The notes under the pieces were generated by a model, which saw only the letters and a list, made by a program, of their open reading frames with translations, was not told the DNA's origin and made no database searches. Positions 1 to 64,000 of a DNA stretch of 64,000 nucleotides are shown here, piece by piece. The stretch is from Sphingobacteriales bacterium 44-15. GTDB lineage: Bacteria; Bacteroidota; Bacteroidia; Chitinophagales; Chitinophagaceae. The DNA lies in the NCBI GenBank assembly GCA_001899685.1, contig MKWG01000043.1, positions 391,942 through 455,941 on the forward strand, read 5' to 3'. The position numbers and the translations under genes are program-made. Numbering within the stretch: position 1 is the stretch's first letter; every line of letters begins with the position of its first letter.

Positions 1-1112
1 CGAACATTTCCGGAAAAATAAGCTGTCCTGGTTTGCTTTTCCCCTTCTATCCTGAGCCGTTGAAGGCGATTGAGAAAATAATAGGGTAAAAAGTTCAGAT
101 AAAACTCCCTTGTGAAAAGGCTATCCCAGGATCTGTCATCAACATGATTCCTGGCATTGGGAAAAAGGTCTTCCCCGTACATGCTGGTACCGAAAAGGAA
201 CTCCAGTCCAAAGTCGCTGTATCTCAAATCAGGATTCATATGACTACCAGTATAAATGCTTGCAGGTATATGCAGATAGTCAGCCTGCGTACGGGCATTG
301 AAATGCCAGGCAAAAGGCACAAGGCCTGTCATATAGTCCATCACCCATTCGCTGGTAGGATCTATACCTTTTTGCAGCCAATAATGGCATACTTTTTTTT
401 GATATTCCGACTCCACCACTACCGATTCCGCATGGCCTTTACTTTCGCGCGGTATCCATGCATCAAGATGAATGGTAGCGGCGGTTCTCAATAGTGGTAA
501 AACTGATATTAGAGAATCAATCCTTTTTTGCGCATAGCCCCGCTCCCATTCATTCCTGTAATTGATCTGGTATGCTTTCCTATGATTGTAATTACCAATC
601 ACCATCAGGCTGCCATCTGCATTTTTTGATATCATATCGTTGTCCACATATTCCTTCCACAAAGGACTGTCTTCGTAAGCATCAGTCATATTAATATGAA
701 GGCTGACAGTAGTATGGTAGCGCCGGGCTTCATACATTAGCCAGGTGAGGCTTTGCCTTGCATCGCTGTCCTGTGGGCGTTTTAAAGCCCTGTTTACTTC
801 AAAAAAAGCAGGATACTTATCGTCATGCCCGTTATATTGCCATCCTACCAGGTAAATTATTTTAGGTGTCTCCAGCGTAATCCGGTCAACCTGTTTAATG
901 AGCGACAATGCTTTATCAAGATCACAGTACACTATACTCCCACCCTGCCCGTCTGGTATACTCAATAACAGCTTCATCACCAAGGTCTGATGGTAGGCAT
1001 GATTCCAGTGCGGTAAACTGTCTGCGACCACATTACTTCCATTTGCATCTGATGCCTGCACACACTGATACCGGATCGTAAAGAAGAATAAGAATGAAAA
1101 AAACAATTTCAT
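1..1112 (-). CDS. GH101-like endo-alpha-N-acetylgalactosaminidase (3' end beyond window)
   Basis: An open frame of about 370 codons runs from an ATG at 1112 to the window edge without a stop, so the C-terminal part is missing. Residues 1-20 form a signal peptide (Lys then a Phe/Leu-rich core, VQA). The text then follows what I know of Bacteroidota endo-alpha-N-acetylgalactosaminidases: LVGWQYNGHDDKYP, RRYHTTVSLHINM, IHLDAWIP (His215, Asp217) and YYFLNRLQRLRIEG near the break. Such enzymes release the Gal-GalNAc core disaccharide from Ser/Thr of mucin-type glycoproteins. It is the last visible gene of a sigma/anti-sigma/SusCD locus and would act in the periplasm or at the surface. The family assignment rests on remembered motifs; which residues are catalytic is not shown here. 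Confidence 0.68.
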   Translation of the reverse strand, partial: MKLFFSFLFFFTIRYQCVQASDANGSNVVADSLPHWNHAYHQTLVMKLLLSIPDGQGGSIVYCDLDKALSLIKQVDRITLETPKIIYLVGWQYNGHDDKYPAFFEVNRALKRPQDSDARQSLTWLMYEARRYHTTVSLHINMTDAYEDSPLWKEYVDNDMISKNADGSLMVIGNYNHRKAYQINYRNEWERGYAQKRIDSLISVLPLLRTAATIHLDAWIPRESKGHAESVVVESEYQKKVCHYWLQKGIDPTSEWVMDYMTGLVPFAWHFNARTQADYLHIPASIYTGSHMNPDLRYSDFGLEFLFGTSMYGEDLFPNARNHVDDRSWDSLFTREFYLNFLPYYFLNRLQRLRIEGEKQTRTAYFSGNV

Positions 1113-1197
1113 AAAAGATACCTGAAAAAATGCAGGTACATTAATAAGGATTAATGACCTGCATATATACGACTAAAACTGACTGTTATAGATAGTG

Positions 1198-1668
1198 TTA
1201 TTTAACCAGGTTAATGCTTATACTCCACACCTTGCTGGTCTTTCCGTCTGCTGCAGTCACTTTATATTTCTGCAACTTAGAAAAATCTCCGGGCATACCG
1301 AGTTTAGGAGCGCCCTCAAGCGGTTCAATGCTGGCGCCCGTAGAAATATTGCACATCATTACAATATTTGTAGCGGAAACTTTGTCTCTTTCGCCGGGCA
1401 CTGTAAAGCTGCTTGCATCAGGTACTGTTACTGTAGCAGAAGCTGTCCCATTACTAAAACTTTTATCAGATACAGAGAGTGTAACGATCCGTACAATATT
1501 ACTTCCATCAGGATATTGCTCTGTATCAAGATAACGGTATTGTGAATAGAGCTCTGTAATATCCGCATCGGAATAAGCGGGCAGATCGGGCAGATTCCCT
1601 TTAAGGCATGAACTCAAACCGAATATCAAAGCTAAAAGACCTGCCAGTATATTTATTTTGTTATGCAT
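1198..1668 (-). CDS. small lipoprotein with a DUF5018-like beta domain
   Basis: This 156-residue protein has a lipoprotein signal ending in LSSC (Cys21). After it come acidic and polar residues and one beta-rich domain ending in VTAADGKTSKVWSISINLVK, a closing pattern typical of DUF5018/Ig-like domains in SusCD loci. It lies about 30 bp after susD and before the GH101-like gene, so it is probably a surface glycan-binding or spacer lipoprotein of the same transport complex. No catalytic motif is visible. The function is inferred only from the lipobox and its position. Confidence 0.7.
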   Translation of the reverse strand: MHNKINILAGLLALIFGLSSCLKGNLPDLPAYSDADITELYSQYRYLDTEQYPDGSNIVRIVTLSVSDKSFSNGTASATVTVPDASSFTVPGERDKVSATNIVMMCNISTGASIEPLEGAPKLGMPGDFSKLQKYKVTAADGKTSKVWSISINLVK

Positions 1669-1696
1669 ATATGAAATGTTTTCATGTTAAAGATGA

Positions 1697-3505
1697 TCAA
1701 TATCCAGGATTCTGGTCCAACCCCGGGCCATGGCGAACGATCTGGTTGTTGGGAATAGGCAGCAGGTACCGGCGCGTTTCATCAAAACTACGCTGATCTG
1801 CCGAGCCATAATTTACCACCTCTATGCGGTAACCGGTACGGTTGACATTGATCTCAATCGTGGAAGGTTTTTCCAAAAGCTCCGGAATCTTTCCACCCGG
1901 AGCCGCCCCGTGATTGGCTTCTCCGCCGTATTTGCCCCAGCGCAGCAGGCTCCAGTAGTAGTCCAGCTCCTTTGCCAGGTCTACTCTTCTTTCCCGTTTA
2001 TAATCGGTCCAGGCATCTGCAGCATCATAAGCAGTGGAGGCAGGTAGCCCGCCATGTACTGTACGTGTTTTATTATATGCCTGAACAGCCTCAGGAATCT
2101 TATTCTGCTTTAATAAAGCTTCTGCAAGATTAAGATATACACGACCAAGACGGAAGATCACCCAATGATAGTCAGATGGTATTCCATAAAACACACGTGG
2201 AGTAACATTATAAACACCTTTCCGCCACATATAGTTGGTAACCGATATACATCCTCCAATATCAGCAACTCCTTTGCAATAACGGTTCAGGTTGCCATTG
2301 GTATTAGTAGTTACGGTTTCATCAAACCAGGTACAGGAGTCGTATGCCACAGTTGCATAAAATCTTTTATCCCGGTTTTCATACATGAGCCTGCTTATAC
2401 TGCCGCCACCGGTAAGGTGTGCGCTGTCTACATATGAGGAAGCTACTTTAGTAACATGCGACATGAACTGGCTTGTGGCATCCCATCTAACCGCTTTAGA
2501 GGGATCAGCACCATCAACTACCAGGTAATCATTCACCAGGTTTTGTGATACACCATAAGACGCCCAGGCTTCAAATATCTTATCTACTTTAAAAAGAGGC
2601 TCCAGACCAAATTTAGTAACATTGTCATTATTCTGGTTGGGTACCACATGCTGCATATCATCAATATTATCACAATTGGTATTAGCTTTATCGCGGTATA
2701 CTGCAAAGATAATCTCACTGGAATACCTGTTTTCCCCGTTGAACATTCCCTCATAATCTTCATCCATAGTATATTTCCCGCTGCTGGTAATGGCATTTGC
2801 CGCATCTACCACCTGCTTATAATAATTATCGTCGCCTGTATATGCTGCAGCCTGTAAGCCGACTTCTGTTTTAAGCGCAAGAGCTGCATATTTATTGGCC
2901 TTACCGGATGGTGTGCTTTCAGGCATACCTGCTATCGCATCATCAATGTCTTTCATGATAAGCGAATAAGTTTCAGCAACACTCTGTGTGGAAGGGATCT
3001 TGAAATCATCGTCTGGTGTAAGTAACTCGCCTACCCATATTACCCTGCCAAATCTTCTTGCCAGCCAGAAATAGGTCATAGCTCTTAAAAATTTCGCTTC
3101 TGCAGTCAACTCTTTCTTATCTGTATCTGTAAGAGCCGGAGAATTGTTGGCCTTATCAATAATTAAATTACACAAGCGAATTTTGGAAAACTGATTAAAT
3201 CCATAATCATCGTCTCTTGTAAGCAAATCGGCCCATAAGTTAAAATAACTCACCTGCCCGCAGCCGCCTGTTACCGCATTTGTTGTCCAGGTATCCTGTT
3301 GCACATGACTTGTGGCAGAAGTATAAAGAGACATTACCTGTGCATAAGTATTATTTACAAAAGCATCAGCACCGGCACGGGAGCTCCATACCGCAGTTTC
3401 ATCAAATTTGTCATATGGTTTGGTATCCAGTATATTCCTTTTGCATGCAAATACTATGATCATGCAAACAAAAACGACACCCAAAACCTTTATTTTTTTT
3501 GTCAT
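1697..3505 (-). CDS. SusD/RagB family glycan-binding lipoprotein
   Basis: This 602-residue SusD homologue has a lipoprotein signal (VFAC, Cys21), the N-terminal TPR-like helices (TADAKFLRAMTYFWLAR-type text around residue 135) and the C-terminal RLGRVYLNLAEALLKQNK followed by RRVDLAKELDYYW seen in SusD proteins. SusD caps the SusC barrel at the cell surface and binds the oligosaccharide before import. The gene sits 20 bp after susC and shares its operon. Length and domain order are normal for the family. The substrate cannot be read from the sequence, but the GH101-like neighbour suggests O-glycan fragments. Confidence 0.93.
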   Translation of the reverse strand: MTKKIKVLGVVFVCMIIVFACKRNILDTKPYDKFDETAVWSSRAGADAFVNNTYAQVMSLYTSATSHVQQDTWTTNAVTGGCGQVSYFNLWADLLTRDDDYGFNQFSKIRLCNLIIDKANNSPALTDTDKKELTAEAKFLRAMTYFWLARRFGRVIWVGELLTPDDDFKIPSTQSVAETYSLIMKDIDDAIAGMPESTPSGKANKYAALALKTEVGLQAAAYTGDDNYYKQVVDAANAITSSGKYTMDEDYEGMFNGENRYSSEIIFAVYRDKANTNCDNIDDMQHVVPNQNNDNVTKFGLEPLFKVDKIFEAWASYGVSQNLVNDYLVVDGADPSKAVRWDATSQFMSHVTKVASSYVDSAHLTGGGSISRLMYENRDKRFYATVAYDSCTWFDETVTTNTNGNLNRYCKGVADIGGCISVTNYMWRKGVYNVTPRVFYGIPSDYHWVIFRLGRVYLNLAEALLKQNKIPEAVQAYNKTRTVHGGLPASTAYDAADAWTDYKRERRVDLAKELDYYWSLLRWGKYGGEANHGAAPGGKIPELLEKPSTIEINVNRTGYRIEVVNYGSADQRSFDETRRYLLPIPNNQIVRHGPGLDQNPGY

Positions 3506-3525
3506 AACAGATTTTTTGATAGTGA

Positions 3526-6500
3526 TTAAAAGCCCACATTAACAGAAATAGAATAGACGCGCTGGCTCGGGTAGTCGTAATTATTTGTGCTGCCTGTTTC
3601 CGGATCCATATAATACTTCTTGGCCGGCGAAAAAGTGAGCAGGTTTGCACCGCTTAGCGTAACTCTCAGATTAGTAATAAAATTTACCCTGGAGAGCAGA
3701 CCACCTTTAAAATCGTATCCAAGCTGCAATGCTTTTAGACGGAGATAGCGTCCATTGGCAAGCCAATAATCGCTGGTAACCGTATTGTTATTACCGTTCA
3801 CTGAAACCGTGGTGGTAGCTCTTGGTAATAATGCATTGCTGTTTTGCATCGTCCAGTAATCAAGCTGAAAGGGGTAGATGATATTGGTACCATCTGTTAT
3901 GATATTGCTCAAATAAATATCTCTTTTACTCGCCCCCTGCCAAAGCATATTAAAAAACCATGCGTGCCAGGAAAGGTCTACAGTCAATCCGTAATTGATA
4001 CGGGGAAAAGGATTGCTTCCTACCCTTCTCTGATCATCTCCATCAAGTTTGCCGTCTCCATTTTCATCGCTGTACCGGATATCACCGGGACGCAAATTTG
4101 TTGAGGAGAGCCTTGTAGGACTGTTAAGGATATCTTCCGGAGTTTGGTATAATCCCTCTGCATAGTACCCGATGGTATTGTAACCAATAACCTGGGAAGA
4201 GCGCTTATACGGATTTTTCAACGTGGCGCTGTCTTCGTCAGGATTGACCTCCCACATCTGATCAAATTTGGTAAAATTCATTCCGATAGCATACTTCAGA
4301 TCACCTATGTGATTATTATAAGCCAGATGAAATTCGAAGCCTGCTCTTCTGAATGCACCGGTGGGTGAATTAATAAGCGGCAGCGATGTCCCCAGAGGGT
4401 CTGTATATCCTGCGCCGGAAGGGCTGGTAAGATAGTTTTTGGTCCTGTAGTAAAAATAATCTACAGAACCGCTTAGTGCATTGTTCAGTACCGTGAAGTC
4501 AACACCGGTATTAAAAGACTGCTGCGAATACCAGGTTATATTAGTACTTGGAAACCCGGGATCGCCAAACCCTGGCACAAAGCTTCCGCCGATAACATAT
4601 GCCTGGCTGTTGAGCGAGTATCCCGGTAGGTAAGCAAAATTACCTGCATTGGCATTCTGTCCCACCACACCATAGGATATTCTGTATTTCAGGAAATTTA
4701 AAAAATGCCTCTTATCAATAAGGTCCATAAATTTTTCCCGGCTGATCACCCATCCTGCAGAAGCAGCGGGAAAGAATCCCCAGCGTTTCCCCTCGGGAAA
4801 AAGATTGCCATTGCCATCATACCTGAACGTGCCTTCAAGAAGATATTTATCTGCATATTCATACTTCAGTTTGCCCAGATAAGCCGCTCTCGCGTTTTCC
4901 GCAGCGGATCCATTATTTTGTGCGCTGGCGCTTGGACCTGCAAACAACTGATCAACCGTGTTGAATTGATATCCTGTCCTGGCAGCACTGAAATTTTCAC
5001 CGTAATTATAGTATTCCTCATACCCCAGCAGCAGGTTCAGGGTATGATCACCAAAATTCCTCGCGTAATCAGTTAATGCCTGGAGCGTATATTCATATCC
5101 GTTAGAAGCAGATGCGCTCAGATTGGGAGGACTCTGCTGGGCTGGTACATCACTGCCAATAGCATACTGTGGAGCCGTGGTTTGCCAGGCCTTATTCCAG
5201 GAGTTATTTTGCCGGTAGTTGGCATTGATCCTGAAATCCCATCCTTTCACCCCGGGAACATCCCACTGCACATTTAACAGTCCGTTGGTACCCCGGTTTT
5301 GTGTTTTGTAATATCCCGAACGAGGATCCATTTCAACTATAGGGTGATCACCACCATTTGCATACCGTGTTTGGGCCAGATCACTATATGCCGGGCTCAT
5401 GGAGCTTTGATTCTGTATATGCCCCCATATAAAGTAGTAAATACTGCCGCCACCGCCGTCGTAACCACTATAGGGCTCCCGGTAATCTTCATTTACTCCA
5501 TAAATGCCCAGTGTAGCTTTTAAGCCTATTTTATCAAAATTGCCCGTTACATGCAGGCGGTAATTATACCGCTTAAGATCATTAGTATTGAACTTAAAGA
5601 GCGTTCCCTGGTCAAAATACCCTATAGAGCCATAATACTGGAACTTATTATCGCCACCTGTGATGGAAAGATTGTGATGCATCTGCGGTGCAAATTTTTT
5701 CAATGACAGCGCCTGCCAGTCTGTATTGGGATAATTCAGCGGATCCGTCTGGTTACGGTATTTTTGAATCGCGTCATCAGGATAGGCTTTCGGTTTGTCT
5801 TCACTTGCTGCAATTGCGTTTTTAGTCACGGCTACTTCATAAGAACTTAGTTTTTTAGGAAGAATAGTAGGCTGGCTCAGATCATATCCAAAATCATACT
5901 TCACCGACACCTTGCCTTTCGCTCCTCTTTTGGTAGTAACCAGTACCACACCATTTCCTGCAACCAATCCATAAATACCTGTTGCAGCAGCATCCTTCAG
6001 GAAAGAAATATTGTCAATGTCATTGATATTAAGAGTCCTGAAATCAAATTCAGAAGATATAATGTTGTCAATAACATATACAGGAGTACCTCCCCCGCGA
6101 ATGGAAACAGTAGGCACCTTTCCGGGGCCACCACCACTGGAGGTAACGATAACACCGGACACACGCCCTGCCAGGCCATCTCCTACGGTCGGTAATGGCA
6201 GGTTGGCAAGATTATCCCCTTTGAGGGTGGAAATAGCCGACACATTTTTTGATTGTGTGGTCTTTCCATATCCAACCACGATAACTTCATTAAGTCCCGA
6301 TGCAGTTTCTTTAAGCGTTATAGTAAGATTGTTTTCATTACTAACAGTATAACTCACACTTTCATATCCTACAAATGAAACCGTTAATACTACCTGGCCG
6401 CTTTCATTCACGTCAAGTGAAAATTCGCCATCATTATTAGTCGTGGTTCCGTTTTGCGTTCCTTTTTCGATCACGGAAGCGCCTGCTACCGGGTCGCCTG

Positions 6501-6918
6501 TCGTATTAATAACGCGTCCGCGCAACCGGCGTTTTTGCTGAAGCTCTTTAAAAGGATCTGCTACAATGATCACTACAGACTGATCTACAATCTTATAATT
6601 TAATGGCGTATTGGCAAGTATCCTTGTCAGGACATTAGTAACCTCTTCATCTTTAGCCTGCACAGATACATTATTCCCTTTGGGGATAATATCATTATTA
6701 AAAAGAAAACGATAGCTGGTTTTCTTCTCAATAGCAAGAAATACATCGGTAAGAGAAGCATCCTTCATACGCATTGTCAGCCGTGTCTGGGAATGCAGAT
6801 TGGCTGATAGCTGAAGGCAACACAACACCGAAAACACAAAAGTCAACTTCATACACTGAAGAATTGGCCGCAATTCATTTTCAGGCATGAAAATGCATCG
6901 CAGTAGTTTTTTTTGCAT
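3526..6918 (-). CDS. SusC/RagA family TonB-linked outer-membrane transporter with STN domain
   Basis: This 1130-residue protein has, in order: a signal segment (about 23-44), an STN domain (about 46-120, typical of receptors that signal through FecR), a CarboxypepD_reg-like domain (about 131-203), a plug (about 210-335, beginning EVIVVGYGK) and a 22-strand-type barrel ending in VYSISVNVGF. It imports oligosaccharides across the outer membrane using TonB energy. The STN domain together with the upstream anti-sigma gene predicts substrate-induced transcription. ATGs at codons 11 and 23 are alternative starts, and the codon-23 start gives a tidier signal peptide. Confidence 0.95.
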   Translation of the reverse strand: MQKKLLRCIFMPENELRPILQCMKLTFVFSVLCCLQLSANLHSQTRLTMRMKDASLTDVFLAIEKKTSYRFLFNNDIIPKGNNVSVQAKDEEVTNVLTRILANTPLNYKIVDQSVVIIVADPFKELQQKRRLRGRVINTTGDPVAGASVIEKGTQNGTTTNNDGEFSLDVNESGQVVLTVSFVGYESVSYTVSNENNLTITLKETASGLNEVIVVGYGKTTQSKNVSAISTLKGDNLANLPLPTVGDGLAGRVSGVIVTSSGGGPGKVPTVSIRGGGTPVYVIDNIISSEFDFRTLNINDIDNISFLKDAAATGIYGLVAGNGVVLVTTKRGAKGKVSVKYDFGYDLSQPTILPKKLSSYEVAVTKNAIAASEDKPKAYPDDAIQKYRNQTDPLNYPNTDWQALSLKKFAPQMHHNLSITGGDNKFQYYGSIGYFDQGTLFKFNTNDLKRYNYRLHVTGNFDKIGLKATLGIYGVNEDYREPYSGYDGGGGSIYYFIWGHIQNQSSMSPAYSDLAQTRYANGGDHPIVEMDPRSGYYKTQNRGTNGLLNVQWDVPGVKGWDFRINANYRQNNSWNKAWQTTAPQYAIGSDVPAQQSPPNLSASASNGYEYTLQALTDYARNFGDHTLNLLLGYEEYYNYGENFSAARTGYQFNTVDQLFAGPSASAQNNGSAAENARAAYLGKLKYEYADKYLLEGTFRYDGNGNLFPEGKRWGFFPAASAGWVISREKFMDLIDKRHFLNFLKYRISYGVVGQNANAGNFAYLPGYSLNSQAYVIGGSFVPGFGDPGFPSTNITWYSQQSFNTGVDFTVLNNALSGSVDYFYYRTKNYLTSPSGAGYTDPLGTSLPLINSPTGAFRRAGFEFHLAYNNHIGDLKYAIGMNFTKFDQMWEVNPDEDSATLKNPYKRSSQVIGYNTIGYYAEGLYQTPEDILNSPTRLSSTNLRPGDIRYSDENGDGKLDGDDQRRVGSNPFPRINYGLTVDLSWHAWFFNMLWQGASKRDIYLSNIITDGTNIIYPFQLDYWTMQNSNALLPRATTTVSVNGNNNTVTSDYWLANGRYLRLKALQLGYDFKGGLLSRVNFITNLRVTLSGANLLTFSPAKKYYMDPETGSTNNYDYPSQRVYSISVNVGF

Positions 6919-6998
6919 AACTTGAGTTTGAATTGTTAAATAACAAGCGACCTGTCCGTCTTGCGTAGGCGACAGCCGCTGATTTGTTTAATGAGTTT

Positions 6999-7024
6999 GC
7001 GGGAGATGTAGCAGCATTTCCCGC
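6999..7024 (-). other. hairpin in the fecR-susC gap
   Basis: Two 10-nt arms, GCGGGAGATG and CATTTCCCGC on the plus strand, pair with one mismatch around a 6-nt loop. The structure lies between the anti-sigma stop and the susC start and has no T-run after it on the minus strand. It could be an attenuator, an mRNA-stability element or a weak terminator separating the regulator genes from the transport genes. Confidence 0.45.
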
Positions 7025-7098
7025 TTTTGTTTTCAAAACATTGTTAGGTAATTCTGTTCATTGTTGCAGTCGTTTGGGTGATGAAATGAAATTTATAA

Positions 7099-8241
7099 CT
7101 AATAAATAATATACACATTACGGCTTGGATCGAACCGGTAAGAGAACCTGTAAGAAAAAGACAACCATTGAAGGGCCTGTTCTACATTTTCCCGCTCAAA
7201 TGTTCCTGTAAACCGTTTACCTTTCAGGCTACTGTTCTCAAACTCAATGGCTACGTTATACCATCTGCTCATATCTCCTGCCACATCTTCAAATGGCTTG
7301 TTTCGAAATACAAGCCTGTTGGACACCCACGAAGTCTCAACAATAGAGCTGTCTGTCGGTTGATAAGTTACACTGCTTACCACCGGCATTTTACTATCTT
7401 TAATCTTGATGCTGTCATTTCCCGGAGATGGCTTCTGGTCTCCCAAAACATAGTATCCCCGGCTACCGACAGATACTTTCTCATTGGGTTTAAGAATGAT
7501 ATTTCTACCGGTTCTTCCCGGGAAAGAAACCTCCAGGCTTCCGCGGATAAGTGAAGCCTCCGCCGACTTTTCTTCAGGGTAGGCGCGTACGTTGAAAGCA
7601 GTACCGAGCACTTTCAGATCCATTGATGTGGTATGAATGACGAAGGGAACCTTAGCATTGTGCGTTACATCAAAAAAAGCTTCTCCACTCAGCAGCACCG
7701 CCCTCACTTTTTTTCCAAAGTCATCACCATATTCCAACCTGCTGCCTGCGTTAAGCCATACGTGCGTCCCATCCGGGAGATCTACTATGGAACGCAACCC
7801 TTTTTGTGTGGAAACAATATGTTTATCTTCTTTCTTTTCCGGAACACCCGGACTGTTGCTGCGCAGCAGCCACCAAACGCTCACTCCCAGCAAAACTATG
7901 CTTGCTGCAGCTATGTATCTTAATATCCTAAAGTAGTTAGAGCGGCGGGGCGGAATATATGAACTCACCGGGTCACCTGCTGAATCATCATAATCCGCAG
8001 AAAGGACCGACGTCAGTATCCTTTTGGAAATATCTTCCGGCATAAGCCTGTCGGGCTGATAAATCCGCCAGGCATTTTCCAGGGCATCCCGGATATCATT
8101 ATCATCAGCAGACCGGCCGATCCATTCAAGCAGTTCAACACGTTCAGCTACTGTGCAAGTGCCGTTAATATATTTTTCTACAAGGACAGCTATATGCCTT
8201 CTTTCCATATATGATTTTAAGAATACCGGGAACTGGTTCAT
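7099..8241 (-). CDS. FecR-like anti-sigma factor
   Basis: This 380-residue protein has a cytoplasmic N-terminal sigma-binding part, one membrane span at about 109-126, a periplasmic FecR domain (about 145-240, with VDLPDGTHVWLNAGSRLEY and VLGTAFNVRAYP) and a C-terminal DUF4974/STN-like domain (about 310-380, LVFRNKPFEDV). It holds the neighbouring ECF sigma factor at the inner membrane until the SusC STN domain signals that substrate is bound. It lies between the sigma gene and susC, as usual for these loci. A second ATG at codon 12 is also a possible start. Confidence 0.93.
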   Translation of the reverse strand: MNQFPVFLKSYMERRHIAVLVEKYINGTCTVAERVELLEWIGRSADDNDIRDALENAWRIYQPDRLMPEDISKRILTSVLSADYDDSAGDPVSSYIPPRRSNYFRILRYIAAASIVLLGVSVWWLLRSNSPGVPEKKEDKHIVSTQKGLRSIVDLPDGTHVWLNAGSRLEYGDDFGKKVRAVLLSGEAFFDVTHNAKVPFVIHTTSMDLKVLGTAFNVRAYPEEKSAEASLIRGSLEVSFPGRTGRNIILKPNEKVSVGSRGYYVLGDQKPSPGNDSIKIKDSKMPVVSSVTYQPTDSSIVETSWVSNRLVFRNKPFEDVAGDMSRWYNVAIEFENSSLKGKRFTGTFERENVEQALQWLSFSYRFSYRFDPSRNVYIIY

Positions 8242-8301
8242 TCCTTCAGATATCTTTATAAAGACAAACAGAACAGAAAACAGGTCTAGTGAAAGATGAA
8301 A

Positions 8302-8949
8302 TTATTTTTCCAGCAATAAAAAAAGCGGAGCAAGCAGTAAGATACATCCTACTAGGTCCGGATATGATTTAAAATATTCCCTAAGTTTTTTTAACGCCTG
8401 TATCATATGGTTCCTGACGGTTGCCGGAGAAATACCAAGACGGGTAGCAATATCTTCATATTTAAGCCCATATTCCCTGCTTAAAACATATACCTGCTTT
8501 TGCTGTGGTGACAACTGGGACAGAATATGTTGCATAGCCTTATCGATTTCCTTGCTACTTATATATTTATCAATATTATATTCCAGCATTTCTTCGGAGG
8601 AGGCATCCTCGTTTTGGCTTAAGGAAGCCTCTCCCAGTACCTCCCGCGACAACTTCCTAAAAGCCTCTATACAATGATTTTTTGCCATACGAAAAACATA
8701 ACTATCGAAATGCTGTATTTCCGTCATCATTGAATTACGTTGCCATAATTTTAGAAAAATATCCTGAATGATGTCTTCTGTTACGGACTCGGAAGCTGTA
8801 ATACGGAGAAGGAAACTATATAGCTTGTGCTTATACCTGTGAAACAATTCAGTAAATGCCAGGGAATCTCCCAGCGAGCATTGCTGTAAAAGATCGTCTT
8901 CTGAAAACGCGTTATAGTCCGGGCTCATACAAACGTTAGTTTTGGGCAC
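8302..8949 (-). CDS. ECF (FecI-like) RNA polymerase sigma-70 factor
   Basis: This 215-residue sigma factor has region 2 (about 30-95, FHRYKHKLYSFL and VTEDIIQDIFLKLW) and region 4 (about 145-190, LSPQQKQVYVLSREYG and ISPATVRNHMIQALKKLR, the helix-turn-helix). It should direct transcription of the adjacent SusCD locus when released by the FecR-like protein next to it. The last 17 residues are strongly hydrophobic, a tail I have seen in other Bacteroidota ECF factors that may help membrane tethering. It is divergent from the LysR gene, with a 160-bp gap. Confidence 0.94.
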   Translation of the reverse strand: MPKTNVCMSPDYNAFSEDDLLQQCSLGDSLAFTELFHRYKHKLYSFLLRITASESVTEDIIQDIFLKLWQRNSMMTEIQHFDSYVFRMAKNHCIEAFRKLSREVLGEASLSQNEDASSEEMLEYNIDKYISSKEIDKAMQHILSQLSPQQKQVYVLSREYGLKYEDIATRLGISPATVRNHMIQALKKLREYFKSYPDLVGCILLLAPLFLLLEK

Positions 8950-9109
8950 TCACATATGTAAATGTAAGAAAACTTGAATTTCCGCTATATACTTTTTGGG
9001 TTTTATACAAACGGCTGAAAATTTTTTCGACACTCCACCCTTACATAAAGTATATATCATCAATCAGAAAACCCATTTAACTTTATATTCGCCTAAATGG
9101 CTTACATAT

Positions 9110-10003
9110 ATGTTCGATTTTCGTCTCCGGGTTTTTCATACTGTTGCCAGGCGGCTTAATTTCACTAAGACCGCCGAAGAGTTATTTATCACCCAACCTG
9201 CGGTGAGCAAGCACATACAGGAAATTGAGCATTATTTCAAAGTAAAGCTGTTTGAACGCAACGGCACAAAAATAAAGCTGACCGCCGCAGGGGAAGTACT
9301 GCTGCAATACACAGAGCAATTGTTTGATATATACCGTCATCTCGAATTTGACCTCAACACTTTCTCACAAAAGCATTCCGGTATGTTGCGGATCGGCGCC
9401 AGCACTACAGCAGCCCAATACGTGCTTCCGCCGGTGCTCTCCGCCTTTCACAAAAAATTTAAAGACACCAAAATCACATTAACCACCGGCAATACCGAGC
9501 AGATAGAGCATGCCCTGCAGCAGCATGATATTGACCTTGGCATTGTGGAAGGCAGGTCGAAAAACAATCTTTTCAAATACACCGCATTCGTGAAAGATGA
9601 GCTGGTACTGGTAGCCGGTAGCAATCATCCCCTCGCAAAGAAGGGCAGCATCAAACCCGCAGAGCTGCTCAAAATCCCACTGCTGCTGAGAGAGCCCGGA
9701 TCAGGAACGCTGGAAGTGATCGCACATGCGCTCAAACCCCTGGGTATAAAAATCTCACAATTGCAGGTAGAAATGCAACTGGACAGCACCGAAAGCATGA
9801 AGCGCTACCTGCTCAATGCCAATGTTATGGCTTTTCTTTCTATACACGCTGTACTGAATGAACTCAAAAACAAGGAATGCGCTATCATAGAAGTAAAAGG
9901 TCTGGATATTGAAAGAAGCTTTTATTTTATACAGCAGCACGGGCAGGCAGCATCGCTTGCCGGTTTATTTATGAAATTTGCTTCTCATTATAACTTCAGG
10001 TAA
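9110..10003 (+). CDS. LysR family transcriptional regulator
   Basis: The start chosen is the ATG at 9110, giving 297 residues that begin with the standard LysR winged helix (MFDFRLRVFHTVARRLNF, TQPAVSKHIQEIE at about 26-38). The frame stays open further upstream, but that stretch is not LysR-like. Residues 90-290 form the effector-binding fold (SGMLRIGASTTAAQYVLPPVL; RLLLREPGSGT-like loop), nearest in style to CysB/CysL-type sensors of anions. It lies 71 bp upstream of the cytochrome/DsrE/binding-protein genes on the same strand and is the obvious candidate regulator. The ligand is unknown. Confidence 0.93.
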   Translation: MFDFRLRVFHTVARRLNFTKTAEELFITQPAVSKHIQEIEHYFKVKLFERNGTKIKLTAAGEVLLQYTEQLFDIYRHLEFDLNTFSQKHSGMLRIGASTTAAQYVLPPVLSAFHKKFKDTKITLTTGNTEQIEHALQQHDIDLGIVEGRSKNNLFKYTAFVKDELVLVAGSNHPLAKKGSIKPAELLKIPLLLREPGSGTLEVIAHALKPLGIKISQLQVEMQLDSTESMKRYLLNANVMAFLSIHAVLNELKNKECAIIEVKGLDIERSFYFIQQHGQAASLAGLFMKFASHYNFR

Positions 10004-10074
10004 TGGCAGATCACCAATAGCAATTTCCTGCTCATTTTTCCATAAAGCAACTTTGCAGCATCAAAAGCAAAGGC

Positions 10075-11115
10075 ATGTTAATGGAAGAACAACAACTAAG
10101 GGGGACTGACCGGGACAGGTTATCACATCTGAAAGCAAACTGGTTTCCCCTCGTGCTGATTACCATCGTTGCGATAGTAATAGCTGTCAATTGCATCACC
10201 GGACATAACGAAAGCAAAAGCATAGTCCGCAGGCTGGCAACATATACGGCAACGCAGGCTACAGATACCGTATGGCGCGGCTGGAGCAAATACCATATAC
10301 CCGTGGGTACTGCCGACGGAGACCTGGTATGGTATGGACATGAGCTGATCTCCAATACTTCTTTTTACCTGGGTCCAAATGGCACGGTAGCGCAGATCAC
10401 CAATGGCATGAACTGCCAGAACTGCCATCTTGATGGAGGCACCCTCCCCTATGGAAATAATTTCGGGAAAGTATATGCTACCTATCCAAAATACCGTGCA
10501 AGGAACAACGGCATACAAAATATTTATGATCGCATCAACGATTGCCTGGAACGCAGCCTGAATGGAAAAACAATGGACACCGCTACACGCGAAATGCAGG
10601 CAATATATGCCTACTTTAAATGGCTGGGAGAAGATGTTCCGAAAGGCGTGGCGAAGGGAGGCACCAGCCTGATGAAGCTGCCTTATTTAGACCGGGCTGC
10701 AGATCCCCTTGCAGGAAAACAGGTATATACAGCCTATTGCCAAAGCTGCCATGGTGCTAACGGTGAGGGACAGATGAAGTCCGACAGCACCGGCTACACC
10801 TATCCGCCGCTATGGGGAGCCCATAGCTACAATGACGGCGCGGGGCTCCACCGTCTCAGCAGTTTTGCAGCATTTGTGAAAAATAACATGCCCTTTGGGA
10901 CAGATTATCACAACCCGAAGCTCAGTAATGAAGAAGCCTGGGATGTGGCAGCTTATGTTAACAGTCAGCCCAGACCGCATAAGGACCAGGTTGCCGACTG
11001 GCAGGATCTTGCAAAGAAACCTGTTGACTTTCCTTTCGGACCCTATGCAGATACTTTTTCAGAGCGCAGGCACAAATATGGACCTTTTAAAAGCATTAAA
11101 AATGTACAACAATAA
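10075..11115 (+). CDS. membrane-anchored di-haem cytochrome c, TsdA/SoxA type
   Basis: This 346-residue protein has one N-terminal membrane span (about 24-41) and two haem c sites, CQNCH (114-118) and CQSCH (222-226). NMPFG supplies a likely distal Met (272). Between the haems lies RINDCLERSLNGK (Cys157), a segment shared by thiosulfate dehydrogenase TsdA and SoxA cytochromes. TsdA couples two thiosulfates to tetrathionate. The protein should face the periplasm. The DsrE-like gene 18 bp downstream supports sulfur chemistry. Substrate and direction of electron flow are inferred; a generic electron carrier is the alternative. Confidence 0.82.
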   Translation: MLMEEQQLRGTDRDRLSHLKANWFPLVLITIVAIVIAVNCITGHNESKSIVRRLATYTATQATDTVWRGWSKYHIPVGTADGDLVWYGHELISNTSFYLGPNGTVAQITNGMNCQNCHLDGGTLPYGNNFGKVYATYPKYRARNNGIQNIYDRINDCLERSLNGKTMDTATREMQAIYAYFKWLGEDVPKGVAKGGTSLMKLPYLDRAADPLAGKQVYTAYCQSCHGANGEGQMKSDSTGYTYPPLWGAHSYNDGAGLHRLSSFAAFVKNNMPFGTDYHNPKLSNEEAWDVAAYVNSQPRPHKDQVADWQDLAKKPVDFPFGPYADTFSERRHKYGPFKSIKNVQQ

Positions 11116-11133
11116 CAACAAAAACATAAGCAC

Positions 11134-11601
11134 ATGAAAAATTTATCCTTTCTTCTCATCAGCATTGCATCCTTTACTATTACGGCTACGGCACAAACCG
11201 GCAGTAATGCACTTCAAAAAAATGCAGTATTTGCGGGGGCAAAAGCCACTCAGAAAGCGTACCATGCCATTTACCAGTTAGACAAAAACGATCCGAAAGT
11301 CATAGAAAAAGCCATCCGCAATATTAATAATGCGCTCAGTGATCCCAGGCTTTCCGGTAAAATCCAGGTTGAATTAGTAGCTTTCAGCGGCGGAACCGAT
11401 GCCTTTATAAAAGGCGGCAAATATGAAGAAGACCTGAAAGCATTGGTGGAAAAAGGGGTAATAGTAGCGCAATGCAATAACACACTGCACGAAAGAAAGA
11501 TCAGCCGCGACCAGTTGTATGACTTTATTGCCATAGTGCCCAGCGGTAATGGCGAGCTCATCATCAGGCAGACGGAAGGATGGGCTGTCATTAAACCATA
11601 A
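11134..11601 (+). CDS. periplasmic DsrE-like protein
   Basis: This 155-residue protein has a signal peptide (cleavage near TATA-Q, residue 21) and one DsrE/DsrF-fold domain. Its only cysteine, Cys114, is in the AQCNNTLHE motif, matching the conserved sulfane-carrying cysteine position of DsrE-type proteins. Family members pass persulfide sulfur between partners, or act as cofactor-free binding domains. It begins 18 bp after the di-haem cytochrome and ends 35 bp before the solute-binding gene, so the three are probably one operon. Export is notable, because classic DsrE acts in the cytoplasm. Confidence 0.85.
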   Translation: MKNLSFLLISIASFTITATAQTGSNALQKNAVFAGAKATQKAYHAIYQLDKNDPKVIEKAIRNINNALSDPRLSGKIQVELVAFSGGTDAFIKGGKYEEDLKALVEKGVIVAQCNNTLHERKISRDQLYDFIAIVPSGNGELIIRQTEGWAVIKP

Positions 11602-11636
11602 TAATATTAATTTGCAGAGCTGCTAAAATCATACAA

Positions 11637-12545
11637 ATGAAAAGAACTATCGCATTTATGATCATCATTATGGCTACTACAGCCGTATACGCACAGGATC
11701 ACCGTTTCGACCCTCCCTGGAATACAGCACCGGAAAGTAAGGTAATGTTTACCATTCCCGGGGTCGACAATGTACCCGACCTGTACGGCGACATCAATGA
11801 CCCGCAGCTGGTGGTCTTTTTTGCAGGCAACCAGTTCATGTGCATTGACGACCTGCTGGCAGCTTTCAAAAAAGCATACCCGCAGTACCAGCGTATTTTT
11901 GCGGAGACCTTACCTCCCGGCATACTTGCCAAACAAATTGACGGAGGCAGCATTACTATCGGTAATATGCGCATTACCCTCCGGCCCGATGTATATACTG
12001 CGGGCAAATCCCGGATCGTACAAATGACTGACCTCTTCAGCGATACTGCTGCGTATGCCTATAACAAACTGGCAATAATGGTGCAAAAGGGCAATCCGAA
12101 AAACGTCAGAGGATTAAAAGACCTTGGCAGGAAAGATATAAAGGTAAGCATGCCTAATCCTGCCTGGGAGGGCATTGCAAAACGTATAGAAGAAGCTTAT
12201 GTAAAAGCGGGCAGCGAAGCATTGAAAAACTCGATCATGCAGACCAAGGTAAAAGACAGCAGCACTTATCTCACACAGATCCACCACCGGCAAACGCCCA
12301 TGCGCATTCTCTATCACCAGAGCGATGCCGGTCCCGTGTGGTATTCTGAAGCCTATTACCAGCAGATGATCGGCCATCCCATAGAGATGATAGCTATTCC
12401 TGATAAAGAAAATATAACGGCAATCTATATGGCCGGGCTAATGAAGAACGCGCCACACCCGGAAGCGGCAAAGGATTTCATGCACTTCCTGCAAAGCGCA
12501 ACGGCAAAGACGATCTACCGAAAATATGGCTTTACTACGGAGTAG
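11637..12545 (+). CDS. periplasmic solute-binding protein, ModA/SBP_bac_11-like
   Basis: This 302-residue protein has a signal peptide (to about residue 19) and a two-lobe type II binding-protein fold: VVFFAGNQFMCIDDLLAAFKK, a central AYNKLAIMVQKGNPKNVRGLKDL hinge and a C-terminal AAKDFMHFLQSATAKTIYRKYGF. This is the layout of molybdate- and other oxyanion-binding proteins. No ABC ATPase or permease is next to it, so it may deliver or sense an anion for the cytochrome system rather than feed a transporter. The ligand is not predictable from the sequence. It is the last gene before a repeat element and a convergent gene. Confidence 0.83.
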   Translation: MKRTIAFMIIIMATTAVYAQDHRFDPPWNTAPESKVMFTIPGVDNVPDLYGDINDPQLVVFFAGNQFMCIDDLLAAFKKAYPQYQRIFAETLPPGILAKQIDGGSITIGNMRITLRPDVYTAGKSRIVQMTDLFSDTAAYAYNKLAIMVQKGNPKNVRGLKDLGRKDIKVSMPNPAWEGIAKRIEEAYVKAGSEALKNSIMQTKVKDSSTYLTQIHHRQTPMRILYHQSDAGPVWYSEAYYQQMIGHPIEMIAIPDKENITAIYMAGLMKNAPHPEAAKDFMHFLQSATAKTIYRKYGFTTE

Positions 12546-12628
12546 CTGGTGATATGTCAAACGTGAAACGGCAGGCAAGTCTCACCTCTCACAAAAAATA
12601 CGAAAAATTATTGTTGACATAGCACTGG
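12546..12628. repeat. short copy of an 83/167-nt intergenic repeat
   Basis: This segment begins CTGGTGATATGTCAAACG and ends near TTGTTGACATAGCACTGG. Its ends form imperfect 15-nt inverted repeats. The same sequence, on the other strand and with about 84 extra nt in the middle, occurs at 41288-41454. Both copies lie between convergent genes, so it may act as a bidirectional terminator or be a non-autonomous mobile element. The right end runs up to the stop codon of the next gene. Confidence 0.75.
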
Positions 12629-15358
12629 TTACTTTACCATAAGCGGCGCATATTGTACCCCGACACCCCCTTTCAGATCAATGCCCTGTATAAGCATGAT
12701 GTAGTTGCTGTGGCTTTCAGAAGTATAAAAATTCAATACAGCTTCTCCCCGGTCATTGGTAACGATATTCGGGTCCCAATACACAGTAGAACGGAAATCG
12801 GGATAAGGAGTGATCTCATCCGGGGACGTGTATTTAGGACTGTAGAATTGTTTGGCAATGAACGGGAACACAGGCTTATATAAGTATATTCCAGGTGTTT
12901 TTCGCATAAAAGGACCTGAGCCTGTCTGTGTAGTGATCTCCACAAAAGAATAATCAACAGTGACGGGATTGCTGTTCATCAATTCGCTGATAGTCAAAAA
13001 ATGTGTACGATAGGCGCTGTTATAACGGGGAGTGTTCATCACCTCTATCCCTTTTATATCTTCTGCCGAAAAGTACATCAGTTGGCTTTTATAATAATTC
13101 AGGTAATCCATACTGGAAGCAGCAGAAGCAGGATCATAAAAAAATTCCAGGTCTACTCCGTCAATAATGAACCTTACCATATTGGAGTTGATCATATAAC
13201 GATAGACTGTGCTTTTGCGTAATGTGCCCATGCGAAAACCTTTTACCTGCTTTTGCAGCACATCCAACAGGGTCTCTTTTGGGGTTTTCGCCAGCACACT
13301 TTCACTTATTACCTGGTCTGCTCCGCCACCCTCATTCAGGTTTTTCGAACCGGGAATGGTAGCCTTGCCTTTAATGATCACTTCCTTCAGATAAGTGCCG
13401 TCTTTTTTCATTTGCGTTACCAGGCTATCCTGTGCGGCAATATATTTCTTTACAGTAGTATCCAACAGCACATTGAAAAGGGGTGATACAAAAGCTTTGC
13501 CTGTATAGGGCGGGTAGTCCGGCTCATCCAGGGTGATGCCCACATTGAATGCCTTTCCCCTCCGGTTAAGCGCCCTGAACACCATGCTGATGCTGTCTGT
13601 TTCATACAGCGGAAAATGAGTAAAGTTAAAAGCGCCCTTATCGTTGGTAATGGTGTCGAGCAGAAAGGCGTTTTCTTTACCGGCTTTTCCAAACAAAGTA
13701 ATGCTAGTGCCTGCCAAAGGCTTATTGAATATATTGGTTGCTTTACCACTAATGCTGAAACCATCTTCATAGCTGTAGGGAAAAGGCTGCGCTGAACGTT
13801 CATAGCTTACCCATCCCTGGGTCAGCATTAATGCATCCGTAGCTTCGGATGCCGGGTGCTTAAAATAATAATACGGCTCTTCTATATGCCCCCGGATATC
13901 TGAGCTGAGCAACATATAGCTAAGCAGGTTTTCCTGGTTTGGCGATGATATCGCTACCTGACCGGTATCTATGACCGAGATCGAAAAGCTGCCCATAACC
14001 GGCTTATTGTCTTTATCAAGCACTTTTACCGTAAGAGATACACTATCTTTTTGGGAATATACAGGTTTGTGAGGGGTCAAAGCAATTTTCAGATCATCAT
14101 TTTGCCATGCAAAGAATGCCCGCTCATTTACAGGCTGCAATTGTTCATTATATACCGTGCAAGTCATTACACCAGATGGCAGATCACTCCTTTTCAGCTT
14201 TAACTGATAGGGCATTTCTTTAAGCAGTATCCTGCCTCTTGCAAATACGAGTCCCCGGCAGGCGGCAGTAAACCAGAGCATGCTGCCCCGCTTGTCCGGA
14301 CTACCATCTATACTTATGATCACACTATCCTGTAAGCGGGCATTCTGTACAGAAAGTATAATACCGGATTTTTCCGCCGCCGGCAGCGGTACTAAACGTC
14401 CGTCTTTCAAAACGGCAGTATATGTTTCTCCGTCTGCAGGAGTGATCTCTATTATCCCCATGCCATGATGCAAAGAAGAGAAACCTGTAACTGTTGTTCC
14501 TTTATTATTCTTTATAATACCTGCTACGGCAATGCCCCGTCCACTATTGTCAATTGCTTTGAATCCCAGTCTCTGCGCTTTCCCCACAATAAAGCTACCC
14601 CCTTCCGGAAAGAACTGAAGGTCAATAGTGCCCTGCTCCGGCACAATGGGAACAGTTAACTTCAGGTTATCCGCTCCTGTTATTTCCATAGCCAGGTTCT
14701 GATACCTGGTCTCATTGATAAGCGTATCTATTTTAACTTCTCCGGCAGCATTGGGAATGACGACAGCTTTGAAAAGACTCCTGTTTTTCGATCGCAGGCG
14801 GATGGTCACCGGGTTTTGAACTGCCGGGGATGATCTTGCTGCCGAAACTTTAGCAGATAATTTCAACCTGTTATCAACCAGGCTAAGTTGTTGCATAGTC
14901 GCTTTCCATACCTCATCTGCAGGATTGATGATAGTAAAAGGCAGCTCATAAAAAAGTGAATCGCCAAAGTTGCGCATATAACGGGTATAGGATCGCAGGA
15001 GATATTGCCCCTGTGAAAAATCGACATCCGACAAAGCAATATAGCTGGTAAACATACCCAGCCCGCACGGAGGATTTACTCTTTTGACTATTGTGCCTGC
15101 CGCATCTATAATTTCTATATAGGCGATTTTGCTGCTATCGTTGGGAGCATGATCCGAAGCGGTAAGAATATATCCTTTCAGCCAGAGCGTATCCCTGAGG
15201 CGGTAATATGGCTTGTCAATATAAATAAACAGTTTTTCCCTGGGATTGTTGTAACTGGCACTATCCATGGCAGATATCCTGCGTTCAAAAGCAGCAGTCT
15301 GCGCTTCAGCGACAAAACAGTACAATAGGCAGGCTGTTATAAATATTATCTTTTTCAG
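12629..15358 (-). CDS. MG2-domain / TonB-plug surface protein with apparent CTG start
   Basis: About 909 residues. An N-terminal MG2/macroglobulin-like part (EKLFIYIDKPYYRLRDTLWLKGYI; QGQYLLRSYTRYMRN) is followed by Ig-like domains and a C-terminal TonB-plug-like segment with no barrel. I know the family as large secreted or outer-membrane proteins of unknown role in Bacteroidota. No ATG exists in frame upstream. The best start is CTG at 15358, followed by AAAAAGATAATA, because it restores a normal signal peptide (KKIIFITACLLYCFVAEAQ); a TTG at 15325 would cut into that signal. It is convergent with the binding-protein gene. Confidence 0.82.
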   Translation of the reverse strand: MKKIIFITACLLYCFVAEAQTAAFERRISAMDSASYNNPREKLFIYIDKPYYRLRDTLWLKGYILTASDHAPNDSSKIAYIEIIDAAGTIVKRVNPPCGLGMFTSYIALSDVDFSQGQYLLRSYTRYMRNFGDSLFYELPFTIINPADEVWKATMQQLSLVDNRLKLSAKVSAARSSPAVQNPVTIRLRSKNRSLFKAVVIPNAAGEVKIDTLINETRYQNLAMEITGADNLKLTVPIVPEQGTIDLQFFPEGGSFIVGKAQRLGFKAIDNSGRGIAVAGIIKNNKGTTVTGFSSLHHGMGIIEITPADGETYTAVLKDGRLVPLPAAEKSGIILSVQNARLQDSVIISIDGSPDKRGSMLWFTAACRGLVFARGRILLKEMPYQLKLKRSDLPSGVMTCTVYNEQLQPVNERAFFAWQNDDLKIALTPHKPVYSQKDSVSLTVKVLDKDNKPVMGSFSISVIDTGQVAISSPNQENLLSYMLLSSDIRGHIEEPYYYFKHPASEATDALMLTQGWVSYERSAQPFPYSYEDGFSISGKATNIFNKPLAGTSITLFGKAGKENAFLLDTITNDKGAFNFTHFPLYETDSISMVFRALNRRGKAFNVGITLDEPDYPPYTGKAFVSPLFNVLLDTTVKKYIAAQDSLVTQMKKDGTYLKEVIIKGKATIPGSKNLNEGGGADQVISESVLAKTPKETLLDVLQKQVKGFRMGTLRKSTVYRYMINSNMVRFIIDGVDLEFFYDPASAASSMDYLNYYKSQLMYFSAEDIKGIEVMNTPRYNSAYRTHFLTISELMNSNPVTVDYSFVEITTQTGSGPFMRKTPGIYLYKPVFPFIAKQFYSPKYTSPDEITPYPDFRSTVYWDPNIVTNDRGEAVLNFYTSESHSNYIMLIQGIDLKGGVGVQYAPLMVK

Positions 15359-15407
15359 AATAGCACTAAAATAAGTAAAATCATTTGATAATAACCCCGT
15401 GATGGGT

Positions 15408-15542
15408 GTATTTCAATTTTTCGCGCCTGCACAACTTTTCGGTCGGTGAGACCCGCCCGAACGATGTTCAGTCGGGCGGGCACCGACCAGTAGCGGGTTC
15501 TACAGGCGGGTGTCGCCACCCGCCTGCGAAAAACCGGAATGC
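15408..15542. repeat. 135-nt two-hairpin repeat, copy A
   Basis: The first hairpin pairs GGTCGGTG and CCCGCCCGA (15441-15460) with TCGGGCGGG and CACCGACC (15472-15488). The second pairs CAGGCGGGTG (15503-15512) with CACCCGCCTG (15517-15526) around a TCGC tetraloop. A diverged copy lies at 45242-45375 in the same orientation, starting with the same GTATTTCAATT. Copy A is between two minus-strand genes. It looks like a mobile, structured non-coding element (REP/MITE-like). Confidence 0.8.
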
Positions 15543-15555
15543 GCTCCCCGTGATG

Positions 15556-17124
15556 CTATAATGATCTCCTGCGGACATACCTGAAATATAACAGCAGCCC
15601 GATACATACCATTGCCACCTGCATGGCAGCGCCAAACATAGTGCTGATATCCCTGGCCATTTTGCCGGCCCAGTCCATAAAATGGTGTTTGTGCAAAAAT
15701 GCAAAGCTGTATCCTTCCGCAAGATCCTTATCCCGTACTCTCGTTGAAAGCACACCCGTTGAAGTTTCTATGTAATACCGCTCATTGTCATTGGTCGCAT
15801 AACTCACTTTCCACACCGGCAACCGCTTATTTACAAAACCATATTCATCTGTAAATGTTGTAACCGGAACAATGCCCGATGGCGCCTGCCGGCTGAAGCC
15901 GGAAGCAAGCCATACCGCATATTGCCTGTCGCCATCATTCAATATCCTGTAATCACCGGATGATATATACAGGACCTCCTGTTGCGGCGCCGACATACTT
16001 TTCATCAGATCTGTCCTGCCGTCTGCTTTCGACATATTCATTTTAGGATACACCTGCCGGTAAGTCTTTCCATTCATCCTGCATAACGATATCTTTTGTA
16101 TTTTCCTGCTACCTGCTAATGAGTCAATTTCAGCAAAATCAATATCCGCATCTTCACCTGAAAACTTTTGTGGTATATAAGAATGCAACGCATCCTGTGG
16201 CAATACTTTCTCCAGTGCATGGAATCCGCCGCTGAAGGTGAACATCAGCGTGAACAAAGAAGCGATCAGCGAGGTATAGCGATGATTGCGCCGGGCCTTC
16301 ATCACCGGCTTATCCGACCTTTTTGTCTTTGTTGTAAAAAATATATACAGTCCCAAAACAGTAGTCAGGAAGGCTGCTGATGTGAGCGCTATCATGAAAT
16401 AATACTTCGTATCTCCCAATGCATCCATCCATTGCCAGGTATGACATATACCAAAAAAAGTATCGAATGCAGATCTTTTGTTGTCTACTGCGTATCCAAA
16501 CCTCCCGGAAAACGTCTCTACATATATCCGTATACCGTCGCCCCTGTCAAATGAAACCTTATACGCCGGCAGCAAACGGTTAATGTATTTATACTCGTCA
16601 TCAAAATGAGTGATCTGCTCTACGCCGGCGATCTTCGCACCATGGCTGTTCATGACATTCATGGTAGCTATCATACAGCAATCGTGCACCGGCATAGCCA
16701 TGGAAGCCGTAAATACAGGCTGTTGTTCAGCCCTGTCCTTTCCTGTATTACCTTCAAGAAATGTTTTGGCAAGAAAGCGTGCATAGAGCTGGTCTCCGCC
16801 TTTTAACAGCTTTCCGTCACGGGTGCTGAAATAACGGATATCCAGGTGTTCATCATCAAGCGCTACCTGGTAAAACTGCTGCCCTCCCATCTGCACAATA
16901 TGCATGTTGCTGAACGAATCAATATGATGCTGTTGCAGACACACCTTCAATGAAATATTCAATTGTGCAGGATCAATCCCCGGAGCAGCCAGGAATTGTG
17001 TTGCTATGGATGGTCTGATATTGGTCATGACCGGATGCATAAACCCGCTGATCGCCCATAATGATACCGGTAAGGCAATAACGAGCGAAAGCACCCTGTG
17101 CCATTTATAGATTTTCTTTCGCAT
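15556..17124 (-). CDS. PepSY-associated membrane protein (ferric/metal reductase type)
   Basis: The start is set at the ATG at 17124 (MRKKIYKWHRVLSL), giving 522 residues; the frame upstream adds 13 residues that do not fit the family. Membrane spans lie near residues 10-30, 235-260, 285-305 and 495-515, with two periplasmic PepSY-like halves (FYQVALDDEHLDIRYF and TYRQVYPKMNMSK). HRVLS and HKHHFMDW histidines fit haem or metal binding. Such proteins lie next to siderophore receptors and are thought to reduce imported iron. It follows the TonB receptor by 50 bp in one operon. Confidence 0.87.
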   Translation of the reverse strand: MRKKIYKWHRVLSLVIALPVSLWAISGFMHPVMTNIRPSIATQFLAAPGIDPAQLNISLKVCLQQHHIDSFSNMHIVQMGGQQFYQVALDDEHLDIRYFSTRDGKLLKGGDQLYARFLAKTFLEGNTGKDRAEQQPVFTASMAMPVHDCCMIATMNVMNSHGAKIAGVEQITHFDDEYKYINRLLPAYKVSFDRGDGIRIYVETFSGRFGYAVDNKRSAFDTFFGICHTWQWMDALGDTKYYFMIALTSAAFLTTVLGLYIFFTTKTKRSDKPVMKARRNHRYTSLIASLFTLMFTFSGGFHALEKVLPQDALHSYIPQKFSGEDADIDFAEIDSLAGSRKIQKISLCRMNGKTYRQVYPKMNMSKADGRTDLMKSMSAPQQEVLYISSGDYRILNDGDRQYAVWLASGFSRQAPSGIVPVTTFTDEYGFVNKRLPVWKVSYATNDNERYYIETSTGVLSTRVRDKDLAEGYSFAFLHKHHFMDWAGKMARDISTMFGAAMQVAMVCIGLLLYFRYVRRRSL

Positions 17125-17174
17125 ATAATGTGAGTTAAAGAAAGCAGGCGTGCCGCGACACACCTGCCTTTATC

Positions 17175-19457
17175 TTACTTTTTTCCAAAATGGTATGCAA
17201 GCCCGAATGTTATTTCTCTCGGATCGCCGAGATTATAGGAATATGCAGCATTCCCGTTAGTGGTGGCATTTTTGGAAGCGAGTACCGCATAATAAAGATT
17301 GGTGGCATTCAGCGCGTTTATCCATATCTCAAAGCCTTTTATACGATAGCCGGTTCTCAGGTTCAGGATATCAAAACCACCATAGCTGTAATTATCCAGG
17401 TCATCCATAAAGTACCTGCCCTGGTGCTGCCATTCGGCGCTGATCCTGAATCCCTGTAAAAAAGAAGGCTTGTACATTATTTCGGCATTTGCCATAAATC
17501 TTGGGGCTGCGCTCATTTCTTTGCCGTTGTAGTCAACGCCTTTCACAATATTGTCAACAAATACATGTTTGGCATTGGTGGCGCTGAAATGTACAGAAAG
17601 GTCAGGAACCGGTTTGTAAGTAATACCGTATTCAATGCCGGTATGCCTTGTGGATCCCGCATTTTGATTGATATAGGAGTTGTCGGGCTGCTTTACCGAA
17701 ATGATCTCATTGGTGCCATTCAGGCGATAAAGGCTCCAGTCGAGATATATTTTATTTTCCACCAGCGAAGCCCAGCCACCTATCTCATAATTGAAAAACG
17801 ACTGCGGCAGCAGGTAAGGCGCCTCCTTGATACTGCTGTATAGATCGGTAAGCTGCGGTGGAACATAGCCCTGGCTGTAATTAGCGTAAAACCCGGTACT
17901 CTTCAAATTATAGGTAAGCCCGAGTTTGGGAGTAACCCTTCCAAATGAATTGATGGTTGATGCCGTGCTTACACTGGTCGAAGCAGGCGCATTATTGATA
18001 AAATAATATTTAAATGCATCATAGCGCAACGCAGCAACAACTTTCAGGTTGCGCAGGGGAGAAAATTCATAATCAATATAGCTTGCCAGGTTGACAATCC
18101 CGGTATTGTATTTGCTCAAAAACGAATCTACTGCAGGAGCATCGTAGCTTACAAACTTACCGGACGGCAGGTCTTTATGTATTGAAATGAATTTTGCATA
18201 ATAGTTTTGCGGGCTGTAGTCAACGCTTGCTCCTGCTATGAGTTTGCTTTTTGCCCAGGGTATTTTTTGTGAATGGGTCACAAACAATGCGTAGGTGCTG
18301 AAGGCATTCTCGTTGATCTGTCCCCTGTATTTCTCCGGATCGGGCGTGCTTGCTATAGAATAAGAAGGGTTTTGTTCTACGGAATTATTACGATAGAGCA
18401 GGGCGATATTGGTATTGCTGTTATCATTCCACTGGTGATTGAGCATTGATTTGTAGCGCAGCGCATATACATTACGATAAGTAAACGTCTGTAGGGAAGT
18501 ATAATCTTTTTTTGCAAATTTTATACTATCTATTGATCCCGACATATCGCTGGAGTAATCAACCAGCGCAAGCGTATTGGTCCAGCTCGTATGCTCGCCG
18601 GCACGATAATCAGTCCTGACAGTGATCGCCTTTTTATCAAAATCACTGTATTCAATCGGCCCGTTTTTCTTATCGGCATAGTAGCCGCTTACAATAACAC
18701 CCCATTTTCCTATAGGCGTTCCGGCCTGCAGGTCAACGCGCCTGTACCCTTTATCATTCATCTGCAGGCTAACCGTTCCACCGGCAAGTGCGGGGGAACT
18801 TTGTGTGATAACATTCACCGCCCCGCCAATAGCTTCTGCACCGTACATGGCTGAAGAAGGTCCTTTAATGACTTCTATTGATCTGGCTGCCGGAAGATTC
18901 ATCTCCAGCAATGCATTATGATTATATACTCCCGAAGTACGGATGGGAATACCATCTTCCATGTATAAAAAAAGGCTTTTCGTGGTCATGGGCTGGCGGA
19001 TGCTCATCTCATGCTGCTCATTGCCCAAGTTTACCATAAATACCCCGCTTACTTTATTGAGCAGGTTATCGAGCCGCTGCGCTTTGGTATCTTCCATTGC
19101 CTGCTTATTAATGGTGGCAATGGCAACAGGAGCCTCCCTCCTTTTCTGTGCCGTGCGGTTAGCGCTCACAACCACCTCCTGCATATTATTGTTATTTCTT
19201 TTCAGAGCGATATTGAGATGATCCGGTTGAACTTTCTGTGAAAAATACCCGGTAAAGCTTATTTCTATTTCACCAATGCCGGCCGGTACCGAAAAAGATC
19301 CGTCAGCCTCCGACACTGAAGTATGATTGCCGGCTTTAATTGTCGCGCCGGGCAATGGTTCCCTGGTATCCGCATCGTATACCCTGCCTTTTCCGGATTG
19401 CCCAAATAAGGCGGAGCAGCATACCATACCAAGAAACAGTACAAAAACCTGTTTCAT
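17175..19457 (-). CDS. TonB-dependent outer-membrane receptor (metal/siderophore type)
   Basis: This 760-residue receptor has a signal peptide (LFGQ, about residue 20), a CarboxypepD_reg-like domain (about 23-88, GKGRVYDADTREPLPGATI), a plug (about 92-215, EVVVSANRTAQKRREAPVAI, SIEVIKGPSSAMYGAEAIGG) and a barrel ending in ITFGLAYHFGKK. Size and plug motif fit siderophore or metal receptors rather than SusC. The PepSY gene downstream and the Cys-rich gene upstream support iron or copper import. The exact ligand is not visible. Confidence 0.92.
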   Translation of the reverse strand: MKQVFVLFLGMVCCSALFGQSGKGRVYDADTREPLPGATIKAGNHTSVSEADGSFSVPAGIGEIEISFTGYFSQKVQPDHLNIALKRNNNNMQEVVVSANRTAQKRREAPVAIATINKQAMEDTKAQRLDNLLNKVSGVFMVNLGNEQHEMSIRQPMTTKSLFLYMEDGIPIRTSGVYNHNALLEMNLPAARSIEVIKGPSSAMYGAEAIGGAVNVITQSSPALAGGTVSLQMNDKGYRRVDLQAGTPIGKWGVIVSGYYADKKNGPIEYSDFDKKAITVRTDYRAGEHTSWTNTLALVDYSSDMSGSIDSIKFAKKDYTSLQTFTYRNVYALRYKSMLNHQWNDNSNTNIALLYRNNSVEQNPSYSIASTPDPEKYRGQINENAFSTYALFVTHSQKIPWAKSKLIAGASVDYSPQNYYAKFISIHKDLPSGKFVSYDAPAVDSFLSKYNTGIVNLASYIDYEFSPLRNLKVVAALRYDAFKYYFINNAPASTSVSTASTINSFGRVTPKLGLTYNLKSTGFYANYSQGYVPPQLTDLYSSIKEAPYLLPQSFFNYEIGGWASLVENKIYLDWSLYRLNGTNEIISVKQPDNSYINQNAGSTRHTGIEYGITYKPVPDLSVHFSATNAKHVFVDNIVKGVDYNGKEMSAAPRFMANAEIMYKPSFLQGFRISAEWQHQGRYFMDDLDNYSYGGFDILNLRTGYRIKGFEIWINALNATNLYYAVLASKNATTNGNAAYSYNLGDPREITFGLAYHFGKK

Positions 19458-19558
19458 ATATATTCAGTTATGTAAAGTAATGATGACTGAAATATGCGGC
19501 GATTTTTCCATTATACTGTTACGCCTGCATACCTGTCAGTTAGAAATGAAATGATACG

Positions 19559-19936
19559 CTATGCAGCAATAGTGGGCGGATGGAACACGGAAGAAGGCTG
19601 ATCAACCGGACCGCCTGTATCGGATGGTATACGGTAGTAAGTATCTTTAATTATTTGCAGTGAGAACGGCTGCACAAAGAAAGATTTTGAGGAGAGCACT
19701 TCTATTTTACCGGCATATTTCATTTCAGGCGCCTGGCCATTCTCCTTTTTTTCCTGCGCTTCTATTTTTTTCATCAGCAGGCATTTACCATCGCAGTGCA
19801 TCTCCGGCCGGTACCTGTTAATACATTGCTTCATATATTCCTTTTGTTGTACCAGATAACCGATACAATACCAGCCCTGGTTAAAGGTCTGTCCCAAAAA
19901 AGCAAGTAGTAATATTGAAGCAAGGATCTTTTTCAC
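19559..19936 (-). CDS. small exported Cys-rich protein linked to the TonB/PepSY operon
   Basis: I chose the GTG at 19936 (125 residues, VKKILASILLLAFLGQ), because an ATG seven codons upstream overlaps a TACTTTTG promoter box. After the signal segment come GWYCIGYLVQQKEY, KQCINRYRPEMHCDGKCLLMKKIE and a Pro-rich tail. The paired cysteines in HCDGKC suggest metal binding or a disulfide. I recall similar CNGKC-type proteins next to Bacteroidota receptors, without a known function. It is the first gene of the receptor operon, 101 bp before the receptor start. Confidence 0.75.
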   Translation of the reverse strand: MKKILASILLLAFLGQTFNQGWYCIGYLVQQKEYMKQCINRYRPEMHCDGKCLLMKKIEAQEKKENGQAPEMKYAGKIEVLSSKSFFVQPFSLQIIKDTYYRIPSDTGGPVDQPSSVFHPPTIAA

Positions 19937-19943
19937 CGTATTG

Positions 19944-19951
19944 CAAAAGTA
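19944..19951 (-). promoter_or_regulatory. -7 box TACTTTTG for the Cys-rich/TonB operon
   Basis: Read on the minus strand, TACTTTTG matches the Bacteroidota -7 consensus TAnnTTTG. It ends 7 nt before the GTG start at 19936, implying an almost leaderless transcript. No clear TTTG is seen 19 nt upstream, so the match is partial. Confidence 0.45.
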
Positions 19952-19998
19952 GAGCATTTTTATTATTCATATAAATCTTCGTGTAAGTATCGGAAATA

Positions 19999-20029
19999 TT
20001 TGGAAATTCAAAAATCAGTTATATATTTG
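19999..20029 (+). promoter_or_regulatory. Bacteroidota promoter of the ABC/GntR operon
   Basis: TTTG (19999-20002), exactly 19 nt, then TATATTTG (20022-20029) is a full match to the known TTTG-N19-TAnnTTTG promoter of Bacteroidota sigma ABfr. It lies 37 nt upstream of the ABC ATPase start and directly abuts the inverted repeat at 20031. Confidence 0.88.
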
Positions 20030-20030
20030 T

Positions 20031-20054
20031 AGTGTACTAATACAATAGTACACT
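20031..20054. promoter_or_regulatory. YtrA-type GntR operator, perfect inverted repeat
   Basis: AGTGTACTA, six bases, TAGTACACT: a perfect 9-bp dyad starting one base after the -7 box, so a bound repressor would cover the transcription start. Spacing and half-site resemble operators of the short YtrA subfamily of GntR regulators, and such a regulator is the third gene of this operon, which predicts autoregulation. Confidence 0.88.
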
Positions 20055-20066
20055 AAATCACTAAAT

Positions 20067-20897
20067 ATGATTTCGATAAAAGATCTTCAATTTGCTTACA
20101 AGCGTAAAAAAATTTTTACCGGCTTAAGCTTAGAGCTGCAACCTGGTTATATATACGGGTTGTTAGGCAGAAACGGCACGGGTAAGTCAACACTTCTCAG
20201 GAATATTTCCGGGCACCTGTTCCCGGATAGCGGCAGCATTACCGTTTCCGGAGAGATCCCCGGTAACCGTCGTCCCTCTTTTTTGCAGGAAGTATTCCTG
20301 GTAGCAGAAGAGTTTTACCTGCCCAATATTTCTGTAGATAATCTGGTTAAACATAATGCCCCGTTCTACCCCAAATTCAGCCATGAGCAGTTCAGGAAAT
20401 ATATCGGAGAGTTTGATATTCCATCTGACAATACCATACAGGATATGAGCTACGGGCAAAAGAAAAAAGTATTGATCAGCTTCGGGCTTGCATGCAATAC
20501 CTCTCTCCTGCTGATGGATGAGCCCACCAACGGGCTTGACATCATGAGCAAAAGCCAGTTCCGGAGAGTGATTGCCGGATCGCTCAATGAAAATAAGTGC
20601 ATTGTTATCAGCACACACCAGGTAAAAGACCTGGAAAACCTGATTGATCGCATTACCATTATTGATGAAGGCAAAATACTGTTCGATCAGACCATTGCGC
20701 AAATCACCCAGAGACTTCAGTTTAAAATTTCCTTCGACCAGCATGAAATCCAGGAAGCATTATATAGTGAAAGCTCACTGAAAGGCCACACTATTATTAC
20801 CCGTAATACCGATGGAGAAGAAACCAGGCTTGACCTGGAAATGCTATACAAAGGAATTATTACAAACAGGGCAAACATTCAATCAGCTTTTAACTAA
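20067..20897 (+). CDS. ABC transporter ATP-binding protein (YtrB-like)
   Basis: This 276-residue ATPase has Walker A GRNGTGKST (34-42), signature MSYGQKKK, Walker B LLLMDEPTNGLD and switch His in VISTHQVKDLE. The C-terminal 60 residues are an accessory tail. It should power the membrane subunit encoded 10 bp downstream. In Firmicutes, YtrA-controlled ABC systems respond to cell-wall-active antibiotics. Here the operator and the GntR gene suggest the same class of stress-responsive exporter, but the substrate is unknown. Confidence 0.94.
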   Translation: MISIKDLQFAYKRKKIFTGLSLELQPGYIYGLLGRNGTGKSTLLRNISGHLFPDSGSITVSGEIPGNRRPSFLQEVFLVAEEFYLPNISVDNLVKHNAPFYPKFSHEQFRKYIGEFDIPSDNTIQDMSYGQKKKVLISFGLACNTSLLLMDEPTNGLDIMSKSQFRRVIAGSLNENKCIVISTHQVKDLENLIDRITIIDEGKILFDQTIAQITQRLQFKISFDQHEIQEALYSESSLKGHTIITRNTDGEETRLDLEMLYKGIITNRANIQSAFN

Positions 20898-20907
20898 AGA
20901 ATTTCTT

Positions 20908-21705
20908 ATGAATAATACATTCAGCTTTTCGCGACTTGGGCTGCTCATAAAAAAACAATGGTTCGATAACAGCAGGCTATATATCTTATCAGCGCTGGCG
21001 CTCATCGGTTTGCTTACTCTCATCTTTACCATATGGTGGCTTGCCAATAGATACGACTACCGATTTAGCGAAGCATCTACCAATATTATTTTTCTCATAG
21101 TATTATTTGTATCGGGATTGGTGTTTGCAAGTACCACATTTGGTATGCTGGGCGATAAAGCTAAAGGCATTTACTGGCTTAATGTTCCGGCAACCGCATT
21201 GGAAAAACTGGTTTGCGGATTTTTCTATTCCTGCTTTGTTTTCATGATCTTGTATATAACAAGCTTCTGGCTTATAAAGCATATCACCTTCTTTTTAATT
21301 GAACTGAATCCCAAAAACGAGTTAATAAGAACAACCCACAATGACATTTTTGAAAGGGTGGTAAAGCCTAATCTTCTCTATACCTTCTTCGCACTACAGG
21401 CTTTGTTTATGCTGGGATCGGTTTATTTTGAAAAATTCTCTTTTATTAAAACCATACTTATTATACTATTTATCAGCTTCCTGTTCGTAATGTTTTGTAT
21501 GTTTTTAGGAAATAACCTTTTACCACCCAATTTTGGCGTAAAAGGGTTTTCAGAATTCCGGGTATATGATGATAATTATCAGGGGACCAAAATATATCAC
21601 CTGGCAAGCTGGATAGGCGATCTGATAGAATCACTGGCCAAATTCATTTGGGTTCCTGTGTTTTTAACAGTCGCTTATTTCAGGCTGAAAGAAAAAGAGA
21701 TTTAG
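20908..21705 (+). CDS. ABC transporter membrane subunit
   Basis: The start is the ATG at 20908 (MNNTFSFSRLGLLIKKQW), 10 bp after the ATPase; the longer open frame overlaps it. The 265 residues contain about six membrane spans (near 22-45, 58-78, 103-125, 160-180, 190-212, 240-258). No recognised ligand motif is present. Gene order and size fit an ABC-2-like permease partner of the upstream ATPase. Confidence 0.85.
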   Translation: MNNTFSFSRLGLLIKKQWFDNSRLYILSALALIGLLTLIFTIWWLANRYDYRFSEASTNIIFLIVLFVSGLVFASTTFGMLGDKAKGIYWLNVPATALEKLVCGFFYSCFVFMILYITSFWLIKHITFFLIELNPKNELIRTTHNDIFERVVKPNLLYTFFALQALFMLGSVYFEKFSFIKTILIILFISFLFVMFCMFLGNNLLPPNFGVKGFSEFRVYDDNYQGTKIYHLASWIGDLIESLAKFIWVPVFLTVAYFRLKEKEI

Positions 21706-21729
21706 TGTAACACACAAACTTTTTACATT

Positions 21730-22101
21730 ATGCAGTTTAAAGATAATCAATCTATATATCTCCAGATCGCAGACTATCTCTGCGAGAAGATACTGCTGAA
21801 AGAATGGAAATCAGAAGATCGCATTCCATCAGTAAGAGAGCTGGCAATATCGCTGGAGGTAAATCCTAATACTGTAATGCGCACCTTTGATTTTCTACAA
21901 CAGCAGGAAATCATTTATAACCAGCGCGGCATCGGGTACTTTGTTGCGCCAAAAGCATATGCCAATGCGCTTAACTATCGTAAAGAAGAATTCCTCCAAA
22001 AAGATTTACCCGGCGTATTCAGAAATATGTACCTGCTTGGAATGAATATGGAAGAATTAAAACTTCGTTTTGAAAAGTTCGTTAAACAAAATTTTTCGTA
22101 G
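21730..22101 (+). CDS. GntR family regulator, YtrA subfamily
   Basis: This 123-residue protein is a winged helix-turn-helix (about 5-75: SIYLQIADYLCEKILLKEW, RIPSVRELAISLEVNPNTVMRTFDFLQQQEII) followed by a short helical tail, the minimal layout of YtrA-type regulators. It lies third in the operon it should repress through the dyad at 20031-20054. Placing the regulator downstream of the transporter genes makes induction self-limiting. Confidence 0.93.
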   Translation: MQFKDNQSIYLQIADYLCEKILLKEWKSEDRIPSVRELAISLEVNPNTVMRTFDFLQQQEIIYNQRGIGYFVAPKAYANALNYRKEEFLQKDLPGVFRNMYLLGMNMEELKLRFEKFVKQNFS

Positions 22102-22117
22102 CATCAATAACAGCATT

Positions 22118-22798
22118 ATGAAAACAAGCAATAAAATATTACTCGCCTTATTTCTTTTGCCTTTTATTACGGTTCTTTTTATTATGCTCACCTTACATGC
22201 CAAAATAAAAAACGGCGACTATATTACAGACCAGCAGCTTGAAGAAAAGAACAACAACCGGTATACTGTACAGCCTTTTACCGAAATATACCTGCAAAAC
22301 TTCCGCTACGGCAATGTAACCATTACTAAAGCTGACAGCTTCTCGATTAAATATAGCAAAGAAATAAAGGATAATATTGAATACAGGCTGAATGGCAACA
22401 GGCTATTTGTAAAATCGCTTGGCAACAATTATTATAACAGGGTGGTGATCTATTGCCCTTCCTTTAATAGTATTGAAGCAGATTCATCCGCTGTATCTGT
22501 AGATTCCATGTCACTGTACAATTGCCGGATTGCTGTCGGGGCATCCTCAAGCCTGTCATTTGGCGCACAGGCAGATACATTAAGCCTCAACCTGAAAGAT
22601 CACAGCGATCTGTCGTTTACATCCACCGCTAAAGTAAATGTGCTCGGGCTGGCAATGGGAAATCATGCTACGCTCAATCAAACTGAAGGTACCATAAAAA
22701 ACAGAGGAGAAATGCTCCTTGCCGACAGCGCCACATTAAATATAGATGGCAGAACGATGCAAAAATTCATAAACTCTCCTCAGGCTGTCCAACCATAA
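22118..22798 (+). CDS. membrane-anchored GIN/DUF2807-like beta-helix protein
   Basis: The ATG at 22118 (MKTSNKILLALFLLP), 16 bp after the GntR gene, gives 226 residues: one N-terminal hydrophobic segment (about 7-27), then repeating short strands such as IEADSSAVSVDSMSLYNCRIAVGASSSLSFGAQADTLSL, typical of the GIN domain (DUF2807) fold. It was probably carried with the ABC system for envelope stress. It has no catalytic residues that I recognise, and the role is inferred from position. Confidence 0.78.
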   Translation: MKTSNKILLALFLLPFITVLFIMLTLHAKIKNGDYITDQQLEEKNNNRYTVQPFTEIYLQNFRYGNVTITKADSFSIKYSKEIKDNIEYRLNGNRLFVKSLGNNYYNRVVIYCPSFNSIEADSSAVSVDSMSLYNCRIAVGASSSLSFGAQADTLSLNLKDHSDLSFTSTAKVNVLGLAMGNHATLNQTEGTIKNRGEMLLADSATLNIDGRTMQKFINSPQAVQP

Positions 22799-22822
22799 TA
22801 ATTCAGTTCAAATTTTATTACA

Positions 22823-23008
22823 ATGAAAAACAGAACTCCTTCTGCCATAATGCTGATCGTACTGATCATCTTTGTCATCATGCTTCATCATCAATTACAT
22901 TCAGAGCCCACGCTTCAGGGTGAGGAGCATACATTTAATCACACAAATACATTAAAACCACGGGCGACAGAATATTTACCGGTTTCTTTGCTCCGGCTTG
23001 CAGAATAA
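22823..23008 (+). CDS. small single-span membrane protein
   Basis: This 61-residue frame starts 24 bp after the GIN-domain gene with ATGAAAAAC and has one membrane span (about 9-22, IMLIVLIIFVIMLH) and a polar C-terminal half. It has no family I recognise. Position and spacing make it the probable last gene of the ABC/GntR operon. The chance of a spurious frame is modest. Confidence 0.6.
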   Translation: MKNRTPSAIMLIVLIIFVIMLHHQLHSEPTLQGEEHTFNHTNTLKPRATEYLPVSLLRLAE

Positions 23009-23085
23009 AAAGAGGAGCCTTACCATATCAAAATGGTGCAAAAATTTGAACTGCGCCCTTCTCTCTATCAGATTGAACTATCGCT

Positions 23086-23093
23086 TAAATTTG
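23086..23093 (+). promoter_or_regulatory. -7 box TAAATTTG for rarA
   Basis: TAAATTTG matches TAnnTTTG and ends 7 nt before the rarA ATG, which implies a leader of only a few bases. No TTTG at 19-21 nt upstream is seen, so only the -7 half is supported. Confidence 0.45.
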
Positions 23094-23100
23094 CCGGACT

Positions 23101-24363
23101 ATGGCAATTCCATTAGCAGAGCGATTAAGACCGGCTTCGCTGGACGAACTGACCGGGCAGGAGCACCTCACGGGAAAAGGAAGCGTGTTGCGAAAAGCAA
23201 TAGAGCAGGGGAAAATCCCTTCCATGATCTTGTGGGGACCTCCGGGTGTTGGCAAAACAACTATTGCCAATATTATTGCCCATACATTAAATATTCCATT
23301 CTACACCCTCAGCGCCATCAGCGCAGGCGTAAAGGAAGTAAGGGAAGTTATAGAAAAAGCAAAGCTTCAGCCGGAAAGTATTTTATTCATTGATGAGATC
23401 CATCGCTTCAACAAAGGGCAGCAGGATGCATTGCTGGGAGCAGTGGAAAAGGGTACTATTACACTTATAGGCGCCACTACCGAAAACCCGTCTTTCGAGG
23501 TCAATGCTGCCCTGTTAAGCCGTTGCCTGGTATATGTATTAAAGCCGCTTGATGAAGAAGCGCTTAACGGGCTGCTGCAGTTTGCCATACAGCATGATGA
23601 GGTATTAAGCAAAAGAAATATTGTGCTGAAGGAAACAGCCGCCCTGATCAATATCTCCGGTGGAGATGCCAGGAAATTGCTGAACCTGCTGGAGATCGTG
23701 GCAGATGCCATACCCGATAGAGAAGAGGCAGTCATCACCGACGATGTGGTGATGGATATTGCGCAAAAGCGGATTGCGCTTTACGACAAAAGCGGGGAGC
23801 AGCATTATGATATCATATCTGCATTCATAAAATCAATTCGCGGCAGCGATCCCAATGCCGCCGTATACTGGCTGGCGCGAATGATTGAAGGCGGCGAAGA
23901 TGTAAAATTTATTGCAAGAAGGCTGGTGATATTAGCAAGTGAAGATATTGGTAACGCTAATGCCAATGCTCTTTTATTAGCCAATGCCACTTTTGAAGCA
24001 GTAAATAAAATAGGTTATCCCGAAGCAAGGATCATATTAGCGCAATGTGCCACGTATCTCGCATCATCTCCCAAAAGCAATGCTTCTTATATGGCTATCA
24101 GTAACGCGCTTGCGGCCGTAAAAGCGCACGGCGATCTGCCTGTGCCGCTTCACATAAGGAACGCACCCACCCGCCTGATGAAAAATCTTGACTATGGAAA
24201 AGGCTATCAGTATTCGCATGACTTCAATAATAACTTTTCACCGCAGGAATACCTGCCCGACGCCATAAAGGGAACAACGTTTTACGAACCCGGGAAAAAT
24301 GCGAGAGAAGAGGAATTGAGGAAATGGCTGAAAGCCCTGTGGCGAGATAAATACGGGTATTGA
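23101..24363 (+). CDS. rarA: replication-associated recombination ATPase RarA/MgsA
   Basis: This 420-residue AAA+ clamp-loader-like protein begins MAIPLAERLRPASLDELTGQ. It has Walker A GPPGVGKT (46-53), Walker B LFIDEIHRFNKGQQD, sensor 1 GATTENPSFEVN and an arginine finger in LLSRCLVY. The C-terminal MgsA/tetramerisation part includes FIKSIRGSDPNAAVYWLARMI and SHDFNNNFSPQEYLPD. It acts at stalled replication forks. Full length and typical. A heptamer hairpin follows the stop. Confidence 0.96.
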   Translation: MAIPLAERLRPASLDELTGQEHLTGKGSVLRKAIEQGKIPSMILWGPPGVGKTTIANIIAHTLNIPFYTLSAISAGVKEVREVIEKAKLQPESILFIDEIHRFNKGQQDALLGAVEKGTITLIGATTENPSFEVNAALLSRCLVYVLKPLDEEALNGLLQFAIQHDEVLSKRNIVLKETAALINISGGDARKLLNLLEIVADAIPDREEAVITDDVVMDIAQKRIALYDKSGEQHYDIISAFIKSIRGSDPNAAVYWLARMIEGGEDVKFIARRLVILASEDIGNANANALLLANATFEAVNKIGYPEARIILAQCATYLASSPKSNASYMAISNALAAVKAHGDLPVPLHIRNAPTRLMKNLDYGKGYQYSHDFNNNFSPQEYLPDAIKGTTFYEPGKNAREEELRKWLKALWRDKYGY

Positions 24364-24370
24364 TGAAAAA

Positions 24371-24447
24371 GTGGTAAGACATACGTGGTAAGTGATAAGA
24401 CTGACCCCCTCTTACTTCTTACCACTTACCACTTACTACTTACCACT
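24371..24447. repeat. heptamer-built hairpin after rarA (unit GGTAAGT)
   Basis: The left arm contains GGTAAGA, CATACGT, GGTAAGT, GATAAGA. The right arm, read in reverse complement, is GGTAAGT, AGTAAGT, GGTAAGT, GGTAAGA, AGTAAG. The two arms pair over most of their length. It starts 8 nt after the rarA stop and could terminate transcription. The same architecture with other heptamers occurs at 47026 and 50366. Confidence 0.8.
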
Positions 24448-24471
24448 CATAAATTATCATACATCAACTAT

Positions 24472-24918
24472 ATGTCATTACGCTGGACACTTATACCTTT
24501 TAATGAACTTACCATAGATCAATTGTATAAAATACTGCAATTACGCATTGCTGTTTTTGTAGTGGAGCAACATTGTATTTTTCAGGATGCAGATGATAAG
24601 GACCGTGAGGCCTGGCATCTGTGCGGATGGGATGGCGACAACCTTGTAGCCTATACACGCATCCTGCCTCCGGGAGTATCTTATACGGAAGCTTCAATAG
24701 GAAGAGTGCTGACTGCCGGGAGCGTAAGAGGTAAACATACCGGAAAAGAATTGATGCAACGATCCATTGAAGCAGCATATCAGTTATTTGGAAAAACACC
24801 GATACAGATCGGCGCACAGCTTTACCTCCGGAAATTTTATGAAGGCTTTGGTTTCAAAAAGAACAGCGACGTATATTTTGAAGATGATATTCCCCATATC
24901 AAAATGATCCTGTTGTAA
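24472..24918 (+). CDS. GNAT N-acetyltransferase, ElaA family
   Basis: The start is the ATG at 24472, giving 148 residues. Upstream codons in the open frame come from the heptamer hairpin. The ElaA pattern is clear: LYKILQLRIAVFVVEQHCIFQDADDKD at about 20-46, then VAYTRILPPG, IGRVLTAGSVRGKHTGKELM (acetyl-CoA loop) and LRKFYEGFGFKKNSDVYFEDDIPHIKM at the end. The natural acceptor of ElaA is not well established. Confidence 0.93.
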   Translation: MSLRWTLIPFNELTIDQLYKILQLRIAVFVVEQHCIFQDADDKDREAWHLCGWDGDNLVAYTRILPPGVSYTEASIGRVLTAGSVRGKHTGKELMQRSIEAAYQLFGKTPIQIGAQLYLRKFYEGFGFKKNSDVYFEDDIPHIKMILL

Positions 24919-25048
24919 TTTTTATCATTTATCAATGCCGTTTCCCGTTTACAGCAAGGCAAATCCTTGATGGTTGATAATATTTTGCATTATCCTCCGT
25001 TAATTGTGGAGTCCAATACTTTTTGAAAGCATAAAAAAATCCGGTCTC

Positions 25049-26029
25049 ATGAATAAAAGTATACCTATCCAACTTGTGCGCTGTTGCATAATAACCGTAG
25101 CCGGTTTATTATCCCTGCAATCATCTTACAGTCAATATAACTTTTTTGGTAAGCCTGTGTACGAAATCGGCATAAGCGCAGGGCCGGCAAACCTGCTGGG
25201 AGACCTTGGCGGTAATGCGGGTGTAGGCACAACTTTTATAAAAGACAATAATTTTCAAATGACCAAGCTCATGAAAGGAGTCAACATCACCGTTCGTCCC
25301 AGTGAGTTTATAGGGTTTACGTTGTCAGCCGGTTTCGTTACGCTCGAAGGCGCTGACAGCATTATAAAAAATAAAGGAGGTGCTGAAGTTGCGAGAAAGA
25401 ACAGGAACCTTTCCGTGAGCACTCCTATAAAAGAAGCTACTCTAACAGCAGAAATATATCCCTCTGTTCTGTTCGAAGATGATGACAAGGACCTCTGGCA
25501 TAAATTCCGCCCATACGGCGTGATAGGCATAGGTGTTTTTCATTACAACCCACGCGGGGAATATACCGCTCCTGACGGTTCTACAATGATGGTAGACCTA
25601 CAGCCCCTGAGAACTGAAGGACAGGGAATGCCGCAATATCCCGGCAGTAAACCATACAGCCTCACCCAAATCAATATTCCATACGGGGTAGGTATCAGGT
25701 ATTATTTTTCAGATGTGGTAAGCGCTTCATTTGAGCTGGTGAACCGGAAAACATTTACCGACTATATTGATGATATCAGTAAGAACTATATACCCGACGC
25801 AGATTTTGACAATTATTTTGGCGCAGGATCCACTACAGCCGCCATTGCGAAACAAATGGCCAACAAGGCTCAGCAGGTGAGCCCGGGCGTGAGGATACCA
25901 TATTATAATGCAGGTAATAAAAGAGGTACAGGTACAAGGAACGACTCTTATTACTCAGGTATCATTAAGTTAAGTATTCGCCTGGGAAGAGGTCATTCCG
26001 GGGAAATTGCATGTCCTATGAGATTCTAA
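25049..26029 (+). CDS. outer-membrane beta-barrel protein, DUF6089-like
   Basis: The ATG at 25049 (MNKSIPIQLVRCCIITVAGLL) gives 326 residues with a signal peptide ending near SYSQ (about 28). The body is beta-rich with YEIGISAGPANLLGDLGGN, a pattern of the Bacteroidota DUF6089 barrel family, and ends GIIKLSIRLGRG. No enzyme motif is seen. It is probably a structural outer-membrane protein. The gene is followed by a 32-codon membrane-protein gene. Confidence 0.85.
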   Translation: MNKSIPIQLVRCCIITVAGLLSLQSSYSQYNFFGKPVYEIGISAGPANLLGDLGGNAGVGTTFIKDNNFQMTKLMKGVNITVRPSEFIGFTLSAGFVTLEGADSIIKNKGGAEVARKNRNLSVSTPIKEATLTAEIYPSVLFEDDDKDLWHKFRPYGVIGIGVFHYNPRGEYTAPDGSTMMVDLQPLRTEGQGMPQYPGSKPYSLTQINIPYGVGIRYYFSDVVSASFELVNRKTFTDYIDDISKNYIPDADFDNYFGAGSTTAAIAKQMANKAQQVSPGVRIPYYNAGNKRGTGTRNDSYYSGIIKLSIRLGRGHSGEIACPMRF

Positions 26030-26080
26030 CATTCATGGGCACACTTATATAACTTTTGCGACACTTAAAATACAATCCAT

Positions 26081-26179
26081 ATGAAAACTCTCAGAAAAAA
26101 CCTTACTTCTCATATCGTTGCCGTCAGGATCATCATCCTTGCCATATTAGTTGTTTATACCCTGATCGCCAACGCATAG
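26081..26179 (+). CDS. 32-residue single-span membrane peptide
   Basis: ATGAAAACTCTC at 26081 opens a 32-codon frame ending TAG at 26179. It has a basic N-terminus (MKTLRKN), one hydrophobic span (IIILAILVVYTLIAN) and almost no tail. It is followed 32 nt later by a clean hairpin-plus-T-run terminator, which supports a real transcription unit. I do not recognise the family. Confidence 0.55.
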   Translation: MKTLRKNLTSHIVAVRIIILAILVVYTLIANA

Positions 26180-26211
26180 GAAACACAATATTATATACCC
26201 TTATCTATTAC

Positions 26212-26240
26212 AGAGACTGCTATTGCTGCAGTCTCTTTTT
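26212..26240 (+). terminator. Rho-independent terminator
   Basis: AGAGACTGC, a 7-nt loop, GCAGTCTCT and then TTTT: a perfect 9-bp stem with a T-run in the plus direction. It closes the transcript carrying the barrel and 32-residue genes. Confidence 0.88.
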
Positions 26241-26255
26241 ATTTAAACTGTTCCA

Positions 26256-27353
26256 TCAGTCTATCTGAAAATCAAACTGGTCATAAACTTCTGTTCTCCA
26301 TGCCAGCTCCTGCGTGGAAGGAGATATGGCAAATAAAGGCGAAAAGGTTTTTACTTTTACGGTCTTATCATCCGGCTGAAATTCCAGTATCCTGAGCCAT
26401 CCGTCTCCCCCATTCCCATTCCATCCGCCGCCCATAGCCTGGGCATTGAATACCATCTGGCTTACTTTTTTCCCGGCTGCATTTTTATCCTGCCTGAACC
26501 CGACATGTTCTCTTGCATTATCAGGAGCGCCGATATGACCCGAAAATACCATTTGTATATTTGGAGAAGGCTGGATAAGCTTACGCCAGATATCTTCCCC
26601 GTAATTACCATCAGTCACAGGGTAATTCTCCTTTGCTATCCGTTCATTCTTTGCATTCAGGTAAGCATGCGTAAGAACAATGCCGGTATGATCTTTATAC
26701 TTTTCTCTGCCAGCCATCCTCTTAGCCCATCTCAAAACAGTATCGCGTGGTGCAAACTCAAGATTGAACAGCAAAAATTTCCTGCCCCGGGGTGAACTAA
26801 ATTCAAAAGCAGCATTTTCCATCGTGGGAATACCTTCTGCATTCAACGAAGCTTCCCGTAACAGCTCCTGGGTTTTAAAATTTTTATCTACCGGGAAATA
26901 TTTATTGTAGTTAGAATGCCGGATCGAAATATTCCTGTATCCATAATCATGATTTCCTGTGGTAAGGATATACGGTATGCGCCCGTCAAGACAATTGAAT
27001 GCATGCGACACAGCCTCCCATTGCGATTTGCTGGGCTGGTCGCCGTCAATGCCGTCGGGATCTATCATATTATTTTGATTGACAAGATCGCCGGTACATA
27101 TCACCAGCCTGATATGCAGTCGCTCAATATTATCCTTTATCCACGCTGTCATCAGTTCAAAAATGGGCTGATTGCGGGCAAATTTCCCATAGCTCTGAGG
27201 ATCGGGGAGCATAACAACAGTCCATGCATTGGGATCTGAAAGTGCCGGCGGCTGATATTTTTTTTGCTGCGCAAATGCCAGAGAAACAAAGACAATCGCA
27301 GTCAGTAAGCTATATGCCAGGCTTTTGAAGATACGATGCATAAATAAAATCAT
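26256..27353 (-). CDS. secreted metallophosphoesterase
   Basis: The ATG at 27353 gives 365 residues; a second ATG at 27341 is equally good for the signal peptide (FKSLAYSLLTAIVFVSLAFAQ). The calcineurin-like metal site is visible: MLPDPQSYG, ICTGDLVNQNN, LTTGNHDYG, LTHAYLNAK and VFSGHIGAPDN. It cleaves a phosphate ester or nucleotide in the periplasm or outside; the substrate is not predictable. A TATATTTG promoter box ends 12 nt before the 27353 start. Upstream codons of the longer frame overlap that box, so they were excluded. Confidence 0.9.
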   Translation of the reverse strand: MILFMHRIFKSLAYSLLTAIVFVSLAFAQQKKYQPPALSDPNAWTVVMLPDPQSYGKFARNQPIFELMTAWIKDNIERLHIRLVICTGDLVNQNNMIDPDGIDGDQPSKSQWEAVSHAFNCLDGRIPYILTTGNHDYGYRNISIRHSNYNKYFPVDKNFKTQELLREASLNAEGIPTMENAAFEFSSPRGRKFLLFNLEFAPRDTVLRWAKRMAGREKYKDHTGIVLTHAYLNAKNERIAKENYPVTDGNYGEDIWRKLIQPSPNIQMVFSGHIGAPDNAREHVGFRQDKNAAGKKVSQMVFNAQAMGGGWNGNGGDGWLRILEFQPDDKTVKVKTFSPLFAISPSTQELAWRTEVYDQFDFQID

Positions 27354-27365
27354 TTTTGGTTCAAA

Positions 27366-27373
27366 CAAATATA
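27366..27373 (-). promoter_or_regulatory. -7 box TATATTTG for the metallophosphoesterase
   Basis: On the minus strand TATATTTG matches TAnnTTTG exactly and ends 12 nt before the ATG at 27353. The -33 element is not a clear TTTG. It overlaps codons of the longer open frame, which argues for the shorter start. Confidence 0.5.
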
Positions 27374-27454
27374 CTATACCCGGGATCACAATTTTCAAGG
27401 TAATGATTTTTAAAACAGCACCCGCAATAGCCGAAGTTCTGTAACTTTAAGCAA

Positions 27455-28126
27455 ATGCTTAGCTGGAGTGAAATATTGATACGTTTGTCCTTAGCTTCTT
27501 TATTCGGAGCGCTTATCGGCCTGGAGAGGGAAAGGAAAGACTGGACGGCAGGCTTGAGAACGCACATGATGGTTTGCGTGGGATCCTGCCTTACAATGAT
27601 GGTTTCAGCATTCGGGTTTTCTGACATCCTGGGAACAGAGCACGTTGTGCTCGATCCTTCCAGAATAGCGGCACAGGTGATCAGCGGGATAGGGTTTATT
27701 GGCGCAGGGACGATCTTGTTTTTAAAGCAGGGAACCATTCGTGGCCTGACTACCGCTTCCGGCTTATGGACCGTTGCTGCCATAGGACTGGCAACAGGCA
27801 GCGGATTATATTTTGCCGCAGGCACCACAACCATTGTGGCGCTGATCATTCTTTGGGCATTGCAGCCGTTAGAACAGATCTATTCTAAAAAATTCAAGCA
27901 AAAGACCCTGAGAATTGTTACCAGGCCGGATGCAAATAATACGGCACTGCTTAATAACCTGCTTAATAAGCCTGACCTGAAAATTCAAACTTTTACACTT
28001 GACAAAAGCGATGATGAATTTGTTTTTCAACTGAAGTTTGACCCGGCAGACATCACCAAATTTGAAGACATAATAAGCGAACTTAAAAATGACCCGGCAA
28101 TTAAGGAGATCTTCTGGGCACAATGA
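27455..28126 (+). CDS. MgtC/SapB family membrane protein
   Basis: This 223-residue protein has the MgtC core in about 1-135: LASLFGALIGLERERKDWTAGLRTHMMVCVGSCL, AAQVISGIGFIGAGTILF and RGLTTASGLWTVAAIGLATGSGLYF, with four to five spans. A cytoplasmic ACT-like tail (about 150-223) follows. MgtC proteins help growth at low magnesium and modulate the ATP synthase in some bacteria. A near-consensus TAACTTTA box lies 5 nt upstream of the ATG. The gene is convergent with the monooxygenase. Confidence 0.93.
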   Translation: MLSWSEILIRLSLASLFGALIGLERERKDWTAGLRTHMMVCVGSCLTMMVSAFGFSDILGTEHVVLDPSRIAAQVISGIGFIGAGTILFLKQGTIRGLTTASGLWTVAAIGLATGSGLYFAAGTTTIVALIILWALQPLEQIYSKKFKQKTLRIVTRPDANNTALLNNLLNKPDLKIQTFTLDKSDDEFVFQLKFDPADITKFEDIISELKNDPAIKEIFWAQ

Positions 28127-28171
28127 TTCAATCCATTAATAGTAAACAATGTTAGCGGGAAGAACCAGCGA

Positions 28172-29314
28172 TCAGAAATCCACTTCGTATAGTTTACGAA
28201 GCTGGCGTTCATTTACTTTTGCAGGCAAAGACCGCAGGATGAAATTTCTTACGCCTGCAAGGAAAGGGTTTTCTAACTGAGCCATCTTCCCTATTTTCCA
28301 GGAAACGTTTACAATATCATGGGTGCGTTTTATGCGCCTTTTTTCAAAATTCCTGAATGCCGGCACAGCGTCTGCATGCTGCACCAGTTCATCGGCCAGT
28401 ATAACGGCGTCTTCAATAGCCTGGCAGGCGCCCTGTCCCAGATTGGGTGTAGTGGCATGTGCGGCGTCACCTATCAGCAGGATATTGCCAAAAGCATACC
28501 TGCTGACAGGCTTCAGGTCAATAATATCATTCCATACCAGTTGCTCATTTTGCGTAGCGTTCAAAACCTGTGGTACAGGATAATGAAAATTGGCAAAATG
28601 GCGGTACAGGTCACCGGTAGTAAAATACTTCATCCTTTTATCCTCCTGCGGAGCATTGATGCAGGCGAACCAGTATAGCTTATTTTCTTTTAAAGGCACC
28701 AGGCCAAAACGCCCGCGCCTGCCCCAGGTTTCAGAGGTCTCGTTAAGATTGAACAGCCTGTTGTCAATGACAGCTCTCCAGCAGGTATAGCCGGCATACC
28801 GGGGAATAGCAGCCGGCAATATTTTTTGTCTTACAGCAGAATGTATACCGTCTGCAGCAATCAGGTAACCGGCTGTATGCATGCTTCCATCCTCAAAATA
28901 CAATACTACACAGTCTTCTTTCTGCTCAATATCAGTAAGCCGTTTCCCGGTATGAATATGCTTCGGATTAATTTTGCTCAGTAAAACTTCATGCAATGCC
29001 GCACGGTGAATAGTGAGATTATCCAGCCCATACTTTTCACCGAGTGATGTGCTGTCTGTCGTATTGATGATCTTGCCATTGGCATCATAGATCGTAAACG
29101 AAGGCAGCAGGGAGCCGGCTTTAATCACATCCCCTGCAATACCGATCTTTTGAAGCGCCTTTATTGCATTGGCAGCAAGCGCAACACCTGCACCTATACT
29201 CTTAATTTCAGGTGCAGCTTCAAATATCACTGTATCTATGCCTCTTTGTTTAAGTGCAATGGCTGTAGTTAACCCTGCAATACCTGCTCCGACAATAGTA
29301 AATGTTCCCTTCAT
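28172..29314 (-). CDS. FAD-dependent monooxygenase (UbiH/zeaxanthin-epoxidase-like)
   Basis: This 380-residue flavoprotein has the N-terminal dinucleotide fold GAGIAGLTTAIALKQRG (8-24), a DG motif (AGYLIAADGIHSAVRQ) and the FAD-ribityl motif GDAAHATTPNLGQGACQAIEDA. That is the group A aromatic hydroxylase or epoxidase pattern. It would use NAD(P)H and O2 to hydroxylate or epoxidise an unknown organic substrate, such as an antibiotic, quinone or carotenoid. It has no pathway neighbours. Confidence 0.92.
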   Translation of the reverse strand: MKGTFTIVGAGIAGLTTAIALKQRGIDTVIFEAAPEIKSIGAGVALAANAIKALQKIGIAGDVIKAGSLLPSFTIYDANGKIINTTDSTSLGEKYGLDNLTIHRAALHEVLLSKINPKHIHTGKRLTDIEQKEDCVVLYFEDGSMHTAGYLIAADGIHSAVRQKILPAAIPRYAGYTCWRAVIDNRLFNLNETSETWGRRGRFGLVPLKENKLYWFACINAPQEDKRMKYFTTGDLYRHFANFHYPVPQVLNATQNEQLVWNDIIDLKPVSRYAFGNILLIGDAAHATTPNLGQGACQAIEDAVILADELVQHADAVPAFRNFEKRRIKRTHDIVNVSWKIGKMAQLENPFLAGVRNFILRSLPAKVNERQLRKLYEVDF

Positions 29315-29524
29315 TTTTAATGTCTGAAAATCCGTTATATAAAAGTAAAAGCCCGTAAAGAATACTACTGCAAATTGAGGCTATTAGCGGTACATTCAGT
29401 ATCTTTTTTTCCGGAATGGCAAATAAGCAGCATAACCTGCAATATTGCCCGGATCAGTTGTTCCAACTGCTAAGGAATACGCTGTAAATTGCTTTTGTCT
29501 GAAATTATTCCATACCTTAATATC

Positions 29525-31105
29525 ATGAATATGATAAGATATCTTTCCATCATAATTATAACCTGTGGTTTAATGTACCTTCCCGCTGCTGCACAACCAA
29601 AACCCGGCGGAGCAGGCAGCCGCCCCAACATCCTCTTCATCATGGCAGATGATCATACTTCCCAGTCGTGGGGAATATATGGTGGCGTTTTAAAAAATTA
29701 TGTAAAGAATGAGAATATTCAAAAGCTGGCAAAAAAAGGAGCCGTGCTCAACAATGCTTTTTGCACTAATTCTTTATGCGTACCGAGCCGGGCTACTATC
29801 ATGACAGGACAATACAGCCAGCTCAATGCTGTATATACCTTAGCCGATGCTTTGGATCCCGGTAAAATGAATATTGCCAAAGTAATGCAGCAGTCCGGCT
29901 ATCAAACTGCGCTCATAGGAAAATGGCATCTCAAAAAAAGACCTTCGGGCTTTGATCACTTTATGGTCATGCCTGATCAGGGTGTATATTTCGATCCTGT
30001 TTTCAAAACAGAAGACGACTGGCAGGATGACGGCACTCCCGCCGGGAAAAAATACCCGGGGTATAACACAGATGTGGTAACAGACTATTCTATTGACTGG
30101 ATCAAACACCGCAAAAAGGAGAAACCCTTTTTCCTGATGATGCATTTCAAAGCCACGCATGAACCCTTTGAGTACCCCGACCGGCTGAAAGACCTGTATA
30201 ACGATACCACGCTCCCCGAACCGGAGTCTATACTTGATTTTGGGCCGGAGACTAACGGAAGATCCTTTAGGGGGCAGCCCATAGAAGATATGGAAGCCCG
30301 GTGGGAAACGTACCAGAAGCATCCCGACACCTACTGGACGACCTATCCCGGCATGCCTTTTTCCATAGCGGGACTGGACAGCATACAGGCGAGGAGAAAG
30401 ATATACCAGAAATTCGTAAAAGACTATCTCCGCTGCGCTGCCGCTATTGATGAAAATATAGGGCGGGTGCTCGACTATCTTCAGCAATCAGGACTGGCAA
30501 ACAATACCGTAGTGATCTATACTTCGGATCAGGGCTATTTCTTGGGAGAACATGGATTCTTTGATAAAAGGATGATGTATGAAGAATCGCTCCGCATGCC
30601 TTTCGTGATCTGCTATCCCGGGGAGATCAAAGGAGGCACGCGAATAGACGATATCATTCTCAACATAGATTTTCCCGCTTTGTTTGCAGATTATGCGGGA
30701 CTGAAGAAACCTGATTTTATCCAGGGCAGGAGCTTCAGGCAAAACCTGCAGGGCAAAACACCCAAAGACTGGCGGCGATCAATGTATTATCGTTACTGGG
30801 AACATTATCCTGAAATACCCGCGCATTTTGGTATAAGGAATGATACCTATAAGCTGGTATTTTATTACGGGCAGCCGCTTGATATGACAAATGTTTCCGG
30901 GAAGACCAGCCCGCCCGCGTGGGAATTTTATAATATACGGGAAGATCCTCATGAGCTGCATAATGCCATCAATGATCCGCAATACCAGTCCATCATTAAA
31001 AAGATGAAAGCTGAGCTGAGAACAGAAAAAGCAAAAGCAGGAGATAACGATGACAAATACCAGCAGATGCAGGAAATATTCAAAACATACTGGAAAGAAA
31101 ATTAG
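29525..31105 (+). CDS. secreted sulfatase (S1 family, Cys-type)
   Basis: The ATG at 29525 (MNMIRYLSIIIITCGL) gives 526 residues with a signal peptide ending at PAAAQ (about 24). Metal ligands lie in NILFIMADDHTS, the formylglycine site CVPSR begins at Cys85, then GKWHLKK, HFKATHEPFEYP and SDQGYFLGEHGFFDKR. The C-terminal part looks like DUF4976. It needs an anSME-type enzyme to convert Cys85, and none is in this window. It forms a tandem pair with the next sulfatase. Confidence 0.94.
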   Translation: MNMIRYLSIIIITCGLMYLPAAAQPKPGGAGSRPNILFIMADDHTSQSWGIYGGVLKNYVKNENIQKLAKKGAVLNNAFCTNSLCVPSRATIMTGQYSQLNAVYTLADALDPGKMNIAKVMQQSGYQTALIGKWHLKKRPSGFDHFMVMPDQGVYFDPVFKTEDDWQDDGTPAGKKYPGYNTDVVTDYSIDWIKHRKKEKPFFLMMHFKATHEPFEYPDRLKDLYNDTTLPEPESILDFGPETNGRSFRGQPIEDMEARWETYQKHPDTYWTTYPGMPFSIAGLDSIQARRKIYQKFVKDYLRCAAAIDENIGRVLDYLQQSGLANNTVVIYTSDQGYFLGEHGFFDKRMMYEESLRMPFVICYPGEIKGGTRIDDIILNIDFPALFADYAGLKKPDFIQGRSFRQNLQGKTPKDWRRSMYYRYWEHYPEIPAHFGIRNDTYKLVFYYGQPLDMTNVSGKTSPPAWEFYNIREDPHELHNAINDPQYQSIIKKMKAELRTEKAKAGDNDDKYQQMQEIFKTYWKEN

Positions 31106-31164
31106 ATCAGAATTGCGGGAATTACAAAAAGCTAAAAATTGCTTACTGCATAAAAGCATTTAAT

Positions 31165-32670
31165 ATGAGAAGGCTCTTTGCCCTTGTCTTAAGTTTCACG
31201 CTGCTGTTTTCATTTGCAGGCTTATGCACGCTGCAGGCACAATCAGACAATCCCAATATCATATATGTGCTCGCTGATGATATGGGATATGGTGATGCAA
31301 GCTGCCTGAATGAAAGATCAAAAATACATACCACATATATTGACCAGCTTGCAGCAGGCGGTATGAAATTTACCGATGCGCATAGCAGTTCTTCCGTATG
31401 TACGCCTACACGATATGGGATACTGACAGGAAGGTATAACTGGCGTTCCTCATTGCAGAGCGGCGTATTATGGAGTTATGATACAGCGCTTATACCTCAC
31501 AGCCGTTTAACAGTTGCAGGCATGCTTAAAGAAAAGGGTTACCATACTGCCTGCATCGGCAAATGGCATCTGGGATTGGGCTGGGCTAAAGACACTGCCG
31601 GGAAAATAGATTTTAAACAACCCATCGCGAACGGACCTGTTACGCTCGGCTTCGATTATTTTTACGGCATCACGGCATCATTAGATATACCTCCTTATTT
31701 TTATATTCAGAATGACAGGATCACGGCAACCGGCATTGATACTATAGCCGGAACTACAGGCAAAGGCTTCTGGCGGGAAGGTCCGATCGGCAATGACTTC
31801 AGGCATATAGAAGTGCTGCCGCGCATGGCACAGAAAGCTGTAGCGTACATAACAGAACAATCCAAGCAAGCCACACCCTTTTTTCTCTACCTGCCGCTAC
31901 CCGCACCACACACCCCTATCCTGCCCACAGCAGTCTTTCAGGGCAAAAGCAAAACCAATGCTTACGGAGATTTTGTATTGATGGTGGATGATGTGGTGGG
32001 GCAGGTGATGGAAGCTGTAAAGAAAAACGGTATTGAAAAAAATACTATCATCATTTTTGCAAGTGATAATGGATTTGCACCAATGGCCGGCTTAAAGGAA
32101 CTGCAGGATCTCGGACATGAGCCGGGCTATGTATTCCGGGGAACCAAGGCTGATATTTATGACGGCGGACACCGTATACCATTTATAGTGCGTTGGCCCG
32201 GTAAAATACAAGCCGGATCCACATGCAATACTACCATTTGCCTGACCGACTTTATGGCGACTTGTGCTGCTATTTTACATTTTCCTTTACCTGAAAACGC
32301 CGGGGAAGACAGTTTTTCTCTCCTTCCTTTATTAATACCCGGCTCAAAAACCAATTATGGCAGGCATTTTACCATACACCACTCTGTTTTTGGTTCATTC
32401 TCCATCCGTCAGGGAAAATGGAAACTTGATATTTGTCCCGGATCGGGGGGATGGAGCCATCCTACCCCGTTTGAAGCAAGAGAACAGGCACTCCCTTCAG
32501 TGCAATTATATAACATGGAAAAAGATATCTCTGAGCTGCACAATGAAGCAAAGCAACGCCCTGAAATTGTAAAAAAATTGCTCGCGCTAACGCAGGAATG
32601 CATTAATAATGGCAGGAGCACAGAAGGCGTGAAGCAAAAAAATGATGCAGTGGTTACCTTATTCAAATAA
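31165..32670 (+). CDS. secreted arylsulfatase (S1 family, Cys-type)
   Basis: This 501-residue protein has a signal peptide (FAGLCTLQAQ, about 27), metal site NIIYVLADDMGYGDASCL, formylglycine motif CTPTR from Cys79 followed by YGILTGRYNWR, GKWHLGLGW and FASDNGFAP. It starts 59 bp after the first sulfatase, probably in the same transcript. It differs from that neighbour in motif and fold details, so the two likely remove sulfate from different positions. Its last 12 bp overlap the 3' end of the WalJ-like gene on the other strand. Confidence 0.94.
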   Translation: MRRLFALVLSFTLLFSFAGLCTLQAQSDNPNIIYVLADDMGYGDASCLNERSKIHTTYIDQLAAGGMKFTDAHSSSSVCTPTRYGILTGRYNWRSSLQSGVLWSYDTALIPHSRLTVAGMLKEKGYHTACIGKWHLGLGWAKDTAGKIDFKQPIANGPVTLGFDYFYGITASLDIPPYFYIQNDRITATGIDTIAGTTGKGFWREGPIGNDFRHIEVLPRMAQKAVAYITEQSKQATPFFLYLPLPAPHTPILPTAVFQGKSKTNAYGDFVLMVDDVVGQVMEAVKKNGIEKNTIIIFASDNGFAPMAGLKELQDLGHEPGYVFRGTKADIYDGGHRIPFIVRWPGKIQAGSTCNTTICLTDFMATCAAILHFPLPENAGEDSFSLLPLLIPGSKTNYGRHFTIHHSVFGSFSIRQGKWKLDICPGSGGWSHPTPFEAREQALPSVQLYNMEKDISELHNEAKQRPEIVKKLLALTQECINNGRSTEGVKQKNDAVVTLFK

Positions 32671-33489
32671 AGAGAACCGCAATTGAGTATATACCGGCTT
32701 TCGCTTTAACGGCATACAACCTTCTTCCTCAATTTTAAATACGGGCGTCTCTTTGTACCGGGAGGCGACAGTAATATCTGTATTTCCTGCTTTATCACGA
32801 AACAACTGCTCTACGAGTGCGGGATCATTATTATTTTTAGAAAGATGGCAAAGTAAAAGGTGGCGCAATTTCGTTGAGCTATGTTGCAAAAACAACTGTA
32901 GTGCTTCCTGGTTGCTCAAATGCCCGTTGCCCCCGCTGATACGTTTTTTTAAATGATAGGGATAACTGCCCTTCATCAGCATATCAGGGCAATAATTTGA
33001 TTCAAGAAATACAGCATGACATTGTTTAAAATACCGGATCACTGTAGCGCATACGTTGCCTATATCAGTAAATACACCCACGTTTATCCCGGAACAGGAT
33101 ACCATAAAGCTATGCGGATCGCTGGCATCATGCGATTTTGAAAACGCCCTGACAGAGAGATCGCCGATCTGTATATCCCGCTCTGCCTCAAAATTGGTGA
33201 CCAGTTGCTCTTCTACAGGTATGCCTGCAGACCGGAAAGTCGCTTTTGTTATATACACCGGCAAGCGGAATTTTTTTGACAGCGCAGGAATGCCCGTAAT
33301 ATGATCCGAATGCTCATGCGAAACAAAGATGGCTTTCACCATTTCCATGCTCAATCCAAGCCTTTTCATTCTTTTCTCCACCTCCCGGCAGGATATGCCG
33401 GCGTCTACAAGTATCGCTCCTTCGGCATTACCTATATAATAACAGTTCCCGTTGCTGCCTGAATTAAGAGATGCAAAAAATACCGGCAT
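32659..33489 (-). CDS. MBL-fold hydrolase, YycJ/WalJ-like
   Basis: The ATG at 33489 (MPVFFASLNSGSNGNCYYIG) gives 276 residues. The metallo-beta-lactamase metal motif HEHSDHITG is at about 61-69, preceded by ILVDAGISCREVEKRM and followed by DASDPHSFMV, DIGNV, LLCHLSKNNNDP. WalJ-type proteins are putative nucleases coordinating replication with wall growth in Firmicutes; the role in Bacteroidota is not established. A TATTTTTG box lies 7 nt upstream of the start. Confidence 0.92.
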   Translation of the reverse strand: MPVFFASLNSGSNGNCYYIGNAEGAILVDAGISCREVEKRMKRLGLSMEMVKAIFVSHEHSDHITGIPALSKKFRLPVYITKATFRSAGIPVEEQLVTNFEAERDIQIGDLSVRAFSKSHDASDPHSFMVSCSGINVGVFTDIGNVCATVIRYFKQCHAVFLESNYCPDMLMKGSYPYHLKKRISGGNGHLSNQEALQLFLQHSSTKLRHLLLCHLSKNNNDPALVEQLFRDKAGNTDITVASRYKETPVFKIEEEGCMPLKRKPVYTQLRFSLFE

Positions 33490-33496
33490 GATCTCC

Positions 33497-33504
33497 CAAA
33501 AATA
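33497..33504 (-). promoter_or_regulatory. -7 box TATTTTTG for the WalJ-like gene
   Basis: TATTTTTG on the minus strand fits TAnnTTTG and ends exactly 7 nt before the ATG, the same spacing as at rarA and the Cys-rich gene. No clear -33 element is seen. Confidence 0.45.
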
Positions 33505-33564
33505 GAGAAACTCTAACAATTGTAAGGAGGATTCTATTTATTAAGTACATTTAACGCCGGTAAA

Positions 33565-34554
33565 ATGATCTGTATGAAAAAATATAACTATCGTGCGACA
33601 GCATGGCTAATTACTTCTATGGTAATATTCGCTTTCCTGACCGTAGTTCCTTTTTATGTAAAAGCAAAAGATCCTGCTTCAATATCTTATTATGCTTCTC
33701 CTCTCGAAGGCAGATGGGATCTGACGCTTCATATCAATGGAAAAGATTTCCCGTCATGGCTGGAAGTGAGCCATTCCGGAACAAGCACGCTTGTGGGACA
33801 ATATGTTGGCATTGTAGGCAGTGCGAGACCCATATCGAAAATAAATTTTGAAGACGGCAAAATGAGTTTCGCCATTCCACCGCAATGGGACAGGGGCACC
33901 GAAGACCTGCGTGTGGAAGGCATGCTGGAAGGAGATAAGCTATCAGGCAGCATGATCTCCTGCGAAGGAGAAACGTTTACATGGACGGGGGTAAGAGCGC
34001 CGCTGTTGCACAGAACCGTACAGCCGGTATGGGGAACGCCTGTACGGCTGTTTAACGGCAAGGACCTGAGCGGATGGCATACCACCGGCGATAACCAATG
34101 GGTTGTAGAGCCGGGGGGCATTCTCAAAAGCCCGCATTCAGGATCTAATCTTGTATCAGATAAAACCTTTACCGATTTTAAGCTGCATATTGAATTTCGT
34201 TATCCCAAAGAAAGCAATAGCGGTGTATACCTGAGAGGGCGTTATGAAGTGCAGGTAACAGACAGCAAGGGAATGGAGCCGAAGAAAGACCTGCTTGGCG
34301 CTATATACGGGTTCATTGAACCATCGGAAATACCGGCAAAAGATGCAGGTGAATGGCAGGCTTACGATATTACACTGGCAGGCAGGATGATCACAGTGGT
34401 TTGCAATGGCAAAACTGTCATTTGCAACAGGGAAATCCCCGGCATTACCGGCGGCGCTATCAACAGCAATGAAGGAGATCCCGGGCCGCTGCTTATCCAG
34501 GGAGATCATGGGCCGATAGCCTACAGGAATATCATCATCACTCCGGCAAAATAA
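33565..34554 (+). CDS. secreted DUF1080 (3-keto-disaccharide hydrolase fold) protein
   Basis: This 329-residue protein may start at the ATG at 33565 or the one at 33574. A hydrophobic export segment (about 15-33) is followed by a beta domain (about 48-140, LEGRWDLTLHINGKDFPSWLEV) and a DUF1080/concanavalin-like domain (about 155-329, VRLFNGKDLSGWH, FKLHIEFRYPKESNSGVYLRGRYEVQV, GEWQAYDITLAG). DUF1080 members act on or bind disaccharides and polysaccharides in the periplasm. The extra N-terminal beta domain is not part of the usual family. Confidence 0.88.
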   Translation: MICMKKYNYRATAWLITSMVIFAFLTVVPFYVKAKDPASISYYASPLEGRWDLTLHINGKDFPSWLEVSHSGTSTLVGQYVGIVGSARPISKINFEDGKMSFAIPPQWDRGTEDLRVEGMLEGDKLSGSMISCEGETFTWTGVRAPLLHRTVQPVWGTPVRLFNGKDLSGWHTTGDNQWVVEPGGILKSPHSGSNLVSDKTFTDFKLHIEFRYPKESNSGVYLRGRYEVQVTDSKGMEPKKDLLGAIYGFIEPSEIPAKDAGEWQAYDITLAGRMITVVCNGKTVICNREIPGITGGAINSNEGDPGPLLIQGDHGPIAYRNIIITPAK

Positions 34555-34561
34555 GATACAA

Positions 34562-34611
34562 CTAAGCTACGAATGCACTAATCTATATTCATTAGTGCAT
34601 TCGTAGCTTAG
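34562..34611. terminator. perfect 21-bp hairpin between convergent genes
   Basis: CTAAGCTACGAATGCACTAAT pairs without mismatch with 34591-34611 around an 8-nt loop. It begins 8 nt after the DUF1080 stop and lies before the convergent histidine-kinase gene. No T-run follows on either side, so it is an unusual bidirectional terminator or a member of the post-stop repeat hairpins. Confidence 0.75.
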
Positions 34612-34652
34612 CTTTCATCTGCGGCTACTTCTGTTATTTGAGCAAATGCTGT

Positions 34653-37600
34653 TTATATATTTATATTGTATACAGGAAGTGAAAAATAAAATACGGAGCC
34701 TTTGCCGGGTTCGCTCATCACTCCTATTTTCCCATTGTGCCGCCTTATGATCTCTGAAGCAATAAAAAGCCCGATACCAAACCCCGGAAAAGTCTTTTCA
34801 CTTTTTCCCTCCACCCTGTAAAATCTTTCAAATATTCTTTCCTGGTTTTTCCTGCTGATCCCCACACCATAATCCTCAATAGATACAACAGCCCATCCTT
34901 TATCAAGCACTGTCTCCACTTTTATCTTATCCGCACCCGGAGAATATTTTACGGCATTCGTAAGTAAATTAACCAATACCTGCTCAATACGTTCGCGGTC
35001 GGCGGATACCGGCACATTCTCCCCTTTTATAAAACTGATCTTATGAGAAGGATAAATCTGGCTTATCTGCTCAATAGTTTCTTCCACCAGGTGGTTTATA
35101 TAAAATTGTTGTTCACTAAATGAAAGGCTGCCGGATTTAATCTTCGAAAGATCAAGCAGGTCGGAGATCAGCAGGGTAAGGCGGTCTACCTGCCGGTGTA
35201 TGATGCTGAGCGCACTTTTCAGGAAAGCATCTCCGGCGGATTCATATTTATCCTGCAAAAGCTGTACATATCCTTTGATGGAAGTGACAGGTGTCTTTAA
35301 TTCGTGGCTCGCCACACTGATAAAATAATCTTTTTGCTGATCAAGCTCTTTGATCTCATCTATATCAGTGCTTGCGCCCACCCACATTTCGATATTGCCT
35401 GCCGCATCTTTCTGTGGAACCGCCCTGGTAAGTTGCCAGCGGTACGCTCCGTCAGAACGACGAAAACGATGTTCTGTAATAAAATCCTGTCCACTTTTCA
35501 GAGCAGCCTCCCATTGCTGCCGGTCGGCTTCCCGTTCATCGGGATGCACAATTTGCAACCATCCTTTCTCACGGAGCTCATCGTCGTTAAGTCCTGCATA
35601 ACCATAGAGCGACCGGTTAAAATAATCCAGATTCCCGTATTTATCGCAGGTCCATATCATCTGAGGCATAGCATCAGCAAGCAGGCGGAATTTCTTTTCC
35701 CTTTCCCGGAGCTTTTCCTGGTAATTTTTTTCTGCAGAAATATCACGGAGCGTTCCGATCAGCTTTTTGGGCCCGCCGGTTTCATCATAAAAAACTTTTC
35801 CTCTTTTTTCTATCCATTTCACAGTATTATCCTGTGATATGATCCTTACCTCATAGTGAATCATCCCATGCTTCAGCCCCTCCCGGAATGCCTCGTTTCT
35901 TTGGGCAAGATCGTCAGGGAATATCTGCCTGGAAATTTGTGTATATGTCAGGGGAATGCCTTTGGGATAGCCAAAAATATCTGTATACCGTTCCGAACAA
36001 ATAATGGTATCGGTTGCCATATCCAGTTCCCATGTTCCAAGTTCTCCTGCTTCAATGGCAATATTCAGCCTTTCTTCATTTTCCCTGAGAGCCGTCTGCG
36101 ATAAAAGTTCATCGTGAATATCCATACATGCACCTATATACCCTTCAAATACACCATCATTGGTAAATCTCGGTACGCCATGATCGGATACCCAGCGATA
36201 TAAACCATCATACCGCCGGAGACGATAATCTATATGAAACTCTTCGCGTTTGTCAAAAGAAGCCCGGTAGGTATCTCTATAACGTTCTCTGTCTTCCGGG
36301 TGAATGCCTTCAATCCATCTGTTATCCAATTCTTCTTTCATGGTTCTTCCCGTAAAATTCAGCCATGCTGTATTAAAAAAACTGAAGTGCCTGTCTGTTC
36401 CTGCCATCCATATTAGTACCGGCACCCTGTCGGCAATGTTCCGGAATCTCAACTCGCTGTCTTCTGCTTTTTTCCTGGCAAGCACTTTTTCCGTAACATC
36501 ATTTACTGTCACCATTATGCCTGACACTGCACCTCCCGGATCAAAAAGAGGAGCATACTCAAAATCCAGGTAAAACTTTTTTATACCATCATTACCTTTC
36601 ACAAGTGCAACGGACTCGCTTTCGCGATACGGTTGCGCAGAGTTATATACTTTATCCAGCAGCTCAGGGTATTTTTGTCCCTTTAATTCCGGGAATACGT
36701 CTACAACTCTCCTGCCAATTACTTCCGATTCTTTTTTACGCCATATCCTTTCAAACATTATGGTATTGGCCATTTCAATAACATGATCCTTCCCCCTGAA
36801 TATTGTCATAGGAATGGGAGACTGCATGATCATATTCCTGAATTGCTTTTCACTTTCAGCTACTGCCTGTTTTGCCCTTACGGAAGAGGTAACTTCTGAG
36901 GCTACAACCATTATAGCATACACAGCACCATCGGGTTCCTTTAACGGGTGATATACAAAATTGAAATAAGACGCTTCCCTGCGCCCATGCCTGATAATAT
37001 CCACAGGAAACTCCACGCCATAAAAGGGATTACCTGTTTCTCTTACTTTTGTCAGTAAAGGACTCACCGCTTCCTCTACTTCCGGCAATACATCAAACAG
37101 CTTTTTACCAATATGTTCTGTTCCCCTGCGGTCTACAATATCAAGATAGGCCTGGTTAGCCATCTCGATCACAAAATCAGGGCCTTTTAATATGGCAATA
37201 CCAAGAGGAGCCTGCTGAACAATATTGCGGAAACGTTCTTCAGAACACTCAAGCATCTGCACGGTTCGCATGAAACGGGTAGTTTCCTGGCAGATGACCA
37301 ACACTCCCGCAATCGCTCCGCTATCATCATGTATGGGACTATAGCTGAAAGTCCAGTATACATCTTCCAGCCTGTTATTACGATAGATAGGGATCAACTG
37401 GTTTTCGCTCCAGGTGGCTTCTCCTCCGGCAAGTACCTGGTCAATAAGCGGTTTGATCACCGGCCATATTTCAGCCCACGCCTCCTGTGCCGGCATACCA
37501 AGTATTGAGGGATGTTTACCATTTATACCGAGACTTGGGCGATACGCATCATTGTAAAAGCAGATCAGTTCGGGGCCCCACCATATAAACATAGGGAATT

Positions 37601-37760
37601 GGGAATGCAGGATCACATTCAGCATAGTGCGGAGACTCTGCGGCCACTGCTCCGGACATCCTAAAGCGGTATTGCTCCAGTCTTTGTTCCGGATCAGTTC
37701 TCCCATTTCTCCTCCTCCCGAAAAAAAATGTGTAGGGTTTTGACTAAGTGTAGTATTCAT
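34653..37760 (-). CDS. soluble multi-PAS hybrid-free sensor histidine kinase
   Basis: This 1035-residue kinase has six successive PAS/PAC-type modules (about 30-165, 170-300, 305-430, 435-555, 560-685, 690-812), each ending in an E-T/V-T or D-I motif. The HisKA motif ASHELKTP follows with phospho-acceptor His819, then the HATPase boxes NLLTNAVKYSP, EDYGVGIS and GFGIGLFIAS. It has no membrane span and no receiver domain, and no response-regulator gene is adjacent, so it is an orphan cytoplasmic sensor. The first PAS lacks the usual start and may be degenerate. Confidence 0.94.
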   Translation of the reverse strand: MNTTLSQNPTHFFSGGGEMGELIRNKDWSNTALGCPEQWPQSLRTMLNVILHSQFPMFIWWGPELICFYNDAYRPSLGINGKHPSILGMPAQEAWAEIWPVIKPLIDQVLAGGEATWSENQLIPIYRNNRLEDVYWTFSYSPIHDDSGAIAGVLVICQETTRFMRTVQMLECSEERFRNIVQQAPLGIAILKGPDFVIEMANQAYLDIVDRRGTEHIGKKLFDVLPEVEEAVSPLLTKVRETGNPFYGVEFPVDIIRHGRREASYFNFVYHPLKEPDGAVYAIMVVASEVTSSVRAKQAVAESEKQFRNMIMQSPIPMTIFRGKDHVIEMANTIMFERIWRKKESEVIGRRVVDVFPELKGQKYPELLDKVYNSAQPYRESESVALVKGNDGIKKFYLDFEYAPLFDPGGAVSGIMVTVNDVTEKVLARKKAEDSELRFRNIADRVPVLIWMAGTDRHFSFFNTAWLNFTGRTMKEELDNRWIEGIHPEDRERYRDTYRASFDKREEFHIDYRLRRYDGLYRWVSDHGVPRFTNDGVFEGYIGACMDIHDELLSQTALRENEERLNIAIEAGELGTWELDMATDTIICSERYTDIFGYPKGIPLTYTQISRQIFPDDLAQRNEAFREGLKHGMIHYEVRIISQDNTVKWIEKRGKVFYDETGGPKKLIGTLRDISAEKNYQEKLREREKKFRLLADAMPQMIWTCDKYGNLDYFNRSLYGYAGLNDDELREKGWLQIVHPDEREADRQQWEAALKSGQDFITEHRFRRSDGAYRWQLTRAVPQKDAAGNIEMWVGASTDIDEIKELDQQKDYFISVASHELKTPVTSIKGYVQLLQDKYESAGDAFLKSALSIIHRQVDRLTLLISDLLDLSKIKSGSLSFSEQQFYINHLVEETIEQISQIYPSHKISFIKGENVPVSADRERIEQVLVNLLTNAVKYSPGADKIKVETVLDKGWAVVSIEDYGVGISRKNQERIFERFYRVEGKSEKTFPGFGIGLFIASEIIRRHNGKIGVMSEPGKGSVFYFSLPVYNINI

Positions 37761-37953
37761 TTACGCTGGTTGATCACTGTACAGAGACGTTTACATTAAG
37801 CAAGCTGCTTAAAAAACGACAGGATAATTTATACACAAAAAGTATGCTGTTTATATATCAACTATATATATGCACATTGACAGCCTTGTAAAACAGTAAA
37901 AACTTCAAAAATGGGGAAAATTTCCTACACTTCTTAAAGATATGTTTGCAGGA

Positions 37954-39237
37954 TCAGGCTGACGCTATAAGCTTACGCACCATATTGAGCGCATAAATAG
38001 CCGCCATTTCAATATTCCTGGAACGATCATACCTGAAATGAAAACATTCGGCAATCGTTTGACCGCTGCTGGCGGCAGCTATCCATACAGTACCTACAGG
38101 CTTTTCCTCTGAGCCCCCGTCCGGTCCCATAATGCCTGAGGTAGCTACTGCATAATCTGTTTTCAATACAGACATAGCCCCTTGCACCATTTGCCGCACT
38201 GTTTCTTCACTTACCGCTCCCTTAGATACTAATGCTTCATGGGATACGCCAAGCACCTGTTCTTTCACCTCGTTGGCATAGCTTATCACACTGCCTTTGA
38301 AATATTCCGATGATCCCGCCACCGAAGTGATAAGATGTGCAATATATCCGCCGGTACAACTTTCAGCCGTAGACAAAGTAGCATTTTTTTCCTTCAAAAG
38401 TTTACCGACAACCTGTGGTATCGGCATGTCTTCATCTGTTATCATCCATTCTTTCACCAACAGCTTTAATTGCCCGAACTGCGCATCTAAAACAGCCTGC
38501 AGGCGTCCGCTGTCAGTATCACTTCCGGTAATGCGAAGCCGCACCATTCCATAATTGGGCAAATAGGCGAGCTTGAGGTTTGAAGGAAGCACACTTTCCC
38601 ATTCTATTATTTTCTCTGCAATAAAAGACTCGCCGATGCCGGCAGTGAGCAAAGTACGGTGATCTATAAAGGGGAAAGTAAAATGTCCCTGCAATTTTGG
38701 AATGACATAATTCGTCATCATGCCCTTCATTTCGTGGGGCACTCCCGGCATGCTTACAAATACCTTACCATCCCTTTCAAACCACATTCCCGGAGCTGTC
38801 CCTCTCTTATTAGGAATTACAGTACAGGTATCCGGCACTTCCGCCTGTTTCCTGTTACGTTCTATCATGGGACGGTTAAGCCTGGCAAAAATGGACTCCA
38901 CGTTAGCCAAAGCGCCTTCATCTATCACCAGTTTGCCATTGAAGTATTCACACAGTACAGGCTTGGTAATATCATCAGCTGTTGGGCCTAAGCCGCCCGT
39001 TATCAGTATTATGGAAGCATACCTGCTCTCTTCATTCAGTGCCTGTATAATCTCTTCCCTGTTATCTCCAACGGCTACCCTGCGCCGTAGCCATATACCT
39101 GCTTTGTTGAGCTCCTGCGCCATCCAGGCGCTGTTAGTATCTACCACCTGCCCTATCAGCAATTCATCGCCAATGGTAATAATGGATGCGAATATTTGAG
39201 GGATACCGTTTGTAGTCTCAGAGACCTGTGCCATCAT
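37954..39237 (-). CDS. cinA: CinA: nicotinamide-nucleotide amidase / competence-damage protein
   Basis: This 427-residue CinA has an N-terminal MoCF-like pyrophosphatase domain (about 15-185, ASIITIGDELLIGQVVDTNSAW, LITGGLGPTADDIT) and a C-terminal PncC deamidase domain (about 265-425, STAESCTGGYIAHLITSVAGSS, SGIMGPDGG). The pair recycles NMN in the pyridine-nucleotide salvage cycle. Full-length two-domain form. Its first 20 bp overlap the end of the Uma2 gene, so translation is probably coupled. Confidence 0.95.
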   Translation of the reverse strand: MMAQVSETTNGIPQIFASIITIGDELLIGQVVDTNSAWMAQELNKAGIWLRRRVAVGDNREEIIQALNEESRYASIILITGGLGPTADDITKPVLCEYFNGKLVIDEGALANVESIFARLNRPMIERNRKQAEVPDTCTVIPNKRGTAPGMWFERDGKVFVSMPGVPHEMKGMMTNYVIPKLQGHFTFPFIDHRTLLTAGIGESFIAEKIIEWESVLPSNLKLAYLPNYGMVRLRITGSDTDSGRLQAVLDAQFGQLKLLVKEWMITDEDMPIPQVVGKLLKEKNATLSTAESCTGGYIAHLITSVAGSSEYFKGSVISYANEVKEQVLGVSHEALVSKGAVSEETVRQMVQGAMSVLKTDYAVATSGIMGPDGGSEEKPVGTVWIAAASSGQTIAECFHFRYDRSRNIEMAAIYALNMVRKLIASA

Positions 39238-39805
39238 ATATTTCCTGGAAGGTTATAGTAAAATTAATAGTTTGAATAGTGAGGACGCCCTGGCTGTCGT
39301 CAATATTCTCAAACAACCAGGAATTATCACTTTGCCTGCGGGCGGCAATAATGTATCTCCGCGTGCTACCAATCATGATATACTCCTTCAGGGAAGGGAT
39401 CTCCCTGTAAAAGAAAAATTTTCTGCCTTTATCGACCCCTGCAGCAGATGGTGACAGCAGCTCAAAAATTACCGAGGGGTTGGTAAGCGTATCAAATTTG
39501 TCGTCTTCGAGTTTAGGTTCATCACACACAATGCTGGCGTCAGGGTACACATAGGCATCCTGCGATGGATTGGTAACACGCATGTTTGCAGGCAGCACCT
39601 GGCATTTTTTTCCACTAAGGAATGAGAATAAACTTCCGGTAATATTCCTTTCGATCTGATTATGCCTGAGACTGGCGCCCGACATGGCAATAATATGACC
39701 GTCAAAATACTCGTGCCTCAGATCAGATGCGCGCTCCCGCAGCAGGTATTCCTGGGGGGAAATATAATTGTATTTGGGCGCAGGTTCCCTAACTTCATTT
39801 TCCAT
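39218..39805 (-). CDS. Uma2 family (DUF820) putative nuclease
   Basis: This 195-residue protein has the Uma2/PD-(D/E)xK-like pattern: YISPQEYLLRERASDLRHEYFDGHIIAMSGAS, then YVYPDASIVCDEP and PSVIFELLSPSAAGVDKGRKFFFYREIPSLKEYIMI, with Asp, Glu and Lys placed as in the nuclease fold. The cellular role of the family is unknown. It overlaps cinA by 20 bp. A TAAATTTA promoter-like box ends 4 nt upstream. Confidence 0.9.
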   Translation of the reverse strand: MENEVREPAPKYNYISPQEYLLRERASDLRHEYFDGHIIAMSGASLRHNQIERNITGSLFSFLSGKKCQVLPANMRVTNPSQDAYVYPDASIVCDEPKLEDDKFDTLTNPSVIFELLSPSAAGVDKGRKFFFYREIPSLKEYIMIGSTRRYIIAARRQSDNSWLFENIDDSQGVLTIQTINFTITFQEIYDGTGL

Positions 39806-39831
39806 GCTGTAAATTTACCTAATTCAAATAA

Positions 39832-41277
39832 GTGGATAAAAATAATTTAATGATGCATCTGTCTACAATGCTGTGCAGGCTGTACCGTAATACCTGTGTC
39901 GTTTTACCGTTCCTGTTATACTGCAGCAGCCTGCAGGCACAAACTATATCCCGGAAGCTTTCCGACGCTTTTAAGACCTTCGAAAATGATCCCCAGTTAA
40001 AATACGCTATCAGTTCCCTGTATGTAATAGATGCCGCTACCGGCAATACAGTATTTGAAAAAAACAGCCGTATCGGGCTTGCACCTGCTTCCACACAAAA
40101 AGTAATCACCAGTGTCACAGCATTTGAATTGTTGGGCAAAACATACCGCTATAATACAGCTTTCAGCATCATCAAAAACAAAGAACTTCCCGTCGGGGGA
40201 ACCCTGGTGATCACTCCTTCAGGCGACCCTTCTTTCGGCAGCCCCAGGTGGGAGAACACTACAGCAGACAATATGCTTAAACAGATCATTGCCTCACTTC
40301 CGGAGGATATAAAACAGTATAACAACATTATAGTGGATAACAGCGGGTGGCAGCAGCGGGATATACCGGACGGGTGGATATGGCAGGACCTTGGCAATTA
40401 TTATGGGGCTGGCGCAGAGAAAATGAACTGGCGGGAAAACCAGTATGATATCATCCTGCGGTCAGGAAACCGGTTGGGCAGCCATGTACCTATTGCAGGC
40501 ACTCGCCCCAAACTGCTCAATAGTTATTCCCTGAGATCTGAAGTACAGTCCGCACGCTCCGGGAGCGGAGACAATGCCTATATCTATTTCCCGTTGTCGG
40601 GCAATACGGGCGCGATCAAAGGGACAATTCCCGTAAACCAGGAGCATTTTGTTATATCAGGCGCCTTCCCTTCCGGCGCAGCCCAGTTTATAAACGAGTT
40701 GCAGGACACGCTTATACAAATTGGTAAAGGAAGCCATTCTATGAGTTTAATTTTCAGAGACAGCAGCACAGCTAACGATAGCAGTATCCTGTTCTTTACA
40801 CATCAATCACCGTCGCTTGATTCACTGATATACTGGTTCAATAAAAAAAGCATTAATCTCTATGGAGAAGCCCTGATAAAAACCATGGCGTTTGGGCAAA
40901 AAAGTTATGGCGTCACCGATACAGGAGTGGTAGTAGTAAAAGATTTCTGGAAAAGCAAAGGCATTGACCCGGATGAGCTGAATATCGTAGACGGATCGGG
41001 ACTTTCACCCCTCAACAGGGTAACTACGCATGCGCAGGCAGAAGTGCTGAAGTTTGCAAAGCAACAACCCTGGTTCTCTTCGTTTTTTGACGCGCTCCCC
41101 ATTTATAATAACATGCACATGAAAAGCGGAACGATCAGGAACGTAAAAGGATTTGCAGGCTATCATACAGCGAAGAACGGGAAAACCTACATCTTCTCTT
41201 TCCTTGTCAACAACTATAACGGGTCCGCCAATGGCCTCGTAAGAAAGATATATAAAGTGCTGGATGTATTGAAATAG
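39832..41277 (+). CDS. dacB: D-Ala-D-Ala carboxypeptidase/endopeptidase, PBP4 type
   Basis: This 481-residue S13 peptidase (a second start at 39850 gives a better signal peptide) has the SxxK motif STQK (Ser87 to Lys90), DGSGLSPLN as the SxN-equivalent loop and KSGT near the C-terminus. It has the family's long insert between the first two motifs. It trims or opens peptidoglycan cross-links in the periplasm. It is divergent from the Uma2 gene and convergent with doxX. Confidence 0.93.
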   Translation: MDKNNLMMHLSTMLCRLYRNTCVVLPFLLYCSSLQAQTISRKLSDAFKTFENDPQLKYAISSLYVIDAATGNTVFEKNSRIGLAPASTQKVITSVTAFELLGKTYRYNTAFSIIKNKELPVGGTLVITPSGDPSFGSPRWENTTADNMLKQIIASLPEDIKQYNNIIVDNSGWQQRDIPDGWIWQDLGNYYGAGAEKMNWRENQYDIILRSGNRLGSHVPIAGTRPKLLNSYSLRSEVQSARSGSGDNAYIYFPLSGNTGAIKGTIPVNQEHFVISGAFPSGAAQFINELQDTLIQIGKGSHSMSLIFRDSSTANDSSILFFTHQSPSLDSLIYWFNKKSINLYGEALIKTMAFGQKSYGVTDTGVVVVKDFWKSKGIDPDELNIVDGSGLSPLNRVTTHAQAEVLKFAKQQPWFSSFFDALPIYNNMHMKSGTIRNVKGFAGYHTAKNGKTYIFSFLVNNYNGSANGLVRKIYKVLDVLK

Positions 41278-41287
41278 TAGATATTAA

Positions 41288-41454
41288 CTAGCGCTGTGTC
41301 AGCAATAATTTTTCATATTTCTTTGTGAGAAGTGAGACTTGCCTACCGGTTTGCCTGCCGTAGGCATGGCAGGCAGGCGATAAATGTAAGTATCTCACAT
41401 TTACAGACTGCTGTTTCACTATCGTCTGCCGTTTCACGTTTGACATAGCACAGG
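41288..41454. repeat. long copy of the 83/167-nt intergenic repeat
   Basis: In reverse complement it matches the copy at 12546-12628 along both halves (CTATGTCAAACGTGAAACGG; GCAAGTCTCAC; AAAAATTATTG), with about 84 extra nt between them that hold two further small hairpins (CCTGCC...GGCAGG and AAATGT...ACATTT). It again lies between convergent genes. The shorter copy may be an internal deletion derivative. Confidence 0.75.
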
Positions 41455-41489
41455 TACACAGTCATTATAAATCAGTACGCTATTCTCCT

Positions 41490-41897
41490 TTATTTTCCCA
41501 TCATGCCGTCCACGCTGGCTTTACCCGGCCCTACCAATAAAACACAGAAGAATATGGCAAAATACAGCGCTGCTTTTTCACCGGCGCCAAAGATGGTGCC
41601 CTGGTGACCTTTAAACAAAGCTACTCCCATCGCAATAACAAGCGGCAATACGGAAAACCTTGTAAATAGGCCCATGATAACAAATATGGAACAGAAAAAT
41701 TCGGCGAAAATGATGAGACAAAGGGACACCGTGCTTCCCAGGCCCAGAAAGTCAATAAAGGCATTTTTCTTCTGGGCAAAATGAATAAGCTTATCATACC
41801 CGTGGGGCAGTATCATCAATGCTCCCGAAACGCGTAAAACAAATAATGCAGTATTGAAAGCCCAGTCAGTATAGCCCGTTGATAACAGTTTTCTCAT
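41490..41897 (-). CDS. DoxX family membrane protein
   Basis: This 135-residue protein has four membrane spans (about 15-35, 50-72, 78-98, 108-128) and the DoxX pattern LRVSGALMILPHGYDKLIHF with LIIFAEFFCSIFVIMGLFTRF. The family is linked to quinone or thiosulfate:quinone redox in some archaea and to oxidative stress elsewhere; for this copy the role is unknown. A TAATTTTG promoter box lies 17 nt upstream. Confidence 0.92.
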   Translation of the reverse strand: MRKLLSTGYTDWAFNTALFVLRVSGALMILPHGYDKLIHFAQKKNAFIDFLGLGSTVSLCLIIFAEFFCSIFVIMGLFTRFSVLPLVIAMGVALFKGHQGTIFGAGEKAALYFAIFFCVLLVGPGKASVDGMMGK

Positions 41898-41914
41898 TTT
41901 TGTGGTTTAACCTG

Positions 41915-41922
41915 CAAAATTA
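41915..41922 (-). promoter_or_regulatory. -7 box TAATTTTG for doxX
   Basis: TAATTTTG on the minus strand matches TAnnTTTG and lies 17 nt upstream of the ATG. At 19-20 nt further upstream only a weak -33 (GTGG) is present. Confidence 0.4.
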
Positions 41923-42090
41923 AGCGATACCAACCTTTTATCCACATACGATCTGGAATGGTTATTGTAAAAAAGAGTAACAGCGTATCTTGCGGGTGTT
42001 TCTACTTTAAGAAATTTGTAACAAAAGACAGGAGAACTTCGTGCCATGTCAACAGTCACAGCAACATTGCAGGAGAACCATTACATACCT

Positions 42091-45000
42091 ATGCGTATAC
42101 AATCTATTTTTTTAGCATGCACGCTGGCTTGTATTGCAACGGCAGCAATGGCTCAGCAATCCGCTATTTATACCGACCCGCAGGCGACATACAAGCAGGC
42201 AAAAGAGTTTTTTCAAAATGAGCAGTTCAGCCTTGCCTATCCGTTGTTCAGGTCGCTGCGGCAGGCTTCGCGCTCTACCGACCGTACGAACGATGCCATC
42301 GCCCACGATGACATCAATTTTTATGCATTAGCCTGCGGCCTGCAGCAAAATGAAAGCTTTTCGGCAGAAGATGCAAAGCAATTTATTGAGCTCAACTATA
42401 ACCCTTCTCTTACCGAAAGGTTAAGCTTCTATCTTGCAGAATATTATTTCAGAAAAAATGATTTAAGGAATGCCCTTGCCTACTATGAACAAACAAGCGT
42501 CCAAAACCTGAGCAACAGGCAGATAGCGGACATGAAATTTCACCAGGGGTATGCCTACTTCAGCATGCAGAAATACGATCAGGCTGCCCCCCTGCTGGAG
42601 AGCATTGCCAAAAATCCTTCGGATCCTAATTATAAGGACGCCAATTACTACTACGGTGTAATTACCTACGCTAAGAAAAATTATAAAGGAGCTTTACCCT
42701 CTTTTCAAAAAATAGAGAATGACCCGAACTATAAATCAGTAGTGCCTTTTTACATAGCCAATATTTATTATGCGCAGGGGCAAAAAGAAAAGGCCGTAGA
42801 TTATGGAGAAGCAGCTCTGAAAAAAAATAAGGGACAAAATGACGTGCAGATGGGAGAGCTGATGGGGCATGCCCTTTTTGAAAAAAGAGAATATGCAAAA
42901 GCGCTCCCTTATCTCGAAAATTTTGTCAATAAATCCAAAAAGGTAAGCCGCGAGACGCTATATGAGCTTGCCTATTGCTACTATCAGACCAATGATCTTC
43001 GGAACGCTGTAGAAAATCTTAAGCAGCTTAGCGGCGGTGAAGATTCGCTGAGCCAGAATGCCATGTATATCCTTGGGGATGCCTACCTGAAATTAGGCGA
43101 TAAGGCAAATGCAAGAAATGCATTTTCTTTCGGAGCTACCAATAATGTAAACCTTTCCCAGCGGGAAGTATCAAAATTCAACTATGCCAAATTATCCTAC
43201 GAGCTCGGCTACCAGGATATAGCGCTTACTGAATTTAAAAAATTCCTCGACGAATATCCCAGCTCGGCTTACCAGAAGGAAGCAGCGGAAATAGCGGCCG
43301 GCTTACTTGCCAATACCAACAACTACCGGGAAGCGCTCAATACGCTCGAAAAAATACAATCGCCTTCTGAATCGGTAAAGAAGATGTTTCCCAGGATGAT
43401 GTATGGAAGAGCTATGGAGCTCATCAACGATCAAAACCTGGATGCCGCAAAAACATTGCTTGATAAAGCAGCCAAAGACCCCTATAATGCCTCAGTGGCA
43501 CCAATGGTGAGCTTCTGGCAGGGAGAGATCGCTTACAGGCAAAACCGTATTGATGACGCCATCCGTTATTATTATGATTACCTGAGCCATCCGGGCACGC
43601 CTGAAGGCGAGGTGTCGCCGGCAAATGCAAAATATAATCTTGGCTATTGCTATTATAAAAAAGAGAATTACAACCTGGCGCTGCCACTCTTTGAACAGGT
43701 AGGCAAAAATCCTCCGGTCAGTGCCCAGCCCCTTGTGCAGGATGCTTTTATGCGCGCCGCGGATTGTTACTATATGGGTAAGAACTTCAGCCGGGCGAAG
43801 TCCATGTACAATACTGTTATCAACAATTCCTGGCCGGCAGCAGACTATGCTACTTACCAGAATGCAATGATCACCGGTGTGAGCAGCCTCAATGAAAAGA
43901 TCAATCTTTTAAAGAGCTTTGACAGGAAATTCCCGGGATCGCCTTTAAGCGCAGACGTAAATCTTGAAATTGCAAAAACATACCTTGCGGACGAAAAGTA
44001 CCGCGATGCCGTACCCTATTTAAACAACGTGATCAGCTCTCCCATGGGCGGCAATCTGAAGCCGGAAGCACAACTGAAGCTCGGGCTGTGTTATTACAAC
44101 CTGAACAATAATGCCGATGCGCTTACTCAGTTTAAAAAACTGGTAGCGCAATACCCTAATGCTCCAGAAGCCAATGAAGCCATTGACAATGTAAAAGCTA
44201 TTTATTCAGCGGGAGGAAATACAGATGAGTACATCAGCTTTATGAACAGTATCGGCAGGTCAGTGACGGTAAATGAAGAAGACAACCTCACTTATAAAGC
44301 GGCAGAGAATAAATATGTAGACAAAGATTTCAACAGCGCCCTCACCGCCTTTAATAATTACCTCGCCAAATTCCCCGAAGGTCAGCATGCGCTGGATGCA
44401 TGGTTCCTGCGCAGTGAGATATACAACCAGAGAAAAGACTGGCAGAATGCAGCGGGAGGATATGCCGCTGTAGCAGATAAAGGACAGAGCAAATACGCGG
44501 AAATGGCAGCATCACAGGCCGGAAGGATCTATTATTTTGAATTACAGGATTATCCAAAAGCAGAGCAATATTTCATCAAACTAAAAGAGTTGTCTGCCGG
44601 CGGGGAAAGCCGCCTGGAAGCCATGCGCGGCTTATTGCGCAGCCAGTACCAGCAAAAGAAATGGGCAGATGCAGTATCCAACGCGCAGGAACTGTTGAAA
44701 GAAAAAAATACCAGCGTAGATGATAAGGTTCTGGCTTATATGGTCACCGCAAGAGCATTGCAGGATAAAGGGCAATACAGCGAAGCCATCCAAAACTTCA
44801 GAAATGTGGTCAACATCAATAAAGCGTCTTTCGGTGCGGAAGCCAGGTATGAAATAGCGAGTTGCTATTATGCATTGAATGATCTGAAAAATGCGGATAA
44901 GGCGGCATTCGAAACCATCAACAAATCCGGCTCTTACGATTACTGGATCACCAAAGCCTATATCCTGCTGGGAGATATTTTCCTGAAAGAAAAAGACTAC

Positions 45001-45129
45001 TTCAATGCCAAAGCCACTTTGCAAAGCGTAGTAGACAACAGTAAGATCACCGAGCTTAAAGATGAAGCAAACGGGAAGCTGCAGCAGGTGATAGCAGCAG
45101 AAAAAACAGACAGCAAAATAGGCGGGTAA
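42091..45129 (+). CDS. large periplasmic tetratricopeptide-repeat protein
   Basis: The ATG at 42091 (MRIQSIFLACTLACIATAAMAQ) gives 1012 residues with a normal signal peptide; the longer frame has no signal at its start. The mature part is nearly all TPR/Sel1-like helical repeats (AKYNLGYCYYKKENYNLALPLFEQ, LGLCYYNLNNNADALTQFKKLV and many others), about 20 in number. It lies 87 bp before an outer-membrane barrel gene and probably forms an envelope complex with it. No enzyme motif. Confidence 0.9.
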   Translation: MRIQSIFLACTLACIATAAMAQQSAIYTDPQATYKQAKEFFQNEQFSLAYPLFRSLRQASRSTDRTNDAIAHDDINFYALACGLQQNESFSAEDAKQFIELNYNPSLTERLSFYLAEYYFRKNDLRNALAYYEQTSVQNLSNRQIADMKFHQGYAYFSMQKYDQAAPLLESIAKNPSDPNYKDANYYYGVITYAKKNYKGALPSFQKIENDPNYKSVVPFYIANIYYAQGQKEKAVDYGEAALKKNKGQNDVQMGELMGHALFEKREYAKALPYLENFVNKSKKVSRETLYELAYCYYQTNDLRNAVENLKQLSGGEDSLSQNAMYILGDAYLKLGDKANARNAFSFGATNNVNLSQREVSKFNYAKLSYELGYQDIALTEFKKFLDEYPSSAYQKEAAEIAAGLLANTNNYREALNTLEKIQSPSESVKKMFPRMMYGRAMELINDQNLDAAKTLLDKAAKDPYNASVAPMVSFWQGEIAYRQNRIDDAIRYYYDYLSHPGTPEGEVSPANAKYNLGYCYYKKENYNLALPLFEQVGKNPPVSAQPLVQDAFMRAADCYYMGKNFSRAKSMYNTVINNSWPAADYATYQNAMITGVSSLNEKINLLKSFDRKFPGSPLSADVNLEIAKTYLADEKYRDAVPYLNNVISSPMGGNLKPEAQLKLGLCYYNLNNNADALTQFKKLVAQYPNAPEANEAIDNVKAIYSAGGNTDEYISFMNSIGRSVTVNEEDNLTYKAAENKYVDKDFNSALTAFNNYLAKFPEGQHALDAWFLRSEIYNQRKDWQNAAGGYAAVADKGQSKYAEMAASQAGRIYYFELQDYPKAEQYFIKLKELSAGGESRLEAMRGLLRSQYQQKKWADAVSNAQELLKEKNTSVDDKVLAYMVTARALQDKGQYSEAIQNFRNVVNINKASFGAEARYEIASCYYALNDLKNADKAAFETINKSGSYDYWITKAYILLGDIFLKEKDYFNAKATLQSVVDNSKITELKDEANGKLQQVIAAEKTDSKIGG

Positions 45130-45216
45130 GATATTTAACCCCAGTATAGAGATACAGGCTTTAACAGAGAAAGCATTCAACGTTTTATAAAAGGACATTA
45201 CTCAACAGGGATAACA

Positions 45217-47025
45217 ATGCAAAACAAGATAACCTCCAGGCGTATTTCAATTATTTGCTTCATGCACAATTTTCCGGTCGGAGAGACCTGCCCGACTGTG
45301 TCATTAAGGCGGGCACCGGCCGGTAGCAGGTTCTACAGGCAGGTGTCACCACCCGCCTGCGAAATATTGAAATGCACCTCAACTTTCAGGCATTTTGCTT
45401 TTCTAACCATATTATCATTATGCATTGCTGCGGGCAGTAATGCGCAGGAGGGACTGAAAAAGGAAACTATTGATATTACTTCCTCTTTCAAACCATCGCT
45501 GAAGGAAGCAGCCAAGATCAATTTTAATGCAGCACCGCCGGTGCCGGATTCATCAAGACCTGTTTTTAAATACAATATCCCCGTCAACAGCCTTGCGCTG
45601 GTATACCAGCCGGCAACAGTGAGCGCTGTAGCTTTGAATATTGACTCTGCCGCAAAATGGTCCGCGTCCAATTTTGTAAAGCTGGGATACGGCAATTTCC
45701 AGACTCCTTTTGCCCAGGCGGGATTGACATTTACCAACGGTTATAATTCTACGCTGAACATACTGGGCAACTTTATTTCCTCCAAAGGCAGCGCAACAGA
45801 ATACCAGCAATATACTAAAGCCGGCGCTGATGTATACGGCAGTACCACCAATGCAAGCAAGCAGGAATTGTATGGGCGCCTCGGCTTCAGCAATGAGGCA
45901 TATTATATGTATGGCTATGATCACAATGCATTTGAGCACACCAAAAGTGACTTACTGAGAAGATACCTGGGCTTTGATGCCAACGTAGGATTCAGGAATA
46001 CCGAGCTCACCGGCTTCGGACTCAAATATAATCCTAACGTAAAAGTCGGGTTCTTTAATGATAACCACAGCGCCCGTGAATTTAATGCAGTGGCAGATGT
46101 GCCCCTGGAAAAAGTTATTAATGATGAGCTTAGTATCCATCTCGGGCTGCATGGCGACTATACGCAACTTTCAAGAAAATCTTTAAAATCAATAAATAAT
46201 ACACTCTTTACAGTGCCTGTAGCCATACAGTACAAAAATGATATGATAGACGTTCATGGCGGCGCAATCCCTTCATGGGACAATTCATCTTTCAAGCTGC
46301 TGCCCGATCTGATGGCTGATGTAAAACTAAGCGGTGAAGAAGCCATACTTCAATTTGGGTGGCTGATGCACTACGACAAAGGTTCTTACCAGCGTTGGGC
46401 GGCGATGAACCCGTATATAGATCAGCCTGACACCTTGTTTAACACCCGTATACACGAAACATACGGAGGGATCAAAGGTACCTTCCTGGAACGCTTTTTC
46501 TATAATGTAAAAGCAGGGCTGGTACAGTTTTACAATATGCCGTTGTTTGTAAATAATTATGGTATTACAGGCTTCCAGGACGGCAAGAGCTTTGCCACGC
46601 TAAGGGAAGAAAAGCTTAATGCATTCCAGCTTCACGGGGAAGCCGGTGTGGTGCAGGCTGAAGATTTTTCGCTGACCGCTAAGTTCAACTGGCTGCTGTT
46701 CAATAAACACGAAATTTATCCGGCGTGGGGCGTCATACCGAGAGAATTTGATGCATCGCTGAGATGGAAGATACTGAAAGACCTCTGGTTCAAAAGTGAT
46801 CTCTTCTTTTTTGAAGGAGCAAAATACAGGACACAGGATGGCAGTACGGAAAGACTGAGAAGCCCCGTAGACCTGAATGCAGGACTTGAATTCAGGATAA
46901 CAAAGCAGTTTAACCTATGGCTTCAGGCTAACAATATCTTCAACAATACCTACCAGCGCTGGAACCAGTATAATGTATACGGATTTAATATACTTGGAGG
47001 GATAGTGTTTAATTTCTCCAAGTAG
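45217..47025 (+). CDS. outer-membrane beta-barrel protein (receptor-like, no plug), 5' end interrupted by repeat B
   Basis: The open frame from the ATG at 45217 encodes 602 residues. Codons 9-53 come from the 134-nt repeat at 45242-45375, and only after it does a signal-like core appear (FAFLTILSLCIAAGSNAQ). Export from the ATG would place about 50 foreign residues before the signal. A TTG at 45367 (LKCTSTFRHFAF) would give a normal signal and about 552 residues. The body is a TonB-receptor-like barrel ending in a terminal Phe-Ser-Lys strand, with no visible plug. It is the partner gene of the TPR protein upstream. Confidence 0.82.
   Translation: MQNKITSRRISIICFMHNFPVGETCPTVSLRRAPAGSRFYRQVSPPACEILKCTSTFRHFAFLTILSLCIAAGSNAQEGLKKETIDITSSFKPSLKEAAKINFNAAPPVPDSSRPVFKYNIPVNSLALVYQPATVSAVALNIDSAAKWSASNFVKLGYGNFQTPFAQAGLTFTNGYNSTLNILGNFISSKGSATEYQQYTKAGADVYGSTTNASKQELYGRLGFSNEAYYMYGYDHNAFEHTKSDLLRRYLGFDANVGFRNTELTGFGLKYNPNVKVGFFNDNHSAREFNAVADVPLEKVINDELSIHLGLHGDYTQLSRKSLKSINNTLFTVPVAIQYKNDMIDVHGGAIPSWDNSSFKLLPDLMADVKLSGEEAILQFGWLMHYDKGSYQRWAAMNPYIDQPDTLFNTRIHETYGGIKGTFLERFFYNVKAGLVQFYNMPLFVNNYGITGFQDGKSFATLREEKLNAFQLHGEAGVVQAEDFSLTAKFNWLLFNKHEIYPAWGVIPREFDASLRWKILKDLWFKSDLFFFEGAKYRTQDGSTERLRSPVDLNAGLEFRITKQFNLWLQANNIFNNTYQRWNQYNVYGFNILGGIVFNFSK
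45242..45375. repeat. 134-nt two-hairpin repeat, copy B, in the 5' end of the barrel gene
   Basis: It aligns from GTATTTCAATT to the AATGC end with copy A at 15408-15542. It keeps the CAGGCAGGTG / CACCCGCCTG stem (one mismatch) and has ends GTATTTCAAT and ATTGAAATGC that are inverted repeats of each other. It is inserted in frame after the eighth codon of the ATG-started frame. Confidence 0.8.
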
Positions 47026-47098
47026 CTGTGGGCTATGGGCTGTGGGCTATCAGCAGATGCTCATGGCTCAAAGCCCATCGCTCAAAGCTCATACCCAT
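47026..47098. repeat. heptamer-built hairpin (units GCTGTGG/GCTATGG)
   Basis: The left arm reads GCTGTGG, GCTATGG, GCTGTGG, GCTATCA. The right arm in reverse complement contains TGAGCTT, TGAGCGA, TGGGCTT, TGAGCCA, so the arms pair imperfectly through the GGGC/GCCC core. It begins at the stop codon of the barrel gene itself. Same design as at 24371 and 50366 but with a different unit. Confidence 0.75.
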
Positions 47099-47141
47099 AA
47101 ATTATCTATCTTAGCAAATTACCAAATCATCTAAAGGCAGC

Positions 47142-47798
47142 ATGCTGGAAATATTGCATCAATACCTGATACAAAATAAATCACTGAGCCTGCCGGGGCT
47201 TGGCACACTGCAACTGCAGTATATTCCTGCTATCAGCAATTTTTCCGACCACGTGATCCTTCCTCCCATGCATAAGGTAATATTTGATGACATGCAGGAT
47301 ACCCCCGGTAAAAGCCTGTTCCAGTATGTGGCATCAAAAATGTGCATTGAAGAATGGGAAGCCATTAAAAAGATAAATGATTTTTCATACGAGCTGAAAA
47401 GCCGGTTGAAGGAAAAAAAATCCTTTGAGTGGCATAAGATCGGTATATTATCTTATGATGAGGCGGGCAATATAGTATTAGATTCCCAAACTATATCTTA
47501 CGGTTTTATGCAGCCCGTCCATGCTGTTCGTGTGATACGGGCAGATGCCAGCCATCTTATATTAAGAGGAGATACGGAAGTGAGCGGGAGTTTCCTGCCG
47601 GCAAATATCGCTGAAGAAATTACTGTCTCCGGCAATAATGTATTTCACAAATGGTGGTTTTGGGCCGCGGTGCTCGCTATTGTATCCTTTGTGCTCCTGG
47701 CCTTTCATTTTTATAATAATGGCTTCAGCGTCAACAGCCTCCACAATATGCTAAAAACTCCGTTCAAAAACGGCGCTGCCGAATATAAACAGATGTAA
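47142..47798 (+). CDS. HU-CCDC81-like domain protein with C-terminal membrane anchor
   Basis: This 218-residue protein carries two HU/CCDC81-bac-type DNA-binding-like domains (about 1-60, LHQYLIQNKSLSLPGLGTLQL; about 62-135) and one membrane span near residues 166-187 (WWFWAAVLAIVSFVLLAFHF), then a short periplasmic tail. Bacteroidota relatives usually continue into a SPOR domain that binds septal peptidoglycan; that domain is absent here. It may tether DNA to the membrane. Confidence 0.8.
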   Translation: MLEILHQYLIQNKSLSLPGLGTLQLQYIPAISNFSDHVILPPMHKVIFDDMQDTPGKSLFQYVASKMCIEEWEAIKKINDFSYELKSRLKEKKSFEWHKIGILSYDEAGNIVLDSQTISYGFMQPVHAVRVIRADASHLILRGDTEVSGSFLPANIAEEITVSGNNVFHKWWFWAAVLAIVSFVLLAFHFYNNGFSVNSLHNMLKTPFKNGAAEYKQM

Positions 47799-47877
47799 AG
47801 CCAGTCTCATTTGTTTTTCAGTCTCAGGAAAAGCGTTTCTACACTATTCTCTCCCGGCCAGTTACCGAAAAATTCCG

Positions 47878-47941
47878 TTTTGCGCAATATTTTTCCCGAT
47901 CAGGTAAGCCGTCCGGAGGGTGTTCAGATAATTTTGCGCAA
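47878..47941 (+). promoter_or_regulatory. promoter region with two TTTTGCGCAA sites before the siderophore receptor
   Basis: TTTTGCGCAA occurs at 47878-47887 and 47932-47941, 54 bp apart (about five helical turns). Its core TTGCGCAA is a perfect palindrome. The second copy overlaps a TAATTTTG -7 box (47929-47936) and the likely transcription start, so the pair may be a looping operator for the receptor gene. Confidence 0.45.
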
Positions 47942-47955
47942 ACTTAAAAAACGGT

Positions 47956-50361
47956 ATGTTGATGAAACGTTTTCTACACTTATTAATGTATTTTTTTGCT
48001 CCCGCACTGTTACTGGCACAGTCCGGCCAACTGCAGGGCACCATTACTACTTCCGACGGCAAGGCCGCGGATAATATCAGCATTGTGCTGGAAGGCTCCA
48101 AATATGCTACAGTCAGCGATGCAAACGGGAATTATATCATAAAAAATATTAAGCCCGGCCGCTGGGCGCTTGCTGTTTCAGCAGTAGGCACTGCCTCCCA
48201 AACACGTGAGATCACCATAAAAACAGGGGAAATAATTACGGAAGATTTTGTGATCGCTGAAACTACCAAGGAACTTGAAGAAGTACTGATCCAATCAAAA
48301 AAGAATACAGAGCATGCATCGGTGAGCCTGCGCTTAAAAACACCGCTCCTGGAAGTGCCTCAAAATATCCAGGTGGTAGATGACAATGCTTTGAGATCGC
48401 AACAGGTCATCAGCATGAGCGACGGACTGATACGCAATGTAAGCGGCGCTGTAAGAATAGAGCACTGGGGCGACCTGTATACTAATATTACCGCCCGGGG
48501 TTCCCAGATACAGGCTTTTCGTAATGGGTTTAATGTGGTAGCTTCTTACTGGGGTCCGTTGACAGAAGATATGAGCTTCGTAGACAGGATTGAATTTGTA
48601 AAAGGACCTGCAGGCTTCATGTTATCCAACGGCGATCCGAGCGGCCTATACAATGTAGTTACCAAGAAACCAACAGGAGTAAATAAGGGAGAAGTAGCTC
48701 TCACTCTCGGCAGCTTCGGGCTATACCGGGGAAGCCTCGACCTGGACGGAGCGCTTACCAAAAATAAAAAGTTATTGTTCCGCCTGAACGTAGCAGCGCA
48801 AAACAAAGGCTCACACCGGGATTACGAATATAATAACCGTTATGTGGTCGCGCCGGTTCTATCCTATCAACTGGATGATAAAACAAAGGTCACCCTCGAA
48901 TACAACGGGCAGTTTGCAAACATGACGGAAGTAGGATCCTACTATATCTTTTCTAAATTTGGATATGGTACCTATCCCCGCAACCTTACGCTTACCAATC
49001 CAGGGTTGCCACCAACTAAAATAAACGACAACAGTGCATATCTCACATTTGAGCATTCTTTTAATCCTGAGTGGAAGCTTACAGCACAGGTTTCCCGTTT
49101 CAACTACAAACAAATAGGAATGAGCTCATGGCTTTCGGCTATGGATTCTGTAACAGGTAATTTTATCAGGAATGTAGGCATCTGGGATGCTAAAAGCATA
49201 ATGACACTCGGGCAGGTCTTCCTGAATGGTGAATTTTATACAGGCGGTATCAGGCACCGCGTGCTGGCCGGCCTGGATGCTGCCAATAAAGAATATTATG
49301 CAGACTGGGGACAATCGCACGATCTTGATACGCCTGATGCAATGTTTGATCCCAGTAATCCTACTTATGGAGTGCCCCCAAACGGCTACCCGGTGTTTGA
49401 CCGCAGCACTCCCATCGAAGAAAGAGCGGCAATAGGCTGGGGCGTAATCAAACAACGCTATTCAAGCCTGTATGTACAGGATGAAATTGCATTTTTACAG
49501 GATAAATTAAGGCTTACCCTGGCCGGAAGGTATACAGATGTAAAGCAGGTATATGGTGTGGATGTGCCTTATGATGCAGCAAAACATGTAACCCCAAGGC
49601 TCGGATTAAGCTATTCTGTTGATAAAACGCTTTCAGTGTATGGCTTGTATGACCAGGCATTTATCCCTCAGACAGGCATCTTAACCGGCGGCGGGAAGAT
49701 CAAACCTATCACAGGGAGCAACCTGGAATTCGGCCTCAAGAAAAACTGGTTTAACAGCAAATGGTATACTACATTATCCGTATACCGTATCTTAAAACAA
49801 AACGAACTGACCGCTGATCCTGCTTCCAATCCCAATACCCCGACAAGTATTGTATTAGGCGAAAAACAAGCCAGGGGCATTGAGCTGGATGTAAGAGGAA
49901 CAGTAGTCCGCGGCTTTACGGTAATGGCAAACTATGCACTTACAGAAGCAAAAATCACTAAAGTTGCCCATGGCATAACAGCTTATAAAGAAGGAGATAT
50001 TGTTCCCGGTTATGCCAAACACACCACCAATGCATGGCTTTCGTATGAGCTGCAGGGTGGCGCTTTAAAAGGACTGGGAATATCAGGAGGCTTTACCTGG
50101 CTGAAAGACAGGTATACAGCCTGGGAAATTAAAGGGCAGATGCTGCCCGACTATTTTAAAATGGACGGAGGTATTTTCTATGCTAAGGACAAATACCGTA
50201 TAACACTGAATGTTTTTAATATACTGGATGAATACCTGTACAGCGGCTCTTATTACGAACAGCCTGCAATATTGGGAGACTGGGATTCTTTGAAACCCGC
50301 TTATTACTACCAGACAGAACCACCGCGCAATATAAGGCTGAGCATCAGCTACAGGTTCTGA
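47956..50361 (+). CDS. TonB-dependent siderophore receptor
   Basis: This 801-residue receptor may start at the ATG at 47956 or at the one at 47962 (MKRFLHLLMYFFAPALLLAQ, signal to about 22). A CarboxypepD_reg-like domain (about 24-100) is followed by a FhuA/FpvA-type plug (about 115-235: VPQNIQVVDDNALRSQQVI, VDRIEFVKGPAGFMLSNGDPSG) and a barrel ending RNIRLSISYRF. The VPQ and GPAG patterns mark ferric-siderophore receptors. No biosynthesis genes are nearby, so it probably takes up siderophores of other organisms. Confidence 0.93.
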   Translation: MLMKRFLHLLMYFFAPALLLAQSGQLQGTITTSDGKAADNISIVLEGSKYATVSDANGNYIIKNIKPGRWALAVSAVGTASQTREITIKTGEIITEDFVIAETTKELEEVLIQSKKNTEHASVSLRLKTPLLEVPQNIQVVDDNALRSQQVISMSDGLIRNVSGAVRIEHWGDLYTNITARGSQIQAFRNGFNVVASYWGPLTEDMSFVDRIEFVKGPAGFMLSNGDPSGLYNVVTKKPTGVNKGEVALTLGSFGLYRGSLDLDGALTKNKKLLFRLNVAAQNKGSHRDYEYNNRYVVAPVLSYQLDDKTKVTLEYNGQFANMTEVGSYYIFSKFGYGTYPRNLTLTNPGLPPTKINDNSAYLTFEHSFNPEWKLTAQVSRFNYKQIGMSSWLSAMDSVTGNFIRNVGIWDAKSIMTLGQVFLNGEFYTGGIRHRVLAGLDAANKEYYADWGQSHDLDTPDAMFDPSNPTYGVPPNGYPVFDRSTPIEERAAIGWGVIKQRYSSLYVQDEIAFLQDKLRLTLAGRYTDVKQVYGVDVPYDAAKHVTPRLGLSYSVDKTLSVYGLYDQAFIPQTGILTGGGKIKPITGSNLEFGLKKNWFNSKWYTTLSVYRILKQNELTADPASNPNTPTSIVLGEKQARGIELDVRGTVVRGFTVMANYALTEAKITKVAHGITAYKEGDIVPGYAKHTTNAWLSYELQGGALKGLGISGGFTWLKDRYTAWEIKGQMLPDYFKMDGGIFYAKDKYRITLNVFNILDEYLYSGSYYEQPAILGDWDSLKPAYYYQTEPPRNIRLSISYRF

Positions 50362-50365
50362 GAAA

Positions 50366-50447
50366 GACGTGAGAGGTGAAAGGTGAGACGTGAGAAGTTA
50401 AACGTGAAAGTTCATTTCACCTCTCACCTTTCACCTCTCACGATCAC
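50366..50447. repeat. heptamer-built hairpin (units AGACGTG/AGAGGTG)
   Basis: The left arm reads AGACGTG, AGAGGTG, AAAGGTG, AGACGTG, AGAAGTT, AAACGTG. The right arm in reverse complement is CGTGAGA, GGTGAAA, GGTGAGA, GGTGAAA. The arms are complementary and can form a long stem. It starts 4 nt after the siderophore-receptor stop. Confidence 0.8.
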
Positions 50448-50548
50448 CCACAGACATAATTGATTGACACTATAACAAATGTGCAATCAGGTCTACATTT
50501 GTTCTCTTTTCTCTACACCTGCGGCAGTAAGATAACAAGCGATTGCAA

Positions 50549-51124
50549 TTATTTTCCCGGCAGATCTTCCGGGTTTTCTGGAGAAGAGAATACTTTTTCC
50601 ACGGTATGCATAAAGCTTGATACAGGCCCATGCATTTTATTTGTCCGGTCGTCCAGGCTGTCATCATCAAGAAATCCGCCTATGCCAATTGCGGCAGGCA
50701 GGTGCGTCAGGATATTATTCCGCTGCCCGGTAAACAAACCCGCGATCATATTTGCATCCGGGTTGCCCATACTGCTTTTTATAACATCCACCGCCTGGGA
50801 GAAGACCTCTTTAAGCTTTGCATCAGCCTCGCCTCTTGATACATCAGCATAAGATGCTACTTCTGCTATGATCAGTTCCCGGCTTTCTCCAAAAAGCTGA
50901 TCCTGCCATTGTCTGTTAAAATTTTCATCAATAAGCTGATCAGCCTGGTGTATATCCCTGCTGTACTTATACATCCCTGTCAGGACTACCGGGATAGCAG
51001 CCTGCACCAGTTTATCTGTATAAGTGCCTGAAGCAGCAGATATATCCTGTGTATTCGGGTCAACCGGGGGCAAGTCCGGCATTTCTTGTTTTTGGGCTAG
51101 TGCTTTAATTAAATTGATTGACAT
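50549..51124 (-). CDS. DUF937-like protein
   Basis: The ATG at 51124 (MSINLIKALAQKQEMPD) gives 191 residues; seven codons upstream are unlikely. It is helical and rich in Asp and Ala, with a Gly/Asn-rich loop and NILTHLPAAIGIGGFLDDDSLDD near the end, a pattern like the C-terminal part of DUF937/YidB-type proteins. It has no signal or membrane span, so it is cytoplasmic. The function is not known. Confidence 0.75.
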   Translation of the reverse strand: MSINLIKALAQKQEMPDLPPVDPNTQDISAASGTYTDKLVQAAIPVVLTGMYKYSRDIHQADQLIDENFNRQWQDQLFGESRELIIAEVASYADVSRGEADAKLKEVFSQAVDVIKSSMGNPDANMIAGLFTGQRNNILTHLPAAIGIGGFLDDDSLDDRTNKMHGPVSSFMHTVEKVFSSPENPEDLPGK

Positions 51125-51186
51125 ATACAATGGTTTTGTAAGCATTAATTACAAAACCATACCAGAAAGATAAATTACCGCTAAAA

Positions 51187-51870
51187 TTACTTCCCGCTGC
51201 TTACAGCAGCAATCTTCTCATCCACTACCCGGCCGGCGCTCACAAAATTCCTGCTCCAGTAAGGTTCTTTCAGGCTGCTGATCATCACTCCATTGGAAGA
51301 AGAGGCATGCACAAACTGGTCATCCTGCAGGTATATGCCCACATGAGTGATCTCACGGCCTTTGCGGGTCTTAAAAAAAATAAGATCGCCTTCATGCAGA
51401 TCATTAAGGTCAACCAGGCTGCAAAAATCTTTTTGCCCCTGCGCCGTACGTGGAATGTCCTGCCCGTAGATCACAGACATCAGGGTTTGCGTAAATGCCG
51501 AGCAATCTACTCCTTGTTGTGTAGCGCCGCCCATCCTGTAGGGCGTGCCCCACCAGTTGTCGATGAAACGATACAGATCAGCGTTCACCAACCGCTCTAC
51601 CTCTACATTCATCTTTATAGCATATTTAAACTGGAGCGGGTCTCCCTTTTCAATATTAAAAGGCCTGAAAAAAATTATTTTAGGAGCATTTTTTACATCA
51701 GGTATCGCGGGAAGCGCTTCATTTTTACGCTGTGATCCGGAGCCAACCGCGTTAGCATTCGACAGGGCCACACCAGGAGAAGCGGATTTTCCGGAGCGTG
51801 TAGTAGATTTCAGGCTGCTGCAACTGCTCACCATTGCAGCCATTCCAAAAAGAAAAAAGAAATAGCGCAA
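51187..51870 (-). CDS. NlpC/P60 cell-wall peptidase lipoprotein (TTG start)
   Basis: This 227-residue protein starts at a TTG (51870), as no upstream ATG exists and an ATG at codon 10 would ruin the signal. The lipobox is VSSC (Cys17). A low-complexity linker leads to the C40 peptidase domain (about 100-220), with catalytic Cys123 in GVDCSAF, His176 in ITHVGIY and His188 in QFVHASS. It cleaves peptide stems of peptidoglycan. Divergent from dnaE. Confidence 0.92.
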   Translation of the reverse strand: MRYFFFLFGMAAMVSSCSSLKSTTRSGKSASPGVALSNANAVGSGSQRKNEALPAIPDVKNAPKIIFFRPFNIEKGDPLQFKYAIKMNVEVERLVNADLYRFIDNWWGTPYRMGGATQQGVDCSAFTQTLMSVIYGQDIPRTAQGQKDFCSLVDLNDLHEGDLIFFKTRKGREITHVGIYLQDDQFVHASSSNGVMISSLKEPYWSRNFVSAGRVVDEKIAAVSSGK

Positions 51871-52021
51871 ACCTTTCAGAATTTTTTAGCGCAAGATAAC
51901 CCGCAAAAACCAGACCAGCAAGCTACTTCCAAATCTTCAGCCAGAGGTATACAGGAATCTTAACGATAAGTTGTGGAAAATTGCCTGCCTCAATCTTGGC
52001 TCAACTTCCGAAATTTGCAGC

Positions 52022-55000
52022 ATGTCTACATTTTCCCACCTGCACGTTCACACGCAATATTCATTGCTGGATGGCGCCGCCCCTATCGGCAGCCTTTACC
52101 AAAAAGCGATCAAAGACGGTATGCCTGCCTTGGCTATTACAGATCACGGTAATATGTTCGGCGTATTTTCTTTTGTAGCGGAAGCGTATAAGCATAAAGT
52201 AAATCCTGATGATAAGAAAAGCCCTTTAAAAGTAAAGCCGGTCGTGGGCTGTGAATTTTATATCACCGAAAGCCGTCACCGGAAAGTGTTTTCCAAGGAA
52301 GAAAAAGATCCCCGCCATCACCAGGTGCTGCTGGCAAAAAATGAGACCGGCTATCGCAATCTTGTGAAGCTGACATCCATGGGCTTCATTGAAGGTATGT
52401 ACAGTAAATATCCGCGTATAGATAAAGAGCTCATCCATAAATACCATGAAGGATTGATCGCCACTACCTGCTGCCTCGGTGCGCTGGTGCCGCAAACCAT
52501 ATTGAAAAAAGGTGAAGAGGAAGGAGAAAATGAATTTAAATGGTGGCTGAATATCTTCCAGGAGGATTATTACGTGGAGCTGCAACGGCATGGCATACCC
52601 GAACAGGAAAAAGTGAATGATATACTTCTGAAATTTTCAAAAAAATATAATGTCAAAGTCATTGCCTCCAATGACTCCCACTATGTAGACCAGCAGGATT
52701 TCAATGCGCATGATATCCTGCTCTGCATCAATACCGGCGAAAAACAGGCCACGCCTGCGCTGCGGGAATTTTCGGATGATGATATATCTGTCAGGAATAA
52801 GCGCTTTGCCTTCCCCAACGACCAGTTTTATTTCAAGACCACACAGGAAATGAAGCAGGTATTTCACGACCTGCCGGAAGCCATTGACAATACCAATGAA
52901 ATAGTAGATAAAATTGAGCTCCTTGACCTGAAGCGGGATATTTTACTGCCCAACTTTCCCATACCCAAAGCATTCCAGGTGCATGAGGACAATAACCTGA
53001 ACCAATGGGAGTACCTGAAGCACCTGACTTTTGAGGGTGCGCATCGCCGTTATGACCCTTTTACACCGGAAATTGAAGAGCGGCTCAACTTTGAGCTGTT
53101 TACCATCAAGTCCATGGGCTTTGCCGGGTACTTCCTGATCGTAAGTGATTTCATCAAAGCAGGCAGGGATATCGGGGTATTCGTTGGACCGGGGCGTGGT
53201 TCCGCTGCAGGATCGGTAGTAGCATACTGCATTGGCATCACCAATATAGACCCGGTAAAATACAACCTGCTTTTTGAAAGATTCCTGAATCCCGACCGTA
53301 AGAGCATGCCTGATATTGATACGGATTTTGATGATGAAGGAAGGCAAAAAGTAATTGACTATGTGGTAGAAAAATATGGGAAGAACCAGGTGGCGCAGAT
53401 CATTACCTACGGCACCATGGCCGCTAAAATGAGCATTAAAGATGTGGCGCGGGTAATGGATCTGCCGCTTGCCGATTCCAATTTCCTGGCCAAGCTGGTG
53501 CCTGAGAAGCCCGGTATTTCTCTCAAACGGGTTTTGCATGCACCGCTGACTTCGAAAGAAGGAGAAAAATCGCTCGAAGAAAAAGAAGGGCTTACACCCG
53601 ATGACCTGGAAAATGTAAAACGATTAAGACAATATTACGATGGCACCGACATGCAGGCAAAAGTGCTGCATGAAGCCGAAATACTGGAAGGGTCGGTACG
53701 CAATACCGGTATACACGCTGCGGGCATTATCATTGCCCCCAAAGACCTTACAGAGCTCTTACCGGTGGCAACAGCGAAAGACTCCGACCTGTGGGTCACC
53801 CAGATTGAAGGAAGTGTGATAGAGGAGGCCGGTGTTATCAAGATGGACTTCCTGGGACTGAAAACGCTGAGCATTTTAAAGACAGCGCTGCAGCTCATCA
53901 AACAAAACCACAATGATGATATTGACCTCGACAATATCCCTTTGGATGATGAAGCAGCTTACCAGTTATATCAAAGAGGCGACACCAATGGCACATTCCA
54001 GTTTGAAAGTGTGGGTATGCAAAAATACCTGCGCGAGCTTAAACCGGATAAGTTTGACGACCTTATAGCGATGAACGCGCTGTACCGCCCGGGTCCGCTG
54101 GCGTATATCCCCAACTTTATTGACCGTAAGCATGGGCGGGAGCCTATCTCCTACGATCTGCCTGAGATGGAAGACATACTTGCAGAAACGTATGGCATCA
54201 CCGTATACCAGGAGCAGGTGATGCTGCTGTCGCAGAAGCTGGCAAATTTCAGTAAAGGCGATGCTGATATACTGAGAAAGGCAATGGGTAAAAAGCAAAA
54301 GGCTGTGCTGGATAAAATGAAAACACAGTTCATTACCGGCGCAACAAAGAATGGTCATGATGCAGCCATCCTCGAGAAAATATGGACAGACTGGGAGGCA
54401 TTCGCCCAGTATGCATTCAATAAATCACATTCCACCTGTTATGCATTTGTAGCTTACCAGACGGCTTATCTTAAAGCGCATTATCCTTCGGAGTATATGG
54501 CAGCGGTGCTCAATCATGCCGGCGCCATTGAAAAGATCACTTTCTTTATGGAGGAATGTAAGCGTATGGGACTGCCGGTATTGGGACCTGATATCAATGA
54601 ATCCCAGAAAGGGTTTGCAGTGAACAGCAAAGGAGAGATACGCTTCGGATTAGGGGGATTAAAAGGCGTGGGTGAAGCGGCCATTGAAGCCATTGTGGAA
54701 GAACGTAAGAAAGGAGCATATACTTCTATCTTCGACCTTATCAAAAGGGTGAATCAACGTGCAGTGAATAAGAAGTCGCTTGAATGTCTTGCCTATTCCG
54801 GCGCCTTCGATTGCTTTACAGATATACACCGTGCACAGTATTTTTTCACACCTCCGGGCGATACATCCACCGGCATGGAGAAGATCGTAAGATTTGGAAA
54901 TATCTATCAAAACCAGGCAGCAAGCACCAGCAACACTTTGTTTGGCGATCTGCAGATGCCTGAAATAACCGTTCCCAAACTGCCTGATTGCCCGCCGTGG

Positions 55001-55672
55001 ACGCTCACCGAGTTACTGGATCATGAAAAAGACATCACCGGTATCTTTTTAAGCGGCCACCCATTGGATCATTTCAGGTTTGAGATGAGGCATTACGGCA
55101 TCAACACTATTGCGGAATTTAATGAGCTCAAAGAGAATGTTACCGGCCAGCCCAATCCTTTCCGCACGCTCAAAATAGCGGGTCTGGTCGCTGATGCCCA
55201 GCATCGTACCACACGCAATGGAAAGCAGTTTGGCGTGTTTCATATTGAAGATTATTCCGGTAAGACCGAAATAGCATTATTTGGTGAAGACTATGTTAAA
55301 TTCAAAGATCACTTCAGCCTCGGAAATGTATTATTTGTTACCGGCAACTTCAAAGCAAGATGGAACAGTACAACGGATTTTGAATTCAAGCTGTCGGGAG
55401 TAATGCTGCTGGAAACAGTGAAAAGAGTGTTAACGCGCCAGGTGCAGATCGGGCTGCATCCAAAACTGGTAAATGAAGCGCTGGTGACGTTCGTAGATAA
55501 TAATGTACGTGGCAACCCCGGGAAATCAAGTATTAAATTTGTGCTGTATGAACCCAGGTCAAATTACAAAGTAAGCATGTATACGCTGGAAAAAGGGTTT
55601 GAAATGAATGACGAAATGACTGCCTTTCTTGAAGAAAATCCTGATATGGAAGTGAATGTGACCACTTTATGA
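52022..55672 (+). CDS. dnaE: DNA polymerase III alpha subunit
   Basis: The ATG at 52022 (MSTFSHLHVHTQYSLLDGAAPI) gives 1216 residues; upstream codons in the open frame are non-coding. It has a PHP domain with metal-like motifs (HLHVHTQYS, ITDHGNMFG, NDSHY), palm motifs (GPGRGSAAGSVVAY, PDIDTDFDDEGRQ), fingers, an HhH region and an OB domain (about 1050-1130, IAGLVADAQHRTTRNGKQFGVFHIED). It is the replicative polymerase of the bacterial replisome. A normal full-length copy. Confidence 0.97.
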   Translation: MSTFSHLHVHTQYSLLDGAAPIGSLYQKAIKDGMPALAITDHGNMFGVFSFVAEAYKHKVNPDDKKSPLKVKPVVGCEFYITESRHRKVFSKEEKDPRHHQVLLAKNETGYRNLVKLTSMGFIEGMYSKYPRIDKELIHKYHEGLIATTCCLGALVPQTILKKGEEEGENEFKWWLNIFQEDYYVELQRHGIPEQEKVNDILLKFSKKYNVKVIASNDSHYVDQQDFNAHDILLCINTGEKQATPALREFSDDDISVRNKRFAFPNDQFYFKTTQEMKQVFHDLPEAIDNTNEIVDKIELLDLKRDILLPNFPIPKAFQVHEDNNLNQWEYLKHLTFEGAHRRYDPFTPEIEERLNFELFTIKSMGFAGYFLIVSDFIKAGRDIGVFVGPGRGSAAGSVVAYCIGITNIDPVKYNLLFERFLNPDRKSMPDIDTDFDDEGRQKVIDYVVEKYGKNQVAQIITYGTMAAKMSIKDVARVMDLPLADSNFLAKLVPEKPGISLKRVLHAPLTSKEGEKSLEEKEGLTPDDLENVKRLRQYYDGTDMQAKVLHEAEILEGSVRNTGIHAAGIIIAPKDLTELLPVATAKDSDLWVTQIEGSVIEEAGVIKMDFLGLKTLSILKTALQLIKQNHNDDIDLDNIPLDDEAAYQLYQRGDTNGTFQFESVGMQKYLRELKPDKFDDLIAMNALYRPGPLAYIPNFIDRKHGREPISYDLPEMEDILAETYGITVYQEQVMLLSQKLANFSKGDADILRKAMGKKQKAVLDKMKTQFITGATKNGHDAAILEKIWTDWEAFAQYAFNKSHSTCYAFVAYQTAYLKAHYPSEYMAAVLNHAGAIEKITFFMEECKRMGLPVLGPDINESQKGFAVNSKGEIRFGLGGLKGVGEAAIEAIVEERKKGAYTSIFDLIKRVNQRAVNKKSLECLAYSGAFDCFTDIHRAQYFFTPPGDTSTGMEKIVRFGNIYQNQAASTSNTLFGDLQMPEITVPKLPDCPPWTLTELLDHEKDITGIFLSGHPLDHFRFEMRHYGINTIAEFNELKENVTGQPNPFRTLKIAGLVADAQHRTTRNGKQFGVFHIEDYSGKTEIALFGEDYVKFKDHFSLGNVLFVTGNFKARWNSTTDFEFKLSGVMLLETVKRVLTRQVQIGLHPKLVNEALVTFVDNNVRGNPGKSSIKFVLYEPRSNYKVSMYTLEKGFEMNDEMTAFLEENPDMEVNVTTL

Positions 55673-55834
55673 TCATTCGCCTAAAGTCAATTTGTCTAAT
55701 GCACATCTGTGGATAATGCCAGATAGGCTTATTTCGCTGAATGGGCTTAAATTTGCAGGTTACACAGCAAGTTTTTCAATTTTCAACTTTAGTTTGAAGA
55801 TTACTATTCAAAAACAATAAATAAAATTTTAACT

Positions 55835-56152
55835 ATGGCAATTGAATTTACAGATGCGAACTTCCAGGAAAAGGTTCTGTCTTCCGATAAGCTTACAGTA
55901 GTGGATTTTTGGGCAGAATGGTGCGGACCCTGCCGCGCGATCGGACCGGTAATCGAAGAATTAAGCAAAGAATATGATGGTAAAGTGAATGTTGGTAAAG
56001 TGAATGTTGACCACAACCCCCAGCTGTCTATTAATTATGGCGTTACTTCTATCCCTGCGATATTGTTCGTAAAAGGCGGACAGGTAGTTGACAAACTGGT
56101 AGGCGCCCAGCCCAAAGGGAACTTTGTAAAAAAGATTGAGCAACATCTCTGA
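55835..56152 (+). CDS. trxA: thioredoxin
   Basis: This 105-residue protein has the active site WCGPC (Cys30, Cys33) and cis-Pro loop YGVTSIPAILF. It is a cytoplasmic thiol-disulfide carrier, with no signal peptide. It is followed 15 nt after the stop by a strong terminator, so the gene is likely monocistronic. Confidence 0.97.
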   Translation: MAIEFTDANFQEKVLSSDKLTVVDFWAEWCGPCRAIGPVIEELSKEYDGKVNVGKVNVDHNPQLSINYGVTSIPAILFVKGGQVVDKLVGAQPKGNFVKKIEQHL

Positions 56153-56167
56153 TAATTTATGAATTTT

Positions 56168-56195
56168 AAGAGCAGGTCAATAACCTGCTCTTTTT
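56168..56195 (+). terminator. Rho-independent terminator of trxA
   Basis: AAGAGCAGGT, a 5-nt loop, ACCTGCTCTT and then TTT: a perfect 10-bp stem with a T-run. It ends the thioredoxin transcript and separates it from the convergent PepSY operon. Confidence 0.92.
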
Positions 56196-56204
56196 GGCTG
56201 ATCA

Positions 56205-56390
56205 CTACCGGCGCCTTTTTATAAAAACAAACCTGCATATAATCAATAGCGGAATACTCAAAGCTACCCACGCCGCCACCCGCCATATTCCTGTTCCTAA
56301 AAGGGCCGACAACAATCCGGATAACGTAAGTACCGATAAAAGCAAAGGAGTTTGCCAGACATATTTAAATTTATTTGCTGTTTCAGACAT
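56205..56390 (-). CDS. small membrane protein paired with the PepSY protein
   Basis: The ATG at 56390 (MSETANKFKYVWQTPLLL) gives 61 residues, starting 5 nt after the PepSY stop; the longer frame would overlap that gene. It has two hydrophobic spans (about 14-32 and 36-54) and a basic tail ending RRR. It is probably a helper subunit of the PepSY reductase. I do not recognise the family name. Confidence 0.75.
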   Translation of the reverse strand: MSETANKFKYVWQTPLLLSVLTLSGLLSALLGTGIWRVAAWVALSIPLLIICRFVFIKRRR

Positions 56391-56395
56391 TTTTG

Positions 56396-57553
56396 TCAGA
56401 CCGAAGTTTGATTTTGTAAAATTTGCTTCAACCATTCGTCTTTTACTTTACCTTTTGCAAGCCACAGATAAAGCCCGCTAATCAAAACAGCAATAGCGGC
56501 AATATCAAATGCTGCCCATAAAATTTTGAGCGGCATGCCCCCGTAATCGCCGAAATGTAATGGCCGCGATATTTCAAGCGAACGTAAATATACCGGCATC
56601 TTTACAATAGCGCTCACCTTACCGCTTACACCTTCTACCAAAACAGGTGTAAACAACTGCGATGTCAGTGGTTTATTGCCGTGCGACCAAAGCAGGTAAT
56701 GATAAGGGCTGCCAAATTCATATCCGGGAAAAACAATACTGGCAACGGCCATACCAGGTGCTGCCTGTTGTGCATTATTGTATGCAGCCTGCACGCTGCT
56801 TAGCTGAGATTGTCCCGGCGTTGGCTGATTACCGTAAGATTGCAGCAGTTGCTTTACATCTGTGTTTTGCCAAAGCGCGAACAGCGGGGTAGACAGCTCA
56901 TTTATAAACCCTGTAATACTCACTACCAGCAACCATGCGGCTATAGCTATCCCCAAAAGATTATGCAGGTCGAGCCACTTAATTCTTTTTGAACGCTCAT
57001 ATCTTATAGTTCCGAATTTCAATTTTTTCATAAATGGCCCATACAGTACAATGCCTGAAATGATGGCGAGTATAATAAGCGCTCCCATCAGCGCAAGAAA
57101 TATTTCTCCCGGCAAATCCAGGAACAGATCAGCATGTAATGCCAGCATAAAGCCAATAAAAGTCTGTGGTTGTTGAGAAAAAGGAAGCTCATCCTTTAAA
57201 AGCTTACCTGTTCTGCTGTCAAAAGCCAGCGAATGTACCCGCTCATCAGTTGCTTTTAGTGTCGGCGACATGGTCACAAAAACCTGAGGAGCATCATCAT
57301 CAAAGAAAACAGCATTTACCAGTTCTTCAGGATAGCGCTGTTGTGAGATTTTTACTATATTATCCAGGTTTGTCAGTGGAGCATCCGACGGTAATACTTC
57401 AAAAGGACCTTCAGGGTTCAACAAGCTGTCTATTTCATCGGCAAATATCAATGGTAAGCCGGTAACGCATAGGTTAAGTAAAAAAATGGTGCAAACAAGA
57501 CTTGTCCATTTATGAATAAAATACCAGCGCTTTATGTTTTTTATTTTGATCAA
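56396..57553 (-). CDS. PepSY-associated membrane protein (iron reductase type)
   Basis: No ATG exists in frame near the start. A TTG at 57553 (LIKIKNIKRWYFIHKWTSL) gives 385 residues and the usual family beginning; a TTG at 57589 is the alternative. It has about four spans with periplasmic PepSY segments (ERVHSLAFDSRTGKLLKDELP) and conserved His in HKWTS and WLDLHNLLG. It resembles the protein at 15556-17124 in layout but is shorter, so it is a second member and not a copy. Confidence 0.87.
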   Translation of the reverse strand: MIKIKNIKRWYFIHKWTSLVCTIFLLNLCVTGLPLIFADEIDSLLNPEGPFEVLPSDAPLTNLDNIVKISQQRYPEELVNAVFFDDDAPQVFVTMSPTLKATDERVHSLAFDSRTGKLLKDELPFSQQPQTFIGFMLALHADLFLDLPGEIFLALMGALIILAIISGIVLYGPFMKKLKFGTIRYERSKRIKWLDLHNLLGIAIAAWLLVVSITGFINELSTPLFALWQNTDVKQLLQSYGNQPTPGQSQLSSVQAAYNNAQQAAPGMAVASIVFPGYEFGSPYHYLLWSHGNKPLTSQLFTPVLVEGVSGKVSAIVKMPVYLRSLEISRPLHFGDYGGMPLKILWAAFDIAAIAVLISGLYLWLAKGKVKDEWLKQILQNQTSV

Positions 57554-57736
57554 TCCAACAAAAATATATTGTCTTGTAAAGATGAGCAAAGATTTTAAAT
57601 AGCAACTAAAATCCCAGCCACACGATGATAAATTACCCGAAAAATTGAAATGTCCCCTATCCTGTTCGGGTGCAGTTCAATCTTACACATTGTTGTATAT
57701 TGCTGTATAAATGCGGTGAACACTAAATAAAGGCTT

Positions 57737-59383
57737 ATGTCGTCACACCTGGAAAATATCAGCAGAGGCATCCTTGGAATGTTATTTCTGATCCTGGTTT
57801 GTTACCTGCTGAGCAATAACAAAAAAGCAATCAACTGGAAACTGGTTGGTCTCGGCATTTTTGCGCAGGTAATGTTTGCCATAGGCGTGTTAAACACCAA
57901 AGTTTCCGGGCAACCTGTATTCTGGCTGTGTACAGGGGTCATCCTTCTCTATAATATAATAAATAAGATCATAAAAATCAGGAGTGGTGAAGCAACCGCC
58001 ATATCCACTGCTCCGATGGCACTATTCTTTGCAGCTGCGTGGCAATGTATTTTCTTCTTCGGGATGATCAGGAGCACAGCCTTTGGTAATCCCGGTATAG
58101 CCATCCTGGTCAGCATTATACTGATTACGTTTATTATTAAATGGCTTTCGCCAAAATACACTGAGCTCATCAAATGGAGTATCCGTGCCACCCTTGCCAT
58201 ACTTTGCCTCTCTATCTATGCTAAAATCTGCAGCCCGGATATATTCAAGACATTTCTTGAAGGTGTATCTGCAGCATTCGTAGAATTGCTTAACCTGAGC
58301 CATAAAGGCACGGAATTTCTTTTTGGCAGTCTTGCAGATGATAAGCAAACCTGGGCATATATTTTTGCAGTGCAGGTGCTGCCTAATATTATCTTTTTTG
58401 CTGCTTTGTCTTCTGTACTGTATTATCTCGGCATCCTGCAAAAAATAGTATATGTATTTGCCTATCTCCTCAATAAGATGAATATCTCCGGGGCAGAAAG
58501 TCTTTCCACAGCAGCTAATATTTTCCTCGGGCAAACAGAGGCCCCCCTGATGATCAGGCCCTATCTCGAAAAAATGACGCGCAGTGAAATATTATGTATC
58601 ATGGTGGGTGGGATGGCCAATACTGCCGGCAGCGTACTGGCAGCGTATGTGGGCTTCCTCGGCGGCTCTGATCCGGTACAGCAAAACTATTTTGCACTGC
58701 ACATGCTGAGCCAGTCCATCATGAGCGCGCCCGCAGCTATTGTATGCTCCAAGCTGCTTTTTCCTGAAACAGATCACCATTTAATCTCCAAAGAGCTTAC
58801 TATACCAAAGGAGAAGCTCGGTGATAATTTCCTGGATGCCTTATCGCTGGGCACCACCGACGGGCTAAAGCTCGCAGTAAATGTAGGTGCAATGCTGATA
58901 GTATTTACGGCTATGATGTGGGTAGTAAATGCACTGCTTGGCTGGGCAGGGAATATTACACATATCAACAGCGAGATCGCTGCGATTACCAATGGCCGTT
59001 ACAGTGAGCTTTCCCTGCAGATGATATTCGGTTATGTATTTGCTCCTGTTGCCTGGCTTATCGGGGTGGCCGGCAGCGATATAATCTCCATCGGGCAACT
59101 GCTCGGCGAAAAAACAATACTCAATGAGTTCGTTGCCTACATTTCCCTGGGAAAAATGAAATCGGCAAATGTAATAACCGACCCCAAATCGCTGCTTATA
59201 GCTACTTATGCCTTATGTGGCTTTGCCAATTTTGCTTCCATTGGCATCCAGATCGGCGGCATCAGCCAGTTGGCCCCTAACCAGCGCAGAAACCTTACGG
59301 AACTGGGAATAAAGGCGCTCATAGGCGGAACCATAGCCTGCCTGATGTGCGGGTGCATAGCCGGTATGCTGATGGACCAGTAA
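57737..59383 (+). CDS. CNT (NupC-type) nucleoside transporter with long N-terminal membrane region
   Basis: This 548-residue protein has the concentrative nucleoside carrier core in about 190-548 (LPNIIFFAALSSVLYYLGILQKI, ANIFLGQTEAPLMIRPYL, MANTAGSVLAAYVG, ANFASIGIQIGGISQLAP). An N-terminal block of about six further spans (1-170) makes it longer than the ~400-residue NupC proteins. It couples nucleoside uptake to Na+ or H+ in the inner membrane. Single gene with its own promoter region. Confidence 0.92.
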   Translation: MSSHLENISRGILGMLFLILVCYLLSNNKKAINWKLVGLGIFAQVMFAIGVLNTKVSGQPVFWLCTGVILLYNIINKIIKIRSGEATAISTAPMALFFAAAWQCIFFFGMIRSTAFGNPGIAILVSIILITFIIKWLSPKYTELIKWSIRATLAILCLSIYAKICSPDIFKTFLEGVSAAFVELLNLSHKGTEFLFGSLADDKQTWAYIFAVQVLPNIIFFAALSSVLYYLGILQKIVYVFAYLLNKMNISGAESLSTAANIFLGQTEAPLMIRPYLEKMTRSEILCIMVGGMANTAGSVLAAYVGFLGGSDPVQQNYFALHMLSQSIMSAPAAIVCSKLLFPETDHHLISKELTIPKEKLGDNFLDALSLGTTDGLKLAVNVGAMLIVFTAMMWVVNALLGWAGNITHINSEIAAITNGRYSELSLQMIFGYVFAPVAWLIGVAGSDIISIGQLLGEKTILNEFVAYISLGKMKSANVITDPKSLLIATYALCGFANFASIGIQIGGISQLAPNQRRNLTELGIKALIGGTIACLMCGCIAGMLMDQ

Positions 59384-59564
59384 AAGCTGCCTGTTCAATA
59401 GTATCCTTCAAACCAAATTACAGGCTAACACGTATACCTTAGAGAGCCGGTTTACGTTTTCTTTGTGTTATAACTGGCTACGTGAATAAAAGTGTTTATT
59501 TTACCATCAGTTTCTCTTAAAGTTATATATGCCTGGTGCACGTCTAAACTTATTACTTGTGAAC

Positions 59565-61763
59565 ATGCCATTATTTTTGCGCAGCGGTCTGCTGCTGTCT
59601 TTTTTCCTGTACAATGCTGTATCATTTGCCCAACAAAATAGTACCGGGGTACGCCCCGAACGATGTGCCACCGGAAGCGTAATGGAAAAGTTCTTCCGGG
59701 ACCATCCTTTTCAGAAAGCGGCATTTGATCAGCGGCAACTCGAATTTCAAAAGCGGTATGAGTTGGTGAGAAGACAGCGGCGGGGCATTCCGGTGCAGCA
59801 ACGGCTCAACAGCATCGTAACTATACCTGTAGTAGTGCATATTGTGCTGCCGGATCCTTCCATAGTTACCAACGACCAGGTGCAAAGCCAGATAGATGTG
59901 CTGAATGCTGACTATGCCGGTATGAATGCAGATTCTGTTAAAATACCTGCAGCATTTAAGTCGGTATTCGGTAAAAGTCAGTTGCGGTTTTGCCTGGCGC
60001 AACGCACTCCTCAAAACAACCCTACCAATGGGATCACCCGTCTTGCTTCTTCTACCACTTCTGTAGCCGGAGAGGACGATCCTGTTAAGTATGCTTCCCA
60101 GGGTGGCGCAGACGCCTGGGACGTAACAAAATACCTGAATATCTGGGTATGCAAAATGAGCAGTTCTACAGACCTCGGATATACCTTTATGCCCGGACTT
60201 GGCATTGCTTCTGCTGAAATAGGATTCGTTAATGCCTATCATGCATTTGGCACTACCGGCACTGCCACGGCGCCTTTCAACAAAGGAAGAACGGCAACCC
60301 ATGAAATAGGGCATTATTTTAACCTGCAGCATGTATGGGGAGCAAATGACTGTATCTCTTCCTGCGCAGATTCTGATAACGTTGACGATACTCCCAACCA
60401 GGATAAATGTTTTTTTGGAATACCAACATTCCCTCAGACAGATGCCTGTACAACAGTTGCGCCAGGTGTAATGTTCATGAATTTCATGGATTATACAGAT
60501 GATGCAACGATGTGCATGTTTACGGAAGGGCAGGCCGACCGTATGGAAACAGCGATCGCTTCTTTTTCAGAACTTATCCCCCTTCTGTCTTCCAACGGAT
60601 GTGTGCCCCTCACTTTCTATACAAATGATGTGGAAGTACAGAAAGCGGCTAACCCATCCAACAATATTTTTTATTGTCCCGGGACTATCACTCCTCAGTT
60701 GCTGATCAAAAATATCGGCACGCAACCACTGAATAGTGTGCGCCTTAACGTTAGTATAGATGGAGGTGCAGTGGCTTCAACTACGGTCAGCCTGTCCTTG
60801 CCTTCCCTGGAATCCGCCACCATTTCGGGCGATGTTATCAATATTACCCCGGGTTATCACTCGATAAAAATGTATACCTCCCTCCCCAATGGCGTTGCAG
60901 ATGAACATCCTGCCAATGACACTGTTAATACGATATTCTCTGCTACGGGAACAGCCTCCGCACCTTTGACCGAAGGATTTGAAAACAGCATTTTCCCTCC
61001 GGCAGGCTGGGGAATAGCCAATACCAGCGACATCAGTGAGTATAACCCGGTAAGAACAACAGCTGCTGCACACACCGGTACAGCCTCTCTTAAATTTGAT
61101 AATCATAACTATCAGTTATTTGGCAAATATGCGTTGCTGAGCACTCCCGCCACAAGCATTCCCATCAATGCCGACTCCGTTAAAGTGATATTCTGGAGGG
61201 CTGCGGCGCAGGCTACCGCCAATGTAGCCGATACATTGCAGGTCCTGTATTCTGTTGATTGCGGGCAGACCTTTACATCTGCTTATAAAAAAGGAGGCGT
61301 ATCGTTACGCACTACGGAAACACTCACCGCCTCCGAATTTATACCATCCGCCAGTCAATGGGTTGCAGATACTGCCGACCTTACTGGATATGTGGCGGGG
61401 AAATACGATAATATCATTGTACAATTCCGTAATATCAACGGCTTCGGCAACAATGTCTATCTTGATGATATCAATATTAAAACAATAACGCTTCCCCCTG
61501 CCCTTAAAGACAAGGGATACCTCCTTACGCCCAACCCTACCACCGGTTACCTCACATTGCAGCATTATCCCTCTGCAGCGTCGTTAAAAGGTATCTCTAT
61601 ATTCAACAGTATAGGACAAATGGTATGGAAAAGTGATTATGGTACCACACCGGCTATGACCAATATCCGTATTGATCTGTCCTATATACCACCGGGCATT
61701 TATTTCGTGAGGTTATTGTATACTAATAAAATTTTGACCGAGAAGATATTGAAGGTAAACTGA
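59565..61763 (+). CDS. secreted M43 (pappalysin-like) zinc metalloprotease with T9SS domain
   Basis: The ATG at 59565 (MPLFLRSGLLLSFFLYNAVSFAQ) gives 732 residues with a clear signal; an ATG 12 codons upstream is possible. A propeptide leads to the M43 catalytic domain with HEIGHYFNLQH (zinc site and Glu at about 246-256) and Met-turn MNFMDYTDD. A CARDB/MAM-like beta part (about 370-650) follows. The last 75 residues are a type IX sorting domain (LTPNPTTGYLTLQH, VRLLYTNKILTEKILKV). It should be exported across the outer membrane. Confidence 0.94.
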   Translation: MPLFLRSGLLLSFFLYNAVSFAQQNSTGVRPERCATGSVMEKFFRDHPFQKAAFDQRQLEFQKRYELVRRQRRGIPVQQRLNSIVTIPVVVHIVLPDPSIVTNDQVQSQIDVLNADYAGMNADSVKIPAAFKSVFGKSQLRFCLAQRTPQNNPTNGITRLASSTTSVAGEDDPVKYASQGGADAWDVTKYLNIWVCKMSSSTDLGYTFMPGLGIASAEIGFVNAYHAFGTTGTATAPFNKGRTATHEIGHYFNLQHVWGANDCISSCADSDNVDDTPNQDKCFFGIPTFPQTDACTTVAPGVMFMNFMDYTDDATMCMFTEGQADRMETAIASFSELIPLLSSNGCVPLTFYTNDVEVQKAANPSNNIFYCPGTITPQLLIKNIGTQPLNSVRLNVSIDGGAVASTTVSLSLPSLESATISGDVINITPGYHSIKMYTSLPNGVADEHPANDTVNTIFSATGTASAPLTEGFENSIFPPAGWGIANTSDISEYNPVRTTAAAHTGTASLKFDNHNYQLFGKYALLSTPATSIPINADSVKVIFWRAAAQATANVADTLQVLYSVDCGQTFTSAYKKGGVSLRTTETLTASEFIPSASQWVADTADLTGYVAGKYDNIIVQFRNINGFGNNVYLDDINIKTITLPPALKDKGYLLTPNPTTGYLTLQHYPSAASLKGISIFNSIGQMVWKSDYGTTPAMTNIRIDLSYIPPGIYFVRLLYTNKILTEKILKVN

Positions 61764-62225
61764 CGGACATTGCCAGCGACACAAATAGGGGTGCTCGTTT
61801 TCTAAGGTTAAAACGTAATATTAATGAGTGGGCTGATAAATAGCTGCGCCTGCTGGGCTAATTATATATACCCCTAAGTAGAAAACGCCAGTTACAAAAA
61901 ACAAAACACACTCGCACGTCTCTGCTTCTCCCAACCAAAGGTCGGGAGAAGCAGTCTCTGCAGTTGGTAAATCTGGAGATTGCTTCGCCGCGCATCAGTC
62001 CTGATCTTTAAAAAAAGTATGGCGGCTCGCAATACGTGCGAGACTGTTGATAATTTTTTAACTTTCGTGATAATTCAGGTTTACAAATAACCTATTCTCG
62101 CCGAAATCCAATGGGTATATTTCATGTTTTGCAGGCACGCCTGTTGGACCAATCTGAAATGCACTGTATAAATAGTATTAAAACCGTGAAAAGTATATAT
62201 TTGATAAAACTAAGGATTGACTTGT
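61764..62225. other. 462-bp non-coding region with nested dyads
   Basis: No gene is supported here. CTGCTTCTCCC (61922-61932) pairs with GGGAGAAGCAG (61944-61954), and the stem can extend inward with one mismatch. An outer pair CTCGCACGT (61911-61919) and ACGTGCGAG (62034-62042) encloses it. The text GAGATTGCTTCGCCGCGC at 61976 resembles a repeat common in intergenic DNA of many bacteria. The right end carries the promoter of the symporter. Confidence 0.55.
62196..62203 (+). promoter_or_regulatory. -7 box TATATTTG for the SSS symporter
   Basis: TATATTTG matches TAnnTTTG and lies 22 nt before the ATG. The base run 19 nt upstream (TAGT) is a poor -33, so activator help is possible. Confidence 0.4.
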
Positions 62226-63920
62226 ATGAAAAATGGACTGCTTTTTCCCGACTACCTGGTGTTCTTTATTTATTTTGTTGTAGTGGCTTCCTATGGTTAT
62301 TGGATCTACCGCAAAAAAAAGAAAGCGCAAACCGACACGCATGATTTCTTCCTGGCAGAAGGGTCGCTTACCTGGTGGGCAATAGGTGCTTCACTGATCG
62401 CTTCCAATATTTCGGCCGAACAATTTATAGGGATGAGCGGTGATGGTTTTTTTGCAGGCGTGGCAGTAGCGGCCTATGAGTGGATCGCAGCGCTGGCGCT
62501 GATCATCATAGCCGTGTGGTTTATGCCGGTATACCTGAAGAACAAGATATACACGATGCCTCAGTTCCTGAAAACCCGGTATAATGAAAGCGTTTCGCTT
62601 ATCATGGCCGTTTTCTGGCTGTTCCTCTACGTATTCGTAAATCTTACGTCGATCCTTTACCTTGGCGCACTGGCGATAAATGGCCTGCTGGGGGGTGAAT
62701 ATCTCCACGTGACGATGATAGCATTGTCTGTTTTTGCCATTATCATCACCCTGGGAGGAATGAAGGTAATCGGGTATACCGATGTGATCCAGGTATCTGT
62801 GCTGATCATCGGGGGGCTGGCAACCACTATACTGGCGCTGAACATAGTAAGCGATAAAGTAGGCATGGGCACCGGCGCTATTGATGGCTTCAAGACATTG
62901 CTCAAAGATGCGCCTGATCATTTTCACATGATCTTTAAGAAACCGACACCGGATTCCCCGCAAATAGAAATTGATAAATACCTTATCCTTCCGGGCATCG
63001 CGATGTATTTTGTCGGACAGTGGATCGTTAATCTTAATTATTGGGGATGTAACCAGTATATCACGCAACGTGCCCTGGGTGCTAATCTCCAAACAGCGCG
63101 TACCGGTATTTTATTCGCAGGATTTATCAAACTGATGATGCCCATTATCGTAATGCTTCCCGGTATTGCCGCTTACGTATTACATAAAAACGGGCATCTT
63201 CCGCAGTTGCATGGCGGCAAGGATGGCGCTTATGCAGCAGTATTAAGCTTCCTTCCCAATGGGCTTAAAGGATTGTCAATAGCAGCGCTGACAGCTGCTA
63301 TAGTAGCATCTCTTGCAGGAAAAGCAAATAGTATTTCCACCATTTTCACGCTTGATATTTACAAAAAGTATATCGGCAAAGAGGCTGATGAAAAGAAACT
63401 GGTTTGGACTGGCAGGGTTACCATTATCATCGCCATGCTGGTAGCGATACTTTTCACCTGGAACGATCTGCTGGGGATCAGTGGTGAAGGTGGCTTTACC
63501 TTCATCCAGAAATATACCGGGTTTATCAGCCCCGGTGTTTTTGCCATGTTCATCCTCGGGATGTTCTGGAAGCGTACTACAGGCACTGCAGCAATAGCAG
63601 GGTTGATCACCGGGTTGGTAATGGCCGTTATATTCAACAACTATGCTCCCTCATGGTTTGGACATGAAACCCTGTTGTATACTGCCTTCCCTACTATGGA
63701 AGGCGACCGGCAGGTGTGGCGGATACCCTTCCTGATATGCATGGGATGGTCATTTATATTCACCGTTGCCGTGATGGTAGCGCTGAGCCTTGCCGGTCCC
63801 AGGATCAATCCGAAGGCGTTTATGCTTGATAAAGAAATGTTCAGGCTAAAGCCCGCAACACTGACTTTAATAGTGATCATGCTGATGATACTGGTAGCTA
63901 TATATGTGAGGTTCTGGTAA
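62226..63920 (+). CDS. SSS-family Na+/sugar symporter (SglT-like)
   Basis: The ATG at 62226 (MKNGLLFPDYLVFFIYF) gives 564 residues; a TTG three codons upstream is not needed. It has about 14 spans with family motifs DFFLAEGSLTWWAIGASLIASNISAEQFIGMSG, YEWIAALALI and ITQRALGANLQTARTGILFAGFIKL. Na+ drives uptake of a sugar or similar solute across the inner membrane. It may open a carbohydrate cluster beyond the window. Confidence 0.93.
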   Translation: MKNGLLFPDYLVFFIYFVVVASYGYWIYRKKKKAQTDTHDFFLAEGSLTWWAIGASLIASNISAEQFIGMSGDGFFAGVAVAAYEWIAALALIIIAVWFMPVYLKNKIYTMPQFLKTRYNESVSLIMAVFWLFLYVFVNLTSILYLGALAINGLLGGEYLHVTMIALSVFAIIITLGGMKVIGYTDVIQVSVLIIGGLATTILALNIVSDKVGMGTGAIDGFKTLLKDAPDHFHMIFKKPTPDSPQIEIDKYLILPGIAMYFVGQWIVNLNYWGCNQYITQRALGANLQTARTGILFAGFIKLMMPIIVMLPGIAAYVLHKNGHLPQLHGGKDGAYAAVLSFLPNGLKGLSIAALTAAIVASLAGKANSISTIFTLDIYKKYIGKEADEKKLVWTGRVTIIIAMLVAILFTWNDLLGISGEGGFTFIQKYTGFISPGVFAMFILGMFWKRTTGTAAIAGLITGLVMAVIFNNYAPSWFGHETLLYTAFPTMEGDRQVWRIPFLICMGWSFIFTVAVMVALSLAGPRINPKAFMLDKEMFRLKPATLTLIVIMLMILVAIYVRFW

Positions 63921-63948
63921 AATTGCGGACAGATATTTGATGTTTCAC

Positions 63949-64000
63949 GCAAAGTAGGGGCAAAAGAAGGCAAAGTCCGCAAAGGAGGTTATACAGGTAA
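63949..64000. repeat. start of a 7-nt-period repeat after the symporter (unit GCAAAGT), cut by window
   Basis: GCAAAGT occurs at 63949 and again exactly 21 nt later at 63970, with related 7-nt units between and after (AGGGGCA, AAAGAAG, CCGCAAA). It begins 29 nt after the stop of the symporter gene. The matching arm of the hairpin, if present, lies outside the window. Confidence 0.55.

Follow-up and report, generated by a model that had tools for sequence, protein, structure and literature searches.

A TsdA-type cytochrome, an exported DsrE protein and a ModA-fold binding protein in a conserved Bacteroidota cassette with a proposed role in thiosulfate oxidation

What do a LysR-type regulator, a di-haem cytochrome c, an exported DsrE-family protein and a periplasmic binding protein (SBP) do together? 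Genes for these proteins adjoin one another in Sphingobacteriales bacterium 44-15, in the stretch of 64,000 nucleotides of contig MKWG01000043.1 analysed here (the window; all features below are on its plus strand). An earlier note, made from the sequence alone, had placed four adjacent plus-strand genes at 9110–12545, and all four were confirmed there, with intergenic gaps of 71, 18 and 35 bp. The gene after the SBP gene is convergent. The flanking SusC/FecR/sigma and TonB genes were considered as cassette parts and rejected, because they are on the opposite strand. As described below, the four genes probably form a periplasmic thiosulfate-oxidation module regulated by sulfite, in which the SBP would present an oxyanion and DsrE would act as the carrier.

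The cytochrome (10075..11115) shows similarity to the PDB entries TsdA (4wqc, E 1.5e-42) and 5lo9, presumably TsdBA (E 4.5e-35). The TsdA/TsdBA chains are found between E 1e-42 and 5e-35, the next chain at E 8e-6, and SoxA (1h31) at E 0.008. The Pfam profiles SoxA-TsdA_cyt-c and Cytochrom_C are both over cut-off. The haem-1 site is CQNCH (residues 114–118, 10414..10428), and the haem-2 site is CQSCH (residues 222–226, 10738..10752). Cys157 (10543..10545) is located at the position that we take to be the haem-1 ligand cysteine in TsdA, and its flank is aligned with 4wqc as RINDCLERSLNG / RIGDCFERSLNG. The residues C114, C117, C157, C222 and C225 are invariant in 59/59 rows (3/61 rows below 80% of the median length excluded, identical rows merged). 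According to these sequence comparisons, the cytochrome belongs with TsdA, apart from generic electron carriers (grouping with the latter would have spoken against the earlier note), and conversion of thiosulfate to tetrathionate is its predicted activity. It shares with TsdA/TsdBA the two CxxCH motifs, the place of the haem-1 ligand cysteine and the conserved flanks, whereas its N-terminal membrane anchor (recognized by eye) and its frequent partners DsrE and SBP are different.

The DsrE-family protein (11134..11601) matches PF02635 (30.4 bits; cut-off 22.7) and the structure of MTH1491 (1l1s, E 5.5e-16). A signal peptide is recognized by eye. The sole cysteine, Cys114 (11473..11475), is kept in 51/51 rows. 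The exported single-cysteine DsrE of the earlier note was therefore recovered in each of these features. Cys114 is a putative sulfur carrier. In the case of DsrE3A of Metallosphaera, thiosulfate is transferred from tetrathionate to a cysteine, according to the part of the paper covered (PMC4175335).

The SBP (11637..12545) is a periplasmic binding protein of the ModA/sulfate-binding fold (PF13531, E 7e-42). It has a signal peptide by eye and no lipoprotein cysteine, and a conserved N-terminal segment (approximately residues 24–53) precedes the fold. The motif IHHRQTP is located at residues 215–221 (12279..12299). Its core is conserved across phyla: I215, H216, H217 and R218 are each present in ≥95% of the Bacteroidota rows (n = 65) and ≥90% of the proteobacterial rows (n = 10), and the full motif is exact in 35/65 and 8/10 rows, respectively. 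The predicted structure has a mean pLDDT of 68, with values below 50 at residues 13–54 and 215–224 among others. Thus, the model is weak in places, and no claim on the pocket is based on it. ModA, sulfate-binding proteins and PEB3 are equally near to the model. Assignment of the SBP as PEB3/AcfC was rejected on this equal nearness and on the weakness of the phmmer top match, PEB3 (E 3e-6). The sequence GPGGP, which we take to be the AcfC motif, is present in the second SBP of two aligned relatives and absent from the window SBP. ModA binds its ligand through loop serines. By eye, the SBP loops have no ligand serines of this type, and thus the true ligand may be neither sulfate nor molybdate. 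A sulfate- or molybdate-type ABC permease was not found in the genome by profile search with PF00528 (E up to 0.001); the four matches are PstC, PstA and two Opp-like proteins, none of them within the cassette. The SBP resembles ModA, the sulfate-binding proteins and PEB3/AcfC in fold and in weak sequence similarity, whereas no ABC partner was found for it in this search, and the extra N-terminal segment and the IHHR motif set it apart. The SBP seems to serve enzymes rather than a transporter, and its ligand may be thiosulfate or an oxyanion of this kind.

The neighbourhoods of the best 80 of 178 SBP relatives, from a scan of genome contigs, were compared. TsdA is near the SBP in 74/80 loci, DsrE in 71/80 and both in 69/80, and the same-strand order TsdA–DsrE–SBP is found in 65/80 as judged from open reading frames alone. 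Neither gene is present in 4/80, TsdA only in 3/80 and DsrE only in 2/80 (together L123, L133, L134, L138, L140, L141, L142, L144 and L150). In two further loci (L156, L176), TsdA/DsrE are divergent from the SBP, and 4/80 loci have less than about 2.5 kb of upstream sequence. Because incomplete loci exist, strict interdependence of the three proteins is not established. In an even sample of 395 genomes of the phylum, seven others have a close SBP relative, several of them recurring among the 80 loci; DsrE is directly upstream in 7/7, and TsdA too in 6/7. The divergence of the SBP is correlated with that of TsdA (r 0.86) and DsrE (r 0.83), with shared species history uncorrected, over the 50 of 81 loci that have all three genes, a distinct SBP and a TsdA of at least 280 aa. 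The gene-neighbourhood check proposed in the earlier note has thus given conserved co-occurrence across Bacteroidota, and the adjacency of both partners in those 69 loci makes the cassette more than chance. As far as gene neighbourhoods can tell, these results show that a TsdA-type cytochrome, an exported DsrE and an oxyanion-type SBP travel together, with a YeiE-like LysR in about half of the loci. The same genome has two further TsdA–DsrE copies with no SBP, and the SBP occurs once. In a tree of 50 cassette TsdA rows and the genome's own paralog, a single clade of SBP-cassette TsdA was unsupported, the largest pure group containing 28/51 rows. Therefore, the cassette was formed, moved or lost members repeatedly, or the tree is too weak. 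The covered portions of the thiosulfate and sulfite papers, including PMC11582611, contain no description of the TsdA–DsrE–SBP set.

Proteobacterial SBP relatives are 41–46% identical to the window SBP. In the 12 loci compared, TSD is directly upstream in 11, TsdA is nearby in 9, and DoxDA, the thiosulfate:quinone oxidoreductase, follows the SBP in 3. Near-copies are present (the SBP accession is identical in L185 and L192, and likewise in L186 and L199), so that few independent cases, each from an acetic acid bacterium, underlie the DoxDA partner. The count took in 15 of 25 plasmid records; three were remote ModA-like matches (24–26%), and seven were left out, including L204, which is Tat–SBP–DoxD by annotation. 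TSD was not found beside the SBP in the Komagataeibacter locus (L196). Cytochrome oxidase genes adjoin the cassette in some relatives (L183, L184, L194), and TlpA, DsbC and thioredoxin-like genes are neighbours in Proteobacteria. The earlier note knew of no described system with this set. The related order tsd-sbp-doxDA is, however, found in Acidithiobacillus ferrooxidans (AFE_0042–0044), according to the parts covered of two papers (PMC2754497, PMC6335251), and in this respect the earlier note was not right. In a table of the former, AFE_0043 is up on sulfur (PMC2754497), and in the covered text of the latter TSD is an experimentally assigned thiosulfate dehydrogenase (PMC6335251). This order is shared by a plasmid locus of Gluconobacter, whose SBP is 44% identical to the window SBP. 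The A. ferrooxidans cluster thus resembles the present one in combining a thiosulfate oxidase, an exported DsrE-superfamily protein and a periplasmic binding protein (compared via Gluconobacter), whereas Bacteroidota have TsdA for DoxDA and DsrE for the Tat-exported TSD.

With NF052225 (cut-off 300), TSD was detected in 0/385 Bacteroidota genomes, the genome studied here reaching 28 bits. TSD is a distant DsrE relative with its cysteine aligned, according to hhalign (95.5%; controls below 1%), a value that requires an intermediate Bacteroidota family, itself alone at 91–95%, whereas the direct comparison of DsrE with TSD gives 71–75%. The TSD rows were cut to the last 263 residues, two of them (L195, L198) having begun before the start codon. 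A search of PDB with the TSD profile gave no DsrE structure, and the best match was E 0.86. In the covered portions of the thiosulfate papers, TSD is not described as a DsrE relative. Since TSD is such a relative and a relative of the window SBP is found in the tsd-sbp-doxDA order of Gluconobacter, an exported DsrE-type protein and the SBP accompany unrelated thiosulfate oxidases. The covered part of a review classes TsdA cytochromes and Acidithiobacillus TSD/DoxDA as different kinds (PMC6335251); the cassette links the two through their DsrE-superfamily and SBP partners.

The regulator (9110..10003) matches Pfam HTH_1 and LysR_substrate over cut-off and has a YeiE/NdhR-like effector domain; it matches the structures 5y2v (E 3e-36) and YeiE (7erp, E 5e-19). 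The start was set at ATG 9110, which gives the usual LysR N-terminus, and the open frame extends back to TTG 8996. Against the NCBIfam YeiE equivalog it scores 162.7 bits, under the cut-off of 480. Glu147 (9548..9550), which is Glu in 30/30 rows, falls opposite the glutamate of the YeiE sequence IEG; from this alignment, it would be the counterpart of YeiE Glu145. According to the covered text, Glu145 distinguishes sulfite from sulfate (PMC12423496), and YeiE–YeiH is a sulfite response link (PMC12880088). Among the best 80 of 178 SBP relatives, LysR is near the SBP in 44/80 loci only, and a YeiH-type gene is within 6 kb in 21/80. The genome's own YeiH-family gene sits outside the cassette. A sulfite-oxidase-type Mo enzyme is present in Spirosoma pSLIN02. 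Compared with the YeiE–YeiH response, the effector domain with the discriminating Glu and the YeiH neighbours of some relatives are alike, whereas the regulator is here tied to a thiosulfate-oxidation cassette and the window locus has no YeiH. The LysR and YeiH neighbours indicate sulfite no less than thiosulfate, an aspect absent from the earlier note.

In other genomes of the order, SoxB-like genes are beside TsdA in 15/27 TsdA loci, often with persulfide dioxygenase genes. SoxB over cut-off was not found in the genome studied here (best match 97 bits against 550), and SoxB-like genes are absent from the window locus. At another place in the genome, a persulfide dioxygenase–rhodanese gene adjoins genes for TauE and a Crp-like regulator. 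The TsdA–SoxB–SDO pathway of Erythrobacter flavus (PMC7608252) is thus similar to the loci of the order with SoxB-like genes beside TsdA, and differs from the window locus, which has none; SBP and exported DsrE are not described in the covered part of that paper.

We propose the following course for the module. The SBP would capture thiosulfate, or tetrathionate formed from it, and present it to TsdA and DsrE, not to an ABC permease. TsdA would withdraw electrons and couple thiosulfate with either another thiosulfate or Cys114 of DsrE. In the second case, the product would be a Cys-S-thiosulfonate like that made by SoxAX on SoxY. In Sox, thiosulfate is attached oxidatively by the cytochrome to the cysteine of a carrier. 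TsdA oxidising thiosulfate onto the cysteine of DsrE would be a possible parallel to SoxAX and SoxYZ, with the difference that the carrier would be a DsrE-fold protein. The LysR protein would sense sulfite made en route and activate the module, together with the nearby YeiH sulfite exporter where present. Tetrathionate or sulfane sulfur would pass to the persulfide dioxygenase/TauE genes elsewhere in the genome. The earlier note had offered a periplasmic redox relay in which the SBP presents the substrate and Cys114 carries sulfur; a thiosulfate role of both has gained strength from the invariance and from the exchange of TsdA for DoxDA, whereas the carrier role and the SBP ligand are still suggestions. 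More tentatively, and with considerable doubt, the relay may be general: an SBP freed from ABC transport would serve a DsrE-fold carrier cysteine, conjugated by TsdA or DoxDA as in a SoxYZ-like thiosulfonate relay, and Acidithiobacillus TSD would be such a carrier, not a redox enzyme. This would explain why the cofactor-less TSD reduces neither quinone nor cytochrome c.

Sulfite may instead be the main substrate, with the LysR protein sensing it, YeiH exporting, the SBP binding, sulfane sulfur of DsrE leading to thiosulfate and TsdA to tetrathionate. The invariant Glu147, the YeiH-type genes in 21 of those 80 loci, the Spirosoma Mo enzyme and the YeiE–YeiH link agree with such detoxification. 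However, the YeiH-family gene of this genome is outside the cassette, and DoxDA, a thiosulfate oxidase, replaces TsdA in the three proteobacterial loci, and we consider it rather unlikely. TsdA in other bacteria is able to work in reverse as tetrathionate reductase, and family members can be bifunctional (Campylobacter). If the cytochrome worked in this direction, the SBP would capture external tetrathionate and DsrE would take the resulting thiosulfate, which fits the reaction of DsrE3A with tetrathionate described above. The cytochrome oxidase genes beside the cassette in L183, L184 and L194 argue against this reading, as does DoxDA, which donates electrons to quinone, and its probability is low.

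Lower still is the probability of an ordinary ABC importer for sulfate, thiosulfate or molybdate, to which the SBP would deliver and whose permease would be encoded elsewhere, the proximity of TsdA and DsrE then reflecting only shared regulation. The fold would allow this. However, the search with PF00528 yielded no permeases in the genome beyond PstC, PstA and the two Opp-like proteins, and across phyla the SBP gene comes after that of DsrE or TSD. Just as improbable is a different sulfur substrate of the module (polysulfide or an organic thiosulfonate, for example), handled by TsdA-like chemistry: the loops with no ModA-type serines and the TlpA, DsbC and thioredoxin-like neighbours would suit it, but the recurring partners are the thiosulfate enzymes TSD, TsdA and DoxDA. 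Thus, thiosulfate oxidation is preferred as the function of the cassette.

It would be unusual for a binding protein to serve enzymes in place of a transporter. The puzzle of how TSD can act with no cofactor also becomes directly testable, through one cysteine and one adduct. For many heterotrophic Bacteroidota such as Pedobacter, Mucilaginibacter, Chitinophaga, Dyadobacter and others, the cassette offers a specific and testable candidate module for thiosulfate and sulfite.

The cassette consists of four adjacent plus-strand genes, and all of them lie where the earlier note had placed them: a LysR gene called from sequence (9110–10003, +), a di-haem cytochrome with a membrane stretch judged by eye (10075–11115, +), and the genes of DsrE (11134–11601, +) and a ModA-fold binding protein, SBP (11637–12545, +), both with signal peptides judged by eye. 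The intergenic spacings are 71, 18 and 35 bp in this order, and the gene after SBP is convergent to the cassette. Upstream, an ordinary-looking row of genes on the opposite strand (3526–8949, −) comprises ECF sigma and FecR genes and a 1130-aa gene that is a SusC-like receptor by eye. Downstream (12629–19457, −), an 898-aa protein shows a TonB plug match of 23.5 bits (cut-off 23.9), and is followed by a PepSY-TM protein adjoining a TonB-dependent receptor whose plug exceeds the cut-off.

According to the sequence search of solved structures, the best relative of the cytochrome is TsdA (4wqc, E 1.5e-42), followed by 5lo9 (TsdBA, E 4.5e-35). A cbb3 subunit comes next (E 8e-6), and SoxA 1h31 gives E 0.008. 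Thus, the TsdA side of the TsdA/SoxA-type assignment proposed earlier is supported. Cys157 aligns with the TsdA cysteine that serves as haem 1 ligand, and Cys157 and the four haem-site cysteines are invariant in the TsdA alignment (59/59 rows).

In alignments, the LysR protein matches NdhR at E 3e-36 and YeiE at E 5e-19. As the NCBIfam YeiE cut-off was missed (162.7 of 480 bits needed), the regulator is YeiE-like, not YeiE. According to excerpts of PMC12423496, Glu145 of YeiE tells sulfite from sulfate. The LysR glutamate at the YeiE IEG place, kept in 30/30 rows, may be its counterpart. The sulfite exporter YeiH is under YeiE control in sulfite stress (PMC12880088, in part).

Within the order, 149 genomes were searched: 28 have TsdA relatives, ten the window-type DsrE and three SBP, two of these three being weak 27–29% matches. 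SBP was found in 10/395 phylum genomes including the same two weak matches, which leaves seven besides the window's own, and in one of 11 additional genomes from the genus. In these eight relatives (seven from the phylum and one from the genus), DsrE is always immediately upstream of SBP, and TsdA is present in seven; in the eighth, TsdA is replaced by SoxB-like and persulfide dioxygenase genes. A contig scan of genomes gave 178 SBP relatives, and the best 80 were fetched; several are from genomes of the above samples, and the genus names are those of Bacteroidota, except for one relative labelled 'bacterium' only. The closest of the 80 (79–82%) are from Flavihumibacter, Hydrotalea and a Chitinophagaceae bacterium, by which the window would belong to Bacteroidota, close to Chitinophagaceae. 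In the best 80 of 178, TsdA is located within 3 kb of SBP in 74 loci, DsrE within 1.5 kb in 71, and both in 69. These results indicate that the co-occurrence across Bacteroidota, which the earlier note proposed to check, is conserved. Within 6 kb, LysR is present in 44 of the 80 and a YeiH-type gene in 21. The correlation of pairwise distances, uncorrected for species history, is r 0.86 between SBP and TsdA and r 0.83 between SBP and DsrE; 0/999 permutations reach either value.

A second SBP_bac_11 protein is frequent near the cassette (for example L090 7569–8309, L094 7976–8725 and L183 7869–8642) and is located within 6 kb of SBP in 33 of the best 80 of 178; the aligned L090 and L091 copies share a GPGGP motif. 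In Mucilaginibacter (L113 10925–13586), three extra genes, the first resembling peroxiredoxin by eye, lie between the two SBPs; similar sizes are seen in L115, L116 and L119. In L134 and L150, SBP occurs without TsdA or DsrE; the two loci resemble each other on both flanks in gene size and N-termini, and thus SBP may be a lone gene in a stable neighbourhood.

SBP is single-copy in the genome (6.0 Mb, 46 contigs). At E <= 0.001, PF00528 matches just four proteins of this genome, namely PstC, PstA and two Opp-like permeases. Therefore, SBP has no recognisable sulfate/molybdate permease, in agreement with the earlier view of a binding protein without an ABC transporter.

By tblastn, SBP was detected in 25 plasmid records: three of Bacteroidota (63–66%), all carrying TsdA–DsrE–SBP, 19 of Proteobacteria (41–46% over ~91–93% of the length) and three remote ones. 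On Spirosoma linguale pSLIN02 (L184 6914–7842), the SBP match lies in two reading frames and is absent from the genes listed; after it come LysR, YeiH and a Mo enzyme of the sulfite-oxidase type. Twelve proteobacterial loci were examined, which are partly redundant (L185/L192 share one SBP accession, and L186/L199 another). A Tat-type protein matching the profile of TSD, the Acidithiobacillus-type thiosulfate dehydrogenase, immediately precedes SBP in 11 of the 12; it was not found in the Komagataeibacter locus. All four Tat proteins scanned score 342–418 bits against the NCBIfam thiosulfate dehydrogenase NF052225 (cut-off 300). TsdA is near SBP in nine of the 12, and DoxDA (thiosulfate:quinone oxidoreductase) follows SBP in the remaining three, all from acetic acid bacteria. 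The order TSD–SBP–DoxDA is also that of AFE_0042-0043-0044 of A. ferrooxidans (PMC2754497 and PMC6335251, in part). According to excerpts of PMC6335251, the AFE_0042 enzyme does not reduce ubiquinone or cytochrome c.

A Chitinophagales Tat-signal family of ~230 aa, mostly close to TsdA (L049 7652–8338 and L067 9051–9749; also L050, L056 and L068), bridges DsrE and TSD in profile comparison; the two members scanned, L049 and L067, have no Pfam match. The probabilities are 91–95% between this family and DsrE, and 97.1–97.6% between this family and TSD. When the two are combined and compared with DsrE, the probability is 95.5% (E 1.4e-8), and the TSD cysteine, which is invariant, falls on DsrE Cys114. 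The direct DsrE–TSD comparison is weaker (71–75%). All controls are < 1%, both the three with reversed profiles and the six against profiles of TsdA, LysR and SBP. By profile comparison, TSD is a distant DsrE relative. Thus, the pair that recurs across phyla is an exported DsrE-superfamily protein and SBP, with a varying oxidase.

Two more TsdA genes of the genome each adjoin a DsrE match, at C37:136699 (69% identity; its DsrE 68%) and C37:295554 (58%; a Tat-signal protein upstream). Of the 27 TsdA loci from the order's other genomes, 15 have a SoxB-like gene next to TsdA and 12 have a DsrE relative among the neighbours listed; frequent companions include TauE, persulfide dioxygenase-rhodanese, YeeE halves and a porin. 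A Chitinophagales sulfur cluster (L066 3916–13028; also L065, L074 and L075) contains Crp, TauE, persulfide dioxygenase-rhodanese, TsdA, SoxB-like, DsrE and OprD-type porin genes, with YeeE-type halves in L066; the L066 SoxB-like protein scores 242 bits (cut-off 550). The window genome has a Crp–TauE–persulfide dioxygenase-rhodanese cluster on contig C36 and a YeiH-family gene without such neighbours on contig C2. Neither SoxB over the cut-off (profile search) nor a PF00174 sulfite-oxidase-type protein was found in this genome.

The genes, families, conservation and partners of the cassette are established. Earlier work had described TsdA, DsrE, the SBP fold and the Acidithiobacillus cluster. 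In a limited check of open-access literature, the parts covered contain no report of the Bacteroidota TsdA–DsrE–SBP cassette, the permease-less SBP or the TSD–DsrE kinship, and these appear to be new.

The recurrence of SBP and an exported DsrE-superfamily protein with differing oxidases is the strongest argument that SBP handles thiosulfate or its oxidation product. We infer the SBP ligand, the reaction direction, the carrier role of DsrE and complex formation. The cassette most likely works as follows. Thiosulfate would be oxidised by TsdA, the anion would be presented by SBP, and thiosulfate or sulfane sulfur would be taken onto DsrE Cys114, by analogy with SoxY, a sulfur-carrying cysteine protein. 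DsrE3A, in the excerpts of PMC4175335, provides the other analogy. Sulfite would be the regulatory signal, and persulfide dioxygenase and TauE would carry out the final steps and the export.
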